Of a stretch of DNA of 64,000 nucleotides, positions 1 through 64,000 are shown piece after piece. This stretch comes from Streptomyces sp. NBC_00335. Lineage in GTDB: Bacteria > Actinomycetota > Actinomycetes > Streptomycetales > Streptomycetaceae. The notes under the pieces were generated by a model. It was not told where the DNA came from. It saw only the letters and a list, made by a program, of their open reading frames with translations, and did no database searches. Each line of letters begins with the position of its first letter. Within the stretch, counting starts at the first letter, position 1. The stretch lies in contig NZ_CP108006.1 in NCBI RefSeq assembly GCF_036127095.1, positions 1 through 64,000 on the forward strand. Reading direction: 5' to 3'. The translations under genes were made by a program, and so were the position numbers.

Positions 1-247
1 GTACCTGAGCGCTGCGCGCTCAGGACCGAACGGCCTCGCTGCGCTCGGCCGAGGCGCCTTCGGCGCCTGGCTCTGCGCTTCGCTCCGAGCTGTGGCCGGC
101 CCTTCGGGCCGGGGCCCTGCGCTTCGCTTCGACTAGCTCTGGCTGCGCTGCGCTCCACCAGAGCCGGGCTCGCTGCGCAGACCCCCTAGGGTCCCGCGCT
201 TCGCGCGGGAGATGACCCCGTTTCACGGGGTCCGGGCCTTCGGCCCG
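1..247. repeat. Telomere-like palindrome array
   Basis: At least seven short perfect inverted repeats lie almost back to back: 4-12/16-24 (9 bp, loop TGC), 31-35/47-51 (with an inner GC pair and a TGC loop), 52-58/62-68, 96-102/106-112, 136-142/158-164, 192-199/203-210 (8 bp, loop TTC), 214-220/226-232 and 233-238/242-247. Read on the bottom strand the TGC loops become GCA, giving the GCGCAGC fold-back motif known from Streptomyces chromosome ends, and the GTACC at 1-5 matches the sequence that follows palindrome I in archetypal telomeres. The bottom strand would be the 3' overhang at a left end, the correct strand for this motif. No credible gene is present. Inference: terminal or immediately subterminal DNA of a linear replicon. 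Confidence 0.65.
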
Positions 248-505
248 TTGGGTGGGTCCGCTTCGCTCCCCCACCCCAGGTCCTTCCGGCTCCGCCTCCA
301 GGACAACAGCCCGCTCCGCGGACCGAGCCGGCAGCAGTACGGACTGTCCTCCGGCTCTGTGCTCCTCCCGCCCGCCTGCAAAGGGCCTCGGGCGTTGCAT
401 TCGCTGATCGATCGGCTACCGTCCCGGGCGATGTGACTCGTCGGGGTGCCTGCTTCGCTCCCACCCACGTCACACCACCGTTGACGAGGTACGCATGGCG
501 CCCCA
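248..505. other. Non-coding subterminal stretch
   Basis: No reading frame here has a plausible start, ribosome binding site or protein-like composition. A few weaker inverted repeats continue the pattern of the first 250 bases. I see no recognisable gene or RNA. Confidence 0.5.
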
Positions 506-982
506 TCAGAAACGGGAACAGAACCGTCCCGCCTCACCCACAAAAGATTCCAGTGCCTCTCGGGCCACTTCAGCAATCCGGTTCAACTCGTCCACATCAG
601 CAGCCTCCTCAATGGTGATACTGACTTCGAACACAGCCTTCCCCTGCTGCACCAAGCCCTCAGGAAGACCGGCAAGCTGTAAACGGAGCAGACATCCCCG
701 ACTGGCCGCACGAGCCTGGAAACAGGCATCCTTCGACTCACGGTAATCATCACTGTCACGACCCCGGTCGCGCCTCGTGCTCCACCTCCAGATCTGCCGG
801 CGCCTTAGTTCAGCAATCGACTCCACGAAGCTGCAGACGACATCCAGCTGCCTCTGCTGTCTGTGATGCTCCCTATCCCTCGCCAAAGCCCGTTCAGCGT
901 GGAAACGCTGCATCACACCAGTCGCAATAGAGCCCGCCAAAGTGCCCAGAACAGCAATGAGTGCTACCCATACGGCCTGCAT
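506..982 (-). CDS. Small membrane-anchored hypothetical protein
   Basis: 158 residues. A single N-terminal hydrophobic segment (about residues 3-24, AVWVALIAVLGTLAGSIATG) is followed by a charged Arg/Glu-rich stretch likely to be helical or coiled coil (about 28-75) and an acidic C-terminal part. This layout (signal-anchor plus cytoplasmic helix) is common among short hypothetical proteins of Streptomyces arms. I do not recognise a family and assign no function. It is the first plausible gene after the terminal palindromes, and it points toward the end. Confidence 0.6.
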   Translation of the reverse strand: MQAVWVALIAVLGTLAGSIATGVMQRFHAERALARDREHHRQQRQLDVVCSFVESIAELRRRQIWRWSTRRDRGRDSDDYRESKDACFQARAASRGCLLRLQLAGLPEGLVQQGKAVFEVSITIEEAADVDELNRIAEVAREALESFVGEAGRFCSRF

Positions 983-1257
983 GCCCCCAGTCCACCACCC
1001 ACACGAATACCGCGGTAGAGGGCCTCACCCAGAGAAAGAGGCGAGCCCAACAACGTGCTGGGGCGCAGGGGATCCAGCCCGAAACCCCCGCCGCAGGAAC
1101 AGCTGGAGCGACCTCATGACCGAAACTCCAACATCCCACTTCTGTGATTCATTCTTAGACCCTGGCTAGACACTGGAAAGCCCTGCTGCTCCCCCACCCA
1201 AAATCTCACCGGCTGTCGGTGTCGTGGATCAGTGAAACTGCGCAGGTTCACGGCCAC

Positions 1258-1716
1258 TCACAGGAAGTCCCCAGGGGGGCCGACGACCACGAAGGACGCG
1301 AGCATCAGCACGCCGGTGGCCACCAGACCGGCGCGCCGCCAAGCAGGGACCGTGCAGACGGCGACAAGCACCGCAACAAGCGCCAGCACGGTCAAAGTTG
1401 CGGCGGAGGGCTGTGGCACGTCATCCCCGAGGAAGGGAAGGAGGAGAAGCGCGTACATCTGCAGCGCCACACAGGCTGGCACCGTCACCTTCAGAGGTCG
1501 CACGCCCAACAGGCCCAACGCGACCGCGAACATGAGCACAGCCAGGAACGCCCACAGCCCGATGCCAATGAACGGGAAGGCGGTGAAGCAGATCGACGTG
1601 CTTTCCTCACAGGCTCGCGCATCGGCGGCATCGGCCCACTGCCACAGAGCCAGCCCCATCCACCCGGTCACCGCACCCGTTAACGCGCTGCCAAGAACGC
1701 TATAACCCTTAGACAT
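1258..1716 (-). CDS. Multi-pass membrane protein, unknown
   Basis: 152 residues if started at the ATG of MSKGYSVLG; a frame-open extension reaches 1746. Four hydrophobic helices are visible (about residues 8-30, 42-68, 75-95, 105-145 with a break), separated by short loops with one acidic loop containing two cysteines (ACEESTSICF). No conserved motif is recognised. It stands alone between weakly coding stretches. The alternating hydrophobic pattern and third-position GC support a real gene; its function is unknown. Confidence 0.6.
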   Translation of the reverse strand: MSKGYSVLGSALTGAVTGWMGLALWQWADAADARACEESTSICFTAFPFIGIGLWAFLAVLMFAVALGLLGVRPLKVTVPACVALQMYALLLLPFLGDDVPQPSAATLTVLALVAVLVAVCTVPAWRRAGLVATGVLMLASFVVVGPPGDFL

Positions 1717-1847
1717 GGACAGCAGCCTTTCAAGGGAACCGGGCAAGGTCCTGAGTACGGATACTCAGACCCCGCCACACTGGCTACTTCCCCTCTACCT
1801 CTGGGCGGGATACAGCGACGTCGCGGCGCTCGCGCACTCGCAGCCCC

Positions 1848-2081
1848 TCACCGCACAGCCGCGCCGATGGGCGGAGCCGCGGCCTCAGCCGGAGCCGGCT
1901 GCCCCAAGGCATAGCCTTCGCGGACCGTGGCGTCGTCAGGGCATGTACCAATCTCCACCAAACTGACCAGGCAAAACGGCAAAGACGTCACCGCGAAATC
2001 GGCACCAACCGTCAGTACCAAAACCCAGCCCACGCACCCACCGACCAGCAGCAATCCCCCGAAGACCCACTGACACATCAA
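1848..2081 (-). CDS. Possible small membrane protein
   Basis: 77 residues with two hydrophobic stretches near the N-terminus (FGGLLLVGGCVGWVLVLTVG and a shorter one after it) and a proline/alanine-rich tail. The composition fits a membrane protein, but there is no homology to lean on and the tail may be run-on reading frame. Weakly supported; it could also be a remnant. Confidence 0.35.
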   Translation of the reverse strand: MMCQWVFGGLLLVGGCVGWVLVLTVGADFAVTSLPFCLVSLVEIGTCPDDATVREGYALGQPAPAEAAAPPIGAAVR

Positions 2082-2281
2082 CGCCGAAAAATCACTGACA
2101 AATCAATGCACATCATCACTCACCGAACACGCCACCACCGTCCACATCCGCCTACCCCACTGACCCCCCACCGGCGAATCAGCCCGGCGTACCCCTCCGA
2201 ACACCCGCCGCACGCCCCGACGACCGGGGCGTGCGGCGCACCCAGAAGCAGGGCGTAGCTCGTGCTCGGCGAGGCGGCATG

Positions 2282-2986
2282 ATGATGGGCATGATGGAGA
2301 TACCCGGGTACGAAGGCCGCCCCCTCGTCCACCGGCCAGGGCTGCTGGACGAACCCCTCTTCTGGCCCGGCCACCTGTACTCGTGCGCCCATGACGAGGA
2401 CACCGAAGAGCTCCTCTTCGGCGCGGACTACGACGCGGCCGAGGAGTTCCACCGGGAGCTCATCGAGCAGGCGCAGTGGCCCGTCTTCACGATCCCGCTG
2501 ACTGGCGGGCATCTCCTGCACGTGGTCTACCGCGCGTGGAAAGACGATCCAGGAGTCGACTACGTCCTGCACCACTCCAGCTGGGAGCGGGCGCTGTTGC
2601 TGGCCACAGACGACGGACACTTCATGGGTCCCGCCCTGTCTTGGACCGAGTTGCTCTACGCCGCCGACAACCAGTTGCCGGGAGGCAGCAGCGCCGATCC
2701 GGACAGCCGACTCCTGCTACTGCTGCCGGCACTTGGAGACGACCGCACTCCAGAGAGCGCGGCACCCCGCCTCGCGGCAGCCCTCACCGCCCTGACGGTC
2801 GTTGAGGACCCAGAGGCACTCGCTACCGCTCTAGCCGACGGCCAGGGCGCAGCAGGACCCTCCCGCTGGAAAAGTAAGAACGGCGTCCGCGGGGACAACG
2901 GCGCGCACTCCTACCGCAACCCATCCAACGCGTTCGCCCTGCCACCAGAAGACCTGGCGCGTATCTCCAGCGCCTTCCACACCTGA
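2282..2986 (+). CDS. Hypothetical protein, 234 aa
   Basis: Acidic soluble protein. Several ATG codons cluster at 2279-2296; GAGG at 2271-2274 is best spaced for the one at 2282. The first two thirds look globular (PLVHRPGLLDEPLFWPGHLY, then an acidic helix with DYDAAEEFHRELIEQ). Later comes a leucine-rich helix (SRLLLLLPALGDD) and a more polar C-terminus containing RGDNGAHSYRNP. No signal peptide or membrane helix. I do not recognise the family. Such proteins in Streptomyces arms are often immunity-like or contact-dependent partners, but nothing here shows that. Confidence 0.65.
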   Translation: MMGMMEIPGYEGRPLVHRPGLLDEPLFWPGHLYSCAHDEDTEELLFGADYDAAEEFHRELIEQAQWPVFTIPLTGGHLLHVVYRAWKDDPGVDYVLHHSSWERALLLATDDGHFMGPALSWTELLYAADNQLPGGSSADPDSRLLLLLPALGDDRTPESAAPRLAAALTALTVVEDPEALATALADGQGAAGPSRWKSKNGVRGDNGAHSYRNPSNAFALPPEDLARISSAFHT

Positions 2987-3106
2987 GTGTCACCTAGCCC
3001 GGCATGTGCGCAGGGACGTATTGCCGAAGGAGTTCAGCTCTGATGACGCGGGCGCCTGGGAAAATGGGGAGGCGGTAGGGGTGGAGGATGCCGGAGACTT
3101 CGCAAG

Positions 3107-3748
3107 GTGATCGTGATGCAGCCTGTCGTGGAAATAGTCGCCCCCGATGCCTTTGGCCTCTGGTCTGTCGCCGAGGTCGAGCGCTTCAGCTTCCAGCCCC
3201 TCAGCGGTGACCTTTCACCTACCGAGGTCGGGACGGCGATGATGGGCATCGCCGCCTGCAATGATGCTGACATCGACTCGGACAGCCCGCCAAGGCCGGC
3301 CGACCCGCTGGGCTCCTTCCTCCACGGACTACTGACGCTCGACCCGCTCATCGTGTCCGGCGGCCTTCGGGTCACAGACACCTCGACAGGCATCACCTTC
3401 CTGCCCGGCTGCTGCGACGGGCTGGAGGACTGGCGGGACTGGGACCGGTTCATCGACGACGGCAGCCCGCTCTGGTTCGGCCACGACCCCGTCTCACCGG
3501 TCGCCGAGCGCTTCGGTGACACCGTCCGCCTCACCGTCGATGCAAACCAGAGCGACAGTCCGGTGATCGAACTGCCCCTCACCGAGCTCCGCGCCCTGCT
3601 CGTCGCCGCCGAACGCGACCTGGCCGACTTCCTCGCGCTGGCGACCGACTGGGCTTCCAGGCACCTGGCCCACTACGCCCACCCCGTCACCGTGGCACTT
3701 ACGCGACTCTTCGGCCTTCACGGAACGGGCGTGCCCCCGAAAGGGTAG
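3107..3748 (+). CDS. Hypothetical protein, 213 aa
   Basis: Starts at GTG 3107; a second GTG (3113) and an ATG (3116) follow and could be the true start. The soluble acidic protein contains a cysteine pair in FLPGCCDGLEDWRDW and an amphipathic helix near the C-terminus (LRALLVAAERDLADFLALA). No transmembrane segment or known catalytic motif. The same strand carries the preceding hypothetical gene about 120 bases upstream, so the two could be cotranscribed. Function unknown. Confidence 0.65.
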   Translation: MIVMQPVVEIVAPDAFGLWSVAEVERFSFQPLSGDLSPTEVGTAMMGIAACNDADIDSDSPPRPADPLGSFLHGLLTLDPLIVSGGLRVTDTSTGITFLPGCCDGLEDWRDWDRFIDDGSPLWFGHDPVSPVAERFGDTVRLTVDANQSDSPVIELPLTELRALLVAAERDLADFLALATDWASRHLAHYAHPVTVALTRLFGLHGTGVPPKG

Positions 3749-3985
3749 GACGACAGCTCGTCATTTCGGCCATACACGACACCCCCCCTGCCCCATCGAG
3801 AGCATGCAACTGGCTGGGCACTTTGACGTGTACGCCGACGATCTGAGCCGCAGACCGAACCCCACGACGGCGCACGGCACCCCATGTCAGTCACGAACAC
3901 CCGCTCCCACCTGGGAAAACAACACCCAGGGCACTGCCAAGAACCTGCCGAAACCCACCGACAAAACCACGCAGATCATCAAAAA

Positions 3986-4005
3986 CCCCCGGCAGACGCC
4001 GGGGG
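3986..4005. terminator. Hairpin, terminator-like
   Basis: Perfect 8-bp inverted repeat CCCCCGGC/GCCGGGGG with a 4-nt AGAC loop, preceded by a run of A on the plus strand and followed by CCTTCGTCG. It sits downstream of the 3107-3748 gene and 32 bases before the next start codon, so it could end the upstream transcript or act as an attenuator in front of the RelE-like gene. Confidence 0.5.
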
Positions 4006-4037
4006 CCTTCGTCGTGCTGCCCGAAGGAGATCCCGCG

Positions 4038-4328
4038 GTGCCCACCTACGAGACCCTCACCCCCTTCACCGCCGACCTGGAGCGCCTCACCACCGCCCAG
4101 CGCCGGCGGTTCCTGCGCGTCGTGAAGGAGGCCTTCGTCCCGGACCTGCGCACCGGGTGCTTCCGCCCCGGATTACAGGTGAAGGGCGTACGGGTGGCTC
4201 CCGGCGTCTACGAACTGACCTGGGCGCCCGACGGCCGCGCGACCTGGACGTACGGCCGCCAGCGCCACCACGGCCGCCACATCATCTGGCACCGCGTCGG
4301 CACCCACGACATCCTGCACCGGCCCTGA
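4038..4328 (+). CDS. RelE/HigB-like small protein
   Basis: 96-residue protein starting at GTG 4038, with GAAGGAGA at 4022-4029 as ribosome binding site. The pattern (FTADLERL, then QRRRFLRVVKEAFVPDL, GLQVKGVRVAPGVYELTWA, and IIWHRVGTHDIL at the end) is that of RelE/ParE-fold mRNA interferase-like proteins that are widespread and mostly uncharacterised in Streptomyces. Such proteins usually act as ribosome-dependent nucleases paired with a small antitoxin. I see no antitoxin-like gene on either side, so this may be an orphan. An open frame extends upstream to 3804 but is not protein-like. Confidence 0.6.
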   Translation: MPTYETLTPFTADLERLTTAQRRRFLRVVKEAFVPDLRTGCFRPGLQVKGVRVAPGVYELTWAPDGRATWTYGRQRHHGRHIIWHRVGTHDILHRP

Positions 4329-4571
4329 ACCCGTACCGCTACGGCCCCGGCCCGGTGGTCCGCCGTCACTTGGACCGGCCTGAGGCCTTGGCCGGGGCGG
4401 CCTGCTGCCGGTGTGCGGGCACGGCAAGGCTCTGCGGGCGCGGTTGGCCGGGCGCGGCGCCGGTCGGGGTGGTGGTGGAGCGGGAGCGGGCTGCGGTGGC
4501 GGAGGCGCGGGGGCCGTCGGGGACCGGGGCGCCAGCCGGGGCGGTCAGGGCGCGCAGGGTCGCGCCGACCA

Positions 4572-4901
4572 TGGGGGCGCGACGTCGACGGCAAGAACGG
4601 CGCCAGCGAGGGCTTCGACTGCTCGTCCCTGGTGCAGTACGCGTACTGGCCCAGCACCCGGCTCCCCCGCACCGCCGCCGCACAGTACGCGGCCACCTCC
4701 CACCGGCCCATCGCCCGCGACCAGCTGCGCCCCGGCGATCTGCTGTTCTGGTCCCGCCGCGGCGGCGACATCTACCACGTCGGCCTCTACGCCGGCGACG
4801 GCCAGGTCCTCCACGCACCCCGAACCGGCCGCAACGTCGAAGTACAGTCCCTCACCGAGGCGATGCCCGCCCGGGACTTCCTCGGGGCTACGCGCGCGTG
4901 A
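4572..4901 (+). pseudogene. Truncated NlpC/P60 peptidase domain
   Basis: Only the catalytic domain of a cell-wall endopeptidase remains. The catalytic cysteine (GFDCSSLVQYAY), the GDLLFW strand, the histidine (YHVGLYAGDG) and the third polar residue (VLHAPRTG) are all in place. The normal N-terminal helices, coiled coil and signal peptide of this family are missing. Reading upstream of the WGRDVDG start of homology gives only Arg/Gly-rich low-complexity sequence in every frame. Inference: 5'-truncated remnant of a secreted peptidoglycan hydrolase. Confidence 0.6.
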
Positions 4902-4916
4902 GCCAGCAGGAGCCGT

Positions 4917-6185
4917 TCACAGCCCCCTGTTGTTCGGCCCCAATTTCCTAATGATCTCTTCCCACGATTCACCCTCGGGTGCCTTATTGATCGCCTCCAC
5001 GTCGTCATCCTCCTGAGAAATTCTGGACTTTCGACCGTCAGCGGGCATCAGGACAGTTGCACTCCACCCTTGGTGACGCCGATCGTAAGCATGAGGGCTG
5101 AAGGTGGCAAGGATCACCTGAAATGTCCAGTGAGAGCGCTCAAACAGGTCCAGAACCTCCAGCTCCATAACGGGATGCATGAAGTCGAACGGCTCGTCGA
5201 GAACTAGAATTGTCGGCTCCGAACGAGCCTGCAACTCGGCAAAAGCGGCGAGCACATAGAACTTAAATACGTGACGCCGGTCCGCTGCTCGCCATGCCCG
5301 CACAGAACTGATGTCGACGGACCCCTTGTCGCTCACGGTCACACCAGATATCAAGTCGGGCAGCAGATCAGGGAGGCTGCGAACAACAGTCCGCGCTGCC
5401 CATGGGTCGATATCCAAGAAATCAGCTATACCGCCGATCGTAGACAAATCCACCGCAAAGCCCTGATTCCGTGTGCCGAAGGACCAGACCCGGTAGGGAC
5501 GGGGAGGGAGCGGGACCCTCCTGGCGTCAACGTGGTACTCCAGCGCTTCGCCGCGCACCTCCACAGTCGCACGCCGCAGCGCCGGGTCGAACCAGGTGAT
5601 CTCACACGTAAGATCGGCCGGATGATTGGGAAATGCCGCATCCATAAGCAGCTGGGGAGAGGTCATGCACGTCAGCAGATGGAACAGGCGGGTCTTCCCC
5701 GAGCCATTCATACCGAACAGCAGGTTGAGTTTCGAAAGCCGAATGACACCCGGCATAAAAAGGTAATGGCTCGTCACTTCAAGCGACTGCACCCACCCAA
5801 AGGGCTGAACATGCCCTCCCTGTTCAAGCCGCGTCCGATTCTCGTGCAGGTCCTTCCAGCTCCGAAGCAAGGACGCCGAATACATCTTTCCCGCGTTCAC
5901 ATCGACCAGGCGACCACAATTCGCGCACATCCAAATTCCATTGGATATTGTGGAGCGTTCCTCATCCGAAAGGCCGCCGGTTCCCCGTGGGCCACCTGCC
6001 GCTGCGGCAAAGATATGGGAAGCCGTGCCGGTGTCCGAGACGCCCTCAGGTCCAGCCCCCGGGCCGATCGTCAATGCCCCACACTGAGGATTGGAGCAAC
6101 GAAATCCGGCGCGCTGGGCGAGCTTCAAACGAGTCTCTTTGCTGAAGTCTGCCCTCGTCCCGCGGCTACGGCCTGGTGACGGCAC
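4917..6185 (-). CDS. HNH nuclease-ABC-type ATPase fusion
   Basis: 422 residues from GTG 6185, chosen because GAGGGGGGA lies about 8 bases upstream; the open frame continues to 6323 without a better site. Residues 19-115 form an HNH module: C30-x4-C35, H57 in TASHIFAAA, N82 in SNGIWMCANC with C87 and C90, then the usual helix ending WKDLHE. Residues 148-400 form an ABC/SMC-like ATPase: Walker A GMNGSGKT (158-165), Walker B ILVLDEP with D330-E331, and a switch histidine in TFSPH (H365). No transmembrane segment. Separate ATPase and HNH proteins make up the Septu (PtuA/PtuB) antiphage system; here both lie in one chain with the HNH first. A defence role is inferred from architecture and subtelomeric location, not shown. 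Confidence 0.8.
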   Translation of the reverse strand: MPSPGRSRGTRADFSKETRLKLAQRAGFRCSNPQCGALTIGPGAGPEGVSDTGTASHIFAAAAGGPRGTGGLSDEERSTISNGIWMCANCGRLVDVNAGKMYSASLLRSWKDLHENRTRLEQGGHVQPFGWVQSLEVTSHYLFMPGVIRLSKLNLLFGMNGSGKTRLFHLLTCMTSPQLLMDAAFPNHPADLTCEITWFDPALRRATVEVRGEALEYHVDARRVPLPPRPYRVWSFGTRNQGFAVDLSTIGGIADFLDIDPWAARTVVRSLPDLLPDLISGVTVSDKGSVDISSVRAWRAADRRHVFKFYVLAAFAELQARSEPTILVLDEPFDFMHPVMELEVLDLFERSHWTFQVILATFSPHAYDRRHQGWSATVLMPADGRKSRISQEDDDVEAINKAPEGESWEEIIRKLGPNNRGL

Positions 6186-6544
6186 CTGCTGTCCCCCCTC
6201 AACTCCCGATGCTAAGAAGCCCATCCGGCAACTGTACGTACGAGCGCTGACACCCACCGATGCGAGCCTCGGGCCCGCCTCTGCGGTGAGATCACATCTC
6301 TGTCCTTTAGGCCCAGACGCCATCTACAACACCCAGACACTTTCCCAACCAACCCGCAACAACCCCAGGTCAAGCCGCCTCTGACACCGCAAAACCGTTC
6401 TCACACAAACCTGCAACACCCCAGCTCACCGACCCACCGACACCCCAACCACCCTCCCCCTCAATGACATCACCCGGCCCGTCCCGTGCAGACACGTGAT
6501 GCCCCCGCCCGGTGGGCGGGGGCATCCCCGGTGCAGCGGGTGTG
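6186..6544. other. Intergenic, no gene seen
   Basis: The plus strand from about 6320 to 6480 is C/A-rich (many CCAACC, CACCC and ACACC tracts), with no codon structure. It separates the HNH-ATPase gene from the CPBP protease gene, both on the minus strand, and should hold the promoter of the former. No confident promoter or terminator could be picked. Confidence 0.4.
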
Positions 6545-7387
6545 TCAGTGCCCGGCGGGGGCGGGCTGGGCCCCGGCTTCGGCGTGGGCGGTGGGTTCGG
6601 CGGTGCGGCGCTTGACGATCAGGACGACCTGGAGGGCGATCGGCAGGATCATGCCGGGGTACGCCTTAGGGTCGGCGCCGACGCCGTTGGAAATGAGACT
6701 GAAGTCCCACAGCCCGTGGACCAGCATCGGCAGCAGGAGCACCCCGCCGACGCGCAGGCAGAGGTAGAAGAAGTAACCGGAGGTGGAGACGATCACGGCC
6801 TGGAAGACGGCAGCGCCGCCTTCACCGAAGGCGTTGCTGACGTGGACGATGCCGAAGACCACCGAGGACCAGAGGGCGACCTTGCCCTCGCTGAGGCCGG
6901 CGCGCTTGAAAACCTGGACGCCGATCCCGCGGAACATCAGCTCCTCGCCGATGCCGACCAGCGCGGTCATCGCGGCCAGGGCGAGCACCATGGAGGCCGG
7001 CTGGTCGGCGAGGTTGGGGTAGTTCACCGCCAAGACGGCGACCACCAGCATCGAGATCGGGACGAACCGCACCCAGCGGCGCACCGGCACCCGGTAGTTG
7101 AGGACGCTGCCCCACCAGCCGAGCCAGGTCACCACGGCGGCGCCGAACAGCACCGACAGGCCGATCGGGATCACGCCGTTTCGGACGATTGATTCGGTGG
7201 TGGGGAACTGGCTGTCGCTGCTGCCCCGGTCGACGCCTATGAGCGCGCCGAGCCCCTGGATGATCGCCAGGTAGACGACGACCACGGCCAGGTCAGCCTG
7301 CGCCCGGCCGGGAGGGGGGACGGTTGTGCGGACACGGGACGACTCCTCAGGGGTGGGGGCAAGGCGCCCGAGCAGTCGGGCGAACAA
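6545..7387 (-). CDS. CPBP-family intramembrane protease
   Basis: About 280 residues; the start is uncertain (TTG 7387 has GGGAT just upstream; no good ATG or GTG is in frame nearby). Eight or so hydrophobic helices. The family's catalytic motifs are intact: EExxxR as GIGEELMFRG, FxxxH as FGIVHVSNAF, and the C-terminal HxxxD as VHGLWDFS. CPBP (Abi/CAAX-like) glutamic proteases cleave within membranes; in bacteria some process or protect against peptides. No bacteriocin or prenyl-peptide gene is adjacent, so the substrate is unknown. Confidence 0.75.
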   Translation of the reverse strand: MFARLLGRLAPTPEESSRVRTTVPPPGRAQADLAVVVVYLAIIQGLGALIGVDRGSSDSQFPTTESIVRNGVIPIGLSVLFGAAVVTWLGWWGSVLNYRVPVRRWVRFVPISMLVVAVLAVNYPNLADQPASMVLALAAMTALVGIGEELMFRGIGVQVFKRAGLSEGKVALWSSVVFGIVHVSNAFGEGGAAVFQAVIVSTSGYFFYLCLRVGGVLLLPMLVHGLWDFSLISNGVGADPKAYPGMILPIALQVVLIVKRRTAEPTAHAEAGAQPAPAGH

Positions 7388-8082
7388 ATGATCCCATAAA
7401 TGAGAAAAATCCTTAAAGAATACGCAAGGCCTTCGAAACGGACACAGATCGGTGAAGGAAGCCGGGAACGGAGACGCCCGGGCCGCCGTCGGCCTGCAGC
7501 GGGCTGGGCCGCCACACACCCGCGCGGTCATGATCAAGCGCGGCGGGTTGCGGTCATCTTCGATCTTCACCAGCGGCCGGTCTGATGGAATGATCGGCGA
7601 CCAATGCCCATCCCGCACCACCGCCGCCCAGCCCGTGGGCACCCTGACCACCTTCGAGCCGGACGGTCGCTTCCACACGGCCGGGTTCACCGCCCACACG
7701 CTGACCGGTGACGACCGCCCCCTCATCCAGCCCCCGCTCCACCCCGTCCCCGACGTCATCCCCCAACGCCACCGGAAGCAGCAGCTCTGTCGGAGGAACC
7801 GGATCCTGGCGGGTCATGCTCGACCGCAGCCAGCGGCAAGGGCCCCGGGTACCCGCACCAGCATCCCAGGACGAGCGGGATCCGACTGGGCGAGGCGGAG
7901 GGGTTCCCGCCGGGAGTCAGGCCTTCCGGCAGTGGCGGCAAGTCACCGGGCGGCCGGTGCGCAGCAGGACCCGCAGGCCTGCGGCCGCTTGGTCCGTCAT
8001 ACACATTGGGACAGTGCCGTCCGCTCCGGGGCGGGCGGCGCGCACGACCGACGAGATTTCACGACGCCGGACGGGGTATCCG
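7388..8082. other. Apparently non-coding or decayed
   Basis: Long open frames exist on both strands here because GC is high, but none has a start with ribosome binding site plus protein-like composition. A 27-residue minus-strand peptide (8000-7917, ending GRPVTCRHCRKA with a CxxC) looks gene-like but too short to judge. Probably decayed sequence. Confidence 0.35.
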
Positions 8083-8669
8083 TCAGCTGGCCCGGTCGAA
8101 GGCCAGCACCGCGTTCGGGCAGCCGGCCGCGTATCGCAGCAGCGCCTCACGCTCGGCCTGGTCCACGGACAGCGCCCACCGGTGCTTGGTCGCCACCCAT
8201 TCCCCGATGTACCGGCAGTGCACCGCCGGGGCCGGCATCCAGCTCTGCGGGTCCTGGTCAGACTTTTGCCTGTTGGAGCGCTCGGTGACACCGACGAGGG
8301 TGACGTCGCTGCTGATGTCGTTGGCGTACCGGCGGCGCAGCTCCGTCGTCCAGCCGTAACCTCCGGAGTCGTGGAGTTCCGCGAGCGGGATCATGTGGTC
8401 GATGTCGACCCCGGCCGGCCCCGACGGTCGGGGGCCTCGATCGCCTCGGCGATCAACACGTCGTTCCTGGCCGAGCAGCCGTTCTTGTCATCGTCCTTCC
8501 AATGCGGGTACAGCTCACGGCGGTAGCCGTCGCGGACCTCCGCGGCAACCGACAGGGAGGTGATGGCGTCGGTGAGGGTGTACTCGTCGGCGTGCGCAGG
8601 GGCGGCCGGAGCGAGGGCGGCGAAGGCCAGGGCAGCGGCAGCGAGGCCGCGGGAAAGGTTCTTGATCAC
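8083..8669 (-). pseudogene. Broken secreted HNH/DUF1524 nuclease
   Basis: The 5' part (8669-8391) has a clean signal peptide (AAAALAFAALAPAAPAHA) and the family's N-terminal block (GYRRELYPHWKDDDKNGCSA, then VLIAEA). The 3' part (about 8410-8083) is in another frame and carries the nuclease core (VDIDHMIPLAELHDSGGYGW, then RRRYANDIS and SNRQKSDQDP). The segment normally between them (the GGRWYSPYD region) is missing, so the break is an internal deletion plus frame change rather than a single-base slip. The intact family are exported DNases of the GmrSD C-terminal/DUF1524 type. Confidence 0.75.
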
Positions 8670-8860
8670 GCCCCGGTGATAGCGCCCCGGCCCGCGCCAA
8701 CGAGGCCCTTACAGAGGGACTCTCACCCTACTGGGGGAAGTGATTCACCGAAGGAACGATGCGCCCGGACGTGATCTCGCGCGGGTGACCCGTTGGCCAC
8801 CTTGACCATGTCGTGCCGACGTCCTACGCGGGGCCTCGCAGGCCGCTTCGCGCCCGCCTC

Positions 8861-9262
8861 TCAGGCGCTGCGCGGCTTGCGGCCCGCCGTCTTCTTCGCG
8901 GGCTGCTTCTTGGCCGCGGCCGTCTTCTTCGCGGGCAGGTCGTGGACGGTGGCGTCGGGGCCGCCGGTCCGCGCGGCCTTCGCCTCGCTGACGGAGCGTT
9001 CCAGCATGGCCATGAGGTCGACGACCTGCGCGGAGGGGGGCTCGGTTGCCTCGGCGGGTTCGGGGCGGGTGCCGGCTGCCTTGGCCTGGATCAGCTTCTC
9101 CAGCGCGTCGCGGTACTCGTCGCGCAGCTCGCTCATGTCCGTCCCGGAGAGGGTCTCGGCGAGCTTGATGGCGGCGTCGACCTCCTCCTCGGACACCCCG
9201 ACGTCCGGGACGTCGACCTGGGAGGCGGACCTGATCTCGTCCGGCCACCGAAGGCCGTGCAA
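8861..9262 (-). pseudogene. Ku C-terminal fragment
   Basis: The last ~133 codons match the C-terminal half of a Streptomyces Ku protein: LHGLRWPDEIRS, then the acidic linker VSEEEVDAAIKLAETLSGTD, the helix YRDALEKLIQAKAAG, VVDLMAMLERSV, and a Lys/Ala-rich DNA-binding tail (PAKKTAAAKKQPAKKTA). The Ku beta-barrel core that should precede it is absent; the open frame continues to 9640 with unrelated sequence. Ku with LigD carries out end joining, and extra ku copies in chromosome arms are common in this genus. Inferred to be a 5'-truncated paralogue. Confidence 0.65.
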
Positions 9263-9560
9263 ACGATCACTGCCCATCCAAGTCGCCCGGTGGTGATGTC
9301 TCCAGTCCTCGCACCGCGGACCAGGCGAGGCGGCGAGCGCGGCATCGGACAGAGCCCGGGACACGGGCGCGGGCTGCGCGGATGGTGGCGTCGCCAGGGC
9401 ATGCAGGGTGGCGTCCAAGAGGCGGCCCGCCGCGGTAGCGGACGGCTGTTCCTTCCAGGGGGTTGGTGAGGCAGCCAGGTGCTCGTCGAGGAGGCCGTAG
9501 CCCGCATGGTCGCGGATTTGGCCCCTACGGTGGGGGCGGCGATCCCGTCGTCTGGGACGG

Positions 9561-10280
9561 CTATCCCGGTACACGCAAGGAGGTGATCTGTATCCAGTCC
9601 GGGGCGAAGGTTCCCTCGGGCAGAGCCACCCAGTCGTCAAAGTCGTTGTCGCCGTCGACGGTCCCGATTAGTCCACGCCCAGACGCCCCGTAGTACAGGA
9701 TGCGACCGTCACCGAATGCGGTGATCTGCTTCCAGTCCGGAGCAAAGGGGCCTTCGGGGAAGACGGGCCCGTCGTGGAAGATGTTATTACTGCCGAGGGT
9801 ACAAACAACTCCGCGCCCACCTGCCCCACAGAACAGGAAACGATTCCCGCCGAGCCAGGTGATTTGCCTCCAGTCCGGAGCGAATTCCCCAGGGTTATAG
9901 ACACTGATTGTGTCCGGAGTGTTGTCGTCAGGAATTCTGACGAGATAAGAGTGCCCGTTCAAGTCCGCATAGAACAAGACGAGATCACCCCTGAGCGTGG
10001 CAACCTCCCTAAAGCCCAGACTGAAAGGACCCACGGGAGCCTCGGGGAAGGTGACCACGTCCTGGAGGACATTTTCGGCGTCGATTGAACCGATGCACGC
10101 ACGCCCCGACGCGCCCGCGTAGTGCAGGATGCAGTTGTTGCTGAGAGCGGTGATGAGTGTCCAATCCGGGGCGAAGGCCCCTTCGGGCAAAACCTCCACG
10201 TCGTCAAGGACATTGTTGGCGTCGATGGTACCGATGCATCCCCGCCCGGACGCCCCGTAGTACAGGATGCGCTCCGACAT
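9561..10280 (-). CDS. Five-repeat tachylectin-like propeller
   Basis: 239 residues, ATG 10280 with GGAAAGG 7 bases upstream. The protein is nothing but five repeats of about 47 residues, each built as ILYYGASGRGxIGTID, then an acidic NNVxDD turn, then LPEGxFAPDWxxIT. Five short blades with this Trp/Gly pattern match the five-bladed tachylectin-2 type lectin propeller. There is no signal peptide or anchor, so as read it is cytoplasmic. Sugar binding is inferred only from the fold resemblance. The third repeat is the most diverged. It stands alone, flanked by broken genes. Confidence 0.65.
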   Translation of the reverse strand: MSERILYYGASGRGCIGTIDANNVLDDVEVLPEGAFAPDWTLITALSNNCILHYAGASGRACIGSIDAENVLQDVVTFPEAPVGPFSLGFREVATLRGDLVLFYADLNGHSYLVRIPDDNTPDTISVYNPGEFAPDWRQITWLGGNRFLFCGAGGRGVVCTLGSNNIFHDGPVFPEGPFAPDWKQITAFGDGRILYYGASGRGLIGTVDGDNDFDDWVALPEGTFAPDWIQITSLRVPG

Positions 10281-10283
10281 CAC

Positions 10284-10639
10284 GTTGCCTTTCCGGCCTC
10301 ACCTCGGCTGCTCACTGCCAGACGGCACAAGTTGGCTGGAGCTGAAAAATTTTGGCTGACGTCCCGAATACTGGCAATGTGCGACACAACGTCACATTGC
10401 CGTGGGAGGGCGTGCAACCGTATAGCCGGAGAGGCTGGAAAAACCCAACCGGATCACCGGGCAGAACATCTCACTTCTCCGCCGGAAATCCGAACCCCTC
10501 GGCCTGTTCCGACAACCACAGCCTGCGCGACGGTCACTGGTCGCGAGTTCGGAGGGGGGAAGCACCTCGGTACCGGTGGCCGGCATCAGACTCTCCTTCA
10601 AGTATGGGCACGACACCCCGCAGTGTGCTAGTCGGGGCA
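10284..10639. other. Intergenic, no gene seen
   Basis: Stretch between the propeller gene and a lipoprotein remnant. No frame has a convincing start or composition. The first ~60 bases should contain the propeller gene's promoter on the minus strand. Confidence 0.35.
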
Positions 10640-10724
10640 CCCGCCGTCCTTGCCCTCCCCGGGCATGGACGGCTTCGCGTCGCTGCCAGCCGTCCCCCCG
10701 GACTGCAGCCCGCGAGCGCGCCGA
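10640..10724 (-). pseudogene. Lipoprotein signal fragment
   Basis: Reading leftward on the minus strand from 10724 gives VGALAGCSPGG, a lipobox with its lipidation cysteine. A frame change is followed by DAKPSMPGEGKDGG. The same start (VGVLAGCNPG, then DVKPSLSGEGKGGG) occurs in the broken DUF1524 lipoprotein gene at 11613-12312. This is therefore a second, shorter copy of that gene's 5' end. It is fused to the tail of an unrelated plus-strand gene. Confidence 0.5.
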
Positions 10725-10728
10725 CTAG

Positions 10729-11058
10729 GTCGACTACCGGGGCTACGCAAGCCTCCAGCAGGGCGCCACCGGCACCCACAAGGGCAGCTACAGCTACTGC
10801 TTACAAGGCATGCCACAGGCCGAGGCCCGCACCCACACGTTCCAAGGGACGCTCGACGACAACGGGCAGGCAACCGACACCACGGACGCCGACGCCCTGG
10901 TCTTCGCCCCCTGCGGCGAACAGTCCAACTTCAATATCAACACCGAACTGCTCACCGAGGTCGGGATCTCAGACCCGGCCACCACCAGCTACATGACGCT
11001 CGACTCCACCGACGACAGCGTCTACCACTTCACCTGGAAAGAGTGCGCAGCACCCTGA
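10729..11058 (+). pseudogene. DUF4360-like C-terminal fragment
   Basis: In-frame coding begins right after a TAG at 10726 (VDYRGYASLQQGATG onward), with no start codon before an internal ATG at 10810. It ends with the family's cysteine-bearing tail: LVFAPCGEQSNFNINTELL and VYHFTWKEC. DUF4360 proteins are secreted, disulfide-containing fungal/actinobacterial proteins of unknown role; the signal peptide and first half are missing here. The break lies at the junction with the minus-strand lipoprotein fragment, which points to a recombination scar. Confidence 0.5.
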
Positions 11059-11133
11059 TCCGGCAACCGCACAGCCCCCGGCTAGAAGGCGTCGCGACGC
11101 TGCGCACGGTTTGGGCGTGAGCCTGCGGAAAGG

Positions 11134-11170
11134 CGTAAGGGGCCGGCGCCATAGGCGCCGGCCCCTTACG
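11134..11170. terminator. 17-bp perfect hairpin
   Basis: CGTAAGGGGCCGGCGCC and its exact complement are separated by only ATA. This is the strongest inverted repeat in the left arm. It lies 75 bases after the DUF4360-like tail (plus strand) and 120 bases beyond the end of the 11290-11616 gene (minus strand), so it can serve as a bidirectional terminator. Confidence 0.65.
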
Positions 11171-11289
11171 TGCGGGCCGCGCGTCAACACGCTTCCGCTG
11201 GAAGCTGAGGACAGAGCCGCCAACACCCCGCTGGTTCGCGGGCAGATGCTCACGGCGGCCGGCCACGATGGGCGGGGACCTGGCAGTTG

Positions 11290-11616
11290 CTAGAGATGGG
11301 GGACTTCGGCGGCGCCACCTGCCCTGACGGCGCCGATGACCCGTTCGTGGAAGGCTGCGAGACCGCCGGTTGGGAGGGGGGCCGGGCTGCCGGTGAGGGT
11401 GTAGGACTCCTCCGCGCCGGTGTACTGGATCCGGACGTCCACGGTGCCGTCCGGGCCCGCCGTGGTGGTGACGCTGACGTCGCCGGTGATGACGCCGACC
11501 TCGTCCGTCATCACGCCGCCGGGACCCGCCTTCACGTGGTCGGTCAACGGGACCACCCCTTCCGGGGTGCCGCCGCGGTCGGGATCCGGGGCGTTGTCGG
11601 GCTGGTGGCCGGTCAT
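11290..11616 (-). CDS. Small acidic partner of DUF1524 gene
   Basis: 108 residues from ATG 11616, which overlaps the TGA of the upstream nuclease gene as ATGA, so translation is probably coupled. The N-terminal third is Pro/Asp-rich and flexible. The rest looks like a small beta-rich domain (EVGVITGDVSVTTTAGPDG, then DVRIQYTGAEESYTL). No signal peptide, so it stays in the cytoplasm while the nuclease is exported. The coupling suggests an immunity or accessory protein, which is inference; no known family is recognised. Confidence 0.55.
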   Translation of the reverse strand: MTGHQPDNAPDPDRGGTPEGVVPLTDHVKAGPGGVMTDEVGVITGDVSVTTTAGPDGTVDVRIQYTGAEESYTLTGSPAPLPTGGLAAFHERVIGAVRAGGAAEVPHL

Positions 11617-12312
11617 GAGCAGGTCTCCAGCATCTCGGTCAACTTCTTCTTCTCCGCCTCGGTCACCGTCAGCTGATAGGTGGCCTTCACGTTCGTCCAC
11701 GCCGTCGCGTACGTGCACCAGTACGCTTTCGCGGGTGGCTGCCACTCGTCGGGGCCCTGGTCGCCCTTGGACCGGTTCATCGCCGCGGACACCGCGAGGA
11801 GCTGGGGGCGGGTCAGGTCGTTCGCGAACTCCTTACGCCGCTCCGTAGTCCACGACCCGGCGCCCGACCGCCAGGCGTTGGCGAGTGGGACCAAGTCGTC
11901 GATGTCGAGCTTCCCGGCGTCGGTGACGGTGATCCCGTCGTAGACCGACACCCAAGTCCCGGAGACCGCCTTGCACTCGCTGCCGCGTTTCACCTCCTTC
12001 CCGGAGCGCTCCAGGACCACCTCGCGGGTGTCGCAGGCGTCGACCCTGGCCGGTCCAGTGCGTGGACTTCGCCCGGCTGTACCCCGTCATCGCCTGCTGG
12101 TTCGCGACCTTGAGTCCGGTGAGCTGGCCCCGGGCCACCGCCGTCGTCGACAAGCCCGGAAGCGCTGGTGCTCCCGGCGCACCCTGCCCACCGCCCTTCC
12201 CCTCACCGGACAGGGACGGCTTCACGTCACCTTCGGCGGCCACCCCCGGATTGCAGCCCGCGAGCACGCCGACGAACAGAACCGCCGCCACCACACGGCC
12301 ATCCAACCGCAT
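11613..12312 (-). pseudogene. Frameshifted DUF1524 lipoprotein nuclease
   Basis: The 5' part (12312 to about 12045) encodes a lipoprotein signal (VAAVLFVGVLAGC) and the first family block (MTGYSRAKSTHW). From about 12050 the homology continues in the next frame (RVDACDTREVVLERSG, then GTWVSVYDGITV, LDIDDLVPLANAW, FANDLTRPQLLAV and MNRSKGDQGPDEW) to the stop at 11613. One single-base slip would restore a full gene, so this could also be a sequencing error. The family histidine of the HxxP core reads D-D-L-V-P here, so the usual DH is changed to DD and activity may be lost anyway. Confidence 0.7.
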
Positions 12313-12324
12313 CTGACGATGCAT

Positions 12325-12760
12325 AAATACCCCAAAACATCTTGAAAAGTACCTCCGCGACCCTACCCACCGCGCCTACCCACGATGACCACCCCGGCAC
12401 GCACCGAACGAAGCCCACTACGCCCGCCGCTTTGACGCCGCCAGCACCAGCTACGGGCCTCAACCCATCGAAGGACTTCACCCGCAGCCGCCCCCGGCTC
12501 AGCTCAGAAGCCGGTGAGCTTGTCGGCCTTCGGGACCGCAGTCGTCCTGCGCGCGTGCGCCCTCGCAGCCGCTCGTCCGGCCGCCCGCTGGCGGGTGAGG
12601 GGGCATCCGACCTCTGGGCGCGGCCGCCACCATGATCAATCTCACCGGTTAAGCGCCGTACGGCTACTACTCGCCCCCGGGCGATTCGCATGCGGTCGGA
12701 CAGAGGTGGGAATAGCCCAGGTACTCATGTCCGCAGCATGAGCAATCCTCGGGGGGAATC
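12325..12760. other. Intergenic, no gene seen
   Basis: Open frames on both strands are Arg/Pro/Ala-rich and lack start signals. The region separates the divergent lipoprotein nuclease and a small membrane-protein gene, and should hold both promoters. Confidence 0.4.
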
Positions 12761-12973
12761 ATGACGGATGACCGTCTCGGTGCGGCCAGCCCAGCTCGCC
12801 GCACCCGGCGCCAGAAGATGACGGCTTGGTTTAGCCTCCATCCGATAGGGATCGTCCTATGGGGCTTTTTGCTGCTGGTGGTGGTGCTCGGCGTGATTGT
12901 CGCGAACACCTACCACGGCACGGGCGAGCCGTGCCAGGGCAACGTCGGGGCCTGCCATCCCATGCCTCGTTGA
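12761..12973 (+). CDS. Small single-span membrane protein
   Basis: 70 residues, ATG 12761 with a strong GGGGGGA 3 bases upstream. A basic N-terminus (RRTRRQK) precedes one transmembrane helix (about 28-48, GIVLWGFLLLVVVLGVIVA) and a short tail with two cysteines (EPCQGNVGACHP) that would lie outside the membrane. Function unknown. The good ribosome binding site and positive-inside pattern make it credible despite its size. Confidence 0.6.
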   Translation: MTDDRLGAASPARRTRRQKMTAWFSLHPIGIVLWGFLLLVVVLGVIVANTYHGTGEPCQGNVGACHPMPR

Positions 12974-13013
12974 TCTTGCCGAACTGGCCAAACTCAGACC
13001 GGGATCCCGCCAG

Positions 13014-13382
13014 CTAGACCCGGCCCACAGCAACGCCCGCTATGCGCAGGGCCACATCGGCTGTCGCCTGTGCCAGCTCTGCGGTCGACCGGCTTGGATC
13101 GCCGCGGCGCGTCAGGACTGCCCCTTCGACGAGGGTGAATAGGAGATCCCTGCGCATCCTGAGCGAGGCTTCGTTTGCTCCGAGTTCGCGGCCAGCTGCG
13201 GTGTCGTTCAACAGCTCAAGGTAGGCGTCGCGTAGAAGGTTTCGCAGGGCATGAAAGCGCGCGTAGCTGGGGGATGTACTCGACTGGTCGCGGCGTAGCT
13301 CGCTGATCGAGGCGCGGCGGGAGCTGGTGCGGTTGATGTCCGGAGTGGTGCACGGGCAGGGCTGATCCGGACTCCTTTCCAT
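13014..13382 (-). CDS. Hypothetical helical protein
   Basis: 122 residues from the ATG at 13382 (MERSPDQPC); the open frame continues to 13499. The N-terminal third is Ser/Arg/Pro-rich and probably disordered. The remainder is helical (FHALRNLLRDAYLELLNDTA, then RRDLLFTLVEGAVLTRRGD and LAQATADVALRIAGV), which recalls the ligand-binding half of TetR-type regulators, but no DNA-binding helix is present. It may be a truncated regulator; the identity is unsure. Confidence 0.4.
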   Translation of the reverse strand: MERSPDQPCPCTTPDINRTSSRRASISELRRDQSSTSPSYARFHALRNLLRDAYLELLNDTAAGRELGANEASLRMRRDLLFTLVEGAVLTRRGDPSRSTAELAQATADVALRIAGVAVGRV

Positions 13383-13559
13383 GACTTGGGTGGGGTATGC
13401 CGGTCTCCGTTTGGCCGGATGCGTCGGTCGGCGTGCTGCGTCATCCCTACTGGGAAACGAGGTGCCGGAGCGAGGCCGCAGGAAGAGAATCACGGGCATG
13501 GCCCGCTCCTTCTTCGAGTACCCCCGTCACCGATCGCGAATACGTTCAGTGGGTGCGCC

Positions 13560-13771
13560 GGCATCCGCCGAGCTCGCTGCTGCCATTGATCGCGGATGTC
13601 AGCTCTCAGCGGCCGACGAAGACCGCGTGGGCGTAGGACCGCACTGGCCGGTACCGCCCGTGGGGTCTCGCTGACGCGGCGTGGATGTCGCTGGTTCGCG
13701 GCAACGAGCACCGGCAGAGGAAGGCGACCGGTGCCGACCTGACCGAGATCCTGGCCCAGTACACGGCTCTG
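13560..13771 (+). pseudogene. Unidentified gene remnant
   Basis: Protein-like but frame-broken: VQWVRRHPPSSLLPLIADVS in one frame, then WGLADAAWMSLVRGNEHRQR and TGADLTEILAQYTAL in another. There is no start. It collides tail to tail with the minus-strand acetyltransferase fragment near 13771, consistent with a deletion junction. I do not recognise the family. Confidence 0.25.
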
Positions 13772-14157
13772 CAGCCCCAGGGTGTCGAAGGCAGGCTCAG
13801 GACGGCGACCGCGGTCTCGGTGGCGTACCCCTTGCCCTGGTGGGCGGGGTGGAAGAGGTAGCCGATCTCGCCTGGCGGCGTTGCGTGCTGAGCAGGACCA
13901 GTTCGACCTGCCCGATGACAGTTCCCGTGCCCGGCTCGACGACCGCCAGGCTGAGACAGTCCCCGTCCCAAGCCAGTTCGGCCTCCCGAGCCATCTGCTC
14001 CACCACCCCCGGACGTCCTCCGCCCGCGCGGCTCCCACCGCATGAACCGGGCGACGTCGGGCCGACGCTGGTAGTCGTAGACGTACTCGGTGCCCTCGGG
14101 CCGGAACGGGCGGAGTATCAGCCGGGCGGTGGAGATGTGGGATTCGATGCGGAGCAT
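13772..14157 (-). pseudogene. GNAT acetyltransferase, frameshifted, truncated
   Basis: Starts MLRIESHISTARLILRPF, a typical RimJ/RimL-like N-terminus (STARLxLRPF). Homology then changes frame twice: VVEQMAREAELAWDGDCLSL and LAVVEPGTGTVIGQVELVLL in a second frame, then PGEIGYLFHPAHQGKGYATE (the acetyl-CoA-binding loop Q/RxxGxG/A) back in the first. The gene stops at FDTLGL, with the last ~50 residues of the family missing. Dead gene. Confidence 0.6.
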
Positions 14158-14299
14158 CGGGCGATGCTCCCCGGGCCGCTCCGGTCCGCCCGATCCGCAA
14201 GATTCCAAAAAAGATTCGGATCCGAGGTCACGCAGCAAGCCCCTCACAGGCACTCACCCTTCGACAGCGTGCCGCAGACGATCGATCGGAGCCCCAGCG

Positions 14300-14548
14300 A
14301 TGGCGGAGTACGAAATTGCAGCCCTCACCGTCGGGGCCGGATACCTCGTGAGTGTGCTGCGGACCTGGATCCGCGTACGCGGCCACACCACCATGGCTCG
14401 CACGCGCAGCAGTCACCGCAGCGAGATGGTCCGGGGCCTGCCGAGCGGCAGTCGCGTCACGGATGAACACGACAAGATCACCGTTGAGGTCGGGAATCCG
14501 CAAACGGTCGAGAAGCAGGGGGGAAACAGTGTCACCGTGGGTGTCTGA
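14300..14548 (+). CDS. Small protein upstream of WhiB-sigma
   Basis: 82 residues, ATG 14300. A short hydrophobic helix at the N-terminus (IAALTVGAGYLVSVL) is followed by a basic segment and a polar tail (KITVEVGNPQTVEKQGG). Its last 20 bases overlap the start of the WhiB-sigma gene at 14529, so the two are probably cotranscribed and coupled. It may be a membrane-associated accessory or anti-sigma-like peptide; that is a guess from position only. Confidence 0.5.
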   Translation: MAEYEIAALTVGAGYLVSVLRTWIRVRGHTTMARTRSSHRSEMVRGLPSGSRVTDEHDKITVEVGNPQTVEKQGGNSVTVGV

Positions 14549-15362
14549 CTGGTCGGGGCAGGCGTCCTGCCGGACCACCGACCCGGACGAGCTGTTTGTG
14601 GCATCCCAAGCAGACAACCGGTCGAAGGCGGTATGTACGGGCTGCCCCGTGCGGACGGAATGCCTCGCCGACGCACTCGACAACCGGGTCGAGTACGGCG
14701 TGTGGGGCGGTATGACCGAACGGGAACGGCACGCCTTGCTTCTCCGACGCCCTTCGGTCGCGTCGTGGCGCAGGCTGCTGATGACCGCGCGCACCGAGTA
14801 CGAGCTGAGTACCGGGACCCTGGTCCTGGAAAAGGGACAGCCAGGGCCGTCACAGGACCAACAGGGATTGTCCGAGGAACAGGAGCAGCGGTACGAGACC
14901 CTCTTCCGGGCCCGTTTCACGCCGACCGTCGCGTTCCTGATCGCCGCCGGCGCGGGAAGGCACGACGCCGAGGACGCTGTCCAAAGCGCTTTCGTGCAAC
15001 TGGCCCAGGCGTGGACATCGGTGACGCACCCCCAGGCCTGGCTACGAAAGACGGCGTGGCGGATGTGGCTGAAGGCCAAGGGGAAGGAAAAGACCTGGGC
15101 ATCGGACCCCGCCGACCTTCCCGACACGGCTGTTGCGGACCGGAGCGGCGACATAGCAGAACAAATCGACCTGGTGCAGCTGCTGCGGCAGCTCCCCGTT
15201 CTCCAGCGGACCGTCATGGCCTTCGAAATCGACGGATCCACACCGACGGAGACTGCGGAGGCCTTGGGAATGCCGGCGCCGAACGTCCGTCAGAATCTGG
15301 TCCGCGCACGTCGCAGCCTCGATCGCATGCTTCAAGAAGAGGACGCAGGAGGCGCACTATGA
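14529..15362 (+). CDS. WhiB-domain/ECF-sigma fusion regulator
   Basis: 277 residues from GTG 14529, with AGGGGGGAAA just upstream. Residues 10-75 are a complete WhiB-like domain: cysteines C14, C36, C39 and C45 (C-x21-CxxC-x5-C) and the GVWGG turn at 57-61, the set that binds a 4Fe-4S cluster. After a polar linker (about 90-120), residues 122-185 match sigma-70 region 2 (AEDAVQSAFVQLAQAW, then WLRKTAWRMW) and 215-270 match region 4 (LPVLQRTVMAFEIDG, then ETAEALGMPAPNVRQNLVRA). WhiB-like proteins normally bind region 4 of the housekeeping sigma; here the iron-sulfur module is tied covalently to its own sigma factor. Redox or NO control of promoter choice is inferred. Confidence 0.8.
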   Translation: MSPWVSDWSGQASCRTTDPDELFVASQADNRSKAVCTGCPVRTECLADALDNRVEYGVWGGMTERERHALLLRRPSVASWRRLLMTARTEYELSTGTLVLEKGQPGPSQDQQGLSEEQEQRYETLFRARFTPTVAFLIAAGAGRHDAEDAVQSAFVQLAQAWTSVTHPQAWLRKTAWRMWLKAKGKEKTWASDPADLPDTAVADRSGDIAEQIDLVQLLRQLPVLQRTVMAFEIDGSTPTETAEALGMPAPNVRQNLVRARRSLDRMLQEEDAGGAL

Positions 15363-15661
15363 GCAATTCGCCCAGGCGGAGCGCCGCCCGACCCCTGGAT
15401 GAAACGCTGGCCTTGGCCATGCAGCGTCTGACCAACGCCCTGACTCCGACCACGGATGTCGACAGCAGGCTGGCAGCCGCGCGCTACGCAGCCACGCTTC
15501 CCCCCGCACCCCACATCAAGACCAGCGTCGACAAGCTCCTTGAGCAGGGCCGACGGGAACTGCACGCGACGCTTGAAGCCACTACGGACGTCGAAAGCCG
15601 CTTGATCTTGGCTCTGAGTGAAATCGACCTGACCCCGCAGGACGACAGAACCAGCGAATAG
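15359..15661 (+). CDS. Third gene of WhiB-sigma operon
   Basis: 100 residues; its ATG overlaps the TGA of the sigma gene (ATGA), so translation is coupled. The sequence contains two similar halves: TTDVDSRLAAARYAATLPP and TTDVESRLILALSEIDLTP, each about 45 residues apart, which suggests an internal duplication. No membrane segment or zinc motif is present, so it does not look like a classic zinc anti-sigma, though position makes an anti-sigma or co-regulator role likely. Function unknown. Confidence 0.6.
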   Translation: MSNSPRRSAARPLDETLALAMQRLTNALTPTTDVDSRLAAARYAATLPPAPHIKTSVDKLLEQGRRELHATLEATTDVESRLILALSEIDLTPQDDRTSE

Positions 15662-16078
15662 GGAATCGGGGATAGGGCAGGCAGGCACATCGACAGTCCG
15701 GCACGGGGAGGAAGTGCCTACCGCCCCCGCCATACCCACTGTGCGGATCGCCCTCGCCAGCAGCAGGCAAGGCGTTCCGCCGACAGCTGGCCCAGCTCAC
15801 GCGCACACCCGCGGCCGCCAACAGCGAAGGGCGACCCCCGTCGGGGCACCGCAGGCCCCTGGGGGCCGAGGAGCCTCATGGGTACCGTGCTCCTCGACTC
15901 CGGCCGGCCGACCGACATCCAAGTCGATCTCCTCCCCGCGCCAGACCCAATCCGCTGATCACGGGCCGAGGCCGAGAACTCCGACGGCTGCGCCCGTCCA
16001 GCGGACCGGCGCAGCCGTCACGCCGATGGCCCCTCCATGCACGCCGCGGCGCAGCCGAGCGCCTGGCCGCCCTGCCCA
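15662..16078. other. Intergenic, no gene seen
   Basis: Nothing protein-like in six frames. It lies between the WhiB-sigma operon and the left inverted repeat at 16079. No convincing terminator hairpin was found after 15661. Confidence 0.4.
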
Positions 16079-17490
16079 GATGATCCGAACGAGACGGCCT
16101 AGGTTCTGCCTCTTTGGTCAGCGTCAGGTCCAGATGAGGATGCCCGCGAGGTGGAGTGCGCGCCTGGTAGGCGATGGCGATCTGGTCGGACGGCTGCGGG
16201 ATGACCGCCCGGATTCCCCGGCGCCGGAGCGGCAGCCCGCCGCGGGAGCATCCGAGGTTGTGCCCTGGGAGGGTTGCCCAGGGTGCGGCCGGTGTAGACG
16301 GAGTCGGCGTAGGCGGCGGCCGCGATGCGCCGTTCGGTCAGCCTGAGCGTGAGCCTTACGTGGCTTTCCGCTCCCGAGTCTTAGCGTGGTCCCATGACGA
16401 GGAGTCAAGACCTGGCGCAGCGAGCAGCCGTGGTGCTCTGAGTGACAGCGGCGCTAATGGCACCGGGAAACCTGGCCGGCGCATCCGTCGGGACGACGGC
16501 AGTCGGGCTGTCCCCGCGGCCTGATGCCCTCGTTTACATCGCCAACCTCCACTCCGACACGGTGTCGGTCGTCGACACCGGAACCGGCATGGTCGTGGAC
16601 AGCGTTCCCGTCGGGGACGGACCGGACAGCGTGGCCGTCAGCCCGGACGGCTCCCGCGTCTATATCACCAATTCCGCGTCGGACACCGTATCGGTGATCG
16701 ACGCCCGTACCAGGACGGTCATCGCCACCGTCGCTGTCGGTGACGAACCGAGCAGAGTGACGGTCTCTCCCGACAACCGGAACGTCTACGTCGCCAACGT
16801 CGGGTCGGACAACGTGTCGGTGATCAGCACCCGCACCCGTGCCGTGACGGACACCATCGCGGTGGGCGATGCCCCGCTGGGCGTGGCGGTGACACCCGAC
16901 GGATGCACCCTGTACGTCGCCAACGCCGCGTCCGGCACCGTCTCAGTGGTCCGCACCGCCACCCGAACGGTCACCGGCACCATCCCTGTCGGCAGCGGAC
17001 CGACCGCTCTGGTACTCACCCCCGATGGCCGCCGCCTGTACGTCTCCAACCTGACCTCGGACGACGTGTCGGTGGTCGACGTCCATGACGGCGCGGAAAC
17101 GGACCGCATCCCGGTCGGGGACCAGCCTGCGGGAATCGGGGTGCGACCGGACGGGCGACAGGTATACGTCGCCAACATCGGGTCCGACACCGTGTCCGTG
17201 ATCAGCACCCGCGGCCGCGCCGTCACGGAAACCGTCGCCGTGGGAGACGGCCCCAACGGCCTCGCCGTCGGCCCGGACGGCTCCCTCGTCTAACGTCAGC
17301 AACTTCGACTCGAACACCCTGTCGGTCATCGACACCTCGACAGCCCGCGTAACGAACACGGTGACCGTGGGTGGCGGGCCGACCGGCGTGGCAGCGGTAC
17401 AGGGAAAGCGGGCACGGCCCGAGGTCCGAACACCGATCCGGTGCAGCTCGCCTGAGCAAGGCACCGCTAGGCCGTTTCGTTTGGATCATC
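16079..17490. mobile_element. Segment bounded by 24-bp inverted repeats
   Basis: GATGATCCGAACGAGACGGC(CTAG) at 16079-16102 recurs in inverted orientation at 17467-17490, with 22 of 24 positions identical (the two differences are G/A). A transposase tail lies just inside the left repeat, ending about 20 bases from it, as expected for an IS end. The rest of the segment is filled by a YVTN propeller gene instead of a full transposase. It could be a decayed IS with cargo, or two IS remnants that happen to flank the gene. No target-site duplication is evident. Confidence 0.5.
16124..16350 (-). pseudogene. IS5-type transposase tail
   Basis: Two frames together give the end of a DDE transposase of the IS5 group: YTGRTLGN, then RGIRAVIPQPSDQIAIAYQA in one frame and RRALHLAGILIWT with a stop in the other. 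The start and most of the catalytic core are missing. It lies directly inside the left 24-bp inverted repeat. Confidence 0.5.
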
Positions 17491-17534
17491 GGACTGACCA
17501 CAGGAAGATGAGAAGCGGCCGCTCAGCGCCCTAG
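16442..17534 (+). pseudogene. YVTN beta-propeller, single-base frameshift
   Basis: About six repeats of 42 residues with the YVTN pattern (VYIANLHSDTVSVVDTGTG, VAVSPDGSRVYITNS and so on) run from 16500 to a TAA at 17291-17293. One extra A at 17292-17293 causes the stop: without it the frame reads YVSNFDSNTLSVIDTSTARV and continues a seventh blade, then runs through the right inverted repeat to TAG 17532. No signal peptide is visible, so the 5' end may also be lost. YVTN propellers are usually exported surface or quinohaem-linked proteins. Sequencing error is a possible explanation for the extra base. Confidence 0.7.
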
Positions 17535-17717
17535 CGTGCACCTGCCCGTCCGCACCGAACACCCCCTCACCCGTGCTCGGGACCTCGACGGCGAACTCGC
17601 CTTCACGCGCCCTGTATCGGAGCGGAAAGATCAAGATCGCCTGGTGCTCTGGAAGGCGGCCATTGTTGCCGAGGTCCGGCAACGACTTTGAACCGTCCCT
17701 ATGCCAAGCTGCAGGCC

Positions 17718-18257
17718 ATGGGGTGGACATTCAAATGGCACGGCGGAATCGCGACCGTGCTCGGGGCCGTGCTGTTGGTGCTGGCCGCGCTCACCTGGCT
17801 TCCTGGATCCTTGCCGCTGAGCGGGTTGAGGTGGCTGGTGCCAGTGATTTTCGTGCTGTTGTTCCCAATCTTCATGTCTGCCTTGGTGCGTGGGATCGTG
17901 ACGCGCGCGGACCGGCACTCGCTGTGGCTGGCAGTCCGGTGCCTGTCCGGCAGGGTGCAGCTGACGCTTGGGGCATTGGCCTTGGCGGGCGTCGCGATGA
18001 CCATCATCAGTTTCGCCGCAGAGAGGAACTTGCAGTCGGCCGAGGTAAAGGACGGCCGCTACTTCGCCTTCGACACGACGCCGTATGCGCGGGGCACGGT
18101 CGAGATCACCCAGAGCCGGTACGAGGCAGTCCTGGAGAGTGATCAGCGCATCATGTTCGCGATCCCAGGCGTGCTCTTCGTCGGCGCCGCAACGTCCGTC
18201 CTGGCATCCGGAGAGATTCGGCGAGCAGACCGTGGATCTGTGCCGACGCGGCCGTGA
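17718..18257 (+). CDS. Membrane protein, four helices
   Basis: About 179 residues from ATG 17718; a TTG at 17688 is an alternative start. Hydrophobic helices: TVLGAVLLVLAALTWL, WLVPVIFVLLFPIFMSALV, LTLGALALAGVAMTII and MFAIPGVLFVGAATSVLA. A larger polar loop sits between helices 3 and 4 (GRYFAFDTTPYARGTVEITQ), probably extracytoplasmic. Family not recognised. The next two genes on the same strand are also small membrane proteins, so a cluster of related function is possible. Confidence 0.6.
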   Translation: MGWTFKWHGGIATVLGAVLLVLAALTWLPGSLPLSGLRWLVPVIFVLLFPIFMSALVRGIVTRADRHSLWLAVRCLSGRVQLTLGALALAGVAMTIISFAAERNLQSAEVKDGRYFAFDTTPYARGTVEITQSRYEAVLESDQRIMFAIPGVLFVGAATSVLASGEIRRADRGSVPTRP

Positions 18258-18427
18258 TGGCCGCTTGGTTCCAGCCCGCCCGATACGGGTTTCCTGCTGC
18301 TGGACGATGGCGGACCACCAGGATCGGCCCCCGGCAGCCGGTACTCACACCGCCGACATGACACAAGCCGGCTGTCGGCGCGGCTCGTCAGTACTCGGTA
18401 CCTGCGTCTGAGTAAAGGATTCCGAGC

Positions 18428-18703
18428 ATGTCGTTGCTAGCGGTTCAGAATGAGGCGTCTCCGGACGTGTTCCTGTTGATCTGGGGGATCCTGGCCGTTG
18501 CGCTGGGAGGGGTGTTCGCGTCGCGGCGCGGGTCTGCCCGGATACGCGCGCTGGTGGTGGAAGGCCTTGAGCGGAGCCCACGGCAGCAGAGCCAGACTCG
18601 ATCAGTACCGCCGCAGCGATTCGTGCGGATTGTGGGTGCGCTCTTCGTGGTTTGCGGCCTCGTCGCTGTGCCAGTGTCGCTGGTGATGATGACCCGTGGG
18701 TGA
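18428..18703 (+). CDS. Two-helix membrane protein
   Basis: 91 residues. Helices VFLLIWGILAVALGGVFA and IVGALFVVCGLVAVPVSLVM flank a basic loop (ASRRGSARIRALVVEGLERS). The stop overlaps the GTG start of the next gene by 8 bases, so the two are an operon. Function unknown. Confidence 0.55.
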   Translation: MSLLAVQNEASPDVFLLIWGILAVALGGVFASRRGSARIRALVVEGLERSPRQQSQTRSVPPQRFVRIVGALFVVCGLVAVPVSLVMMTRG

Positions 18704-19319
18704 CGCAGCGCGAGGCTGGCAACGGCGTGTGGCGGCCATCGCCTGGCTTGTCATCGCGGTGGTACTGCTTGGGACGGCAGGCTTCTCTGCGGTGACGGCC
18801 GCCGTGCAACTCGGCCTGATCGGGAAGGAAGATCACCTGGTGTTGACCGCTTGCGAAAGGGTGGTCGGCGGGCGCGGGGGAAGCTATATCGAATGTGCAG
18901 GGCACCTGGCGAGCGAGCGTACCGGGGGCGTCCACAAAGTGCGTGTGGTAGCCGATCACAAGCCTGGAGAGACCCTCGCCGTGGCTCGGACGCCTTGGGG
19001 CTCATATGTTCCGACGAATCCCGACTTCACGACTGCTGCCACAGCTGTGATTGTCCCCCTGTTCCCTCTGGCCGGTGGCATTGTCTGCGGGTGGCTGGGA
19101 CTAAGAGGTCGTATCAGTTGGTGCAGAAGTCACATGCCGCGGGCTGGACCGTACGCCTCGCGTGCGGGTTGCCGTTGCCGCGCTGGCCGTGTATGTCTGC
19201 CTCGGGTGCGGGACTCCGCCGCGCACGCACCCCGTCCCGGGCAGGTCGTGTTCGACGGCGCCCGATGCGCTCAGCCGAAGCGTTTGATCTTGGGGAACTT
19301 CGCGGTGGTGTCGACGTAG
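18696..19319 (+). CDS. Membrane protein with odd C-terminus
   Basis: GTG 18696 overlaps the preceding stop. One N-terminal helix (VAAIAWLVIAVVLLGTAGF), an extracytoplasmic part with two cysteines (VLTACERVV and SYIECAGHL) and a second helix (AVIVPLFPLAGGIVCGWLGL, about residues 117-136). After residue ~140 the sequence becomes Arg/Cys-rich and non-protein-like and runs 49 bases into the facing gene at 19271. The true C-terminus has probably been lost by a frameshift or junction near 19110. Confidence 0.5.
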   Translation: MGDAARGWQRRVAAIAWLVIAVVLLGTAGFSAVTAAVQLGLIGKEDHLVLTACERVVGGRGGSYIECAGHLASERTGGVHKVRVVADHKPGETLAVARTPWGSYVPTNPDFTTAATAVIVPLFPLAGGIVCGWLGLRGRISWCRSHMPRAGPYASRAGCRCRAGRVCLPRVRDSAAHAPRPGQVVFDGARCAQPKRLILGNFAVVST

Positions 19320-19933
19320 TACTTGCGGATCAGCGGGCCGAAGCCGCCCTCCTGGTCGCCGAGGATCATCGACTTGACGACCCGCAGGCTCTTCGCCGCG
19401 GTGAACTCCTCCGGCTTCGTCTCGGGCTCCCCCTCGACCAGCGTCTTCCACGCCGCCCGGGACTCCGTCGTGGCGCTGACGTCCGGGTCGAGGCCCAGGT
19501 AGTAGACGCGGTCGTCGGCCTCCTTCCCGACAGCCAGGAAGACGATCACGTGGAATCCGCTGGTGAACTTGCTCTTGGCCCCGCCCACGTGCTCGGCCGG
19601 ACCGTTGACGTACACGGCGCGCTCGGCCTTCAGGGCCGTGTCGATGCCCGTCCACGCAACCGAGGCACTGAGGACCGACCCGAGGTCTGCGGGCGTGAAG
19701 AGCCCCTCCTTCCCGGGGCTCAGCAGAGCGCCTACCTCCTTGGCGCGCCCTTGGCAGTTGACGTCCATCATCTTCCCGAAGGCGGAATCGACCGGCATCT
19801 GCAGCCAGCACGCGAGGCGCTTGAGGCCGGTGCTGCCCTCCGTCTCGTCCACCGCCTTCGCGATCCGGTCCCTGATGTCCTTGAGCGCCGGCGTGGGCTT
19901 GTCGCCGGCCTGAACGTACGCCTGCTCGATCAC
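19271..19933 (-). CDS. Hypothetical, possible papain-like fold
   Basis: 220 residues from GTG 19933, with GGGGGA 6 bases upstream. A soluble protein with helical N-terminus (ALKDIRDRIAKAVDETEG). A cysteine follows Asn at a helix start (MMDVNCQGRAKEVGALL), a histidine opens a strand (SGFHVIVFLAVGKE), and an Asp comes after the next strand (VYYLGLDPDVS). The Cys-His-Asp order and helix/strand setting recall papain-like enzymes, including polymorphic toxin domains, but this is a loose resemblance, not a family assignment. No partner gene stands out. Confidence 0.5.
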   Translation of the reverse strand: MIEQAYVQAGDKPTPALKDIRDRIAKAVDETEGSTGLKRLACWLQMPVDSAFGKMMDVNCQGRAKEVGALLSPGKEGLFTPADLGSVLSASVAWTGIDTALKAERAVYVNGPAEHVGGAKSKFTSGFHVIVFLAVGKEADDRVYYLGLDPDVSATTESRAAWKTLVEGEPETKPEEFTAAKSLRVVKSMILGDQEGGFGPLIRKYYVDTTAKFPKIKRFG

Positions 19934-20306
19934 GAAGCATCCCCCGAGTCCGGGCTCCACTTGGACCCCACCATGACGCACGGAGCGTACCCATGAAGGA
20001 GCGGAGCGTGAAGACCGCGGGGCCAACGCCGTGCCGCAGCAGTGCCGTTGGGGGGATCCTCAACATCGGACGCGCTGCGGCCCGGGTCACGTCACGGGGT
20101 GACGGCAACTCCCCCGGCAGCGGATCGCCCAGCCGCGCGCCCCGACAGCGGGTCTGGAAGGCGGTCACGGCGGAATCGGCGAACAGTCATCCGTGTGGCC
20201 GAGCTGCCCGAGCAGTTCGAGCGCTGTCCCGAGCTGCATCCGCTCCATCTCATCGGCCACCCAAGCGTGGCGGTGGCCGTGCGGGCCCTCGCACCGCAGG
20301 CGGAAC

Positions 20307-20888
20307 TCATGATGGCCGCTCGGACCTCGCCATCGTCGCCACCATCCGCTCCAGGCGGGCCAGCCGGGTCTTCTCGGTGCGGGCGGTGACCAAGCTGAGG
20401 TACAGGGCAAACTGGTCGGATTTGCCGAGCGTCTCGTAGAACGCCCGGGCCGCCGGGTTCGCGTCGAGCGCCTCGACGAGATCCGGCGGTGCGGTGGCGT
20501 TCTTCTGCGAGGCGTATGCCGTCGCCCAGCGACCGTCCGCCCGCGCTGCCTCGACCTCGGCGAGGCCGCGGGGGCGCATCCGTCCCTCGGCGATCAGGGC
20601 CTGGGCCTTGTCGACGTTCACCTGCGACCAGGGCGAGCGGGGGCGGCGGGGTGTCGTGCGCTGCAGGAAGTACGTGTCGTCGAAGCCGCGCCGCAGACCA
20701 TCGATCCAGCCGAAGCAGAGCACCGTGTCGACCATCTCTTCCCAGGTGAGCGACGGGATGCCGGAATGCTTCTTGGCGATCTTCACCCAGAGCGCGGTCC
20801 GCTCCCCGTGATGCTCGTCGAGCCACGCCTCCAGCTCGGCCGGGCTCGCGGGGACAAGAATCTCGACGCCGTCCTCGTATTTCTGCAT
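20307..20888 (-). CDS. YdeI/OmpD-associated family protein
   Basis: 193 residues, full length for the family. Diagnostic blocks: PASPAELEAWLDEHH at the start, the LTWEEMVDTVLCFGWIDG core and FLQRTTPRRPRSPWSQVN. These proteins are widespread and named after E. coli YdeI, linked to bacteriocin/peptide resistance and outer-membrane protein association; the biochemical function in actinomycetes is unknown. Single gene. Confidence 0.75.
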   Translation of the reverse strand: MQKYEDGVEILVPASPAELEAWLDEHHGERTALWVKIAKKHSGIPSLTWEEMVDTVLCFGWIDGLRRGFDDTYFLQRTTPRRPRSPWSQVNVDKAQALIAEGRMRPRGLAEVEAARADGRWATAYASQKNATAPPDLVEALDANPAARAFYETLGKSDQFALYLSLVTARTEKTRLARLERMVATMARSERPS

Positions 20889-21148
20889 AAACCGCAGGCT
20901 AGAGGCTATGTAGGACAGATTCTGACCTCTTCACAGCCGGCTCCGACGTCGGCAGCCTGCGGGTCTCTCTGCCTCTGGGTCACCTAGAACTCGACCCGCT
21001 GGTTCTCCTGCGGGTTCCTCAACCCCGCGCCCACGATCGCGCTGAAGCCGTGCTCCGGGCGCGCGCGTACGCGAGCGGCGGCCCCGGGAGGGTGTCGCCG
21101 GGGCCGGCGTCTTGGTGTGCAGCATGGCCTCGCGGGCGTGCGTGCCGT

Positions 21149-23530
21149 CTATGCGGTCTTCCTTCGCAGCGTCTGCCAGGTGACCGTGACCCCGGCCGCG
21201 ATCGCCGCCAGCATGGTGCCGATGACTGCCCAGGTGATGGCTCCGGTGTTCAGGGTCAGGTCCACGTCGGAGGAGGTGGCCTGCGAGAGGCCGGAGGCCA
21301 TGCCTGCCAGCGGGGGCAGCGTCACCAGGATGCCGAGGGCGGCGCCGACGGTGACGACCATCGCGGTCTCGCCGACCGACAGGAGGAGCAGTTGGCGGAC
21401 GGTGCCGCCGGCGGACTTCATGACGGCGAAGTCTCGGCGCCGGCCGTGGGCTGCCATGGCCATGCTGTTGGCGACGGCGATCACGCTGTAGCCGACCGCG
21501 ATGAAGATGAGCATGTCGGCCAGGCTGTCGGTGAGCTGGGAGTCGGTGTTGTAGTCCGCGAGGGCGTACTCCGTGGCGTCGTGCAGGGTGGTGCCGGGGA
21601 CGGCGTCGGACGCCTCGGCTCCGGCCGGGACGAAGATGTCGTCGGTGAGCGCGGCCGGGTCGTGGGCCCGTACCAGGTCACGGGCGACCACGAAGTCGCC
21701 CCGGGCCGGGTCGTCGGGCAGTACCGCGCCGACCTTCAGGGTGACGGTTGTGCCGTCGGCGAACCGGACCGGGACGTTGCCGCCCTGCTTCAGGCCCAGC
21801 TCCTTGGCGGTCCGCTCGCCGAGGACGGCCTGGCCCGGCTTGTTCCACCGCTGGTCGCGGGTGCCCAGGACGTCCAGGACGGCTCGCGCGTCGGCGGCCG
21901 CGGAGACGAAGGCGCGGGTCGGCAGGGCGGCCTTGCCCACCGGGTTGGCGGCGACGACCTCGTCGGTGTTGCCGGGGGTGCCGGCCGGGGTGACGATCGT
22001 CTGGCCCGAGACCTTGAGGGCCTCGCCCGCCGGGTAGGCCACCCGCATCGTCTCCACGATGCCGCTGAGCAGGACCGCGAACCCGACGGCGGCGATCACG
22101 GGGGCCACCAGGGAGGCGACGCGGCGGGAGTTGGCTACGAGTTCGGCCCGGATCAGGACCGGAGCGGCCGATCCCCCGCGCTGGAACGGCGCGGTCAGGG
22201 CGCGGCCGATCGGGCCCACGAAGACGGGGGTGAGCAGGGCCGCCGCGACGATGAGCGTCATGGTGGCGAAGATCGCCATGTTGATCCGGTTGTCGGCAGC
22301 GGTGGTGGCGGTGCCGATGGCGAGGACCACACCGGTGCCCAGGACTGCCAGACCGGCGATCCAGCGCCCGCGTCCCATGGTGTTGTTGGCGGACCGGCTG
22401 TCGAGCAGGGCCTCGATCGGGGCCACCTTCGCGGCCTTGCGGCCGGCCGCCCAGGCCCCGATGACGCTGACGCCGACACCGATCACGGTGGCGGTGAGCA
22501 GCGGCCAGGCGGAGACGGTGATCCCCATGTTCGGCGGGGCCACGTCGAGGTCGATCAGGATGCCCCGCAGCAGTGGCGTGGCGGCGACGCCGGCCAGGCA
22601 TCCCGCGATCGAACCGAGTGCGCCGACCACGGCGGCTTCACCGAGGATCATGCGGCGGACCTGATCGGGTCCGGCGCCGATGGTCCGCAGCAGGCCGATC
22701 TCCCGGCGGCGCATGCCGGTCGCCAGGACCAGCATGGAGGCGACGACGAAGACCGTGGTGAACAGGCCGAGGATCGCCATGGCGCTGATGAGCTGGACGC
22801 CGAGGAAGCGCTTGTGCTCGATGTACGCGGGCTGGAGTTCGGAGCGGCCGTCTCCGGAGACCACGGTGCCCTGACCGTCGAGGACCTTTCGGGCTCCGGC
22901 GGCGATCGCGGAGGCGGAGGCGCCCTCGTCGGCGATCAGGGCGATGGCGCGGACGCCGGGCTGCTGCTCGGCGGCGAACGCCTCGCTGAAGTAGTAGCCG
23001 GGGCCGTCCACGGTGCCGACGACGGTGAACCGCTCGCGGCCCTTGGCGATGTTGACGGTGAGCTCGCTGCCGACGGCCGCGTCCAGGGCCCGGTCGACCA
23101 CGACCTCGCGGTCGCCGAACGGGGCCCGGCCGGAGAACAGCTCGTAGGGCGCCATCCGGGCGCTGTCCCAGCCGTGACCGGATTCCAGGGCTCCCTCGTC
23201 GGTGACGGGCTCGTCGCCGACGATCGCCTGGGCGTAGAAGGAGCGGTCCACCACGACGGAGGCCACTCCCGGAACCGCATCGAGTCCGGTCAGGAGGGGC
23301 GCGGCCTCGTCCTTGCTCCAGGGGATCCGGTCCTCGGGGCTGCCGTCCGCGTCGAGGGCCTGCTCGGGCAGGGCCAGGGCGGCGGTGCCGGCGTACCGGG
23401 GCTGGACGGTGGGGCGGGAGGAGTCGTAGATGACCAGGGTGGTGGTGATGAGGGCAACGCCGACCAGGACGGCGATGAAGGCACCGAGGAATCCGGACCA
23501 GCGTTCGCGGACGTTCGCGAGGATCAGCAT
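21149..23530 (-). CDS. FtsX-like ABC exporter permease
   Basis: 793 residues, ATG 23530 overlapping the last base of the ATPase gene stop (TGATG). Architecture: N-terminal helix (FLGAFIAVLVGVALITTTLV), a large extracytoplasmic MacB-like domain (about 35-240), an FtsX block with three helices (about 250-370), a central helix pair, a second extracytoplasmic domain, and a second FtsX block at the end (MLIFIAVGYSVIAVANSMA onward). Such duplicated-FtsX permeases with a LolD/MacB-type ATPase export or sense antimicrobial peptides and lipids. The divergent two-component system fits a peptide-sensing/detoxification module. Confidence 0.85.
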   Translation of the reverse strand: MLILANVRERWSGFLGAFIAVLVGVALITTTLVIYDSSRPTVQPRYAGTAALALPEQALDADGSPEDRIPWSKDEAAPLLTGLDAVPGVASVVVDRSFYAQAIVGDEPVTDEGALESGHGWDSARMAPYELFSGRAPFGDREVVVDRALDAAVGSELTVNIAKGRERFTVVGTVDGPGYYFSEAFAAEQQPGVRAIALIADEGASASAIAAGARKVLDGQGTVVSGDGRSELQPAYIEHKRFLGVQLISAMAILGLFTTVFVVASMLVLATGMRRREIGLLRTIGAGPDQVRRMILGEAAVVGALGSIAGCLAGVAATPLLRGILIDLDVAPPNMGITVSAWPLLTATVIGVGVSVIGAWAAGRKAAKVAPIEALLDSRSANNTMGRGRWIAGLAVLGTGVVLAIGTATTAADNRINMAIFATMTLIVAAALLTPVFVGPIGRALTAPFQRGGSAAPVLIRAELVANSRRVASLVAPVIAAVGFAVLLSGIVETMRVAYPAGEALKVSGQTIVTPAGTPGNTDEVVAANPVGKAALPTRAFVSAAADARAVLDVLGTRDQRWNKPGQAVLGERTAKELGLKQGGNVPVRFADGTTVTLKVGAVLPDDPARGDFVVARDLVRAHDPAALTDDIFVPAGAEASDAVPGTTLHDATEYALADYNTDSQLTDSLADMLIFIAVGYSVIAVANSMAMAAHGRRRDFAVMKSAGGTVRQLLLLSVGETAMVVTVGAALGILVTLPPLAGMASGLSQATSSDVDLTLNTGAITWAVIGTMLAAIAAGVTVTWQTLRRKTA

Positions 23531-24297
23531 CACGCCTCCAGTCCGGCCATGTGGGCGGCGATCGCGGCGGCGTTGGCGCTGCCCGGGTCCCGGCTCAGCG
23601 GTACGCGGTCGGCGATGCGGCCGTCCTTGAGGAAGACGACGACGTCGGCCTCGGCCGCCGCGACCGGGTCGTGGGTGACCATCAGGGTGGTCTGGCCCTG
23701 CTGATCGACCAGCATCCGCATCATCTGCAGCACCTCTTTGGAAGTGACGGTGTCCAGGGCGCCGGTGGGCTCGTCCGCGAAGAGCACGTCGGGCCGGGTG
23801 ACCAGGGCGCGGGCCAGGGCGACGCGCTGCTGCTGGCCGCCGGAGAGCTCGCTGGGGCGGTGGCCGGCGCGGTCGGCGAGAGCGACCGCGGCGAGCGCGT
23901 TCGCGACCTGCTCGCGGCCGACCCTGCGGCCGGCGAACCGGGACGGCAGCTCCACGTTCTGGGCCGCCGTCAGCGACTCGACGAGGTTGAAGGCCTGGAA
24001 GACGAAGCCGATGTGGTCGCGGCGGAGCTTGGTGCGCTCCTTCTCGTTCTGCCGGCCGATGTCCACACCCGCGAGCACGATCCGCCCGTCGGTCGGCTGC
24101 TCCAGTCCCGCCGCGCATTGCAGCAGGGTGGACTTCCCGGAGCCGGAAGGGCCCATGATCGCGGTGAAGGTGCCGCGCGGGAAGCCGATGGAGACGCCGT
24201 CCAGGGCGGTCACGGAGCGATCGCCGGCGCCGTGGACCTTTCGTACTCCGTGGAGCTCGACCGCGTCCTGTACGGGGGTTCGCCTCGTTGTCGTCAT
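23530..24297 (-). CDS. ABC transporter ATPase (MacB/LolD type)
   Basis: 255 residues from ATG 24297 (MTTTRRTPV). Walker A GPSGSGKSTLL, Q-loop FQAFNLVESLTA, signature LSGGQQQRVALARAL, Walker B VLFADEPTGALD and switch H in VTHDP are all intact. The FxAFNL and DEPTGALD versions are typical of the MacB/LolD/BceA group. It energises the permease encoded next, with which it is translationally coupled. Confidence 0.9.
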   Translation of the reverse strand: MTTTRRTPVQDAVELHGVRKVHGAGDRSVTALDGVSIGFPRGTFTAIMGPSGSGKSTLLQCAAGLEQPTDGRIVLAGVDIGRQNEKERTKLRRDHIGFVFQAFNLVESLTAAQNVELPSRFAGRRVGREQVANALAAVALADRAGHRPSELSGGQQQRVALARALVTRPDVLFADEPTGALDTVTSKEVLQMMRMLVDQQGQTTLMVTHDPVAAAEADVVVFLKDGRIADRVPLSRDPGSANAAAIAAHMAGLEA

Positions 24298-24342
24298 GGG
24301 TCGATTCCACTGCACGAGGGGTGCGCGGGGCACTGACCCACC

Positions 24343-24361
24343 CTCTACTTCCGAGGTAGAG
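24343..24361. promoter_or_regulatory. Candidate response-regulator operator
   Basis: CTCTACTTCCGAGGTAGAG is a 19-base near-perfect palindrome (8 of 9 pairs) midway between the divergent exporter genes and the sensor kinase gene, followed at 24366 by a further CTCTACC half site. Placement in the shared promoter region makes it the likely binding site of the LuxR-type regulator at 25612-26259. Confidence 0.5.
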
Positions 24362-24406
24362 ACAGCTCTACCCCTCGGGCTTCAAGGGCCGGGTTACGGT
24401 GAACCC

Positions 24407-25627
24407 ATGCGTCCTACAACGGCCTGGCAGGCCATGGCTCAGCGTCCTTTGAGCTTCCTGACCTCGAGCTGGCCTTGGCGGTCCCTGGCCTATCTGACCG
24501 GGGGCGTCGTGGTCGGCGCGGCGGCCGTCCTGGTCTTCGCCGCCGGTCTGGCGGCGGGGCTGGCGCTGCTGGTGGTGCTGGTCGGCGTCGCGCCCCTGGT
24601 GGGGCTGGTACTGGCCTCCACCGTGGTGGCCTCGGTGGAGCGCCGCAGGCTGCGGCTGGTGGACCTCGATCACCTGCCCGATCCGCACCGCCGGCCGGAC
24701 GGGCCGGGACCGAAGGACTGGGTGGCCACCCGGCTCAAGGAGCAGGTGACCTGGCGCGAGTTGGTGTTCACGCTGGTCTCGGCGGCCGCGCTGTGGTGGC
24801 TGGACCTGCTGGTGCTGGGCTTCTCCTTCGGGGTACCCGCCGTGACCATCGCCTCGGTGGACGGCGAGACCTGGCCCTGGACGGTCTTCGGCGGGATCGT
24901 GCTGCTCGCCTCGCCCTACACCGTGACCTCGTGGGCGGGGGCGCGGGCCGCCATGGCGCGTACCTTCCTGGCGCCGCGCGACCGGGAGCTCGGCGAGGAG
25001 CTGCGCGAGGTGCGTGCTTCGCAGTCCCGCCTGCTGGACTCCTTCGACGCCGAGCGGGTGCGGATCGAGCGCGATCTGCACGACGGGGCGCAGCAGCGGC
25101 TGGTCTCCCTGGGGATGACCCTCGCGATGCTGCGGCTGGACACCCCGGACGGCTCTCCCCAGGCCGAGTTGCTCACCAAGGCGGAGGGCCAGCTCTCCAC
25201 CGCCCACCAGGAGTTGCGGGCCCTGGTGCGGGGGCTCAACCCGCCGGTGCTGGCCGATCACGGGCTGGTCGCGGCGATCGAGGACTACGCCGGCCGCTTC
25301 CCGATTCCGGTCACGGTGGACCTGCGGCTGCCCGAGCGGCTGCCCAGGAAGCTGGAGACGACCATGTACTACCTGATCAACGAGGCCATGACGAACATCG
25401 CCAAACACAGCGGGGCCAGTGGCGCGCAAGTGCGGGGCCGCTACCATTCCGACTTGTTGATCTTCGACATCACGGACGACGGCCGCGGCGGCGTCGATCC
25501 GGAGGCGGGCAGCGGCGTGACCGGGCTCGCCGACCGGGTCGCGGCGCTCGACGGCCGGATGCGGGTGTCGAGCCCGGTCGGTGGTCCCACCCTGCTGCAT
25601 GTGGAGGTTCCGTGTCGCATCGCCTGA
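24407..25627 (+). CDS. NarL-family sensor histidine kinase
   Basis: 406 residues from ATG 24407. The N-terminus carries a sensor domain with two pairs of membrane helices (LAYLTGGVVVGAAAVLVFAA onward; RELVFTLVSAAALWWLDLLV onward). The HisKA_3 box has the phosphorylated His in RIERDLHDGAQQRLVSLG (about residue 225). The ATPase domain has the N box in LINEAMTNIAKHSGA and the G box in DDGRGGVDPEAGSGVTGL. Its 3' end overlaps the regulator gene by 16 bases. It is divergent from the FtsX exporter, which it likely controls. Confidence 0.9.
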   Translation: MRPTTAWQAMAQRPLSFLTSSWPWRSLAYLTGGVVVGAAAVLVFAAGLAAGLALLVVLVGVAPLVGLVLASTVVASVERRRLRLVDLDHLPDPHRRPDGPGPKDWVATRLKEQVTWRELVFTLVSAAALWWLDLLVLGFSFGVPAVTIASVDGETWPWTVFGGIVLLASPYTVTSWAGARAAMARTFLAPRDRELGEELREVRASQSRLLDSFDAERVRIERDLHDGAQQRLVSLGMTLAMLRLDTPDGSPQAELLTKAEGQLSTAHQELRALVRGLNPPVLADHGLVAAIEDYAGRFPIPVTVDLRLPERLPRKLETTMYYLINEAMTNIAKHSGASGAQVRGRYHSDLLIFDITDDGRGGVDPEAGSGVTGLADRVAALDGRMRVSSPVGGPTLLHVEVPCRIA

Positions 25628-26259
25628 TCGTGGCGGAAGACGCCGTCCTGTTGCGCGAGGGCCTGGTCGGGCTGTTGCAACGGGTCGGGCACGAGGTGGT
25701 GGCCGCGGTCGGCGACGCCGACGCCCTGGTCTCGGCCGTGCGCGCGGAGCGGCCGGACCTGATCGTCACCGACGTGCGGATGCCGCCGTCGATGGGCGAC
25801 GACGGCCTGCGGGCGGCGGTGGGGCTGCGCGAGGAGTTCCCCGGGCTGCCCGTGCTCGTCCTCAGCCAGTACGTGGAACGCTCCTACGCGTTGGGCCTGT
25901 TGGACTCGGGCGGCGGGGCCGGGGTGGGCTACCTGCTCAAGGAGCGGGTGAGCGCGGTGGCCGATTTCACGGCGGCGATCGATCGGGTCGCCGCCGGCGG
26001 GACGGTGGTGGACCCCGAGGTGATCCACCAGCTAGTGAGGCTGCAGAAGGACCCCCTGGAACGGCTCAGCCCGCGTGAACGCGAGGTGCTCGGGCTGGTC
26101 GCGGAGGGCCGGACCAACGCCAGTCTCGCCGCGCACCTGTTCATCAGTGAGGCGGCCGTGAACAAGCACATCGGCAACATCTTCGCCAAGCTGGACCTGC
26201 CGGTGGACACCGATGGCCACCGAAGGGTGCTGGCGGTCCTCGCCTTCCTGCGGGCATGA
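25612..26259 (+). CDS. LuxR/NarL-type response regulator
   Basis: 215 residues from GTG 25612 inside the kinase gene end. Receiver domain with acidic pocket (AEDAVLL), phospho-acceptor Asp in LIVTDVRMPP and conserved Lys in YLLKERV. C-terminal LuxR helix-turn-helix (LSPREREVLGLVAEGRTNAS, then SEAAVNKHIGNIFAKL). Partner of the kinase; probable target is the palindrome at 24343. Confidence 0.9.
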   Translation: MSHRLIVAEDAVLLREGLVGLLQRVGHEVVAAVGDADALVSAVRAERPDLIVTDVRMPPSMGDDGLRAAVGLREEFPGLPVLVLSQYVERSYALGLLDSGGGAGVGYLLKERVSAVADFTAAIDRVAAGGTVVDPEVIHQLVRLQKDPLERLSPREREVLGLVAEGRTNASLAAHLFISEAAVNKHIGNIFAKLDLPVDTDGHRRVLAVLAFLRA

Positions 26260-26261
26260 CG

Positions 26262-26286
26262 GGACCCCCGTCCTTCCCGGGGGTCC
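26262..26286. terminator. Terminator hairpin
   Basis: GGACCCCCG/CGGGGGTCC, a 9-bp stem with a 7-nt loop, directly after the response-regulator stop. It is followed by G-rich near-repeats (GGCGGGACGGGG). Confidence 0.6.
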
Positions 26287-26337
26287 GGCGGGACGGGGAT
26301 CCGGCGGGACGGGGGGACGGGGGTCCGGTCCACGTGG

Positions 26338-26643
26338 TCAGTCGATGCCTTCGATGATGCGGAAGTCGCGCTCGACGCCGTCGGGGAGGGCCACCCGCGC
26401 CTTCTGGTACGCCTCGCTCTCGTATGCCGCGACGGCCTGTTCGAAGCTGTCGAACTCGACCAGGACGACGCGTTGCGTGATTCCGGCCTCGTGGGCGACC
26501 ACTCGACCGCCACTGGACGGGATCCGGGACAGGAGGCGCCCGCCCGCGGCCTGGACAGCCGGACCGGCCAGCTCGTCGTAGGCAGTCAGCCCCTCAGGGT
26601 CGGAAATCGCGGGGTAGACACTGACCCAGTAGCCCTTGGCCAT
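26338..26643 (-). CDS. DUF1330 family protein
   Basis: 101 residues, ATG 26643 with AGGAGG 5 bases upstream. Typical DUF1330 ferredoxin-fold pattern: KGYWVSVYPAISDPEGL, YDELAGPAVQAAGGRLL, VVLVEFDSFEQAVAAYES and YQKAR. These small dimeric proteins resemble antibiotic-biosynthesis monooxygenase folds, but no reaction is established. Divergent from a LysR gene, which probably regulates it. Confidence 0.8.
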   Translation of the reverse strand: MAKGYWVSVYPAISDPEGLTAYDELAGPAVQAAGGRLLSRIPSSGGRVVAHEAGITQRVVLVEFDSFEQAVAAYESEAYQKARVALPDGVERDFRIIEGID

Positions 26644-26831
26644 GGAAGCCTCCTGTGTTCGGCCGGACACGTCCGACTTCGAATTGACACTCAGATCGAC
26701 CGGTCCCGGCGACGGGTTCTGCGGTCAGTCGCATCGTCGTATGCGCAGGTTAGGGCTTGATCTGCCGTCTAGGGAAAGACCGGTACGGGATAGGCTCAGA
26801 ACGGATCGTTATCAATCGGCGGGGAGGGCAC

Positions 26832-27734
26832 GTGGCGCCGGACACGGTGAGCCTGCGGTACTTCCTGGTGCTGGCGCAGGAGTTGAACTTCACGCGCGCG
26901 GCCGCACGGATCGGTATCGCACAGCCCGCACTCAGCGCCCGGATGCGCCGGTTGGAGGCGGAACTCGGTACGGCCCTGCTGGTCCGCAACACCCGAAGCG
27001 TCGTGTTGACCACGGCCGGTGCGGCTTTGGCGGAGTCCGCGCCGCCCGCGCTGGCGGCACTGGACCGGGCCTGGGACACCGCCCGGAGCACGGCGGCCGG
27101 TGAACTGGGCACGCTGCGCATCGGATACAGCCTCAGCGCCGGGGCCGAGACGGTACCGGCCCTGGTGGACAGACTGATGCGCGGCAACAGCGGACTCCAG
27201 GTCCGCGCGGACCCGATGGCGACACCGGAGATCTCCCCCGCGGTCGCCGACGGCCGCATCGATGCCGGGATCACCCGCGGTGAACAGCCGGGCCCTGGCG
27301 TGCGCCGGGTCCTGCTGCGGCGGGCGCGCATCGGAGTCCAGCTGGCGCAGCACCATCCGCTGGCCGAACACCCGGAGATCGAGATCGCCGACGCGGCCGC
27401 GTACCCGCTGCGACTCCCGGACCGTGCGGCCAACCCCGTGATCCACGATCAGCTGTCCGCACTGTTCCGAGACATCCGACCACGCCCCCGATTCCACACG
27501 CCCGCAGTCTCTTTCGACATGTCTCAGCGCGACCTGCGCGACGGGGCCACCCTCGCCCCGGCCGGCGAAGCCGCGGCCACGGTACAACCGGCCGGTCTCA
27601 CCTGGCGACCACTGCGGGGCGCGCCCAGCCTGACGATCCATCTGGTCCTCCCGCGCGAGCAGTCGCCACTGCACCGCCGCATCCGTGCCGTCGCCAAGAC
27701 CCTGGCGCACGAGCTGAACTGGCTGCCGGGCTGA
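26832..27734 (+). CDS. LysR-type regulator
   Basis: 300 residues from GTG 26832 (GGGGAGGG 3 bases upstream). N-terminal winged helix (SLRYFLVLAQELNFTRAAAR, then IAQPALSARMRRLEAELGTA and LLVRNTRSVVLTTAG) and a C-terminal periplasmic-binding-fold effector domain. The effector is unknown. The divergent DUF1330 gene shares the 190-base promoter region and is the likely target. Confidence 0.9.
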   Translation: MAPDTVSLRYFLVLAQELNFTRAAARIGIAQPALSARMRRLEAELGTALLVRNTRSVVLTTAGAALAESAPPALAALDRAWDTARSTAAGELGTLRIGYSLSAGAETVPALVDRLMRGNSGLQVRADPMATPEISPAVADGRIDAGITRGEQPGPGVRRVLLRRARIGVQLAQHHPLAEHPEIEIADAAAYPLRLPDRAANPVIHDQLSALFRDIRPRPRFHTPAVSFDMSQRDLRDGATLAPAGEAAATVQPAGLTWRPLRGAPSLTIHLVLPREQSPLHRRIRAVAKTLAHELNWLPG

Positions 27735-27893
27735 CGCGCAAGAGGTCAAGCGAGACGGACGCCCGCGGTGGCGAGGCCGAAGAGCTTGCGCCCGGCGGAC
27801 TTCGCGGTGATGACGACGGCGGGGGTATTGCTGAATGGGCGTCACGCGGCCTCACCGCGAACGATCCCGGGGTCTCTCGGATCCGGTCAGGCG

Positions 27894-29774
27894 TCAGGTG
27901 TTGCGGTAGAACATCGTGCACACCAGTACCGAGTTGTCGGTCATCAGCCAGGCGCGGTAGTCGGTGGAGTCATTCTGGTTGCGGCGGCAGTTCGCGGCGC
28001 TCGCGTCGGCCGGGGCGCGGTAGACGCCGGTGATGTGCAGGACGTAGTCGTAGTCGGCGGGGATCCTGGTGGCCTTGCAGTCCACGAGGGTGAAGGTGCC
28101 GAGCTGGAGGCTGTTACTCGGCCCCTTCCCGAGGACGCAGTAGCCGACGTGGAAGATGCGCGTCAGGCAGAGGTTGGTGGTCTTGTAGCGCCAGTTCGTC
28201 CGGCCGTTGCCGCTGGGGCAGTCCCCGTTGACGACGGAGCTGATCTGGACGTGGGCCTGCTCGGTGTCGCAGCGGACGGGGCCGGGCGGGACGTCCACGT
28301 TCCACTTGCCCGGGTACCCGGTGGCGTAGAGCAGCAGGCAGGAACCCTGCCGGACGGCACGGAAGGCCTCCTCAGTTCGGTCACGAGTGGGAGTGGGGGT
28401 CGGGGTGGGAGTGGGAGTGGGGCGGACCGTGTCGCTCGTGCTCGAGCCCGTCTTCGCCTCCGGCGTCGGGGTGGGCGCGGGGGTACGCGTCGGCGTGGGC
28501 CTCTCGGACGGAAAGGGGAGTCCCCTGGGGGTGGAGGCGGGTGTGGTGGCCACGGAAGGGGTGCTCCGCGCGTCGGCGGACGCCCCCTGCGTGAGCGTCC
28601 ACGGCTGCCAGACGAGCAGCGCGATGGCCAGGAGCACGGCGACGGCCCAGCCGGCCGTGCCGCTGCTCCCTCCGGTACCTCCTGTACCGCCCTCACCACC
28701 AGCACCGGCGTTCCGAGCCAGCCTGCGCAGTTCGGCTTCGCGGCGACGGCGGACCTCCTCGGCCCGGCGCTGCCGCTCCTGGCGGACGGCCGCCTCCCCG
28801 GGGTCGGTGAGTACGGGGATGCGCGGCGGCGCGTGCCCTGCGACGGCTCCACCCGCCGCGGAGCCGGTCGCGGTGCGGTCCGCGTCGAGGGCGCGCCCGT
28901 GGGCCTCGTACGCCGTGATCGTCGCCGTCCACTCCACCGGCAGCCAGCGCCGCCCGCGCCTGGGCGCGGAAACGGCGGTCGCCAGGACAGTGGCGAGGTC
29001 GGGACGCCGGCGCGGCTCGAACGCCAGGCACGGCTCGATCAACGGGGCCAGGCTGGTGGGCAGGCCGGTCAAGTCGAGCCTTCCGCCCTGGACATGAGCC
29101 AGCAGCACCATCGAGGACTCCACCTCCCGGTACGGCGGGCGCCCCACGGCGAGGTGGAAGAGGGTGGCCCCCAGGGAGAAGACGTCCGACGCCTCGGTCG
29201 ACGCCTCGCCGCGCGCCTGCTCCGGAGAGGTGAAGGCGACGGTGCCCAGGGTGAGCGACGTACGCGTGCGTTCGACGGCGTGCGAAATGCCGAAGTCGAT
29301 CAGGAGCGGGCCGGTCAGCGGCAGCAGGGTGTTCTGCGGTTTGACGTCCCGGTGGACGACCCCGCTGCCGTGCAGGGACATCAGTGCCTGCACCATTCCC
29401 GCGGCGACGGACGGCACGGCCCAGGCGGCCAGCGGCCCCTGCTCGCGTACGAGATCGGCAAGGGACGGGGCGGGTACGTACTGGATGGCCATCCAGGGCC
29501 GAGGGGCTCCGGGGTCGGCGTCGAGTACGCGGGCGGTGTACGCGGCGTCGACGCGCCGGGCCAGGTCCACCTCCCGTGCGAACCGCTCCCGGTCGAGGCG
29601 CTCCACGGGGCCGTGGGCGAGCAGAGTCTTGACCGCGACGAGCGGGCCCCCCGCCGCCGGGCGCGCCAGATAGATCCGGCCCATGCCGCCGGAGGCGAGC
29701 CGCCACAGCAGGCGGTAGCCGCCGAGGCGTCGGGGATCTTCGGCGCCGAGACTCTGTACTGCGATACCGGTCAT
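27894..29774 (-). CDS. Membrane Ser/Thr protein kinase
   Basis: 626 residues, ATG 29774. Kinase domain about 18-275 with glycine loop (ASGGMGRIYLA), VAIK-type lysine (LVAVKTLL), HRD loop (VVHRDVKPQN), DFG (LLIDFGISHA) and the activation segment (LGTVAFTSPEQARGE). A charged Arg/Glu coiled-coil-like region (about 325-360) leads to a single membrane helix (about 378-395, WAVAVLLAIALLVWQPW). A Thr-Pro-rich linker (about 420-462) then leads to an extracytoplasmic domain of 160 residues with several cysteines. Ligand unknown; no PASTA repeats. It follows a small zinc-finger membrane protein gene and diverges from a NACHT gene. Confidence 0.9.
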   Translation of the reverse strand: MTGIAVQSLGAEDPRRLGGYRLLWRLASGGMGRIYLARPAAGGPLVAVKTLLAHGPVERLDRERFAREVDLARRVDAAYTARVLDADPGAPRPWMAIQYVPAPSLADLVREQGPLAAWAVPSVAAGMVQALMSLHGSGVVHRDVKPQNTLLPLTGPLLIDFGISHAVERTRTSLTLGTVAFTSPEQARGEASTEASDVFSLGATLFHLAVGRPPYREVESSMVLLAHVQGGRLDLTGLPTSLAPLIEPCLAFEPRRRPDLATVLATAVSAPRRGRRWLPVEWTATITAYEAHGRALDADRTATGSAAGGAVAGHAPPRIPVLTDPGEAAVRQERQRRAEEVRRRREAELRRLARNAGAGGEGGTGGTGGSSGTAGWAVAVLLAIALLVWQPWTLTQGASADARSTPSVATTPASTPRGLPFPSERPTPTRTPAPTPTPEAKTGSSTSDTVRPTPTPTPTPTPTRDRTEEAFRAVRQGSCLLLYATGYPGKWNVDVPPGPVRCDTEQAHVQISSVVNGDCPSGNGRTNWRYKTTNLCLTRIFHVGYCVLGKGPSNSLQLGTFTLVDCKATRIPADYDYVLHITGVYRAPADASAANCRRNQNDSTDYRAWLMTDNSVLVCTMFYRNT

Positions 29775-29791
29775 GATCGCCTCCGCTTCGG

Positions 29792-30034
29792 TCAGCGCCC
29801 GCAGGCGGAAACGATGATCAGTAAGGAGAGGCCGAGGACGGCCGCGGTCGTGCAGCCCACACAGCCCGTGCCTTCCCCGGCGGGGGCTTTGGCGGCGGTC
29901 TCCACCTGGCCGCCCAGGCGGAGTCCGGGGTGCCGGATGGCGTAGTGGTCCGTGTGCCCCCGTTCGGCCTCGGACTCGGTGCCCCAGGGGGTCTTGAATC
30001 CGCATTCGCCGCACCAGAACCGGTAGGTCATCAC
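29792..30034 (-). CDS. Small zinc-finger membrane protein
   Basis: 80 residues; 17 bases upstream of the kinase gene on the same strand, with GAGGAGA before the double ATG. The N-terminus has CxxC and a later histidine cluster (FWCGECGF, then GHTDHYAIRH), likely a C2H2-like zinc site. The C-terminus is one hydrophobic helix (TTAAVLGLSLLIIVSAC) preceded by a second cysteine pair (TGCVGC). Probably cotranscribed with the kinase, perhaps its membrane partner or substrate. Confidence 0.65.
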   Translation of the reverse strand: MMTYRFWCGECGFKTPWGTESEAERGHTDHYAIRHPGLRLGGQVETAAKAPAGEGTGCVGCTTAAVLGLSLLIIVSACGR

Positions 30035-30233
30035 TCTTCTCCTCGGGTCTGCGGAGGGCGGCCGGTGGTGGTGGGGCGGGTGGCCGCCGGAGGACTCCTC
30101 CTGCTCCGAGCGTGGTGTCCGCGCAGGTCGGGGTACAGGTCATGGCACCGGTCACGTATGACCGGTCGCCGCCCGCTACGCTCGCCTGCGATCCGGGCCG
30201 GTCCTGCGGCCCCGGTAGGGGAGGGATCGCCGC

Positions 30234-32804
30234 GTGCCGTCCGATCGACTCGTGCGACTGGCCTCGTTGTTGAAGCTCATGCGGCAGCGGTCGGGGCTGA
30301 CGCAGGAGGAGTTGGCCGCGAAGTCGGGGGTGAGCGAGAGCACCATCCGGCGGCTGGAGAGCGGCAGGGCCCCGAACCCGACGCTGCTCTCGTTGGAGAA
30401 GCTGCAGGAGGCGCTGGCGGCCGGGCCCGAGGACCGCAGGGAGCTGGCCGAGCTGCTCGCGAGCGGGCGCGGCGTTCCGGCTCACCCGGACGGGGTGGTG
30501 GGAGAGCTGGGCGGGGCGCATGGGGAAGGCACCGCGGATGAGCCTGGCGAGGTGCAGCCCGGGCGGCTGCGGTCCCCCGCGGCCCCTTCCGCGGCGCTGG
30601 TCCGGGACGAGGTGCTGTCCGCGGCCCGTGACGTGGCGCTGGAGATCCGGCGCCGCTGGCGGCTGGAGGAGGAACGGCGCCGGGTCCACGACCCCTTCCC
30701 GCTGCCGGTGCGGTGGCGGCGTACCGACCCCGCCCTCAGCGATCACGAGGCAAACGTCGAACGTCTCCCGCCGGGCGCCGCGGCGCCCGACCGCGACGAC
30801 CTGGGCGGCGACCTGCCCATGGTGGCCGATTTCTACCGGCGCAGGCACTCCGGGCGCCTGGTGGTCCTCGGCCGGGCGGGCTCGGGAAAGTCCGTGCTCA
30901 CGATCCGGTTCGTGCAGGACTTCCTGGAGACCCGCACCGCCCTGGACCGCGTACCCGTGATCTTCAGCATCGGCTCGTGGGACCCGACGGCCAGGACCCT
31001 GCGCGCGTGGATGACCGAACGGCTCGTACGGGACCACCCGCACCTGGCGGTTCGCGCGGCGGGCACATCGATGGCCGGCGCCCTGATCGAGGCCGATCTC
31101 GTCCTGCCGGTCCTGGACGGGTTCGACGAGATGGCGGAGGGGCTGCGGGGCAGGGCCCTGGAGCGGCTCAACGAGTTCTCCTCGCCGCTCCTCCTGACCA
31201 GCCGGCGCGAGGAGTTCGCCGAGGCGGTGGACACGGCGGGCACGCCGCTGATCTGGGCCACCGTCATCGAGCTCGCGGACCTCACCGTCGACGACGTCGC
31301 CGCCTACCTGCCGCGAACCGCCCGGCGGAGCGGGGGCCGGGGCGGCGGTCACGGCCGGGGCGTGTGGGACGCGGTGACGGAGCGGCTGCGCGAGCGGTCC
31401 GAAGAGGGCGATGGCAACGATGGCAGTGGCAGTGGCAGTGGCGCAGGGGAGCCCCTGACCGGAGCCCTGCGCACCCCCCTGATGACCGCCCTGGCCCGGA
31501 CCCTCTACAGCGAACGGACCGGGGCCGACCCGGCCGAGCTGCTGGACGCGGAGACGTTCCCCGACGAGAGCTCCATCGAGGAGCACCTGCTCGCCGGCTT
31601 CGTCCCGGCGGTCTACCGGCGCCGTGCCCCGGGGGCGGAGCATGCGCGGAACTGGGATCCGGACCGGGCCGAGCAGTGGCTCGGCTACCTCGCTCACCAT
31701 CTGGCACACCCCGACCGGGAACGCCAGGACCTCGCCTGGTGGGAGATCGGCGACTTCCTGCCGCGCCGGCAGCGCGTACTGAGCGTGGCGCTGACCGCCA
31801 CCCTCTGCGCCGCCCTCAGCACCTGGGTGATCGGCCTCCTGATCGGCCCGCTCTCCGCGTGGCGAACCCTGTTGGAGGGGGCGCTGATGGGCCCCGCGGC
31901 GGGGCTCGCCTTCGCGGCCGTGTACGGGGGCATGATCGCCCGGGGCGACGGCACCTTCGAGCCCACCCGTGTACGCCTGCGCCTGCCGGGCGGCGGTCCG
32001 GGGCCGGATCCCGTACGGGGCGCCGTGGCGCGGGGTCCGGGCGTACGGGGTCCGGCGCGCGCACCGCTGCGGGTGTTCACGGCGCGGTTCGGCGCGGTCA
32101 TGGCGGGCGGGTTCGTGATGGGCGTGGGCTGCGCCTGCGCCCTGGCGGTCGAGCGGCAACTGGCGTACGGGGCCCTGGTGCTGAACCTCGAGGTCCTGGA
32201 GGGGGTGGCCGTGAACATGCTCGTCTTCGGCCTGATCTTCGGTGCGGGGGCCGGGCTGGTCTTCGGGCTGCTGGCGGCTTTCGAGGCGCCGCTGGACGTC
32301 GCCTCCGTAGCGGACCCGATCAGCCTGCTCGCCGCCAACCGGGCCACCGTCCGCCGACAGGTCGTGGCGCTCGTCCCGCTGCTCGCCCTTTCGGTCGCCT
32401 TCGGCGGCGGACTGATCGTGACACTGCTGGACGGCTTCCTCGGGGACCTGAACTGGGAGGCGTGGGACGGGCTCTTCATAGGGACGGTCGTCGGTCTCGG
32501 GGGCGGGGTCTCGTACGCGCTGTCGTTCACCGCGTGGGGGCGCTGGGTGGTGCGGGCCAGGCTGTGGCTGCCGATGACGGGCAAACTGCCGTGGGACACG
32601 GCCGCGTTCCTGGACGATGCCTACCGGCGCGGGGTGCTGCGCCAAGCGGGCGCGGTGTACCAGTTCCGCCACGTACGCCTCCAGCACCACCTGGGCCGCA
32701 CGTACCGGCGCCGCCAGGCCCAAAGGTCGCAGCGGTGGGCGTCGGTGGGAGCGGGGCGCGGGCCGACCGCATCGCCGAGGGGCGCGAGGCGGACGAGGCG
32801 GTGA
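30234..32804 (+). CDS. HTH-NACHT NTPase with membrane domain
   Basis: 856 residues, GTG 30234 with GGGAGGGA about 7 bases upstream. Residues 8-65 are an XRE helix-turn-helix (LTQEELAAKSGVSESTIRRL). A helical linker follows, then a NACHT ATPase with Walker A VVLGRAGSGKSVL (about 211-222) and Walker B VLPVLDGFDEM (about 289-299). Residues about 515-765 hold six to eight membrane helices, and the end is a basic tail (FRHVRLQHHLG). NACHT (STAND) NTPases include bacterial antiphage sensors; this HTH-NACHT-membrane form is recurrent in Streptomyces but I know of no assigned function. It shares a 200-base divergent promoter region with the kinase/zinc-finger pair. Confidence 0.8.
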   Translation: MPSDRLVRLASLLKLMRQRSGLTQEELAAKSGVSESTIRRLESGRAPNPTLLSLEKLQEALAAGPEDRRELAELLASGRGVPAHPDGVVGELGGAHGEGTADEPGEVQPGRLRSPAAPSAALVRDEVLSAARDVALEIRRRWRLEEERRRVHDPFPLPVRWRRTDPALSDHEANVERLPPGAAAPDRDDLGGDLPMVADFYRRRHSGRLVVLGRAGSGKSVLTIRFVQDFLETRTALDRVPVIFSIGSWDPTARTLRAWMTERLVRDHPHLAVRAAGTSMAGALIEADLVLPVLDGFDEMAEGLRGRALERLNEFSSPLLLTSRREEFAEAVDTAGTPLIWATVIELADLTVDDVAAYLPRTARRSGGRGGGHGRGVWDAVTERLRERSEEGDGNDGSGSGSGAGEPLTGALRTPLMTALARTLYSERTGADPAELLDAETFPDESSIEEHLLAGFVPAVYRRRAPGAEHARNWDPDRAEQWLGYLAHHLAHPDRERQDLAWWEIGDFLPRRQRVLSVALTATLCAALSTWVIGLLIGPLSAWRTLLEGALMGPAAGLAFAAVYGGMIARGDGTFEPTRVRLRLPGGGPGPDPVRGAVARGPGVRGPARAPLRVFTARFGAVMAGGFVMGVGCACALAVERQLAYGALVLNLEVLEGVAVNMLVFGLIFGAGAGLVFGLLAAFEAPLDVASVADPISLLAANRATVRRQVVALVPLLALSVAFGGGLIVTLLDGFLGDLNWEAWDGLFIGTVVGLGGGVSYALSFTAWGRWVVRARLWLPMTGKLPWDTAAFLDDAYRRGVLRQAGAVYQFRHVRLQHHLGRTYRRRQAQRSQRWASVGAGRGPTASPRGARRTRR

Positions 32805-32839
32805 CGGGCCCCCGGCCCCGGCCCACTGGCGGCCGGTGA

Positions 32840-34363
32840 TCAGACGCGGAAGACCGATCCCACGAACTCCGCCAGGAGGCGTTCCTTCAACGGCCCCGGC
32901 AGTGCGTCCAGCAGCATGAGGACGGGAGCCGTCCGGGCGGGCAGCTTCCCGTCGCCGCCGAGGCCCGCGAAGGCCAGGACGCCGGCGATCTCGTCGGGTC
33001 CGAGGGTCTCCGGGTCGAGGCCGACGGCCAGCTCGACGAGACCCGGGTCCACGGTCACCGGCGGGAGCGCGCGGGCCGCGGCGAGGGCGGCAGCGAGGTC
33101 CGTGACCAGGGCGTCCACCTGGCCGACGGTGGCCGGGGTCAGGGTGAGGTGCAGGTTGGGCGGCAGGCCGTCGAAGGAGAGCTGGGGCTGCAGGTACCAG
33201 CCGCGCTCCCGCATCTCGTCGGCGAGGTGCAGCAGGAGGCTGAGGTCGGGTGCCGCCTCGTACGCCGGTCCGTCATCCTGTGTACCGCCACCCTCGGCGG
33301 CGTCGCCCCGGGGGGCCCCGGCTGTGAACGCCACCAGCCCGGCGGCCGGTTCGCCCAGGACGCGCAGGCCGTCGATCCCGCGCAGCCCCGAGAGCAGCCG
33401 GTCCGACGCCTCGGCCACCCTTGCGGCCAACGCGGTGTAGCCGTCCTCACCGACGTACTGGAGCACCGCCCATGCCTGGGCCAGCAGGCCGCCGGACTTC
33501 GTGCCCTGGACCGTCGGGTTGACCACCGGGTAGCCGGGCCAGCCCGCGTGGGCGAAGTACTGGTACCGGCGCAGTTCGGCGTCCCGGTACAGGACGACGG
33601 AGGCGCCCTTGTCCGCGTACCCGTACTTGTGCAGGTCCACGGAGAGCGAGGTGACTCCGGGCACGGACAGGTCGAAGGGCGGGACCTCGCGTCCGGCCCG
33701 CCTCAGGTGGGGCAGGAGCCAGCCGCCGATGCAGGCGTCGACGTGGCAGAGCACGCCGCGCCGCGCGGCGGCCGCTGCGATCTCGGGCACCGGGTCGATC
33801 ACCCCGTGGGCGTACGAGGGCGTCGAGGCGACCACGAGCGCCGTGCGGTCGGTGAGGGCGGCGGCCATGGCGTCGGCGTCGGCGCGGAAGGTGACCGGAT
33901 CGACGGGGACGACGACGGTCTCCAGCCCCAGGTAGTGGGCGGCCTTGTGGAAGGCGGCGTGCGCGGTGGACGGGAGCACGAGCTGCGGCGCGGTGATCCC
34001 CCGCACGGCCCGCGCGTGGTCCCGTGCGGTCTTCACCGCGAGCAGGATGCTCTCCGTCCCGCCGCTGGTGAAGGTGCCCTGGGCGCCGGGTGCGCCGAGG
34101 ACCGCCGCGACGGCGCCCACTAGGTCGTTCTCCAGCCGGGCCACGCTCGGGAAGACGGTCGGGTCGAGCCCGTTGACGGTGGCGTACGCGGTGTAAGCGG
34201 CGGCGGCCAACTCGTCGAGGCCGTCGAGGCCGGCGTCGTAGACGTAGGCGAAGGTCCGGCCACCCCGGGTGGGCGCGTCGCCCTCCCGCAGGGAGCGCAG
34301 TTCGGCGAGCACGTCGTCCGGGGTGCGGCCGCCCGGCAGGGCGCGGGTGGGTTCAGTCGACAC
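32840..34363 (-). CDS. PLP-dependent decarboxylase/aldolase family
   Basis: 507 residues, class II decarboxylase fold similar to glutamate decarboxylase and sphingosine-1-phosphate lyase. Visible: the phosphate-binding TSGGTESILLAVK, the ring-stacking His in PSTAHAAFHKAA, Asp in HVDACIGGW, and the Schiff-base lysine in SLSVDLHKYGYADKGAS. The HKYGY context and overall spacing favour the S1P-lyase-like branch, but the substrate cannot be read from the sequence. Its start overlaps the stop of the upstream transporter gene by 11 bases, so a transported amine or sugar-like compound may be its substrate. Confidence 0.85.
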   Translation of the reverse strand: MSTEPTRALPGGRTPDDVLAELRSLREGDAPTRGGRTFAYVYDAGLDGLDELAAAAYTAYATVNGLDPTVFPSVARLENDLVGAVAAVLGAPGAQGTFTSGGTESILLAVKTARDHARAVRGITAPQLVLPSTAHAAFHKAAHYLGLETVVVPVDPVTFRADADAMAAALTDRTALVVASTPSYAHGVIDPVPEIAAAAARRGVLCHVDACIGGWLLPHLRRAGREVPPFDLSVPGVTSLSVDLHKYGYADKGASVVLYRDAELRRYQYFAHAGWPGYPVVNPTVQGTKSGGLLAQAWAVLQYVGEDGYTALAARVAEASDRLLSGLRGIDGLRVLGEPAAGLVAFTAGAPRGDAAEGGGTQDDGPAYEAAPDLSLLLHLADEMRERGWYLQPQLSFDGLPPNLHLTLTPATVGQVDALVTDLAAALAAARALPPVTVDPGLVELAVGLDPETLGPDEIAGVLAFAGLGGDGKLPARTAPVLMLLDALPGPLKERLLAEFVGSVFRV

Positions 34364-35765
34364 GGGTGTTGTTCTCTTCCTGCCGGGGCGGTTCGGACGG
34401 TACGGGTACGGGGTCGTGCGCGCCGACCCCGGCGGGGTCCTCGCGGTAGCGGTGCAGCAGCCACAGACTGGCGGCGGTGAGGACGGCGGGGAGGACGCTC
34501 ATGCCCGCCGTGATGCCGGTGAGGGCCGCCTCGGGCTGAGCCACCCGGTGGTCTGCGTCGGAAGAGCGGAACCCGGTCACCGCGAGGACCAGGGCGAAGA
34601 CTCCCGCGCCGAGCGCGAACGCCAGGGTTTCGGCGGCTGTCCACAGCCCGGTGAACGTCGCGGCGCGGCGCTTGCCGGTGCGGGCCGCGTCCGCGGCGAG
34701 GGTGTCCGCCAGCATGGTCAGCGGGAGCAACTGCAGTCCGGCGTACGCCACTCCGACGACCGCGACCGCCGCGTAGCCGAGACCTGCCCCGGCCGTCGGG
34801 GTGAGGGCGAGCAGCAGGGCGCCGACGAGGAACAGCAGCGAGGCGGCCCACTGCGCGTTCTTCACGCCCCACCGCCGGGACAGCCCGCTCCACAGCGGCA
34901 TGACGAGGACGAGGGGGCCGATCAGGCACGCGAAGAGCGGGGTGACGGCGGTCGGCGAACCGAGGGTGTACGTGGCGAAGTACTGCACGCCGGCGAGCAT
35001 CACGCCGACGGCGAGGGCCTGCAGCGTCCACATACCGGCGAGATGGAGGAACGGCCGGTGGGACCGGGCGGTCGCCAACTGGGCGCGCAGCGACGGCTCG
35101 GACTCGCTGCGGGCGGCCCGCGGTGCCCATCGGGTGGTGAACCAGGCGCCGAACATGCCGAGGGCCAGCAGCACGGCGACGGCGGCCCCCATCAGCCGGT
35201 AGCTCGCCGGACTGCCCCCGTCGGCCTGCGCGAGGGCCGGAGCGAGTGCTCCGGAAAGCAGGATCGCGACGCCCAGAAAGCCCACCCGCCAGCCGAGGAT
35301 CCGGCCGCGTTCGGCGGGGTCCTCGGTCATCTCGGCGGGCATGGTCACGTACGGCACCTGGAAGACGGCGTACGCGGTGGCGGCCAGCAGGAAGACCACG
35401 GCCACGTATCCGGCGGCGGCGGCGCCGCGCAGCGGGGGCGCCGCGAACAGGAGGGCGAACAGCGGGGGCAGGGTGCACGCGCCGGCGAGCAGGAAGGGCC
35501 GGCGGGGGCCGCCGCGCAGTCGGCTGCGGTCGGACACCACACCGACCAGCGGGTTGATCAGGACGTCCCACGCCTTGGGCAGGAAGACCGCCGCCCCGGC
35601 GACGGCCGCCGGGACCGCGAGGATGTTGGTCAGGTAGTAGAGCAGGATCAGCCCCGGCACGGTGGCGAACGTGCCGGTGCAGAGCGAGCCGAGGCCGTAC
35701 CCGATCCGCACGCGACGCGGCAGGGGCGGAGCCGGCGCGCGGTGGGCACGGAGGTCTGCTGGCAT
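34353..35765 (-). CDS. GPH/MelB-type MFS symporter
   Basis: 470 residues from ATG 35765. Twelve membrane helices; family markers are KAWDVLINPLVGVVSDRSRL in loop 2-3 and YVTMPAEMTEDPAERGRILG between helices 4 and 5, typical of the glycoside-pentoside-hexuronide:cation symporters. It is translationally linked to the downstream PLP enzyme, so import and catabolism of a common substrate is likely. Confidence 0.85.
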   Translation of the reverse strand: MPADLRAHRAPAPPLPRRVRIGYGLGSLCTGTFATVPGLILLYYLTNILAVPAAVAGAAVFLPKAWDVLINPLVGVVSDRSRLRGGPRRPFLLAGACTLPPLFALLFAAPPLRGAAAAGYVAVVFLLAATAYAVFQVPYVTMPAEMTEDPAERGRILGWRVGFLGVAILLSGALAPALAQADGGSPASYRLMGAAVAVLLALGMFGAWFTTRWAPRAARSESEPSLRAQLATARSHRPFLHLAGMWTLQALAVGVMLAGVQYFATYTLGSPTAVTPLFACLIGPLVLVMPLWSGLSRRWGVKNAQWAASLLFLVGALLLALTPTAGAGLGYAAVAVVGVAYAGLQLLPLTMLADTLAADAARTGKRRAATFTGLWTAAETLAFALGAGVFALVLAVTGFRSSDADHRVAQPEAALTGITAGMSVLPAVLTAASLWLLHRYREDPAGVGAHDPVPVPSEPPRQEENNTRVD

Positions 35766-36054
35766 GCGCAGATCATCAGCGAACGGACGAGGGGGTGACA
35801 AGGGGTGAGTATGACGGCGGCATGAACTCCACCTGTGGACCCGACCGCCTTGGCCGGCGGATGCCATGCATCCGGTCCCCGGTCGCCCTCGGCGCGGTTC
35901 AGCGAAGGTACGCCCGGCCCTGGCTGCTTGCGATACCCCTCCAGGTGCCACTGTGCGTCGAGTACGCGGCACTGACCGGTCTTGGGCAAGACCCCTGAGC
36001 AGGGCAAAGCCGTGAGAAGACGGTCCCGCGGTGCCGTAGAGTGGGTTTCAGCGA

Positions 36055-36128
36055 CGCGGGGTGGAGCAGTTCGGTAGCTCGCTGGGCTCATAATCCAGAG
36101 GTCGCAGGTTCAAATCCTGTCCCCGCTA
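36055..36128 (+). tRNA. tRNA-Met(CAT), initiator-like variant
   Basis: A 74-base cloverleaf: acceptor CGCGGGG with 3' strand CCCCGCT, so position 1-72 is a C-U mismatch as in initiators; D arm GAGCAGTTCGGTAGCTC; anticodon arm CTGGG-CTCATAA-TCCAG; T arm GCAGG-TTCAAAT-CCTGT. The anticodon CAT, unpaired 1-72 and the GGG run at 29-31 identify an initiator tRNA. The partner of G31 is U39, giving a G-U wobble in place of the usual third G-C pair. CCA is not encoded (ACT follows). A TAGAGT box at 36037 is a possible -10 element. Confidence 0.85.
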
Positions 36129-36133
36129 CTGAA

Positions 36134-36171
36134 CAGAAGGGCCCGGATCCACAAGGATCCGGGCCCTTCTG
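36134..36171 (+). terminator. 17-bp terminator after tRNA
   Basis: CAGAAGGGCCCGGATCC and its perfect complement around a 4-nt ACAA loop, five bases after the tRNA. A strong intrinsic terminator, expected for a monocistronic tRNA gene. Confidence 0.8.
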
Positions 36172-36378
36172 CCGTACCCGGGAATGCGGCGGACGTCGCG
36201 GCACCCTGCCACGTGGCCCTCCCCCGCCGGTGTACAGCGGCTCGCCACCAAACCGGTGCATCCGAAGGGCTGCCGCGAGGCGAAGGGTGAGCGGGCGGCT
36301 CGCGGGCGCTCCCCCGCTGCGGGGGACGTCGGCCGGGCTCGGGTGATCCGCTGGACTTGGATGGGGAGGCGGGCTGTC

Positions 36379-36765
36379 ATGGCCGGAGCGGGGATCGTGC
36401 AGGATCCGTACGGAGAACTCGGTCATGCTCTGCCGCTGGACCGGGAGGTGCACTTCCGGCTCGCGGCCCAGGTTCTTGCCTGGAATTCCGAGACGGCTCC
36501 CCCGCCGGCAGACATCGACCTGGCCGCACTCGAACTGACGGGCCACGCCAGGGTCGTCCTGGACGAGCTGGAAGCCCGGCTCGCCGGTCTGCCGGGCGGC
36601 TCCGTACTCCGGGAACTGACGGCACACGCCCTCGCGGATGCGGGACGGCGCCTGGCGGTGACGTCCTCCGGGCTCGGCACCCTGGCCTACGCGCAGGCCA
36701 GGGCCCGCCTCGTCAGGGGCCTCCACGGCTCCCTCGACCGCCTGGAGCCGACTCCCCGGATGTAG
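36379..36765 (+). CDS. DUF6415-like hypothetical protein
   Basis: 128 residues from ATG 36379; ATG 36361 is possible. Helical soluble protein with two blocks, LELTGHARVVLDELEARLAG and YAQARARLVRGLHGSLDRLE, resembling the DUF6415 proteins often found near Streptomyces natural-product and mobile-element genes. That assignment is tentative. Stands alone after the tRNA terminator. Confidence 0.5.
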   Translation: MAGAGIVQDPYGELGHALPLDREVHFRLAAQVLAWNSETAPPPADIDLAALELTGHARVVLDELEARLAGLPGGSVLRELTAHALADAGRRLAVTSSGLGTLAYAQARARLVRGLHGSLDRLEPTPRM

Positions 36766-36817
36766 CAGGCGGGCGATGCGGGAGCGTGGCAGCGCAGTCG
36801 GCGGGGAGCGGCCACGC

Positions 36818-37711
36818 CTACTGGTAGGAGGGGTTGTCCCAGGGGCCGATGCTGCGGGAGCGGACCGGTTCCACGAAGCGCGGCGGGACGCTGTGCGGGT
36901 GGTCGGGGCCCCAGTTGGTGGCATCGCCCTCCATGACGACGCGGGCGTCGGAGGTGTACCAGTCCACGAGATCGCTGTCGGAGCGCACGATCCACGTACA
37001 GCCCAGCCGCTCGTCGGCGGTGAAGTCGCCGTGCCGGATGAGGGCGGGGCGCCAGAAGTAGGTTCCGGGCCACATCTTGCCGTAGTTGTAGTCGAAGGCG
37101 CCGTCGAGGCAGTAGGCCTCTTCCGTGCACGGGTGGTGGGCCAGCGGCTCCTCGCGCCAGCCCGGCTTGGCCTTGATCAGTCGGCTGTAGAAGCCTGACT
37201 TCGCGTCGCGGGCCAGCATTTTGATGTAGAGGCCGGGGACCGGTGTGCCGCCGAGATCGAAGCGCATGGGGCTGCCGTCGCGCACGTCGATCCAGGGCAT
37301 GTCGGAGGTCTGCAGGACGATCAGCTTCTGGTCGGGGCGCAGGCCGGCCCGGTCGGCGTCCGCGAGGTCGAAGCGCCAGTCGCCGTACTCGCGGAACAGC
37401 AGGATCTCGGTGCCGGCCTCGGCGGTGACACGAGGGGTGTGGACTCCGGCCGGAGCCATCCAGAATCCCTCGGGGCCGAGCACCGTCTCCCCGACGGTCA
37501 CGCGGCCCGAGAGGACGTACCACTCGGTGGCCGCGTGGTGGACTCCGGCCGGGCGCGACCAGTCGGTGGTGAAGCGGACCTTCAGCGAGGCCGAGCCGTC
37601 CTCCTCGTCGTAGCTGAGGTTGCGCTGGCGGGCAGCGCCCTCCGCGTGTTCGAACTCGCCTGCGTGCCAGATCAGATCTCGCTCGTCCACCAGTTCCACG
37701 TGCGGTCGCAT
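36818..37711 (-). CDS. DUF4437-like double cupin protein
   Basis: 297 residues, two cupin-type barrels. First: VRFTTDWSRPAGVHHAATEW, YVLSGRVTVGETVLGPEGFW. Second: KPGWREEPLAHHPCTEEAYC, GTYFWRPALIRHGDFTADE. Metal-binding His/Glu residues are present in both, though the motif spacing is not canonical. Likely a metal-dependent enzyme or a ChrR-like sensor; the reaction is unknown. Divergent from a TetR gene with direct repeats between them, so probably under its control. Confidence 0.7.
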   Translation of the reverse strand: MRPHVELVDERDLIWHAGEFEHAEGAARQRNLSYDEEDGSASLKVRFTTDWSRPAGVHHAATEWYVLSGRVTVGETVLGPEGFWMAPAGVHTPRVTAEAGTEILLFREYGDWRFDLADADRAGLRPDQKLIVLQTSDMPWIDVRDGSPMRFDLGGTPVPGLYIKMLARDAKSGFYSRLIKAKPGWREEPLAHHPCTEEAYCLDGAFDYNYGKMWPGTYFWRPALIRHGDFTADERLGCTWIVRSDSDLVDWYTSDARVVMEGDATNWGPDHPHSVPPRFVEPVRSRSIGPWDNPSYQ

Positions 37712-37745
37712 GAGGGCTCCTCCCCACTCCGATTTCCGGTACGGA

Positions 37746-37786
37746 ATGTAGCGTTAAATAAAAGCCGATACAAGATGTACCGTTAA
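37746..37786. promoter_or_regulatory. Direct-repeat operator, cupin/TetR promoter
   Basis: ATGTAGCGTTAA (37746-37757) and ATGTACCGTTAA (37775-37786) are 11 of 12 identical, 29 bases apart, in the 79-base gap between the divergent cupin and tetR genes. The local AT content is much higher than around it. The second copy ends 4 bases before the TetR start codon, consistent with autoregulation. Confidence 0.5.
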
Positions 37787-37790
37787 CCAG

Positions 37791-38348
37791 GTGACCCAAC
37801 CCGGCCGTCCCGCGGGACCGACCTCCGAGACCGCGACCGTGGTCCTGACAGCCGCTCTGGAGCTGCTGCTCACCGAGGGCGCGGCAGCACTCTCCGCGCA
37901 ACGGCTGCACTCCGTGACGGGCGTCTCGCGCTCGACGATCTACCGGCACTGGCCCACGCCGCACGCCGTGCTCGCGGCGCTGATCGAGGTCGCACCGCGC
38001 CCTGCCGTCTCCCTCACGGGAGAGGCCCGCGCCGACCTGCACGCCGAGGTGGACGCACTGTGCGACCGGCTTCGTGACCGGCCGGTCGGCGGCTTCCTCC
38101 ACGCCATCGTCGCGGCGGCGGCCTGGGACTCCACGATGGCCGAGTTGCGGCGCCGGTACGTGGAAGACCTTCTGTCGCCCTTCCATGCGGCCGCTTCCTC
38201 CGCCGGTCTGACCGGTGGAGCACGCGAGGACGCGGTCTCCGCGATCGTTTCGCCGCTCTTGCTCGACGCTCTGCTCCTGGACCGGCCTGCGGCGCGCGAG
38301 CGCGCGCACCGGACGGTCGACGCGCTCCTGACCCGAATCCCCTCGTAG
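37791..38348 (+). CDS. TetR-family regulator
   Basis: 185 residues, GTG 37791. Helix-turn-helix in the first 55 residues (AALELLLTEGAAALSAQRLH, then TGVSRSTIYRHWPTPHAVL), followed by a helical ligand-binding domain. Likely represses the divergent cupin gene and itself through the repeats at 37746-37786. Confidence 0.85.
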   Translation: MTQPGRPAGPTSETATVVLTAALELLLTEGAAALSAQRLHSVTGVSRSTIYRHWPTPHAVLAALIEVAPRPAVSLTGEARADLHAEVDALCDRLRDRPVGGFLHAIVAAAAWDSTMAELRRRYVEDLLSPFHAAASSAGLTGGAREDAVSAIVSPLLLDALLLDRPAARERAHRTVDALLTRIPS

Positions 38349-38519
38349 GCCGGAGCCGCGCTCTGGGCGCTGCGGGCCGTTCGCCGGCGGAGAACTCCTC
38401 ACCGCCAGCGCCTCCACCTGGACAGATGTCGTAGCCGGCCCGGCTCCCACCTCGGATACCGTGTTCCCCTACGGGGTGCCATAACGGATGTGACGCCCCC
38501 ACCCGGAGGTAGTCAGCGT

Positions 38520-38909
38520 ATGAGTTCCAAGCGCAGCAAGAATCCAGCCCTGCCCGTACTTGACGACGCATTCCGACTCGCGTCGGTCAAGGACGCCGAA
38601 GAGTCGGCCCGTGACTTGGCCGCGCGGCTGGCCACCACCGAGCTGCGTCGCGCCTCCCACCCGGGCCGGGTCACCTGGGACCCCACCGACCAGGCCGAGC
38701 CCGTACCGGTCCCGCCGACCGTGGTCGACGGTGACGGGGACCTGTGGCTGCGGGACCGGGGCACCGGCACCTGGACCATGCCCGAGTTCAACCCGAAGGA
38801 CTTCCCGGACCGCTGTGGCGAGGTTCTGACGTGGACCCAGCTTGCCCGCGAGTTCGGCCCGCTGACCGCACTGGCCGACGACCGCCGCATCGGCGGCGGC
38901 CGGCGCTGA
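38520..38909 (+). CDS. Hypothetical protein, 129 aa
   Basis: ATG 38520 with GGAGG about 10 bases upstream. Starts with a basic patch (SSKRSKNPALP) and continues acidic and Trp/Pro-rich (LWLRDRGTGTWTMPEFNPKD). Small soluble protein of a kind common in Streptomyces; family and role unknown. A minus-strand frame over the same bases is not protein-like. Confidence 0.6.
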   Translation: MSSKRSKNPALPVLDDAFRLASVKDAEESARDLAARLATTELRRASHPGRVTWDPTDQAEPVPVPPTVVDGDGDLWLRDRGTGTWTMPEFNPKDFPDRCGEVLTWTQLAREFGPLTALADDRRIGGGRR

Positions 38910-38910
38910 C

Positions 38911-39230
38911 CGCGCAGCCTTCTGCGCGACCGCGCCCCTGAAGCGCCCGTTACGGGTGGCTGGGAGCTCCAGCTCACCGCCGAGCTCGACGACGGCGGCG
39001 AGCAGGTGAGCTTGGTGGTGGCGTGCGACGGCCTCGAGCAGCGTGGTGCGGGCCTGGCGCCACCCGATGTCCTCGGCGAGGACGTCTTCGTCCGGGTCCT
39101 CGAGGGCCTCACGCCGCGGAGCGGCCGCAGCGTCGAAAGCGGCCAGGGCGGCGTGCAGCTCGGCGTCGAGAGCGGCGGCCGAACGCAACGGGGCGCTGAT
39201 GAGGATGCGTGAAAATGGCTGGGCCCGCGC
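38911..39230 (-). pseudogene. Possible truncated minus-strand gene
   Basis: Protein-like helical sequence on the minus strand (LDAELHAALAAFDAAAAPRR, then DVLAEDIGWRQARTTLLEAV and HLLAAVVELGGELELP) begins near 39230 without a clear start. After about residue 110 it turns into the antisense of the 38520-38909 gene. Suggests a gene whose 3' part was replaced. Not recognised. Confidence 0.3.
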
Positions 39231-39273
39231 TTCCGTGACGGCTACGCCGATCCAGCGCGACGGGGCGGTTGGA

Positions 39274-39309
39274 CCTCCCGGTGGCACGTCCACACGTGCC
39301 ACCGGGAGG
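39274..39309. terminator. 16-bp hairpin
   Basis: CCTCCCGGTGGCACGT and its perfect complement around a CCAC loop. It follows the minus-strand stop at 39313-39315, so it probably terminated that reading frame. Confidence 0.6.
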
Positions 39310-39312
39310 GGC

Positions 39313-39436
39313 TCACCTTCGGGTGACAGCCACCAGCAGCCCGGTGACGGTGGTCATGAGCACCATCACGGCGAGGGCTCCGGTGACCGCAACGGACCAG
39401 GCGGGGCGGTGACGGAGCAGGACCAGGGCGGGCTGT
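39313..39436 (-). pseudogene. Membrane-helix gene remnant
   Basis: The minus strand reads LRHRPAWSVAVTGALAVMVL followed by MTTVTGLLVAVTRR and a stop, a clear membrane helix with basic ends. A strong hairpin follows the stop. No start codon can be placed upstream, so this looks like the 3' end of a lost gene, perhaps of an integrative element. Confidence 0.4.
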
Positions 39437-39556
39437 GGTTGTGCAGCGCAGTTGGCCCTTGGCCTCGCAGTGGGCTACTGAGCGTTCCGGCTTGTCCCGC
39501 AGCCGTGCGTGGTACCTGGGCGGTCCGCTGTCGGTGGTTCCCCGTACGGTCTGCTC

Positions 39557-40243
39557 ATGGTCGATCAGCAGTGGAATGGTGTCCGTCAGCGTGTGGTCGC
39601 GTTGGGTGAACTGTCGCCGAGCGGCGAGGTGTTCGGCTCGCACGGGCACCGGTGGGTCCTGGAAGACCCGCTGACCGATGACGGGCTCGCCGACCTCGAA
39701 GCGCAGGTAGGTGTGCGGTTGCCGGATGACTACCGGAGCTTCCTCACCTGCGTGGGCGCCGGCGGCGCGGGTCCGGCATACGGCCTTTTCCCCGTTCGGC
39801 GCGTGCAGGGCCGCTGGCGCTGGGAAGGGGACGGCGCCGAGCTGGCCGACTTGGCCATGCTCGACCGGCCGTTTCCTGAACACGGCCCGGACCCCGAAGC
39901 CCTCGACGCGCTTCTCGCCGTCCGTCCAGAAGAGGAGGACTTCGAGGTCGAGGACTTCGACGACGCCATCGAGGCGTGGGACGAACGCTGGGAATCTCTG
40001 ATGTTCGCCCCCGAGCGCACCGCCGGCGCCATCGTGATCTCTCACCTCGGCTGCGCCCAGCGGGAGTGGCTGATCATCAGCGGCGCCCACCGCGGCACCG
40101 TCTGGTCCGACCTCCGGGCAGACGACGTAGACCTCGTCCCGCTCCTCGACCGGGCCGGGAAGCCGGTCACCTTCGCTCGCTGGTACACCGACTGGCTGCA
40201 GGAGGCGGAGCTCACCGCACACCAACCGGCTCCGAACGCCTGA
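39557..40243 (+). CDS. SMI1/KNR4 (SUKH) family protein
   Basis: 228 residues from ATG 39557. The SUKH core is visible: LTDDGLADLEAQVGVRLPDD followed by YRSFLTCVGAGGAGPAYGLF, and a later strand GAIVISHLGCAQREWLIISG. SUKH proteins are mainly immunity proteins to polymorphic toxins, or regulatory scaffolds. No toxin gene is adjacent. Its start region is copied in front of the next SUKH gene. Confidence 0.8.
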   Translation: MVDQQWNGVRQRVVALGELSPSGEVFGSHGHRWVLEDPLTDDGLADLEAQVGVRLPDDYRSFLTCVGAGGAGPAYGLFPVRRVQGRWRWEGDGAELADLAMLDRPFPEHGPDPEALDALLAVRPEEEDFEVEDFDDAIEAWDERWESLMFAPERTAGAIVISHLGCAQREWLIISGAHRGTVWSDLRADDVDLVPLLDRAGKPVTFARWYTDWLQEAELTAHQPAPNA

Positions 40244-40416
40244 CGCAGAATGGCGGGCAGGACACTTCAACGTCGACACGATGAGTGCTGTAGCTGGCCT
40301 TGAGCGCCGTGGTTGGCCCGACGTATGCACGTACCGTTCGGTCATGCTCAGTGGCCTGCCCGCGGCACGTGGGACCTGTGCGTTCTGATGTCAGCGGCCC
40401 CGCGTACGGTCTGCGC

Positions 40417-41817
40417 ATGGTTGATCAGAGGCTCTCCACTGCATCGATAGGCGACTTCGCGACCTGGGAGCCGGTGCTGCGGCTCCTTCTGGCCGAACAA
40501 GCGCGGGGGCAGGTTGCCAGGCCCGTTCGAGTGGCCGGGCGCATAGGGCGAGGGGGCTGGAGTCTGGCTCTGACGCGACGGATGCCGCCGCCCGGCCGGG
40601 CCGCTCAGGTAGAGGACATGCGGGAGGAACTCGACGCGGTGGAGCGGGTGCAGGACGCGCTTGCGGCCGCTGGAGTCGACGACGTCTCGTTCACGGCGGA
40701 GATACACCCGACCGGGAAGACCGTGCTCCGCCTGCTGGGTCCCAGCCCCGCCGTCGAACCCGGCATAGGTACCCCGCACCCGGGGGCGCTCATCCTGGTC
40801 GATGGCGCTCTCCCCGAGCCCTGGCGCCGCCTCCCCGAACCGGCTCCCGGGGCAGCGCCGGCCCCTTCGGCGGACCTGGAGTTGCTGGAGCGGACACTGC
40901 GTGAACGCTTGCCGCACGCCATCGGCGCGACGGAGGAAGAGATCTCCGCCGCCGAATCGCGCCTGGGCGTCACGCTCCCCGACGAGCTCAAGGCCCTCTA
41001 CCGGGTGACGCGGGCACGGTGGGAGGACCTGGGTGACGACTACGAAGCAGCGATGAGGGAGTGCGAAGCGGTCGGATGCGAACTGTTCGATCTCGACGGC
41101 TTGTACGTCGCCGACGCGGCGTCGCGTGACTGTCGCTGGGAGTTCGCGGCGACGAAGGCCGTCGTCACTCGGCCCGACGCCATGGTGCAGGGCCTCGTCG
41201 GCTCACCCGGCTGGATCGCCTTCGGCGACAACGGGGGCGGAGACCGGCTGGCCGTCGATCTGACGCCCGGCCCCCGCGGACACACGGGCCAGGTCATCAT
41301 GCTCTCCCACGAGGAAAGCATCGGCGCCGAACTCGTTGCCCACTCCCTCACCGACCTGGTGCTGGGCAGACTCGGCGCGGAGCCCAGACCCCGAGAGGAG
41401 CGGCCACCTGCCGTTGCCAGGGTCAACATCGCAAGCCTGACCAGCATCCAGGCCGCCGCGCACCCCGGCCTGGAGGCCCTGTCCATAGGCGTGTGGGACG
41501 GTGCGCCGCTCAGTCTCGCCCTCGTCGCCCGGCTACCCCGCCTGCGCACCCTGACCGCTTACCCCGGCACCCTGGCCGACCCGTTGGAGATCGCCGAGCT
41601 CACGGAGCTGGAGTTCCTGGAGCTCGGCCCGGAGGAGTGGAGGGTTCTCTTGGACGCCGGAGCAGTACCGCGCAGCCTGTCGGCCGCAGCCATCGAGGTG
41701 CACGGCGACCGGGACCCCCTGCCGATCGTGGCCATCGCCAACGAGATCCTGGCCCTTTGGGACCGGCCCCAGATCATCCAGACCGTCCTCGAAGGAGATC
41801 TCGGACCGCTGGCGTAG
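40417..41817 (+). CDS. Large SUKH-domain protein
   Basis: 466 residues from ATG 40417. N-terminal ~150 residues are unassigned. A SUKH domain spans about 170-320 (IGATEEEISAAESRLGVTLP, DELKALYRVTRARWEDLGDD, GWIAFGDNGGGDRLAVDLTP). The C-terminal ~130 residues look like leucine-rich-repeat-like scaffolding (LVARLPRLRTLTAYPGTLAD, then LEFLELGPEEWRVLLDAGAV). The 26 bases around its start match those of the preceding SUKH gene except for two. Likely immunity or scaffold function. Confidence 0.8.
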   Translation: MVDQRLSTASIGDFATWEPVLRLLLAEQARGQVARPVRVAGRIGRGGWSLALTRRMPPPGRAAQVEDMREELDAVERVQDALAAAGVDDVSFTAEIHPTGKTVLRLLGPSPAVEPGIGTPHPGALILVDGALPEPWRRLPEPAPGAAPAPSADLELLERTLRERLPHAIGATEEEISAAESRLGVTLPDELKALYRVTRARWEDLGDDYEAAMRECEAVGCELFDLDGLYVADAASRDCRWEFAATKAVVTRPDAMVQGLVGSPGWIAFGDNGGGDRLAVDLTPGPRGHTGQVIMLSHEESIGAELVAHSLTDLVLGRLGAEPRPREERPPAVARVNIASLTSIQAAAHPGLEALSIGVWDGAPLSLALVARLPRLRTLTAYPGTLADPLEIAELTELEFLELGPEEWRVLLDAGAVPRSLSAAAIEVHGDRDPLPIVAIANEILALWDRPQIIQTVLEGDLGPLA

Positions 41818-42022
41818 CCAGGAGGGCGAGCGACCGGTCGCGAGGACGTACCGCCTCGGTTCGGTCAGGCCAGCCACTTGTTCCCCGTAGGTCCGGCGCC
41901 GGTACTGGCTCTGATCGCAGCAGACAGCCGGACGTCGGTTGCACCGGGCCGCTGCTGCCCCGTGTGTGATGCGTCGCCTGTTCGCCGGTCGGCGGCTTTC
42001 GCCCGCACGGGCCAACCCGAGT

Positions 42023-42060
42023 CGGTGCCCGCCCCCGGTCGGTGCTGGGGGCGGGCACCG
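42023..42060. terminator. 14-bp terminator hairpin
   Basis: CGGTGCCCGCCCCC/GGGGGCGGGCACCG with a 10-nt loop, 12 bases beyond the stop of the minus-strand hydrolase gene. It may also stop transcripts from the SUKH genes. Confidence 0.7.
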
Positions 42061-42071
42061 GCGGGAGGGGC

Positions 42072-43091
42072 TCAGGATCCGCTGAGGGTCTGGATGGCGC
42101 CGGCCGTGCGAAGGGATTCGTAGCGGCTGCCGCCGGGGCGGTGGGTGGCGGTGACCGTGCCGGTCACGTCGTCGGTGGCCCAGGTGGTGGCGAACTCCTG
42201 CAGTACGGCGACGTTGGCGTCCTGGGGAGTTCCGTTGAGCACGGTGCAGAGCGCGTCGGTGCTGGCACCCTCGGCGTCGCAGTGCGAGCCGGTGGTGAGT
42301 CTGATGCCGAGGAAGTCCCGGTGGACGTCGGTGGTCAGCTCGACGGTGCCGGAGGCCTGGCCGTTCGCGGTGTACGGCGGCGAGGAGATGGCGTGGATGG
42401 GCAGGCTCGTGGTGTTCAGGCCGTTGAAGGCCCTGGCCATGTTGAGCCCGACGAAGGAGTTGACGGGGTCGAGGAGTACGAGTCCGGAGAGGCGGGCGAA
42501 CGCCGTGGGGTACTCGGTGCGGAGGCGGTTGGCGACGTAGCTGACGGCTTCTCCCCCGGCGGAGTGGCCGGAGAAGAGGAACTTGGCCGGCATCTGGAGG
42601 CCGGGACGCCCCGCCTTCGCCGCGGCGTCGGCGAAGCTGCGGCCGAACTTGTCGTTCGGGTCGGCGGCCTTTCCGAAGAGGTCGGCCACGTTGTTGAGGA
42701 AGTCGGTGTTGTTTCCGATGTTGGAGACGGTGCAGCCGAAGGTGTCGGCGGAGGGGAGGTTCGGGGCGAAGACCACGAAGCCGGCGGCGGCGTAGCGGCG
42801 GGCCGCGTCTTCGAGGTGGCCCTTGTTGCGGCTGAAGCCGTGTTGCAGCCAGACGGTCCCCTTGGGGGCGCCGGCGGGGAAGTACCAGTCGCCGGCGCGC
42901 TTGTAGACCAGGAAGGCGCAGCGGACGTCGACGGTGTTGGAGACCTTCACGACTCCGGCGGGCGCCTGCTCGGCGGCGGGGGCGGGCGAGACCGCGGCCA
43001 GGGTCGCGGCGGTGGCCAGGGCCGCGGCGAGAAGGGGTCGGGGGAAGAGGGGGCGGGGGAAGTGCGTTCGTCTGCGCGAGGTGTCTGCCAT
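42072..43091 (-). CDS. Secreted alpha/beta-hydrolase
   Basis: 339 residues from ATG 43091. Twin-Arg-like start (DTSRRRTHFPRPLF) and a long Ala-rich signal peptide ending near AAEQAPA. Alpha/beta-hydrolase core with oxyanion strand TVWLQHGFSRNKGHL, nucleophile in FLFSGHSAGGEAV, and late Asp/His candidates (LVLLDPVNSFVG; THRPGG). Probably an esterase or lipase-like enzyme outside the cell. A copy of the GAAAC-N15-GAAAC motif lies 69 bases upstream, placing it in the IclR regulon. Confidence 0.8.
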   Translation of the reverse strand: MADTSRRRTHFPRPLFPRPLLAAALATAATLAAVSPAPAAEQAPAGVVKVSNTVDVRCAFLVYKRAGDWYFPAGAPKGTVWLQHGFSRNKGHLEDAARRYAAAGFVVFAPNLPSADTFGCTVSNIGNNTDFLNNVADLFGKAADPNDKFGRSFADAAAKAGRPGLQMPAKFLFSGHSAGGEAVSYVANRLRTEYPTAFARLSGLVLLDPVNSFVGLNMARAFNGLNTTSLPIHAISSPPYTANGQASGTVELTTDVHRDFLGIRLTTGSHCDAEGASTDALCTVLNGTPQDANVAVLQEFATTWATDDVTGTVTATHRPGGSRYESLRTAGAIQTLSGS

Positions 43092-43159
43092 GGGGACTCC
43101 CAGTGAGGGGTGCCGCGTGGGGTCGCGGCTTCGCCTGCCGACCCGGACGGGATCGGCAT

Positions 43160-43184
43160 GTTTCCTCTGACGGAACTTTGTTTC
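43160..43184 (-). promoter_or_regulatory. GAAAC-N15-GAAAC site A
   Basis: On the minus strand: GAAAC, then AAAGTTCCGTCAGAG, then GAAAC. Both end pentamers are exact and the GTTCC core matches the other copies. Located upstream of the secreted hydrolase gene. Inferred operator of the IclR regulator at 61158-61946. Confidence 0.6.
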
Positions 43185-43334
43185 TCCAGCGGCCCCTATT
43201 GGGCCCCAGCGCGGACACCACGTCAAGCAGTGCGGCGCGGATTCTTCAGCACCCCGAATCCCTCCCGGGAACATGCCGGAAGCCCCCGCCACGCGGAGCG
43301 TGGTGACGGGGGTCGGGGTGCGGATCGGCGCAGA

Positions 43335-44006
43335 TCAGCGGGTTGCGCGCGGGGGGCGGAAGCCGGCGAGCACGGGGTGCACGAGCCTCTCGATCGCACG
43401 TCGGCGGGCGGCTCGGGGCCCCCTGCTCGGCGCGACGGGCCCGGCGCCGGCGGGGAAGAAGGGGGCGAGGGCGGTGTACGGCAGGAGCAGGAGCAGGAGG
43501 GTGAGGAGGGCGTCGACGTCGGCGTCGGATCGCAGCTCCCCGGCGGCTACGGCTTCTTCGACGAGAGGGCGTAGTCCGGCGAGGTAGAGGTGCTGGACGG
43601 GTTCGAGTACGGCCTGGCGTACGGCGGGGTCGATCTCCATGTTGGTCGCCGCCGTCACGCCGCGCTCCAGGGGGTGGGTCTCGAAGTAGGCGACCCAGGC
43701 CTCCATGGCGTCGACGAGGTACGTGGGGAAGTCCGGGGCGGCGCCGGAGCCGTCGGCTCGGTAGCCGTCGAGCCAGGGCCGCATCGCTTCGAAGATGCGC
43801 AGCGAGGTCTGTTCGGCGATGTAGGTGAACAGGTCGAGCTTTCCGGCGAAGTACTGGAAGAGCGATCCCTTGGCGACCCCCGCCTGGCGCGCGATGACGT
43901 TGAGGCTGCCCGTCGAGTAGCCGTGGGTGCCGAACTCGTCCATGGCGGCGACCAGGATCCGTTCGCGCCGTTCGGGCGTGAGGTGGGTCCAGGTGGTGGT
44001 GGGCAT
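43335..44006 (-). CDS. TetR-family regulator
   Basis: 223 residues. N-terminal helix-turn-helix (ERILVAAMDEFGTHGYSTGS, then ARQAGVAKGSLFQYFAGKLD); helical effector domain with a Leu-rich stretch near the end. Its promoter contains a perfect 15-bp inverted repeat (44021-44052), so it likely controls itself and possibly the hydantoinase-like gene behind it. Confidence 0.9.
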   Translation of the reverse strand: MPTTTWTHLTPERRERILVAAMDEFGTHGYSTGSLNVIARQAGVAKGSLFQYFAGKLDLFTYIAEQTSLRIFEAMRPWLDGYRADGSGAAPDFPTYLVDAMEAWVAYFETHPLERGVTAATNMEIDPAVRQAVLEPVQHLYLAGLRPLVEEAVAAGELRSDADVDALLTLLLLLLPYTALAPFFPAGAGPVAPSRGPRAARRRAIERLVHPVLAGFRPPRATR

Positions 44007-44020
44007 GCACGCTCCCGACG

Positions 44021-44052
44021 ATGACCGGGCGGTCAGGTGACCGCCCGGTCAT
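44021..44052. promoter_or_regulatory. TetR operator, perfect palindrome
   Basis: ATGACCGGGCGGTCA (44021-44035), GG, then its exact complement (44038-44052). Each half is itself nearly palindromic (TGACCG/CGGTCA), so two dimers could bind. It begins 15 bases upstream of the tetR start codon. Confidence 0.75.
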
Positions 44053-44108
44053 AGCGTCGGGGGCGTGGAGCCGTGCTGTCAACGCAAGGGGCCTGCCTCG
44101 CACTTCGC

Positions 44109-45554
44109 TCAGCGGGCGAGGTAGCGGCCGGCCGGTGCCCCGGTGACGGCTCCGTCGCGGTATGCGATGCGGCCTCCGACGACGGTGACGGTGGGCCAGC
44201 CGCGCAGTTCCCGCCCTTCGAAGGGGCAGTGGTCCTGCCCGGACAGCAGGAGATCGGTCGTGACCGTGCGTACGGAGTCCAGGTCGGTGACGACCAGGTC
44301 CGCGTCGGAGCCCACCATCAACGAACCTTTTCCGGTGAGGCCGTAGGCGTCGGCCGGGTTGGCGGAGAGCAGTTCCGCTACGCGGCGCAGTGGCAGGCCG
44401 CGCTTGTGGTGGCCCTCGGAGAGCAGGATCGGGTAGAGGAGGGCGGTGCCGCCGAAGCCGGGCAGGGCGGGCCACAGGGCGTCGCCCTTGGATTCCTCCA
44501 TGCAGCAGGCGTGGTCGGAGGCGATCCAGTCCACGGTTCCGTCGAGGACGCCTTCCCACAGCGCGTCGTTGTCGGCGCGGGTACGGATCGGCGGGTTGAC
44601 CTTGGCTCCGAGGCCGCGGCCGGCCGCGTCGAGGCTTTCGTGGTCCAGGCACAGGTGGTGCAGGGTCACCTCGGTTCGCAGGTCCAGGCCGGGTGAGGCG
44701 GCGCGTGCGGCGCGGGCTCCGGCGAGGGCGGCGGCGCTGGAGAGGTGCAGGAGGTTCACGGGGCAGCCGGTGGCGCGGGCCAGGGCGGCGGCCTCGCCGA
44801 TCGCGACCTCCTCGGTCAGGGGCGGGCGCCCCTCGTGGTAGGCGCGCAGGGTCTGGGGGTCGCCGGACCGGCGGACCCGGTCGATGAACAGCCGCATCAG
44901 CTCGGACTGTTCGCAGTGGAGGGAGAGCGAGACCCGGCCGCGGGGGCGGGCGGCCCCGGCGGCGGCGACCGCTTCCATGAGCTGGTAGAGGTGGCCGAGG
45001 TCGTACTCCTCCCCCTCCCCCGTCATGCGGAAGCCCTTGGCGTCACGGGAGTCGGCGGACAGGTTGAACCCCTTGTAGAACATGTAGTACTTGAAGGAGC
45101 TGACCCCGTGTTTCGCGACGAGGTCGGGTATTTCGCGTACCTGGGCGGTGTCCATCGGGGCGAGGTGGAATCCGTAGTCGGTGTGGCTGCGGCCGCCGAC
45201 CGCCGCGAGGACCTCCGGGAAGATGTCGCCGTAGGAGCCGGTGCGGTTGAGGTAGTGCTCGCCCGTGCGGAAGTAGGACAGGACGCTCGTCGCGCCGCCG
45301 ACCAGGGAGGAACGGGTTTCCTCCGCGGCGTCCTGCTCCAGGGAACGGTAGATGCCCAGATGGAAGTGGGCGTCGACGGCGCCCGGGAAGACCGTCCGTC
45401 CCGTGGCGTCGATGACCTCGGTCGCCTCCGAGGCGTCCATGCGGTCGGCCAGGGCCGCGATCTTGCCGTCGCGCACCGCGAGGTCCGCGGTGATCTCGCC
45501 GAGGTGGGGCTGGACGAGGGTGCCGTTCTTGATGAGCAGGTCGTATCGGGACAT
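44109..45554 (-). CDS. Dihydropyrimidinase/hydantoinase-like amidohydrolase
   Basis: 481 residues from ATG 45554 (MSRYDLLIKNGTLV). Cyclic amidohydrolase: metal ligands in GAVDAHFHLGIYRS (HxH), the carboxylated lysine in GVSSFKYYMFYKG, His in VSLSLHCEQSEL and LLHLSSAAAL, and Asp in VDWIASDHACCME. Cyclic imide, hydantoin or dihydropyrimidine ring opening is the family reaction. The first metal ligands and full length suggest activity. Divergent from a CoA-transferase gene; a partial GAAACnnnGTTTC site at 45618-45630 lies in its promoter. Confidence 0.8.
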   Translation of the reverse strand: MSRYDLLIKNGTLVQPHLGEITADLAVRDGKIAALADRMDASEATEVIDATGRTVFPGAVDAHFHLGIYRSLEQDAAEETRSSLVGGATSVLSYFRTGEHYLNRTGSYGDIFPEVLAAVGGRSHTDYGFHLAPMDTAQVREIPDLVAKHGVSSFKYYMFYKGFNLSADSRDAKGFRMTGEGEEYDLGHLYQLMEAVAAAGAARPRGRVSLSLHCEQSELMRLFIDRVRRSGDPQTLRAYHEGRPPLTEEVAIGEAAALARATGCPVNLLHLSSAAALAGARAARAASPGLDLRTEVTLHHLCLDHESLDAAGRGLGAKVNPPIRTRADNDALWEGVLDGTVDWIASDHACCMEESKGDALWPALPGFGGTALLYPILLSEGHHKRGLPLRRVAELLSANPADAYGLTGKGSLMVGSDADLVVTDLDSVRTVTTDLLLSGQDHCPFEGRELRGWPTVTVVGGRIAYRDGAVTGAPAGRYLAR

Positions 45555-45664
45555 GACAGGCCGGGCAGCCGCAGCCGGCACCGCCCGTACCTCCCTTCAG
45601 CATTCGTGGGCTCGGGGGAAACGCCGTTTCTCTTCTGCGTGACGGAGGGTCATGCTAGCTTTCC

Positions 45665-45689
45665 GAAACAGCGTTCCACAAGGAGAAAC
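45665..45689 (+). promoter_or_regulatory. GAAAC-N15-GAAAC site B
   Basis: GAAAC, AGCGTTCCACAAGGA, GAAAC, 27 bases upstream of the CoA-transferase start. A half site (GAAAC-GCC-GTTTC, a 13-base palindrome) lies at 45618-45630 nearer the divergent amidohydrolase gene. Confidence 0.65.
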
Positions 45690-45716
45690 AGCGACCCGTG
45701 AAGGTGCGTGAGCCCG

Positions 45717-46946
45717 ATGGAACCTCCCCTCCCCCACCTCGGCCCCCCTGCCGCTCCCGGGCCCCTGCACGGAGTGACCGTCCTGGACTGCGCCACCCTG
45801 TTCGCGGGGCCCCTGGCCGCCACGATCCTGGGCGACTACGGCGCCGACGTCGTCAAGGTCGAACACCCTGTCCGGCCGGACCCGTCGCGCACCCACGGTC
45901 CGTCCAAGGACGGCGAGGGCCTGTGGTGGAAGATGCTCGGCCGGAACAAGCACACGGTCACCCTGGACCTGAGCCGGTCCGCCGGAGCCGCGCTCCTGCT
46001 CCGGCTCGCCGCCCAGGCCGATGTCCTGATCGAGAACTTCCGGCCCGGAACCCTGGAGAAGTGGGGCCTGGGACCGGCGGACCTGCACCGCGCCAACCCC
46101 AGGCTCGTCGTCGCCCGCGTCACCGGATTCGGCCAGTACGGGCCCTACGCCCGCAGGCCCGGCTTCGGCACCCTCGCGGAGTCCATGAGCGGCTTCGCCG
46201 CGCTGACGGGCGAGCCCGGCGGCCCGCCCACCCTGCCGCCCTTCGGGCTGGCCGACGGCGTGGCCGCGCTGGTCGCCGCCTCGGCCGTGCAGACCGCGCT
46301 CTACCACCGCGACGTGCACGGCGGTCCCGGGCAGGTCGTCGACCTCGCGATCATCGAGCCGCTGCTGACCCTGCTGGGCCCGCAGCCCACCGCCTACGAC
46401 CAGCTCGGCACGGTCCCGCCGCGCACGGGAAACCGGTCGGTGAACAACGCCCCGCGCAACATCTACCCGACCCGGGACGGCTCCTGGGTGGCCGTCAGCA
46501 CCTCGGCGCAGTCCGTAGCCGAGCGGGTCATGAAACTCGTAGGGCACCCGGAGGTCACCGACGAGCCCTGGTTCGCCGGGGGTGCCGGTCGCGCCGCGCA
46601 CGCGGATCTGCTCGACGCCCAGGTCGGGGAATGGATCGCGGCCCGCGACCGGGACACCGTGATCTCCGCCTTCGAGGAGGCCGAGGCCGCGATCTCCCCC
46701 GTGTACGGCATCGCCGACATCTTCGCGGATCCGCAGTACCAGGCCCTGGACTCGCTGACGACCGTGGACGACCCGGTGCTGGGGCCGCTCCGCATGCAGA
46801 ACGTCCTCTTCCGGCTCTCCGCCACGCCCGGCGCCATCCGCTGGACCGGCCGCGCGCACGGCAGCGACACCCGGGCGCTCTTCGGCGCGCGGCTCGGCCT
46901 GTCGCCGGCGGAGCTCGACGAACTCGCCGCAGACCGCACGATCTGA
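45717..46946 (+). CDS. Family III CoA-transferase
   Basis: 409 residues from ATG 45717 (GTG 45708 possible). CaiB/BaiF family: HGVTVLDCATLFAGPLAATI, VKVEHPVRPD, the catalytic Asp region in LGRNKHTVTLDLSR, LIENFRPGTLEKWGL and VVARVTGFGQYGPYARRPGF. Moves CoA between acyl-CoA and a free acid, here probably onto the acid made by this gene cluster. First gene of a plus-strand run with a cyclase and MmgE/PrpD. A second paralogue lies at 58245-59438. Confidence 0.9.
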   Translation: MEPPLPHLGPPAAPGPLHGVTVLDCATLFAGPLAATILGDYGADVVKVEHPVRPDPSRTHGPSKDGEGLWWKMLGRNKHTVTLDLSRSAGAALLLRLAAQADVLIENFRPGTLEKWGLGPADLHRANPRLVVARVTGFGQYGPYARRPGFGTLAESMSGFAALTGEPGGPPTLPPFGLADGVAALVAASAVQTALYHRDVHGGPGQVVDLAIIEPLLTLLGPQPTAYDQLGTVPPRTGNRSVNNAPRNIYPTRDGSWVAVSTSAQSVAERVMKLVGHPEVTDEPWFAGGAGRAAHADLLDAQVGEWIAARDRDTVISAFEEAEAAISPVYGIADIFADPQYQALDSLTTVDDPVLGPLRMQNVLFRLSATPGAIRWTGRAHGSDTRALFGARLGLSPAELDELAADRTI

Positions 46947-46964
46947 CCCCCTCTTGGAGACACC

Positions 46965-47810
46965 ATGAACAGCGTCCACGGATACCGGGGAAGTCCGGTG
47001 TCCCTCGCCGGCGCTCCCGTGATCGACCTGGCCCAGCCGATGCGCCGGGGCATGCCCCAGTCGCCCAACCATCCGCCCTTCCGCATGCTCCTGGAACGCC
47101 GCCACGGCGATCACGTGCGCGGAGACGGAGGCTCCGCCGCCAACGAACTCATCGTCACCGGCGGCCACGTGGGCACCCACGTCGACGCTCTCGCACACGT
47201 CTCGCAGGACGGTCTGCTGCACGGGGGCGTCCCGGCCGAATCCGCGCAGAGCCACGAGGGCTTCTCCCGGCACGGCATCGAGGAGTTCCCGCCCTATGTG
47301 GGACGGGCCGTGTTCCTGGACATCGCCGCCGTACACGGCGTCCCGGTCCTTCCCGCCGGATACGAGATCACGGTCGCCGACCTGGAAAGGGCCCGGGACG
47401 CCGCCGGGGTGGACATCGAGGCGGGTGGCGCGTTGCTGCTGGGGACGGGCTGGTCCGGGCACTGGGAGGACCCGCGGGTCTTCACCGGACAGGAGGGCGG
47501 AGCGCCGGGGCCCGGCCCCGCGGCCGGGGCATGGATCGCGGAGCGGGGAGTACGGGTGACCGGCGGCGAGACGATCGCCTTCGAGCACATTCCACCGGGG
47601 CGGGGCCACGCCGAACTGCCCGTCCACCGAACGCTGCTGGTCGAGGCGGGCATCCACATCGTCGAAACGATGCGGCTCACCGGGCTCGCCGCGGCGCGAC
47701 GGGCGGAGTTCCTGCTGATGCTCGCGCCCCTGCCGATCGTAGGGGCCACCGGATCCCCCGTACGTCCGCTCGCCGTCCTGTACGACGCCGACGGGGCGGG
47801 CCCGGCATGA
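46965..47810 (+). CDS. Cyclase/kynurenine-formamidase-like hydrolase
   Basis: 281 residues. Contains the family's metal site GGHVGTHVDALAHVSQDG (HxGTHxD with a following His) and VIDLAQPMRRGMPQSPNHPP near the start, and FEHIPPGRGHAELPVHRTLL later. KynB-like metal-dependent hydrolases cleave formamides, lactones or cyclic amides. Its stop overlaps the MmgE/PrpD start (ATGA). Confidence 0.85.
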   Translation: MNSVHGYRGSPVSLAGAPVIDLAQPMRRGMPQSPNHPPFRMLLERRHGDHVRGDGGSAANELIVTGGHVGTHVDALAHVSQDGLLHGGVPAESAQSHEGFSRHGIEEFPPYVGRAVFLDIAAVHGVPVLPAGYEITVADLERARDAAGVDIEAGGALLLGTGWSGHWEDPRVFTGQEGGAPGPGPAAGAWIAERGVRVTGGETIAFEHIPPGRGHAELPVHRTLLVEAGIHIVETMRLTGLAAARRAEFLLMLAPLPIVGATGSPVRPLAVLYDADGAGPA

Positions 47811-49270
47811 GCGACGAAGGGTACGCGGCGCGCCTGGCCGCCTTCGCGGCGACAGCCGCAGCGGACGGGGTACCTCAGGAGATCGCGGAGGACGCGGCCG
47901 CGCGCACGCTGGACTGCCTCGGCAACAGCCTGGGGGCGCTCGGCGCGCACACCGGCGAGATCTCCGGCGCCTCGCCCCAGTCGGCGGCGCTGGCCATGGC
48001 CCGCGCGGCGGGCGGAGTCGCGGAGGCCACCGCCGTGGGCAGCGGCCGCCGGATGCCGGCCGACCGGGCCGCCCTCGTCAACGGCACGCTCGCGCACGCC
48101 CTCGACTTCGACGACACCCACCTCCCGTCCGTTCTGCATCCCACGGCCGCCGTCCTGCCCGCCGCGCTGGCCGTCGCCGAAGCCACGGGCGCCACGGGGG
48201 CATCGCTGCTGACCGCGCTCGCGGTCGGCGGCGAGGTCTGCGTCCGCCTGGGCATGGCCTCCTACGATCCGGCCCTGCGGAACTCGGTGTTCTTCGAGAA
48301 GGGTCTGCACGCCACCTCCATCTGCGGCACCGTCGGCGCCGCCGTCGCCGCAGGGCTGCTGTACGGGCTGAGCGCGGCCGAGCTGGCGCACGCCATCGGC
48401 ATCGCCTGCTCCATGGGCGCCGGGGTCATCGAGGCGAACCGCACCGGCGGCAGTGTCAAGCGGCTGCATTGCGGATGGGCCGCCCACTCCGGTGTGTGCG
48501 CGGCCCAGTTCGCGGCGGGCGGGGTCACCGGACCGCCGACGGTGCTGGAAGGACGCTTCGGCTTCCTGACGGCATTCCTGGACGAGCGGTGGACCGCGGA
48601 GCCCCTGGTGGCCGGCCTGGAGGAGATGAGTACGGTCGCGAACTGGCAATACGCGCGCTCCGTGTTCAAGCCGTACCCCTCCAACCACTTCACCCACCCG
48701 GGGATCGACTGCGCGCTGGCCCTTCGCCGCGCCGGGCTCCGGGCCGAGGACGTGGTGAGCGCCGAGCTGGGGGTGGCCGCCGCGCCCCGGCGCACCATCG
48801 GCGAGCCGCACGCCGAGAAGGTGCACCCCCGTACGCCCTACCACGCCAAGTTCTCGGGGCCCTACACGGTGGCGGCAGCGCTGCTGTCCGACGCGGAAGG
48901 CGACGGGCCCGGGCTGCGGCACGCGGACTTCTCCGCGGGTGCGTTCACCGATCCGCGCCGCATCGCCTTGGCGGAGCGGATCCAGGTCGTGGTCGACGCC
49001 CGGTGCGACGCGGAGTTCCCGCAGGCTTTCAGCGCGGTGCTGCGGGTGACGACGCGCGGTGGGCGGGTCGTGCAGTCACGGGTCGGCAGTTCTCTGGGCG
49101 GGCCGGGTGCGCCGTTGTCCCAGGCCCAGCTGGCCGGCAAGTTCCGGCTGAACGCGGAGCCGGTCCTGGGACGGGACCGTGCGGACCGGGTGGTCCAGGC
49201 GGTCCGCGCCCTTCCCGCGGCGCCGCCCGGCGCCGCTGCCGCGCTGCTGGGTCTGACCCGTATCGACTGA
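47807..49270 (+). CDS. MmgE/PrpD family protein
   Basis: 487 residues, translationally coupled to the cyclase gene. Family features: DCLGNSLGALGAHTG, ALVNGTLAHALDFDDTHLPS (the HxxDFDD active-site region), HPTAAVLPAALA, GLHATSICGTVGAAVAAGLL, and FKPYPSNHFTHPGIDCALAL. The family includes 2-methylcitrate dehydratase and cis-aconitate decarboxylase. With CoA-transferase and a CitE-like lyase next door it likely handles a branched tricarboxylic or unsaturated dicarboxylic acid. Confidence 0.85.
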   Translation: MSDEGYAARLAAFAATAAADGVPQEIAEDAAARTLDCLGNSLGALGAHTGEISGASPQSAALAMARAAGGVAEATAVGSGRRMPADRAALVNGTLAHALDFDDTHLPSVLHPTAAVLPAALAVAEATGATGASLLTALAVGGEVCVRLGMASYDPALRNSVFFEKGLHATSICGTVGAAVAAGLLYGLSAAELAHAIGIACSMGAGVIEANRTGGSVKRLHCGWAAHSGVCAAQFAAGGVTGPPTVLEGRFGFLTAFLDERWTAEPLVAGLEEMSTVANWQYARSVFKPYPSNHFTHPGIDCALALRRAGLRAEDVVSAELGVAAAPRRTIGEPHAEKVHPRTPYHAKFSGPYTVAAALLSDAEGDGPGLRHADFSAGAFTDPRRIALAERIQVVVDARCDAEFPQAFSAVLRVTTRGGRVVQSRVGSSLGGPGAPLSQAQLAGKFRLNAEPVLGRDRADRVVQAVRALPAAPPGAAAALLGLTRID

Positions 49271-49291
49271 GGGAAGGGCCGGGGATCCGGC

Positions 49292-50227
49292 TCAGCGGCG
49301 CGCGGCGAGCACCCGGCGGGCGGCCCGGACGACGGCCTCGTCCACCATCCGGCCGTCGGGTCCGGTGATGACGCCCGAACCGTCCCGCGCCGCCTCGTCG
49401 AAGTGCTCCAGCAAGGTCCGCGCGGCGGCGAGTTCTTCAGTGCTGGGAGTGAAGACCTCGTGCACGGTGGCCAGTTGGCGCGGGTGGATGCAGGCCCGGG
49501 AGCGGTAGCCGAGCCGGCGCAGGGCGCGGGTGGTCCGGGCGAGGGCGTCCAGGTCGGTGAAGTCGGTGCTGACGGGTCCGACCGGCGGCAGCAGGCCGGC
49601 GGCGGCCGAGGCGAGGAGGACGTCCGTGCGGATGGAGACGAGGGCCGCGGCGGCCGGGTCCGCCGGGTCCGCCGGGTCCGCCGGATCGGTTGCCTCGATG
49701 CCCAGTTCGGCGCACAGGTCGGCCTCGCCCAGCTGCAGGTGGCGTACCCGGGGCGCTTGCGCGATCAGCCGTACGTCGAGCACGGCCGAGGCGGTCTCCA
49801 GCAACGGCGCCAGGGCGAAGGCGCCCGGGGCGAGCCCCTGGCGCTCCTCCGCCGCGGTCAGGAGGGAGTGCTGCGCCTCGATCTCCTCGGCGCCCGAGCA
49901 TTTGGCGAGGCAGAAGCCGGTCACCGCGGGCGTGGCGAGGCGTGCGGTTTCCTCGCGCCCCCGCTCGCCTGGGTTGACACGAATCCACATCTGCGTCCTC
50001 GCGTCCGGGCCGTGCGGCGCCGCTTCCAGGGCAGCGGCTTCCGCCTCGTCGAGCCAGTGCCGCACCAGTGTCAGCGCCCGCTCCTTCCCCGCCGCGGGAA
50101 CGGCGTCCTCCAGGTCGACGATCAGTGCGTCGGCGCCTCGGGTGAGGGCCTTGGCGAGCATCTCGGGACGGTCACCCGGAACGTAGAGGAAGGAGCGGGG
50201 TGCTGCCGGGAGGGGGTTCGCGGTCAT
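49292..50227 (-). CDS. CitE-like CoA-ester lyase
   Basis: 311 residues, HpcH/HpaI-CitE family: RSFLYVPGDRPEMLAKALTR, ADALIVDLEDAVPAAGK, MWIRVNPGERGREETARL, then the LGEADLCAELGI metal-binding loop and RSRACIHPRQLATVHEVF at the end. Such enzymes split citramalyl-, malyl- or citryl-CoA. A (GAT/CCG)-rich repeat gives DPADPADPA in the loop after the metal site, an unusual insertion. The promoter carries a minus-strand copy of the GAAAC motif at 50325-50349. Confidence 0.85.
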   Translation of the reverse strand: MTANPLPAAPRSFLYVPGDRPEMLAKALTRGADALIVDLEDAVPAAGKERALTLVRHWLDEAEAAALEAAPHGPDARTQMWIRVNPGERGREETARLATPAVTGFCLAKCSGAEEIEAQHSLLTAAEERQGLAPGAFALAPLLETASAVLDVRLIAQAPRVRHLQLGEADLCAELGIEATDPADPADPADPAAAALVSIRTDVLLASAAAGLLPPVGPVSTDFTDLDALARTTRALRRLGYRSRACIHPRQLATVHEVFTPSTEELAAARTLLEHFDEAARDGSGVITGPDGRMVDEAVVRAARRVLAARR

Positions 50228-50324
50228 GGTGCGACGCTCCGATCGGCGGGGGAATCAGCTTTGGGACAAGGGAGTTGGGGGCTTGCTCACCCTAGGAGTG
50301 GGACCATCCACGGTCAATGGATCG

Positions 50325-50349
50325 GTTTCGCTGTGGGATCCGACGTTTC
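50325..50349 (-). promoter_or_regulatory. GAAAC-N15-GAAAC site C1
   Basis: Minus strand: GAAAC, GTCGGATCCCACAGC, GAAAC. Both pentamers exact, spacer diverged. About 98 bases upstream of the CitE-like gene. Confidence 0.45.
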
Positions 50350-50449
50350 ACGAACGGTGCAACGGATCGGAAACGCACCTTTTACCGGGGTGCGCGTCCG
50401 GACCCTTGACACGCCGAGTGGGCGACGGGCTGTATATGGGGACGCAAGC

Positions 50450-50474
50450 GAAACAAAGTTCCGTACAGGGAAAC
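50450..50474 (+). promoter_or_regulatory. GAAAC-N15-GAAAC site C2
   Basis: GAAAC, AAAGTTCCGTACAGG, GAAAC, 33 bases before the WxL-like gene. Its first 13 bases are identical to those of site A. This ties the surface operon to the catabolic regulon. Confidence 0.65.
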
Positions 50475-50507
50475 CCATCGGATCCCTTCGAGAGGAACCC
50501 ACGGCTC

Positions 50508-52124
50508 ATGCACCCTCAACTCGCAAGATCGACCCGGACCCGGACCCGGGGCGGTGCGACGCTCGCCGCACTCGTGGTCGCGGCGTCCGGCTCGCTGGTC
50601 CTCGCCGGTTCACCCGCCCACGCGGGCAGCGCGCCCGTGACGTACGACTGCGTCTTCAGTTCCTCCCATTCGCTCTTCACCACCACCGCCACCCTCACCG
50701 CCCCGGCCACCGCGGCGGCGGGTGAGAGCGTGGACGTCAAACTCAGCCTCGCCGACAAGGGCCCGGCCAACGGTCCCGTCGCGCTGCCCGCCAACAGCGT
50801 CGTCCCCTCGGCCAAGATCCTCGTCTCCGGGCAGGCACCGCTCACGCTCACCGCTCCGGCCTCGAACCCGGCGATCCCGGCCAAGGGCGAGATCCCCATA
50901 CCCGATCTGACCGGCAAACTCACCGTCGCACAACCCGGCACGGTGACGCTGACACCCGACCAGCTGACGCTCGACATCCCGAGCTACGGCCTGTCCCTCG
51001 CCTGCACCCTGCAGGGCACCGCAACCGCCCTGCACACGCTGACCGTCACCCCGGCCGCGGGCAGCACCAACGCGGCCGTGACCGGCATCTCGGGCCGCCC
51101 GGCGTCGGACACCACCGGCGCCCGCCCCGGTGACGTCCTCACCATGGCCGGCGCGGGCTGGGATCCCGCGGCGCCGATCGGCACGGTCGAACTGTGCACC
51201 CTGGCCGGTACCGGATGCTCCGGCGCCGACCTCACGCCCGACCTGCGCGTCGGCTCCGACGGAAAACTGGCCGGCACGGTGACGGTCGGCGCCACGGCCG
51301 CCCCCGGGCCGCACCGCCTGAAGATCAGTCAGGGGTCGGCCTCCGCCTCCCTCGTCATCGGCGTCCTGGGCGCCCGTACGCTCCAGGTCACGCCCGGCGG
51401 CGGCGGACCGGGTACGAGTGCCACGGTCAACGGGGCCAGCTTCGACCCGGGCGACGAGGTCAGCGTCGTCACCCTGGACAAGGACGGCCGGCCGGTCGGC
51501 GGGGCGGGCCTCACCGCCCCCGTCGACGCGCGGGGCAACTTCACCGCCACGCTCGTACCGGCCGTGGGAGCCGTGAAGATCGTGGCGACGGAGAAGGACG
51601 GCGGCGACACCACCGAGACCGCGTGGGCGGGCAGTTCCAACGGGGGCGGCTCCGACCAGACGCTGAAGGTGGTCGTCAGCGGCGGCGCGCTCACCATGTC
51701 GGCCGAGCCCGGCGAAGTGATCCTCTCCCCGGTCACCGTGGACGGCACCGCCCACGACTCCACGGGAAGTGTGCGGGCCCTGGAGGTCAAGGACTTCCGG
51801 GGCACCACCGAAGGCTGGTCCCTCGTCGGAACGGTCACCGACTTCCGCAACTCCGCCGGAGCCGCGATTCCCGCCTCGCAGCTGTCCTGGACCCCGCAGT
51901 GCGCGGTCCACCCCGGGTCCGCCGCCGCCTCCGCCGTCGTCCCGGGCAGCGCCGGGCCGCTCAGCTCGACGACCGCGGCACCGCTGTGCAGCCAGGCGGC
52001 CGGCGCCGATCCCACCTCTGTCACGGGCGGGCACTTCGACGCGGGCGCGGGCCTCAGCCTGCGCGTCCCGGGGATCGTCCAGAGAGGCGAGTACGCGGCC
52101 GTACTGCGCCTGACCCTGTCCTGA
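50508..52124 (+). CDS. Secreted WxL-like surface protein
   Basis: 538 residues, ATG 50508. Signal peptide (ALVVAASGSLVLAGSPAHA). About 45-170: a beta-rich domain with one cysteine pair starting VTYDCVFSSSHSLFTTTATL. About 180-400: two Ig/IPT-like repeats, each opening PGDVLTMAGAGWDP or GGPGTSATVNGASFDPGDE. About 410-538: a C-terminal domain with VKDFRGTTEGWSLVGTVTDF (W437-S-L439), a CxxH cysteine pair region, and the ending GEYAAVLRLTLS. That layout matches WxL cell-surface domains (first WxL motif kept, second YxxxLTWxL reduced). WxL domains bind peptidoglycan without covalent linkage. First and separately transcribed-looking gene of the operon. Confidence 0.7.
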   Translation: MHPQLARSTRTRTRGGATLAALVVAASGSLVLAGSPAHAGSAPVTYDCVFSSSHSLFTTTATLTAPATAAAGESVDVKLSLADKGPANGPVALPANSVVPSAKILVSGQAPLTLTAPASNPAIPAKGEIPIPDLTGKLTVAQPGTVTLTPDQLTLDIPSYGLSLACTLQGTATALHTLTVTPAAGSTNAAVTGISGRPASDTTGARPGDVLTMAGAGWDPAAPIGTVELCTLAGTGCSGADLTPDLRVGSDGKLAGTVTVGATAAPGPHRLKISQGSASASLVIGVLGARTLQVTPGGGGPGTSATVNGASFDPGDEVSVVTLDKDGRPVGGAGLTAPVDARGNFTATLVPAVGAVKIVATEKDGGDTTETAWAGSSNGGGSDQTLKVVVSGGALTMSAEPGEVILSPVTVDGTAHDSTGSVRALEVKDFRGTTEGWSLVGTVTDFRNSAGAAIPASQLSWTPQCAVHPGSAAASAVVPGSAGPLSSTTAAPLCSQAAGADPTSVTGGHFDAGAGLSLRVPGIVQRGEYAAVLRLTLS

Positions 52125-52130
52125 CCCTGT

Positions 52131-52175
52131 CCCGCACGTCGCGCACGTCCTGCACGTCCCGCACGTCCCGCACGT
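52131..52175. repeat. 9-bp tandem repeat
   Basis: Five head-to-tail copies of a 9-base unit (CCCGCACGT with one or two changes), just after the WxL-like gene stop. It lies before the 52197 hairpin in the untranslated gap of the surface operon. Confidence 0.8.
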
Positions 52176-52196
52176 CCTGACCCTCCTTCGAGCAAC

Positions 52197-52233
52197 GTCC
52201 CAGGTGGCGAGCTCCCGGCTCGCCACCTGGGAC
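52197..52233 (+). terminator. 16-bp intercistronic hairpin
   Basis: GTCCCAGGTGGCGAGC and its perfect complement around TCCCG, ending 15 bases before the next start codon (52249). A terminator-strength hairpin inside an operon suggests partial termination or mRNA stabilisation, giving more of the first (WxL-like) protein than of the rest. Confidence 0.7.
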
Positions 52234-52248
52234 CGGCAAGAGCGGAAC

Positions 52249-53292
52249 ATGACAACACTACGCAGTGACCGACCGGCCGACCGGGCTCGCCGAGCAGCCG
52301 CCCGGGCCCTCGTCATCACGGCCTTCCGTGCCGTAGCGGCCTGCCTGGCCGCCCTGTCCGCCCTCGCGGTGGCAGGCGCGTCGCCCGCCACCGCCTCGGA
52401 AGCGGGGAGCTCCGGCACGGGGTCCTGGTCGGTGCAACCGGCGGGAACGGCCGGCCGGCCCGCGTTCGTCATGGACTCCGCGCCCGGCTCCGTAGTCAAG
52501 GACGCCGTCCGCGTCAGCAACCTGTCCGACGCCCCCCTCTCCTTCCAGGTGTACGGCTCGGACGCCTACAACACGCCCCGCGACGGCGCCCTCGCCTACC
52601 GCCAGGCCGGCGAGGCCCAGAGCGGCATCGGCGCCTGGATCACCCTCGGTACCAACGCACTCGTCATTCCGCCGGGCCGTGCCGCGGACATCCCCTTCAC
52701 CGTGAACGTCCCGGGTGACGTCACCCCCGGCAGTCACATCGGCGGGATCGTCGCCCTCAACAACGCCGTCGAGGAAGCCGGCGGCGCGTCCGGCGTCGAC
52801 GTGGGCATCCAGCGGGCCATAGCCGTCCGCATCCAGCTGACGGTCGAGGGACCGGTGACACCCGGACTCGCCGTCCGGTCGGTCCGGGTACACCACCACC
52901 CGTCGGGCGTCCCCTTCGCCGATGCGCGCACCACCCTCACCTACAAGGTCGTCAACACCGGCAATACGGCGCTGCGCCCCACCGTCTCGCCACGGCTCCA
53001 GGGACTCTTCGGTCTGCGGCACAGCTCCTTCGCCGAACGCACGCTCCCTCTGCTGCTGCCGGGGCAGAGTGCCGAGCTCAGCACCGACTGGCCGGGCGCC
53101 CCCGGCCTCGACTACCTGACCGCCACCGTGCGCGTCAGCGCGCCCGGCATGCCCGCGACGTCCGCGCAGAGCGGCCGGGTCGCGTTGTCCTGGCCCACGC
53201 TCGGGTCCGTCGGCGCCCTTCTCGCCGTCCTCGCGGTCGCCTTGGGCTGGATCCGCCGCGCGAAGCCCGGCCTCACCGGGAGGCCTCTATGA
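52249..53292 (+). CDS. DUF916-type WxL-interacting protein
   Basis: 347 residues from ATG 52249. Signal peptide about 1-50. Residues ~58-165 fit the DUF916 peptidoglycan-binding domain of WxL-interacting proteins: WSVQPAGTAGRPAFVMDSAP, VVKDAVRVSNLSDAPLSFQV, YGSDAYNTPRDGALAY and TPGSHIGGIVALNN. Then a second Ig-like domain (about 190-300) and a C-terminal membrane helix (VGALLAVLAVALGWIRR). In Firmicutes such proteins (CscA) dock WxL proteins on the cell surface. Overlaps the next gene by 4 bases. Confidence 0.75.
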   Translation: MTTLRSDRPADRARRAAARALVITAFRAVAACLAALSALAVAGASPATASEAGSSGTGSWSVQPAGTAGRPAFVMDSAPGSVVKDAVRVSNLSDAPLSFQVYGSDAYNTPRDGALAYRQAGEAQSGIGAWITLGTNALVIPPGRAADIPFTVNVPGDVTPGSHIGGIVALNNAVEEAGGASGVDVGIQRAIAVRIQLTVEGPVTPGLAVRSVRVHHHPSGVPFADARTTLTYKVVNTGNTALRPTVSPRLQGLFGLRHSSFAERTLPLLLPGQSAELSTDWPGAPGLDYLTATVRVSAPGMPATSAQSGRVALSWPTLGSVGALLAVLAVALGWIRRAKPGLTGRPL

Positions 53293-54374
53293 CCCCCCGT
53301 CCGGCGTGGGCCTTGCGCTGCACACTGGCCGGCGTCCTCCTCCTGCTCGTGGCAGCGGTCCTGCCGGTCGTGGGGGGCGCCCCCGCGACTGCCGTGTCCG
53401 GGCCGAGCATCACCGTGGAAGCCGTCCAGGTCTCCCCCGGCCGGCCGGTCCGAGCCGTCGGCTCGGGCTGGCAGCCGGGCACGACCGTCCAGGTGGAGAT
53501 CTGCGGAGGCGGGGCGCTGCGCGGCAGTGCCGACTGCGACACCCTGCGGGCGGCGGTTTCCCTGGTGGCCGCCGACGGCACCTTCCGCCTGACCCTCATC
53601 GCGGGCGTGCCTCCCCGCGCGTGTCCCTGTCTGCTGCGGGCGATGGCCGGCCAGGGCGGAGCGCGCGCCCAGACCCCGATCGGCGTTTCCGGCGCCCCCG
53701 AAGGGGCGCCGCCCGGCGCGCCCGCCCCAGCCGTCCGGGTCGATGTCGTCGAGGCCGCACTGTCCGGTGGGCCCCGGTTCGCCGAGCTCTTCGGCGCACC
53801 GGCCCACCGGACCTTGACGGTTACCCTGCGCAACCCCGGTGACCAGCCGCTGGGACGAGCGCCGCTGATCATCGCCTGGGGGCCCGGTGGCACCGCTGAC
53901 CTCCCGGTGGGCACACCGCTGACGGCGGAGATTCCGGCGCGCGCGGAGCGGAGCTACCGGATCCCCGTCCGGCTTCCGGCCGCCGCGTTCGGGCGCTACT
54001 CCGTCGGCGGGCGCTACGCCTCGGCGGAGTTCTCCGTCGCCACCGACGTGTACCCCTGGGGGCTGCTCGGCCTCGCCTTCCTCGCAGTCCTGCTGACCGT
54101 GTTCACGGCTGCCGTAGCCGTCCGCCGCGGCGTCGAGCGCCGCCGGACCCGGCGGCCGGTGCCGGCGCCCGCGGTGCCGCTTCCCGCCTTCGTCCCGGTG
54201 GACAGCCTCTCCGGTGTACTCGCTGACGGCGCGGGCGATGGTGAACACCCCGGGCTGGTGAACACCCGTGCGCTGGTCCGCGAGGTGGCCGGGGAGCCCG
54301 CACTCGTGAACTTTCCCGCGCTGCGGGCGCTCGCCGCCGCGCTGCGGCCCTCACCTCCAGGAGGAGAGCGATGA
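53289..54374 (+). CDS. Membrane-anchored Ig-like surface protein
   Basis: 361 residues. Signal peptide (LAGVLLLLVAAVLPVVGGAP). An extracytoplasmic domain follows (ITVEAVQVSPGRPVRAVGSG, then VQVEICGGGALRGSADCDTL with cysteine pairs) resembling the neocarzinostatin-like fold, then a CARDB-like strand region. A membrane helix (about 258-280, LLGLAFLAVLLTVFTAAVA) leads to a cytoplasmic tail of ~80 residues rich in Arg/Pro then Val/Asn. Coupled by ATGA to genes on both sides. It may link the outer complex to the pseudo-ABC protein. Confidence 0.65.
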   Translation: MTPRPAWALRCTLAGVLLLLVAAVLPVVGGAPATAVSGPSITVEAVQVSPGRPVRAVGSGWQPGTTVQVEICGGGALRGSADCDTLRAAVSLVAADGTFRLTLIAGVPPRACPCLLRAMAGQGGARAQTPIGVSGAPEGAPPGAPAPAVRVDVVEAALSGGPRFAELFGAPAHRTLTVTLRNPGDQPLGRAPLIIAWGPGGTADLPVGTPLTAEIPARAERSYRIPVRLPAAAFGRYSVGGRYASAEFSVATDVYPWGLLGLAFLAVLLTVFTAAVAVRRGVERRRTRRPVPAPAVPLPAFVPVDSLSGVLADGAGDGEHPGLVNTRALVREVAGEPALVNFPALRALAAALRPSPPGGER

Positions 54375-56158
54375 TGGGCTTCCCCACCGTCACCCGCCCG
54401 CGCCCGGACCTGTACGCGGGAGCCGCCGCCGGGCTCGCCCTCGGCGTGTACGTCACGTCGGCGCCGCTGCTGGGAGGGCCCGTCGGGATGCCCGGCGAGG
54501 CCGTCCGCTACCTCCTCTTCACGGGCACGCTGCTCGCCGCCGGGACGGGCGCGGTGTTCCGGCGCCGGGGCCGCGCACGTCCGTACGGTGCCAGGTGGTC
54601 CGCGCGGTGGGCGGTGGCGGCCTGTGTCCTGGCCGCCGCCGCCCCACTGACCGGCTCGCCCATGGTGTTCGCGTCCTTGCTGGTCGTGGCCGCCGGTCTC
54701 GCTGGCGGGGCCCTGGGCCTCTACCGCCCGAACCACGCATGGCACGCGGCCTGTCTGGCGGGCGCCGGGGCAGCAGGTGCCGGGGCGGCTCGCTCGGCGC
54801 AGAGCCCGCACGTGGCCTGTGCCCTGATGTGCGCGCTCGCCGCGCTGCTGCTGATTCCGGCCTGCCGGCCGGCCGCGCCGGACGACGCCGGACAGTCTCC
54901 CCCGCTTCGTGGACCCGCCGGCGCCGTGGGGGCGGCCGTGTTCGGTTCCCTGTTCGCCGTGTCGAGCCTCGTGGTCTTCCGGTGGGAACTGCTGGGCGCC
55001 GCGGGCGTCCGGCCGCTCGCCCACGCGGCGCTGCTCGCGGCGGCGCTGACGTCCGCCCTCGCGGTGGCGGGCCGACGTGGACCGGCCGGCGGAACCGCCC
55101 TTCGTACGCTGCTGTTACCGGCGGGACTGACGGCAGCCGTCACGGCGTGCGCGAGCGCGGCCCGGCCCGGGCAGCTCACCCTCGCGCTGGCGGCGGTGCT
55201 CACCTGCGGGGCCGCCGCGGCCGTCGGCGGTCGAGCACCGGTGACGCGGTCCGCGGGCCTTCCCATCGCCTCGCTGCTCGGCGGGGCTGCCGCGATGACC
55301 GCAATCGCCTTTTCCGGCCGGCTCCTGGGTGGCCCGGACACACTGACCGCCATCGGCATGGCGCCGGTCATGGCGGCTCTGCTGCCGTGGGTCCGCCGTG
55401 GGCGCCGACGAGGGGCCGCGCCGGACGAGGACGACCGCAGGAGCGAGCGCCATGCCCTCACCGCACGCGGCCTCGTCGTACGCGGGGCCGGAAGGGCGCC
55501 GGTACGAGGTCTCGACCTGGCCCTGCCTCCGGGCGCAATCACGTACCTGACCGACGCCCTCCCCGGCCGACGGGCGGGCTCCGTACTGGCGGTGCTGGCC
55601 GGCGTGCGCAAGGCCGACGGCGGGACCTGGCGGCTCCGCGGCCATGACGTCTCCCGGGTCGGTCCCGAGGCCCGGTGGGACTTGGGGCTCTCCGCGTTCG
55701 TCGACCCGGCCGATGCCACCCGGCCGGGCGCACTGCCTCCAGGGCACCCCGCGGGCTCCGTGACGGACGCGGTGGCGGCCGCCACCGGTCGTCTGGGCCA
55801 CGAGCGGGCGGCGGAGCTGACGGCGGCGGCGCACGCGGCCTTCCCGTTCCTCTTGGCCAAGGGACCGGCCTCCTGCGCGAGCCTCGGCACCGACGAGCGG
55901 TGTCTGCTCGGGCTCGCCCAGACGTTCATGACCCAGCCGGCCGTGCTCCTCCTGGACCTGACCGGGGCCGGCTGCGAACAGCTCGCCACCGATCCCGCGG
56001 TCACGGCCGTACTGGGCCACATCACCGACCGGGGAACAGCGGTCCTGGTCGCCGCCCCTGCCTCACAGCCCGTCCCCGGGCAGCGGACCATCGTGCTCCG
56101 TGTGCCCGCCGGCTCCGGAACGACCTTCTTGCGACGGAACAGAAAGGCCAGCCCGTGA
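54371..56158 (+). CDS. Membrane protein fused to pseudo-ABC ATPase
   Basis: 595 residues. The first ~350 contain nine to ten membrane helices (for example AVAACVLAAAAPLTGSPMVF, LFAVSSLVVFRWELLGAAGV). After a charged linker, residues ~365-590 align with an ABC ATPase in order but with the key residues lost. The P-loop position reads LPGRRAGSVLAVLAG with no GK[ST], the signature is LGTDERCLLGLAQTFMTQPA, and the Walker B AVLLLDLTGAG lacks the catalytic Glu. It probably cannot hydrolyse ATP. Not a standard exporter: the membrane and nucleotide-like parts are in one half-sized chain. Role in the surface complex unknown. Confidence 0.7.
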   Translation: MMGFPTVTRPRPDLYAGAAAGLALGVYVTSAPLLGGPVGMPGEAVRYLLFTGTLLAAGTGAVFRRRGRARPYGARWSARWAVAACVLAAAAPLTGSPMVFASLLVVAAGLAGGALGLYRPNHAWHAACLAGAGAAGAGAARSAQSPHVACALMCALAALLLIPACRPAAPDDAGQSPPLRGPAGAVGAAVFGSLFAVSSLVVFRWELLGAAGVRPLAHAALLAAALTSALAVAGRRGPAGGTALRTLLLPAGLTAAVTACASAARPGQLTLALAAVLTCGAAAAVGGRAPVTRSAGLPIASLLGGAAAMTAIAFSGRLLGGPDTLTAIGMAPVMAALLPWVRRGRRRGAAPDEDDRRSERHALTARGLVVRGAGRAPVRGLDLALPPGAITYLTDALPGRRAGSVLAVLAGVRKADGGTWRLRGHDVSRVGPEARWDLGLSAFVDPADATRPGALPPGHPAGSVTDAVAAATGRLGHERAAELTAAAHAAFPFLLAKGPASCASLGTDERCLLGLAQTFMTQPAVLLLDLTGAGCEQLATDPAVTAVLGHITDRGTAVLVAAPASQPVPGQRTIVLRVPAGSGTTFLRRNRKASP

Positions 56159-56853
56159 AGACCTCGACGAAGAGCCGGAACCGCCGGGTGGCCCTCGCGG
56201 CAACCGCGGCGCTCACCCTTCCCGGATGGAGCCCTGCCGCGGCCACGGCAGCCGCAGCCGATGCCGATCCGGTCGCGACGGTACGGGTCTCCGCCGCGAC
56301 CGGACTGACCGAGGGCCGGCAGATCACCGTCGAAGGCACGGGGTTTCGCGCCGGACTGACCTCGGTCGCCGTCGGGCTGTGCAAGAAGGGCTACACCGGC
56401 AACAAGGACTGTGACCTGGGCGGCGGAGCACAGCTGGTGACCATCGGACCCGACGGTTCGCTGCCGCGGGTCACCCTCACCGTGCACACCCGGGTCGCGG
56501 GTGTCGACTGCCGCACCACACCCTGTGTGGTCGGCGTCGCGCCGCTGCCTTCCGGAACCCCGCCCGCGCTGATCGCGGCCAACAGCGTCCAGATCGCTGT
56601 GGGTTTCGAGGGCGGGACCGTCCAGGGCGAGCCCTCCGCCACGGGTCGGGCCGCGCCCGCGGCGTCCGCCGCCTCCCCCGGCGGCACACACGTCGACGCC
56701 TGGAGCGGGCCGTCGGCCCCGGTGTGGTCGCTGTCCCTCGGCCTGGCCGTCGTCAGCCTCGTACTCGGTGCGCTCTCCCTCGTCCAGGGCCGCCGGGGGG
56801 CGGCTCCTGGTGAACCCCCGCAACCCCCGTCCACTGCAGGAGGAAACGAATGA
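56155..56853 (+). CDS. Neocarzinostatin-like anchored protein
   Basis: 232 residues from GTG 56155 (GTGA overlap with the previous stop). Signal peptide, then a neocarzinostatin-type Ig fold: TVRVSAATGLTEGRQITVEG, VAVGLCKKGYTGNKDCDLGG and DCRTTPCVVGVAPLP, with the two disulfide pairs expected. A Ser/Ala-rich stem leads to a membrane helix (SLGLAVVSLVLGALSLV) and a short tail. No sortase motif. Stays in the membrane. Overlaps the next gene by 4 bases. Confidence 0.7.
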   Translation: MKTSTKSRNRRVALAATAALTLPGWSPAAATAAAADADPVATVRVSAATGLTEGRQITVEGTGFRAGLTSVAVGLCKKGYTGNKDCDLGGGAQLVTIGPDGSLPRVTLTVHTRVAGVDCRTTPCVVGVAPLPSGTPPALIAANSVQIAVGFEGGTVQGEPSATGRAAPAASAASPGGTHVDAWSGPSAPVWSLSLGLAVVSLVLGALSLVQGRRGAAPGEPPQPPSTAGGNE

Positions 56854-57512
56854 CATCACTACGGAGCATCCGCCGCGCGGGCACGCTGGCCGCGGTCACG
56901 GCCCTGGTCGCCATGTCGGCGGGGCCGGCCGCCGCTGCCGGAACGCTGACGGTCGGCAAGTCGTCCGGGCTCGCCGTGGGAGACAAGGTCACGGTGTCGG
57001 CCAAGGGGCTGAGCCCGAACCAGGGCTTCGCGCCGATCGGTCTGTGCAAGCCGAAGCCGGCGGGTCCAACGGACTGCGAGACCTCGCCCGATTCCTCGGT
57101 CATCGGAAAGACCGACGCGTCCGGGGTGTGGCACAGCGCGGCGAACGGCGCGGACAGCGTCCAGATCACGGTCAAGGCAACGGCCGGTGGGGCGAATTGC
57201 GCGGCCAAGGCGGGCAACTGCGTCATCGCGGTGTCCATCTCCGCGACGAAGGAACTGGTCGAAGTTCCCCTGACCCTCTCGGCCGGTGGTTCCGGCCCGA
57301 GCAGCCCGGCGCCCTCGAGCCCGGCGCCCACCGCGGCTGGTGGAACCACCACGGGCGGTGGAACCTCCACGGCGTCCGGGGGTGGCACGGCGGGTTCGCT
57401 GCCGCAGACCGGATCCACCGACGGCCTGCCGGTGGCCGCCCTGCTGGGCGGCACGCTGTTCCTGTTCGGCGGCTGCGCACTGGTGTTGTTGCGTCGCGGC
57501 AGACGCGTCTGA
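56850..57512 (+). CDS. LPQTG sortase-anchored neocarzinostatin-like protein
   Basis: 220 residues. Signal peptide ending AGPAAAA; an Ig-like domain of the neocarzinostatin kind (LTVGKSSGLAVGDKVTVSAK, APIGLCKPKPAGPTDCETSP, two disulfide pairs). A low-complexity Gly/Ser/Thr/Pro stalk (about 145-180) follows, then LPQTG at 184-188, a hydrophobic helix (LLGGTLFLFGGCALVLL) and the terminal RRGRRV. This is a complete sortase E/F-type signal, so the protein is covalently linked to peptidoglycan. Last gene of the surface operon; no sortase gene is in the window. Confidence 0.8.
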   Translation: MTSLRSIRRAGTLAAVTALVAMSAGPAAAAGTLTVGKSSGLAVGDKVTVSAKGLSPNQGFAPIGLCKPKPAGPTDCETSPDSSVIGKTDASGVWHSAANGADSVQITVKATAGGANCAAKAGNCVIAVSISATKELVEVPLTLSAGGSGPSSPAPSSPAPTAAGGTTTGGGTSTASGGGTAGSLPQTGSTDGLPVAALLGGTLFLFGGCALVLLRRGRRV

Positions 57513-57583
57513 CCAGCGGCCGCGAAAGCCGGGCCCGGACCGAAGCGACTCGCTGTCCGCGACCGGGCCGGGCCCGACGGCCG

Positions 57584-58243
57584 TCAGGGCCTTCCGGGCC
57601 GCTGGTGGACCGGGTCACCCAGGCGCCGGCAGGCCGACACCACGTCGACCACGTCGGCGTACTTGGAGTCGAGGTCGAAGAGATTGCTCTCGTGGGGGCC
57701 GGGGTCGCGGTCGGCCACCGCGTCGCGGACGACGATGGGGCGCAGCCCGTGCTGGAGCGCGTCCAGGGCCGTGGCCCGTACGCAGCCGCTGGTGGAGAAG
57801 CCGCCGATGACGACGGTGTCCACGCCGAGGACCTTCAGGACGTCGGACAGCCTGGTGCCGAAGAAGGCACTCGGGTAGTGCTTGTGGATCACCACCTCGC
57901 CCGGTTCGGGGGCGCAGTGCGGCGTGAAGGCCGCGTGCGGACTGCCCGCGCGGAAGGCGTCGAGGCTGGGCACCTTGCGGGCGAAGTGCGGTGCGTCGGC
58001 GCCCGGTTCGGCGTCGTAGTGGACAGCGGTGAAGACGACGGGGAACTGTGATCGGCGGGCGGCCCGGGCGAGGTGCGCCATGGCGTGCAGGGCCCGCTGC
58101 GCCGTGTCCAGGTAGAGGCGGCTGCCGGGGTCCGCGTAGGCCTGGACCGGGTCGACGAGGAGGACGGCCGGGTGTTCGCCCCAGCCGATGCGGCAGCCGA
58201 AGCCGGCGGCCTCGTAGTCATCGGCGAGGGGCCTGCCGGCCAT
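57584..58243 (-). CDS. Isochorismatase/N-carbamoylsarcosine amidase family
   Basis: 219 residues. Cysteine-hydrolase triad: Asp in AVLLVDPVQAYADPG, Lys in VVIHKHYPSAFFGT, Cys in GGFSTSGCVRATALDALQHG. The SGCVRATALDA form matches N-carbamoylsarcosine amidase and maleamate-type amidases more than true isochorismatases. The start lies 1 base after the stop of the CoA-transferase gene, so the two are coupled. It would remove ammonia or a carbamoyl group from an opened ring. Confidence 0.85.
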   Translation of the reverse strand: MAGRPLADDYEAAGFGCRIGWGEHPAVLLVDPVQAYADPGSRLYLDTAQRALHAMAHLARAARRSQFPVVFTAVHYDAEPGADAPHFARKVPSLDAFRAGSPHAAFTPHCAPEPGEVVIHKHYPSAFFGTRLSDVLKVLGVDTVVIGGFSTSGCVRATALDALQHGLRPIVVRDAVADRDPGPHESNLFDLDSKYADVVDVVSACRRLGDPVHQRPGRP

Positions 58244-58244
58244 G

Positions 58245-59438
58245 TCAGATCACTCCGTCCGCGGCGAGCTTGTCGCGTTCCGCAGCGGTCAGACCGAGGA
58301 GTTCGCCGTAGATGTCGTCGTTGTGGGCGCCGAGTTCCGGGCCCACCCAGCGGATGCTGCCGGGGGTGGCGGAGAGCTTCGGGACGACGTTCTGCATGGG
58401 GATCTCGCCGAAGTCGGGGTGCGGGAGGCGGACGATGGCGTTGCGGGCGGCGAAGTGCGGGTCGGTGAGCATGTCGGAGGCGGTGAAGGTCTTGCCCGCC
58501 GGCACTCCCGCCGCGTGGAGGGCGCCGAGCAGGGTGTGCGCGTCGTGGCCCGCGGTCCAGGTGGTGATGAGGTCGTCGAGCTCGCCCTGGTGCGCTCCGC
58601 GCGCGGTGTGGGTGGCGTACTTGGGGTCTTCCGCGAGGTCGGTGCGGTCCATCACTTCGGTGAGGCGACGGAAGACGGTGTCCTGGTTGGCGGCGATGAG
58701 GACGGCGGCTCCGTCGGCGGTGGGATAGACGTTGCTGGGGGCGACGTTGGGGAGGACGGGGCCGGTGCGTTCGCGCTGGTAGCCGCCGACCTCCCATTCG
58801 GGGAGGAGGGACTCCATGAAGGCGAGGACGGCTTCGTAGAGGGCGGAGTCGACGATCTGCCCGCTTCCGGTGCGCGTCCGGGCGTGCAGCGCCATGACCG
58901 CGCCGTAGGCGGCCATGGTGCCGGCGAGGGCGTCTCCGAGCGAAATGCCTGCGCGGGACGGGGGGCGGTCCGGTTCACCGGTGATGTGGCGGATGCCGCC
59001 CATCGCTTCACCGATGGAACCGAAGCCGGCCCGGGGCGCGTAGGGGCCGTTCTGTCCGTAGCCGGTGACGCGGACCATGACCAGGCCGGGGTTGATGGCG
59101 CTGAGCTCGTCGAAGCCGAGGCCCCACCGTTCGAGGGTTCCGGGGCGGAAGTTCTCGACGAGTACGTCGGCGTGGGCCACGAGTCGGCGGACGAGGTCCT
59201 GCCCCTCCTCCCGGCGGAGGTTGCAGGTGACGGACTTCTTGTTGCGTGCGACGACGGGCCACCAGAGGGACTTGCCGTAGGGGCGCTCGCGTCCCCATTG
59301 ACGCATGGGGTCGCCTCGACCGGGGTCTTCGAGCTTGATGATCTCGGCGCCGTGGTCGCCGAGGAGTTGGCCGCAGAAGGGACCGGCAAGCAGGGTGCCG
59401 GTCTCGATGACACGGATGTCGGAGAGGGGTCCAGTCAT
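58245..59438 (-). CDS. Family III CoA-transferase (second copy)
   Basis: 397 residues. SDIRVIETGTLLAGPFCGQL, IIKLEDPGRGDPMRQWGRER, ARNKKSVTCNLRREEGQDL, LVENFRPGTLERWGLGFDEL, VMVRVTGYGQNGPYAPRAGF. Similar to the enzyme at 45717-46946 but clearly diverged, so it probably acts on a different acid. Divergent from the HMG-CoA-lyase-like gene with the motif copy D between them. Confidence 0.9.
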   Translation of the reverse strand: MTGPLSDIRVIETGTLLAGPFCGQLLGDHGAEIIKLEDPGRGDPMRQWGRERPYGKSLWWPVVARNKKSVTCNLRREEGQDLVRRLVAHADVLVENFRPGTLERWGLGFDELSAINPGLVMVRVTGYGQNGPYAPRAGFGSIGEAMGGIRHITGEPDRPPSRAGISLGDALAGTMAAYGAVMALHARTRTGSGQIVDSALYEAVLAFMESLLPEWEVGGYQRERTGPVLPNVAPSNVYPTADGAAVLIAANQDTVFRRLTEVMDRTDLAEDPKYATHTARGAHQGELDDLITTWTAGHDAHTLLGALHAAGVPAGKTFTASDMLTDPHFAARNAIVRLPHPDFGEIPMQNVVPKLSATPGSIRWVGPELGAHNDDIYGELLGLTAAERDKLAADGVI

Positions 59439-59457
59439 GCCGCGAGTGTAAGTTTGG

Positions 59458-59482
59458 GAAACACTGTTTCGCTAGAGGAATC
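59458..59482 (+). promoter_or_regulatory. GAAAC-N15-GAATC site D
   Basis: GAAAC, ACTGTTTCGCTAGAG, GAATC; the first 13 bases form a perfect GAAAC-ACT-GTTTC palindrome. Between the divergent CoA-transferase and HMG-CoA-lyase-like genes. Confidence 0.6.
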
Positions 59483-59493
59483 GACGCGGCAGA

Positions 59494-60453
59494 ATGCGTT
59501 TCATGGACAACCCCTTGGCGGCAGTGCCGCTCACCGGACCCGGCGTGGTGGAAGTCGCCCCGCGTGACGGGCTGCAGAACGAGGCGCGCGCCTTGTCCCC
59601 GGCGCAGCGCGTGGCCCTGATCGAGCGGGCCGTCGCCGCCGGCGCGCGGCGGGTGGAGGCCGTGGCCTTCGTACACCCGGACCGGGTACCGCAGATGGCG
59701 GGGGCGGAGGAGGTGATGAGCCTGCTGCGGCGCCCTGACGGTGTGCGCTACAGCGGCCTGGTGCTCAACGCACGCGGTATGGACCGGGCCTGCGCGAGCG
59801 GCGTGGACGAGGTCAACTACGTGGTGGTGGCGAGTGATTCCTTCTCACGGCGCAACCAAGGCGTGGGAACGCGCGAGGCGTTGGCCGCGTGGGAGGGCAT
59901 CGCCTCCCGCGCCCACACGGAGGGGATCGGCCGCTCGCTGACCATCGCGGCCGCCTTCGGCTGCCCCTTCGAGGGAGAGACCCCGCAGGCCACGGTGGCC
60001 GAACTGGCCCGGATCGGCGTGGAGACGGGAGCCGAGGAGATCGTCCTCGCCGACACCATCGGCGTGGGTGCCCCCGACGCCGTGACCCGGCTTCTCGACG
60101 CGGTGCGCGAGCAGAACCCCGGAGTGGCCCTGCGCTGCCACTTCCACAACACGCGCAATACCGGCTACGCGAACGCGGTCGCCGCCGCCGCGGCCGGCGC
60201 GGCCTGGCTCGATTCCTCGCTCGGCGGGATCGGCGGCTGCCCGTTCGCGCCCGCCGCCACCGGAAACATCGCGACCGAGGACCTAGTCTACCTGCTGCGC
60301 CGGATGGGCCTGGAACCAGGCATCGACCTGGAGTCGGCCGCGGCGACGGGCACCTGGCTGGGGACCGTCCTCGGCATCGAAGTACCGGCTCTCCTGGGCC
60401 GGGCCGGGCCGTTCCCCGCGTCAGGGCGTACGGGCGACCGGGGGGAGGAGTAG
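59494..60453 (+). CDS. HMG-CoA lyase-like enzyme
   Basis: 319 residues from ATG 59494 (ATG 59503 possible). TIM-barrel lyase: VVEVAPRDGLQNEARAL with the catalytic Arg-Asp, AFGCPFEGETP, the metal-binding HFHNTRNTGYANA, and the C-terminal loop LGGIGGCPFAPAATGNIATE with its essential cysteine. Full set for hydroxymethylglutaryl-CoA lyase or a related branched hydroxyacyl-CoA. Products are normally acetyl-CoA plus a keto acid. Followed closely by a membrane-protein gene. Confidence 0.9.
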   Translation: MRFMDNPLAAVPLTGPGVVEVAPRDGLQNEARALSPAQRVALIERAVAAGARRVEAVAFVHPDRVPQMAGAEEVMSLLRRPDGVRYSGLVLNARGMDRACASGVDEVNYVVVASDSFSRRNQGVGTREALAAWEGIASRAHTEGIGRSLTIAAAFGCPFEGETPQATVAELARIGVETGAEEIVLADTIGVGAPDAVTRLLDAVREQNPGVALRCHFHNTRNTGYANAVAAAAAGAAWLDSSLGGIGGCPFAPAATGNIATEDLVYLLRRMGLEPGIDLESAAATGTWLGTVLGIEVPALLGRAGPFPASGRTGDRGEE

Positions 60454-60455
60454 CC

Positions 60456-61151
60456 ATGGGAGCGCATGCGCACGGATGGTGGATCCTGCTGCACATCGTG
60501 CTGTTCGTCTTCTGGGTGGGCGGGGACCTCGGCGTCTACGTGTCCAGCCGGTACGTCCTGAAGCCCGGCCTGCCCTTCGCCGCCCGGTCGACCGCGCTTT
60601 CGATCATGAGCGTGCTGGATCTCGGGCCGAAGATCTGCCTGGTGCTGATCCTGCCGAGCGGCATCACCCTCATGGCGATGGAGCCCCACGGGGCAGAGGG
60701 TCTGCTCAACGGCTGGACCGCCACGGCGACCTGGGTGTTCGCCGCCCTCTGGCTGTGGCTGACGGTGCGCGACCATCATCATCCGGGCCGCCACCCCCGG
60801 ATACGCCAGGCGGACTGGTCGGTACGCATCCTCCTCACCGCCTCGCTGTGGGCCGTCGGGCTCTACACCGCGCTGGCGGCCGAGCCGTTCGGAGTGGACA
60901 CCAACCCCCGCTGGCTGGGGGCCAAGGTGCTGCTGTACGCGACGGCGATCGCCTGCGGGCTGGGCATCCGGCTGACGCTGCGCCCGTTCGGGGCTGCCTT
61001 CTCGGCGCTGGCCGGTGCCGGCAGCACCGAGGAGGTGGAGCGGGCACTGCGCCGGGCGGTCAACGGATGCGTCCCGTACGTGGCAGGGATCTGGACGTGC
61101 GTCCTGGCCGCCGCGGCGCTGGGCGTGTTCAAGCCCGGGGCGCACCTCTGA
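60456..61151 (+). CDS. CopD-like membrane protein
   Basis: 231 residues from ATG 60456 (GGAGGAG just upstream). Six helices, starting HGWWILLHIVLFVFWVGGDL, with histidines and WVGGD as in CopD/DUF2269-type haem or copper membrane proteins. C-terminal helix pair ends LAAAALGVFKP. Lies between the lyase gene and the convergent iclR gene. Transport or redox role possible, not shown. Confidence 0.6.
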   Translation: MGAHAHGWWILLHIVLFVFWVGGDLGVYVSSRYVLKPGLPFAARSTALSIMSVLDLGPKICLVLILPSGITLMAMEPHGAEGLLNGWTATATWVFAALWLWLTVRDHHHPGRHPRIRQADWSVRILLTASLWAVGLYTALAAEPFGVDTNPRWLGAKVLLYATAIACGLGIRLTLRPFGAAFSALAGAGSTEEVERALRRAVNGCVPYVAGIWTCVLAAAALGVFKPGAHL

Positions 61152-61157
61152 GCCGGG

Positions 61158-61946
61158 TCAGCTGACGCCGGGACGGTATCCGAACTCTGCCGAGAGGCGC
61201 TCCACGCTGGCCATCAGGAGCGGAGCGCACTCGGTCAGGCGCGACTTGAAGCGCGACTGCGGGCCGGCCAGGCTGACCACCGCGATGACGTGACCGTCGT
61301 GGCCGAAGACGGGTGCGGCGAGCGAGGCGGAACCGCTCTGCCGCTCCCCCACGGACATGGCGTAGCCGCGCCGCTTGATGGAGGACAGTTCCTTGCGCAT
61401 GCGCTCGGGATCGGTGATGGTCCGGTCGGTGATCGCGTCGAGGGCGTGGCGCTCGAGGTAGGTGTCGACCTCGCTGTCGGGCAGGAAGGCGAGGAAGGCC
61501 TTGGAGGAGCTGCCCGCGTGCAGGGGCAGCGGGATCCCGAGGGCGACCTCCATGCGCAGTTCCTGTTCCGGGACGACCTGGTCGACGTAGAGCCTGGTGT
61601 CGCCGCGGCGGATGGAAAGGGTGGCGGTCTCGCCGCACTGGGCGGCGAGACGGCGCAGTTCGGGCGCCGCGAGGACCCGCAGGTCCGTACGGGCCAGGTA
61701 GGCGCGTCCGAGGGAGATGGCGGCGGGGCCGAGAGCGTAGCGACGCGTGACGGGATCCGTGATGATCAGCTCGCGGGAGCGCAGAGCCGTGAGGATGCGG
61801 TGGACGGCGGCCTTGGTGATGTCGAGTTCCTGGGCGATCTCGGTGACGCCGAGGTCGGGGCGGCCGCTGCGGCCGAACATCAGCAGCACGTCCATGGCTC
61901 GCTCGACGGCGGCGATGGACCTGCTGCTGCTCGTCTCCTCAGTCAC
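61158..61946 (-). CDS. IclR-family regulator
   Basis: 262 residues from GTG 61946 (AAGGA 6 bases upstream). N-terminal winged helix (SIAAVERAMDVLLMFGRSGR, then VTEIAQELDITKAAVHRILT), C-terminal effector-binding GAF-like domain (RLYVDQVVPEQELRMEVALG, HAGSSSKAFLAFLPD, GYAMSVGERQSGSASLAAPV). Probably senses an acid intermediate and controls the genes carrying the GAAAC-N15-GAAAC motif. Its own promoter holds TTTCCCCATGGGAAAC at 62019-62034. Confidence 0.9.
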   Translation of the reverse strand: MTEETSSSRSIAAVERAMDVLLMFGRSGRPDLGVTEIAQELDITKAAVHRILTALRSRELIITDPVTRRYALGPAAISLGRAYLARTDLRVLAAPELRRLAAQCGETATLSIRRGDTRLYVDQVVPEQELRMEVALGIPLPLHAGSSSKAFLAFLPDSEVDTYLERHALDAITDRTITDPERMRKELSSIKRRGYAMSVGERQSGSASLAAPVFGHDGHVIAVVSLAGPQSRFKSRLTECAPLLMASVERLSAEFGYRPGVS

Positions 61947-62018
61947 GGGTGTCCTTCTGCGCGTTGGGTTCGGGGCGCGGCCTGGCCGTTCCACGACGTG
62001 GCGAAAGCATAACGCCGA

Positions 62019-62034
62019 TTTCCCCATGGGAAAC
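62019..62034. promoter_or_regulatory. Palindrome in iclR promoter
   Basis: TTTCCCCATGGGAAAC, an almost perfect palindrome, followed by AGTGGGTTC; the right half resembles the GAAACAGTG part of the regulon motif. About 75 bases upstream of the iclR start; likely autoregulatory. Confidence 0.45.
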
Positions 62035-62093
62035 AGTGGGTTCGCGAGCGCCGATTTCGTTGACACCCCGAAGGAGCCGTCGTTACGCTGATG

Positions 62094-62118
62094 GAGACAG
62101 TGTTCCACTAAGGGAAAC
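62094..62118 (+). promoter_or_regulatory. GAGAC-N15-GAAAC site E
   Basis: GAGAC, AGTGTTCCACTAAGG, GAAAC, ending immediately before the ATG at 62120 and overlapping its ribosome binding site AAGGGA. One mismatch in the first pentamer. Position would let the regulator block translation start or transcription elongation. Confidence 0.6.
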
Positions 62119-62119
62119 A

Positions 62120-63481
62120 ATGACATGCGGGGGTGCGATGGCCGTCGTCATCGATGAGACGACCTTCCGTCAAGTACTGTCCCGGTGGCCCAGCGGCGTG
62201 GGGATCGTGACCACGGCCGGCGAAGACGGCTGGCACGGCATGACGGCGAGCTCGTTCAGCAGCGTCAGCCTCGCACCGCCTCTCGTCCTGGTCTGCCTGG
62301 ACCAGAGGATTCGCTCCCACGATCTCCTCCTGCGCAACGGCGTGTTCGCCGTCAACGTCCTCGGCCGGGACCACCTCGCCCTGGGCCGCAGGTTCGCGGG
62401 CATGGAGCCAGGCGTCACCGACCGCTTCGCGTCGGGAGACTGGCTCCCCGGCGCCACCGGCAGCCCCGTGCTCACGGACTCGGCCGCATGGGTCGACTGC
62501 CGCGTGCTGCACCGCTACCCCGGCGGCGACCACACCATCTTCCTCGGCGAGGTGGTGGCGGCGGGAGTACCGCGCATCACCTCTCCGCTGCTGTTCCACT
62601 CGCGCTCCTGGGGCCAGCTCGCCGATCCGCTTCCCGACCGGGTCGATCTGGCCGACTCCGGGCTGACCGACTCCGGGCTGACCGGCTCCGGGCTGGCCGG
62701 TGCGGCCGCGGGGCCCCGGGACGCCCGCCTGACCCAGGTACTGCGACGGGCAGGCATCAGGGTGCGCCTCGGGCACCTCGGCGGCGAACGCGGACAAGGT
62801 GCCGCGGCCGAGGGCGGGGGCGACGGCCTCGGCTGCACCTCGGTCCACGTCGCCGACGCCGCGGCGGCCGTCCGCGCGGCCGCAGCCGGCTCGCCCGCGG
62901 TCGAGCTCACCATCACGGCGGACGGCCACGGCACCGCCGCCGCCGACACGGTCCGGGCGATACGCGGGGCCGGGCATCCGGACACCCTTGTCGTGGCCCG
63001 GGTACGCGATGCGCTGCAGCCGGGGCTGGCCCGGGCCTGCCTGCTGACGGTGCAGCGGCTGGCCGCCGCCGGCTGCGGTGAGATCGTCCTCGAAGAGCCG
63101 GCCGAGGGCTGCCACGACACGGACGGCGCCTCGCCCCTGGAGCTGCGCCGGCTGCTCCAGGACGCGATCCCCGAGGCGGGCCCGGTCCCCCTGCGCCTCG
63201 CGTTGCGCGACCACCACGGCCTCGGCCTGGTCAACGCCCTGACCGGGATGAAGAGCGGGGTCCGCTGCTTCGACACCCACTTCGGCGGCCACGGCGGCCT
63301 GTTGTCCACCGAACGGCTGGTGCTGCTCTGCTCCCGCATGAACGTGGCCGCCCCACTCGACATCGCGGCCCTGCGCGCCCTGCGCGGCGGACCGGGCGTC
63401 CTGCGCAGGCAGCAGCGCCCGGCACCCGTGCCCCACTCCCCTGCCCAGACGGTCTCCTCCCGTGTCCCGGAATCCCAGTAA
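62120..63481 (+). CDS. Flavin reductase fused to lyase-like barrel
   Basis: 453 residues from ATG 62120 (ATG 62138 possible). Residues ~10-170 are a flavin reductase domain (FRQVLSRWPSGVGIVTTAGE, GMTASSFSSVSLAPPLVLVC, FLGEVVAAGV). Then a repeat-rich linker (about 178-195: SGLTDSGLTGSGLAG). Residues ~205-430 look like a degenerate HMG-CoA-lyase barrel: LRLALRDHHGLGLVNALTGM replaces the HFHNT metal motif, and FDTHFGGHGGLLSTERLVLL replaces the cysteine loop. The reductase half should supply FMNH2 to the ACAD-fold oxygenase next door; the barrel half has lost metal ligands and the catalytic Cys. Unusual architecture. Confidence 0.75.
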   Translation: MTCGGAMAVVIDETTFRQVLSRWPSGVGIVTTAGEDGWHGMTASSFSSVSLAPPLVLVCLDQRIRSHDLLLRNGVFAVNVLGRDHLALGRRFAGMEPGVTDRFASGDWLPGATGSPVLTDSAAWVDCRVLHRYPGGDHTIFLGEVVAAGVPRITSPLLFHSRSWGQLADPLPDRVDLADSGLTDSGLTGSGLAGAAAGPRDARLTQVLRRAGIRVRLGHLGGERGQGAAAEGGGDGLGCTSVHVADAAAAVRAAAAGSPAVELTITADGHGTAAADTVRAIRGAGHPDTLVVARVRDALQPGLARACLLTVQRLAAAGCGEIVLEEPAEGCHDTDGASPLELRRLLQDAIPEAGPVPLRLALRDHHGLGLVNALTGMKSGVRCFDTHFGGHGGLLSTERLVLLCSRMNVAAPLDIAALRALRGGPGVLRRQQRPAPVPHSPAQTVSSRVPESQ

Positions 63482-63494
63482 GGAGTCACCGCCG

Positions 63495-64000
63495 ATGACC
63501 ACGCACCAGCTCACGGGCGCGCAGCTCGTCGACCGTATGACGGCCGCCGAGCGGGCCCGCGCCGAGCGCGTCGAATCCGTGCTGCCCGCCCTTCGCGAGG
63601 CGGCCGAGGAGGCCGACGCGAAGGCCGCCTTCCCGGCGGGCCACACCGCGCTGCTGAGGGAGGCGGGGCTGCTCGGCCTCGTCGTACCCGAGGAGTTCGG
63701 CGGTCTCGGCGGAGGTCTGCGCGACCTCGCGGCGGCCACCTTCGCCATGGGGACGGCCTGCCCGTCCACGGCGCTCGCCTTCTTCTTCCACAACACCAGC
63801 GCCTCGCGCGGTCTCCTGCCCCTGGAGGCCATCCGCGCGGGCCTGTTCACCAAGGAGGAGATCCCGGTCGTCACGGCCTTCGCCGAGCGCGTGCTGACGA
63901 CGATGGCGGGGGGCTCCTGGCTCGCCAACTTCGCCAGCGAGTCCGTCAAGAGCTCGGCGGCGAACATCTCCATCGCGACCACCGCCACGCGCGGCGAGGG
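63495..64000 (+). CDS. Acyl-CoA-dehydrogenase-fold protein (partial)
   Basis: Starts ATG 63495 with AAGGAG right after the previous stop; runs off the right edge after 168 residues. N-terminal ACAD helical domain: HTALLREAGLLGLVVPEEFG, GLGGGLRDLAAATFAMGTAC, ALAFFFHNTSASRG. Next to a flavin reductase it is either a true acyl-CoA dehydrogenase or a class D flavin monooxygenase (HpaB/DszC-like), which share this fold. The missing C-terminal half would decide. Confidence 0.75.
   Translation, partial: MTTHQLTGAQLVDRMTAAERARAERVESVLPALREAAEEADAKAAFPAGHTALLREAGLLGLVVPEEFGGLGGGLRDLAAATFAMGTACPSTALAFFFHNTSASRGLLPLEAIRAGLFTKEEIPVVTAFAERVLTTMAGGSWLANFASESVKSSAANISIATTATRGE

Follow-up and report, generated by a model that had tools for sequence, protein, structure and literature searches.

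A six-gene Streptomyces operon of WxL-like, neocarzinostatin-fold and pseudo-ABC proteins inside a catabolic island, with a possible role in substrate capture and uptake

The window analysed here is a stretch of 64,000 nucleotides of Streptomyces sp. NBC_00335 (positions 1 to 64,000 of contig NZ_CP108006.1, below G000:C1). It contains an operon of six genes, all on the + strand. Rechecking the sequence bore out the coordinates and reading frames given in the initial annotation, including a 4-base overlap between neighbouring genes throughout g2-g6. The features of the operon are:

50508..52124, + strand: g1, a secreted protein of 538 aa, with a string of beta-sandwich domains followed by a WxL-like domain (about residues 385-538)
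52197..52233, + strand: hairpin in the g1/g2 gap, with a perfect 17-bp stem and without a T tail
52249..53292, + strand: g2, a WxL-interacting protein (WxLIP; PF06030) with signal peptide, PGBD and C-terminal membrane helix
53289..54374, + strand: g3, a secreted, neocarzinostatin/Ig-like protein with one membrane helix and a cytoplasmic tail of about 80 residues
54371..56158, + strand: g4, a membrane protein of 12 predicted helices joined to a LivF-type pseudo-ATPase
55466..56110, + strand: pseudo-NBD of g4 (residues 366-580), recognized by ABC homology and motif loss
56155..56853, + strand: g5, with a GTG start, a neocarzinostatin-fold domain and a GPS-CTERM-like C-terminal membrane helix
56850..57512, + strand: g6, a neocarzinostatin-fold domain with an LPQTG sorting signal

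Conservation of the gene order in other Streptomyces, which had been proposed as a check, is found in strains G-G2, H27-H1 and H27-S2; two fragmented genomes (G065 and G094) have the same order, each divided between two contigs. In a further genome, G112, g4-g6 are present in the island and g1-g3 are absent from the stretches read there. The g1/g2 gap gave a folding score of z=-3.81, and its hairpin is possibly an attenuator or a processing site. Near-identical loci (L091, L093 and L094) also have the hairpin, with stem bases altered yet paired; a GC-rich hairpin lies at the corresponding gap of L143, and none is evident in L144. A consensus scan of 50200-52300 found no promoters or terminators.

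The first gene had been described as ending in a WxL-like domain containing W437-S-L, and this description stands as a remote match. Against the WxL family PF13731, g1 gives E=1.2e-4 and 22.6 bits, under the Pfam cut-off of 25; scored with its neighbours in frame it reaches 25.4, and all 19 members of the g1 alignment match at E<=0.01. In the accessible text of one study, the first WxL motif is characterized by an Asp at W-8, an Arg at W-6 and a G-T turn (PMC9772566). In g1, D429, R431, G432, T434, G436, W437 and L439 are invariant (19/19), and at the second Trp-x-Leu motif no Trp occurs in any of the 19 sequences, the C-terminal strand being LTL, ITL or ISL. The fold is uninformative either way: the predicted structure matches mostly generic Ig-like proteins, with no WxL structure among the matches listed, and a search with the A2 profile yielded no solved chain at E<=1, which says nothing for or against the g1 fold.

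For g2, assignment as a membrane-anchored, DUF916-type WxL-interacting protein agrees with a match to WxLIP_PGBD (PF06030) at 1.9e-6 and 28.3 bits, above the Pfam cut-off of 27.3, and with a C-terminal transmembrane helix seen by eye in the sequence (a hydrophobic segment at about residues 316-336, followed by RR). The HBD/DUF3324 domain had no Pfam match in g2 at E<=10. An N-terminal NQIDKxxxYFDLK motif is described for WxLIPs in the available part of PMC10599100; it is absent from g2, which by eye has GRPAFVMDSAPG at that place. The suggested resemblance to a Csc parts list is therefore partial: WxL, WxLIP and LPxTG proteins are all present, but the published cluster definition asks for one WxLIP and two WxL proteins, and the operon has a single WxL protein. 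Nor is the actinomycete setting new at the level of annotation, as had been proposed, because some proteins of Streptomyces and Catellatospora bear the NCBI name 'WxL domain-containing', the figure of >91% in Firmicutes among 938 WxL sequences, given in the part of PMC9772566 available, means not all, and an excerpt of PMC12537917 shows that DUF916 neighbours have been published for Actinomycetota genes. In our search, WxLIP was matched in 41 of 60 other genomes, and at many further Streptomyces sites WxL or LPxTG partners accompany a WxLIP. The 40 regions inspected were a selection from the matches of this 60-genome search, and one tally of 36 WxLIP genes leaves out those of L054, L055, L068 and L070, which the gene caller missed.

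The remaining surface proteins share a likeness to neocarzinostatin. In Pfam, g5 and g6 match Neocarzinostat (PF00960, cut-off 25) at 6.9e-13 (49.0 bits) and 1.2e-7 (32.1 bits), respectively. The reading of g5 as neocarzinostatin-like and anchored is upheld by its family match and C-terminal membrane helix; its four Cys align with 1nco, and its GPS-CTERM match (NF040681, NCBIfam) stays under the cut-off (23.1 bits against 28). The sorting signal already recognized in g6 scores 20.4 bits as LPXTG_anchor (NCBIfam cut-off 15.9), and the neocarzinostatin domain comes in addition. The account of g3 as Ig-like and anchored fits its membrane helix and its neocarzinostatin/Ig-like character, but the family match is weak (0.13 for PF00960 in Pfam; 3.9e-6 for chromo_anti in NCBIfam, far below its cut-off); g3 relatives adjoin WxLIP at other loci. 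The cleft of neocarzinostatin accommodates an enediyne chromophore, and NCBIfam calls the family a chromoprotein. A role of g5 and g6 in enediyne resistance was weighed but not adopted, since their annotated neighbours look catabolic; among the island genes read, none stood out as an enediyne synthase.

The fourth gene was originally read as a membrane protein joined to an inactive ABC ATPase, and the evidence agrees. NCBIfam gives weak matches to several ABC families, and a g4 profile searched against solved structures found ABC ATPases, the best being 1ji0 (E=8.2e-8, positions 366-566), a LivF-type protein. The Walker A Lys, the Walker B Glu, the LSGGQ-type signature and the Q-loop Gln are absent in 24 of 24 distinct g4 sequences (alignment A1, from which P0020, 377 aa and 58% of the query, was left out). 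The H-loop His is also missing; this loss was dropped as a sign of inactivity because intact LivF relatives carry Gln there too. Against a small, hand-picked sequence set, the g4 NBD scored 48-64 bits to six LivF-like proteins, 36 and 23 to two LivG and 22 and 14 to two other ABC proteins; by sequence comparison, then, the ABC part is LivF-like. An AF2 model has 12 helices at low confidence (mean pLDDT 47), for which reason its Foldseek matches to ABC exporters were discarded. In an intact MFS-LivF fusion, likewise, 12 hydrophobic segments precede the ABC part, and hhalign gives a probability of 0.1 between its MFS part and the g4 membrane part, that is, no detectable homology. A search of 1-113 kb of G000:C1 at E<=1e-4 found no relatives of LivK or of the LivHMG permease (importer parts are named here by the Liv/HAAT convention).

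Loss of the ATPase motifs, together with a Streptomyces locus without LivK and LivHMG and the G112 island without g1-g3, could suggest that g4 is a decaying transporter relic in an operon that is losing function. We regard this as highly improbable, since the frame is open at full length in all 24 sequences used (the short P0020 left out) and the pseudo-NBD has invariant residues of its own (D395, GRR 399-401, GHD 424-426 and DLT 529-531, 19/19). The pseudo-NBD also evolves more slowly than the membrane part, with a mean pairwise identity of 66% versus 61% and a dN/dS of 0.17-0.19 versus 0.33-0.41 (two close pairs, few substitutions).

The initial annotation had proposed a likely cell-wall complex that binds or degrades an external substrate. 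Its WxL and WxLIP proteins, LPxTG partner and degenerate ABC component are supported, and an external substrate is probable, but it missed the flanking catabolic island, which, with its homologue of red chlorophyll catabolite reductase (RCCR), is the main clue to the function of the operon. The island comprises:

44109..45554, - strand: amidohydrolase of allantoinase/dihydropyrimidinase type (NCBIfam matches listed all under cut-offs)
45774..46946, + strand: CaiB-type CoA-transferase 1 (PF02515)
46965..47810, + strand: cyclase (PF04199)
47807..49270, + strand: MmgE/PrpD (PF03972, PF19305)
49292..50227, - strand: HpcH/CitE-type lyase (PF03328; best NCBIfam match RipC, under cut-off), divergent from g1
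57584..58243, - strand: isochorismatase-family amidase (PF00857)
58245..59438, - strand: CaiB-type CoA-transferase 2 (PF02515)
59494..60453, + strand: HMG-CoA-lyase-like (PF00682; NF004283 over cut-off)
61158..61895, - strand: IclR-type regulator (annotation search)
62138..63481, + strand: flavin reductase (annotation search)
~71129-71932 of contig G000:C1, outside the window: RCCR homologue; the island extends that far
~72989-74173 of contig G000:C1, outside the window: Rieske oxygenase of the same island

The RCCR homologue matches PF06405 at 7.2e-15 and 55.3 bits (cut-off 24.9) and, remotely, the solved structures of a plant RCCR (1.5e-6) and a bilin reductase (2.8e-7). Its homologues number 357 proteins; among the 120 listed, those with names are from actinomycetes and are mostly called 'oxidoreductase' or 'hypothetical protein'. 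Linear tetrapyrroles are the substrates of the described members of the RCCR and bilin-reductase families. Two island hydrolases pass PF07224 yet score higher as PETase-like, and a direct chlorophyllase claim was dropped on this account; PF12740 was formerly named Chlorophyllase2. The imide-amidase-maleate route belongs to the known background.

The island and the operon are distributed together. Across 246 Streptomyces genomes, g4, g5, a close amidase orthologue (>=67% identity) and the PF06405 match of RCCR all occur in the same 4. The amidase search returned 14 of 246 genomes at E<=1e-50, 10 of them with 48-53% identity and not counted as orthologues. That for g4, with 5 candidates scored per genome, returned 43 of 246 at E<=1e-3; we excluded 39 of these as weak (E 1e-7 or worse), almost all of them covering just the ABC part. 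In all 7 Streptomyces loci read, g4-g6 adjoin the amidase and CoA-transferase 2, with one gene intervening in G112. In G000 and G112 their contig also carries RCCR, at a distance of ~15-17 kb; in the fragmented G065 and G094, RCCR is on another contig. In at least 5 of 19 g4 homologue clusters, the longest contig matches in length that of an RCCR homologue, with an identical strain name in 4 of them.

Related loci are found outside Streptomyces. One unbroken run (L194, genome G573) reads RCCR-hydrolase-Rieske-SDR-Amdase, LivK-LivHMG-[MFS-LivF]-LivK and WxLIP-g3; in the second family, WxLIP thus stands next to a LivF that is intact and carries an MFS domain. WxL, g3, WxLIP, importer and Amdase genes stand together at L195 (G626), surface and importer genes at L054 (G055) and, as far as the contig end, at L196 (G603). 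In the third family, at L165/L166 (G624), the stretch between two RCCR genes encodes a neocarzinostatin-LPKTG protein, LivHMG, LivF, an SBP-like protein, a protein resembling a fusion of g1 and g3, and a sortase. Outside Streptomyces, none of the families read is complete: in the second, no g5/g6-like protein was found near the importer and WxLIP (E<=1e-4), and in the third-family genome WxLIP went unmatched. Among the 8 non-Streptomyces genomes with RCCR, a WxLIP match is lacking in 3 (G588, G593 and G624). RCCR and Rieske genes stand together across families. It is well supported that, in three families, surface proteins are linked to RCCR-type catabolic genes and to a Liv-type importer or the relic of one, though the set of parts differs between families.

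This recurrence, together with the restriction of g4 and g5 to the 4 of 246 Streptomyces genomes with island markers, argues against a general adhesion or envelope structure that is merely located in the island and travels with it. Such a structure, which we hold to be improbable, would agree with the many Streptomyces WxLIP loci elsewhere that have WxL or LPxTG partners and with the G112 island.

From gene content, family assignments, ATPase-motif loss and physical linkage, all observed, we infer an assembled complex, a direction of transport, a ligand and a pathway. Our preferred reading, to which we give a probability of roughly 0.57, is that the products of the operon form a wall-spanning apparatus that captures and takes up the substrate of the RCCR pathway, probably a linear tetrapyrrole, and that the transporter ATPase died in Streptomyces. 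The WxL-like g1 would be held at the wall through the membrane-anchored WxLIP g2, and the neocarzinostatin/Ig-like domains of g3, g5 and the sortase-anchored g6 would bind a hydrophobic, chromophore-like substrate. The 12-helix part of g4 may move this substrate or signal its binding, its LivF-derived cytoplasmic domain now perhaps serving for docking or regulation without hydrolysis. Most likely the substrate would be a chlorophyll catabolite or bilin, reduced by the RCCR homologue and broken down by the Rieske oxygenase, imidase/amidase, isomerase, CoA-transferases and lyases.

Several observations count against this reading: g1-g3 are missing in G112, families outside Streptomyces are incomplete, most WxLIP loci lie elsewhere and WxLIP is common without RCCR, g4-MFS homology is undetected, LivK and LivHMG are absent, the hydrolases are PETase-like, and RCCR homologues are numerous (357 proteins), with a tetrapyrrole activity that is putative here. 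The same apparatus might instead serve another N-containing aromatic or heterocycle, the RCCR homologue having diverged into a reductase with no activity on tetrapyrroles. Many N-heterocycles would be plausible substrates for the products of the hydantoinase-like, isochorismatase-like, Amdase, CoA-transferase and lyase genes, and the remoteness of the plant RCCR match and the names of the bacterial relatives point the same way. The RCCR/bilin-reductase members described in the part of PMC10151467 available, however, use linear tetrapyrroles, and RCCR and Rieske genes occur together in several families; another substrate is the strongest of the alternatives, though unlikely.

In actinomycetes, modules homologous to WxL/WxLIP are here linked with a defined set of genes for import and catabolism, which makes their function testable through growth and binding. 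The neocarzinostatin-fold surface proteins are proposed as receptors, g4 may be a natural example of a pseudo-ATPase transporter, and the island is a candidate bacterial route for chlorophyll-derived tetrapyrroles; no comparable actinobacterial tetrapyrrole system is named in the open-access literature among the matches listed. More tentatively, and at less than even odds, the whole could be an actinomycete pigment-eating locus, with a sortase/WxL-anchored complex, neocarzinostatin-fold receptors, a Liv-type importer and an RCCR-Rieske pathway for linear tetrapyrroles, in which one Streptomyces lineage has replaced the importer with a permease bearing a dead, regulatory ATPase domain. Bacteroidetes have receptor-importer-catabolism loci, and such a locus would be their Gram-positive counterpart.

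Firmicutes WxL/Csc cell-surface clusters were reportedly described by Siezen in 2006. In the portions of PMC10599100 and PMC9772566 available, such clusters are treated mainly as peptidoglycan-bound, host-binding or virulence-related proteins, and the latter states that WxL protein function is not clear. Our operon resembles them in having a WxL-like C-terminus, a WxLIP that carries a PGBD and a membrane helix, an LPxTG partner and a clustered arrangement (PMC10599100, PMC9772566, as far as available); it differs in its single WxL protein, lost second WxL motif and lack of a DUF3324 match, and also in its neocarzinostatin folds, its pseudo-ABC protein in the membrane and the catabolic island around it. 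Actinoplanes missouriensis, another actinomycete, has in CwpG and CwpF two candidate sortase substrates, of which one is neocarzinostatin-like and the other contains an ABC-like domain, but at separate loci, and deletion mutants were unchanged in growth and sporangium formation, according to the accessible text of PMC13251363. Red chlorophyll catabolite reductases and ferredoxin-dependent bilin reductases are matched over the PF06405 cut-off and, remotely, through their solved members, whereas the host here is a heterotrophic actinomycete and the activity of the homologue is putative. Compared with Liv/HAAT-type ABC importers (LivK-LivHM-LivG-LivF), the g4 NBD is LivF-like and an importer adjoins related surface genes in two other families, but at the Streptomyces locus the ATPase motifs are gone and LivK and LivHMG are lacking. 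As to the neocarzinostatin apoprotein family (PF00960), the matches lie over the cut-off and the g5 Cys align with 1nco, the difference being that g5 and g6 are membrane- or sortase-anchored.

The surface operon and the two genes that follow it are laid out as below.

50508-57512 (+), g1-g6: WxL-like protein, WxL-interacting protein (WxLIP), Ig-like protein, membrane protein with a pseudo-ABC part, two neocarzinostatin-family proteins
57584-58243 (-), isochorismatase-family amidase
58245-59438 (-), second CaiB CoA-transferase (CaiB2)

The positions and order of the six genes proposed in the initial annotation, together with the 4-base overlaps of genes 2 to 6, were confirmed from the sequence and its reading frames, and most of the proposed family labels were borne out by Pfam and NCBIfam searches. 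The C-terminal WxL-like domain of g1 falls slightly below the curated Pfam cut-off; g2 is a WxLIP whose PGBD domain (PF06030) lies slightly above it; and g5 and g6 belong to the neocarzinostatin family (Pfam), g6 with an LPXTG anchor (NCBIfam). Neocarzinostatin similarity of g3 was weak in family searches, and the Pfam search gave g4 no family of its own. A 17-bp hairpin is predicted in the g1-g2 gap (z=-3.81 for the gap); it has no T tail. In three near-identical relatives its stem bases differ and pairing is kept. The gap of G065 contains a related GC-rich hairpin, and none was evident in that of G094 when relatives were inspected. The hairpin might raise g1 over g2-g6. The gap is also full of short repeated units (CGCACGTCC-like at window 52125-52185), with longer repeats in G094 (L144:2706-2999). 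At a contig end of G094 (L144:3-629), a piece of the g1 WxL domain is joined in frame to another ORF, possibly an assembly artefact.

Residues 366-566 of g4 match solved ABC ATPases in a profile search (1ji0, E=8.2e-8). The earlier claim that this ABC part is inactive was upheld: 24/24 distinct sequences, two of them at about 34-48% identity to that of the window, lack the P-loop Lys, the Walker B Glu, the signature and the Q-loop Gln. Because the replacements are largely alike across the 24 sequences and the domain is more strongly conserved than the membrane part (mean pairwise identity 66% vs 61%; dN/dS 0.17-0.19 vs 0.33-0.41, from two closely related pairs that differ by few substitutions), it looks like a conserved pseudo-ATPase rather than a decaying one. 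Among ten hand-picked ABC proteins, six LivF-like ones matched it best (48-64 bits), whereas two LivG proteins scored 36 and 23 bits, another ABC protein of the window 22 and a further one 14. Comparison gave no demonstrable homology of the membrane part to MFS proteins.

Catabolic genes flank g1-g6 on either side, and the island continues beyond the window to a homologue of red chlorophyll catabolite reductase (RCCR).

Gene content of the catabolic island (outside the window, in the other loci described below as well, genes were called by a simple script and start sites are approximate)
Within the window (family searches): allantoinase/dihydropyrimidinase-like amidohydrolase; two CaiB CoA-transferases; cyclase; MmgE/PrpD
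Within the window (family searches): CitE-type lyase; isochorismatase-family amidase; HMG-CoA-lyase-like protein (HMGL); IclR; flavin reductase
Past the window: acyl-CoA-dehydrogenase-like enzyme; aldehyde dehydrogenases; FAD monooxygenase; nitrilase-type hydrolase
Past the window: RCCR homologue (PF06405, 7.2e-15)
Past the window: hydrolase; Rieske oxygenase; Amdase-type protein

Against solved structures, the RCCR homologue matches plant RCCR (1.5e-6) and bilin reductase (2.8e-7). LivK and LivHMG were not found in 1-113 kb of the contig. Two neighbouring sortase-domain genes (PF04203) lie ~42 kb downstream of g6 (L146:4347-6005, about 99-101 kb of G000:C1).

In samples of 246 Streptomyces genomes (like the phylum and class samples, drawn from larger groups), full-length g4, g5, a close amidase orthologue and RCCR occur in the same four genomes, G000 (the window's own), G065, G094 and G112. 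RCCR lies ~15-17 kb from g4 on a shared contig in G000 and G112, and on a different contig in the fragmented assemblies of G065 and G094. In 7/7 Streptomyces loci read (window, L091, L093, L094, L095 from the genome of L092, L096 and L097), g4-g6 adjoin the amidase and CaiB2, separated from them in L096 by a single additional gene. The suggested search for this gene order found it whole, with all six genes, in four of these loci (the window's included) and divided over contigs in two more. G112 has g4-g6 alone, with a CitE-type lyase immediately upstream; g1-g3 had no match within the stretches read there, and the closest relative of g2 in this genome, located elsewhere, is a paralogue at 40%. 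Among 19 g4 homologue clusters, five share longest-contig size with an RCCR homologue, four of them strain name too.

In the class sample, RCCR was found in 9/197 genomes. G593, G624, G055 and G573 show, with varying completeness, a recognisable version of its cluster (RCCR, hydrolase, Rieske, acyl-CoA-dehydrogenase-like enzyme, aldehyde dehydrogenases, CaiB2, amidase, HMGL, Amdase). A single contig of G573 carries RCCR, hydrolase and Rieske genes, two further genes, SDR, another gene and Amdase, followed by a LivK-type gene, a LivHMG fusion, an MFS-LivF fusion, another LivK-type gene, then WxLIP, g3, a hydrolase and a small unassigned gene. In G626 the order runs from WxL through the same pair of small genes to g3, WxLIP, the four importer genes, Amdase and SDR; G603 follows this order as far as MFS-LivF, where its contig ends, and the stretch read in G055 begins at LivK. 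The G055 fusion combines MFS_1 (53.8 bits) with an intact ABC_tran (94.7 bits), and its LivK-type protein matches Peripla_BP_6 below cut-off. WxLIP in G573, G626 and G055 and WxL in G626 pass their cut-offs. The complete fusion occurs in 4/12 genomes searched, ~2 kb from WxLIP in all four; these importer/WxLIP loci (G573, G626, G603, G055) yielded no g5/g6-like protein at E<=1e-4. In G624, the stretch between two RCCR genes encodes a neocarzinostatin-LPKTG protein, a further protein with LPRTG, LivHMG and LivF, an SBP-like protein that has no meaningful Pfam match, a 712-residue protein combining g1-like with g3-like parts, and a sortase; a genome search there gave no WxLIP match.

Since surface proteins and an importer are what recurs beside the RCCR cluster, the simplest explanation of this gene content is that they would catch and take up the cluster's substrate. 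In Streptomyces, g4, bearing a LivF-derived domain without ATPase motifs, sits among the surface genes. Judged from RCCR family membership, the likeliest substrate would be a linear tetrapyrrole. The maleimides and maleates that we expect from pyrrole rings would fit the set of amidohydrolase, amidase, isomerase and lyase. In the published account (PMC10151467), an oxygenase step precedes RCCR, and the Rieske gene beside RCCR would permit that order.

WxL/WxLIP modules are numerous in actinomycetes, as genome counts and neighbour pairings show. Relatives of g2 occur in 42/61 genomes, its own included; in the phylum sample of 296 genomes, Pfam WxLIP was found in 28 (20 above cut-off) and WxL in 11 (5 above), several times adjacent. 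All 36 WxLIP genes called in the fetched regions (four more loci were missed by the gene caller) have a same-strand g1-, g3- or g6-family neighbour, and a WxL-motif protein adjoins 28. WxLIP being much commoner than RCCR, WxL modules must have other partners as well.

Several further arrangements were observed. A separate WxL/WxLIP locus of an f3 genome (L063:14591-16303 with L063:7309-10691) adjoins a PstS-like PBP_like_2 protein (E=1.4e-44) and two unassigned genes. In six Streptomyces loci (L034, L036, L038, L039, L041, L044), a few kb separate a WxL-WxLIP pair from a protein whose C-terminus resembles, by eye, GH1 beta-glucosidase, and the window's own genome has another such pair next to a subtilase with an I9 propeptide (L031:9464-12363). 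A third Streptomyces type (L033, L061, L064, L066, L067, L069) comprises an LPxTG protein (not seen in L067), WxLIP, a g3-like protein and a ~380-460-residue protein (cut in L064) without a WxL motif and mostly ending in a LAETG- or LAQTG-type signal. In small-genome actinomycetes (L070, L198, L068; G055, G573), WxLIP clusters carry repeated secreted proteins, and L070 and L198 further encode an ABC ATPase together with a sortase-like protein.

The actinomycete setting, put forward initially as new, is no novelty at the level of annotation: many such modules are present, and WxL is already the NCBI name of some of these proteins. Among the matches listed for open-access literature on WxL with Streptomyces, Actinobacteria or DUF916, no title concerned this system; the closest text consulted concerns Ang-2 in Actinomycetota and its DUF916 neighbourhood (PMC12537917).
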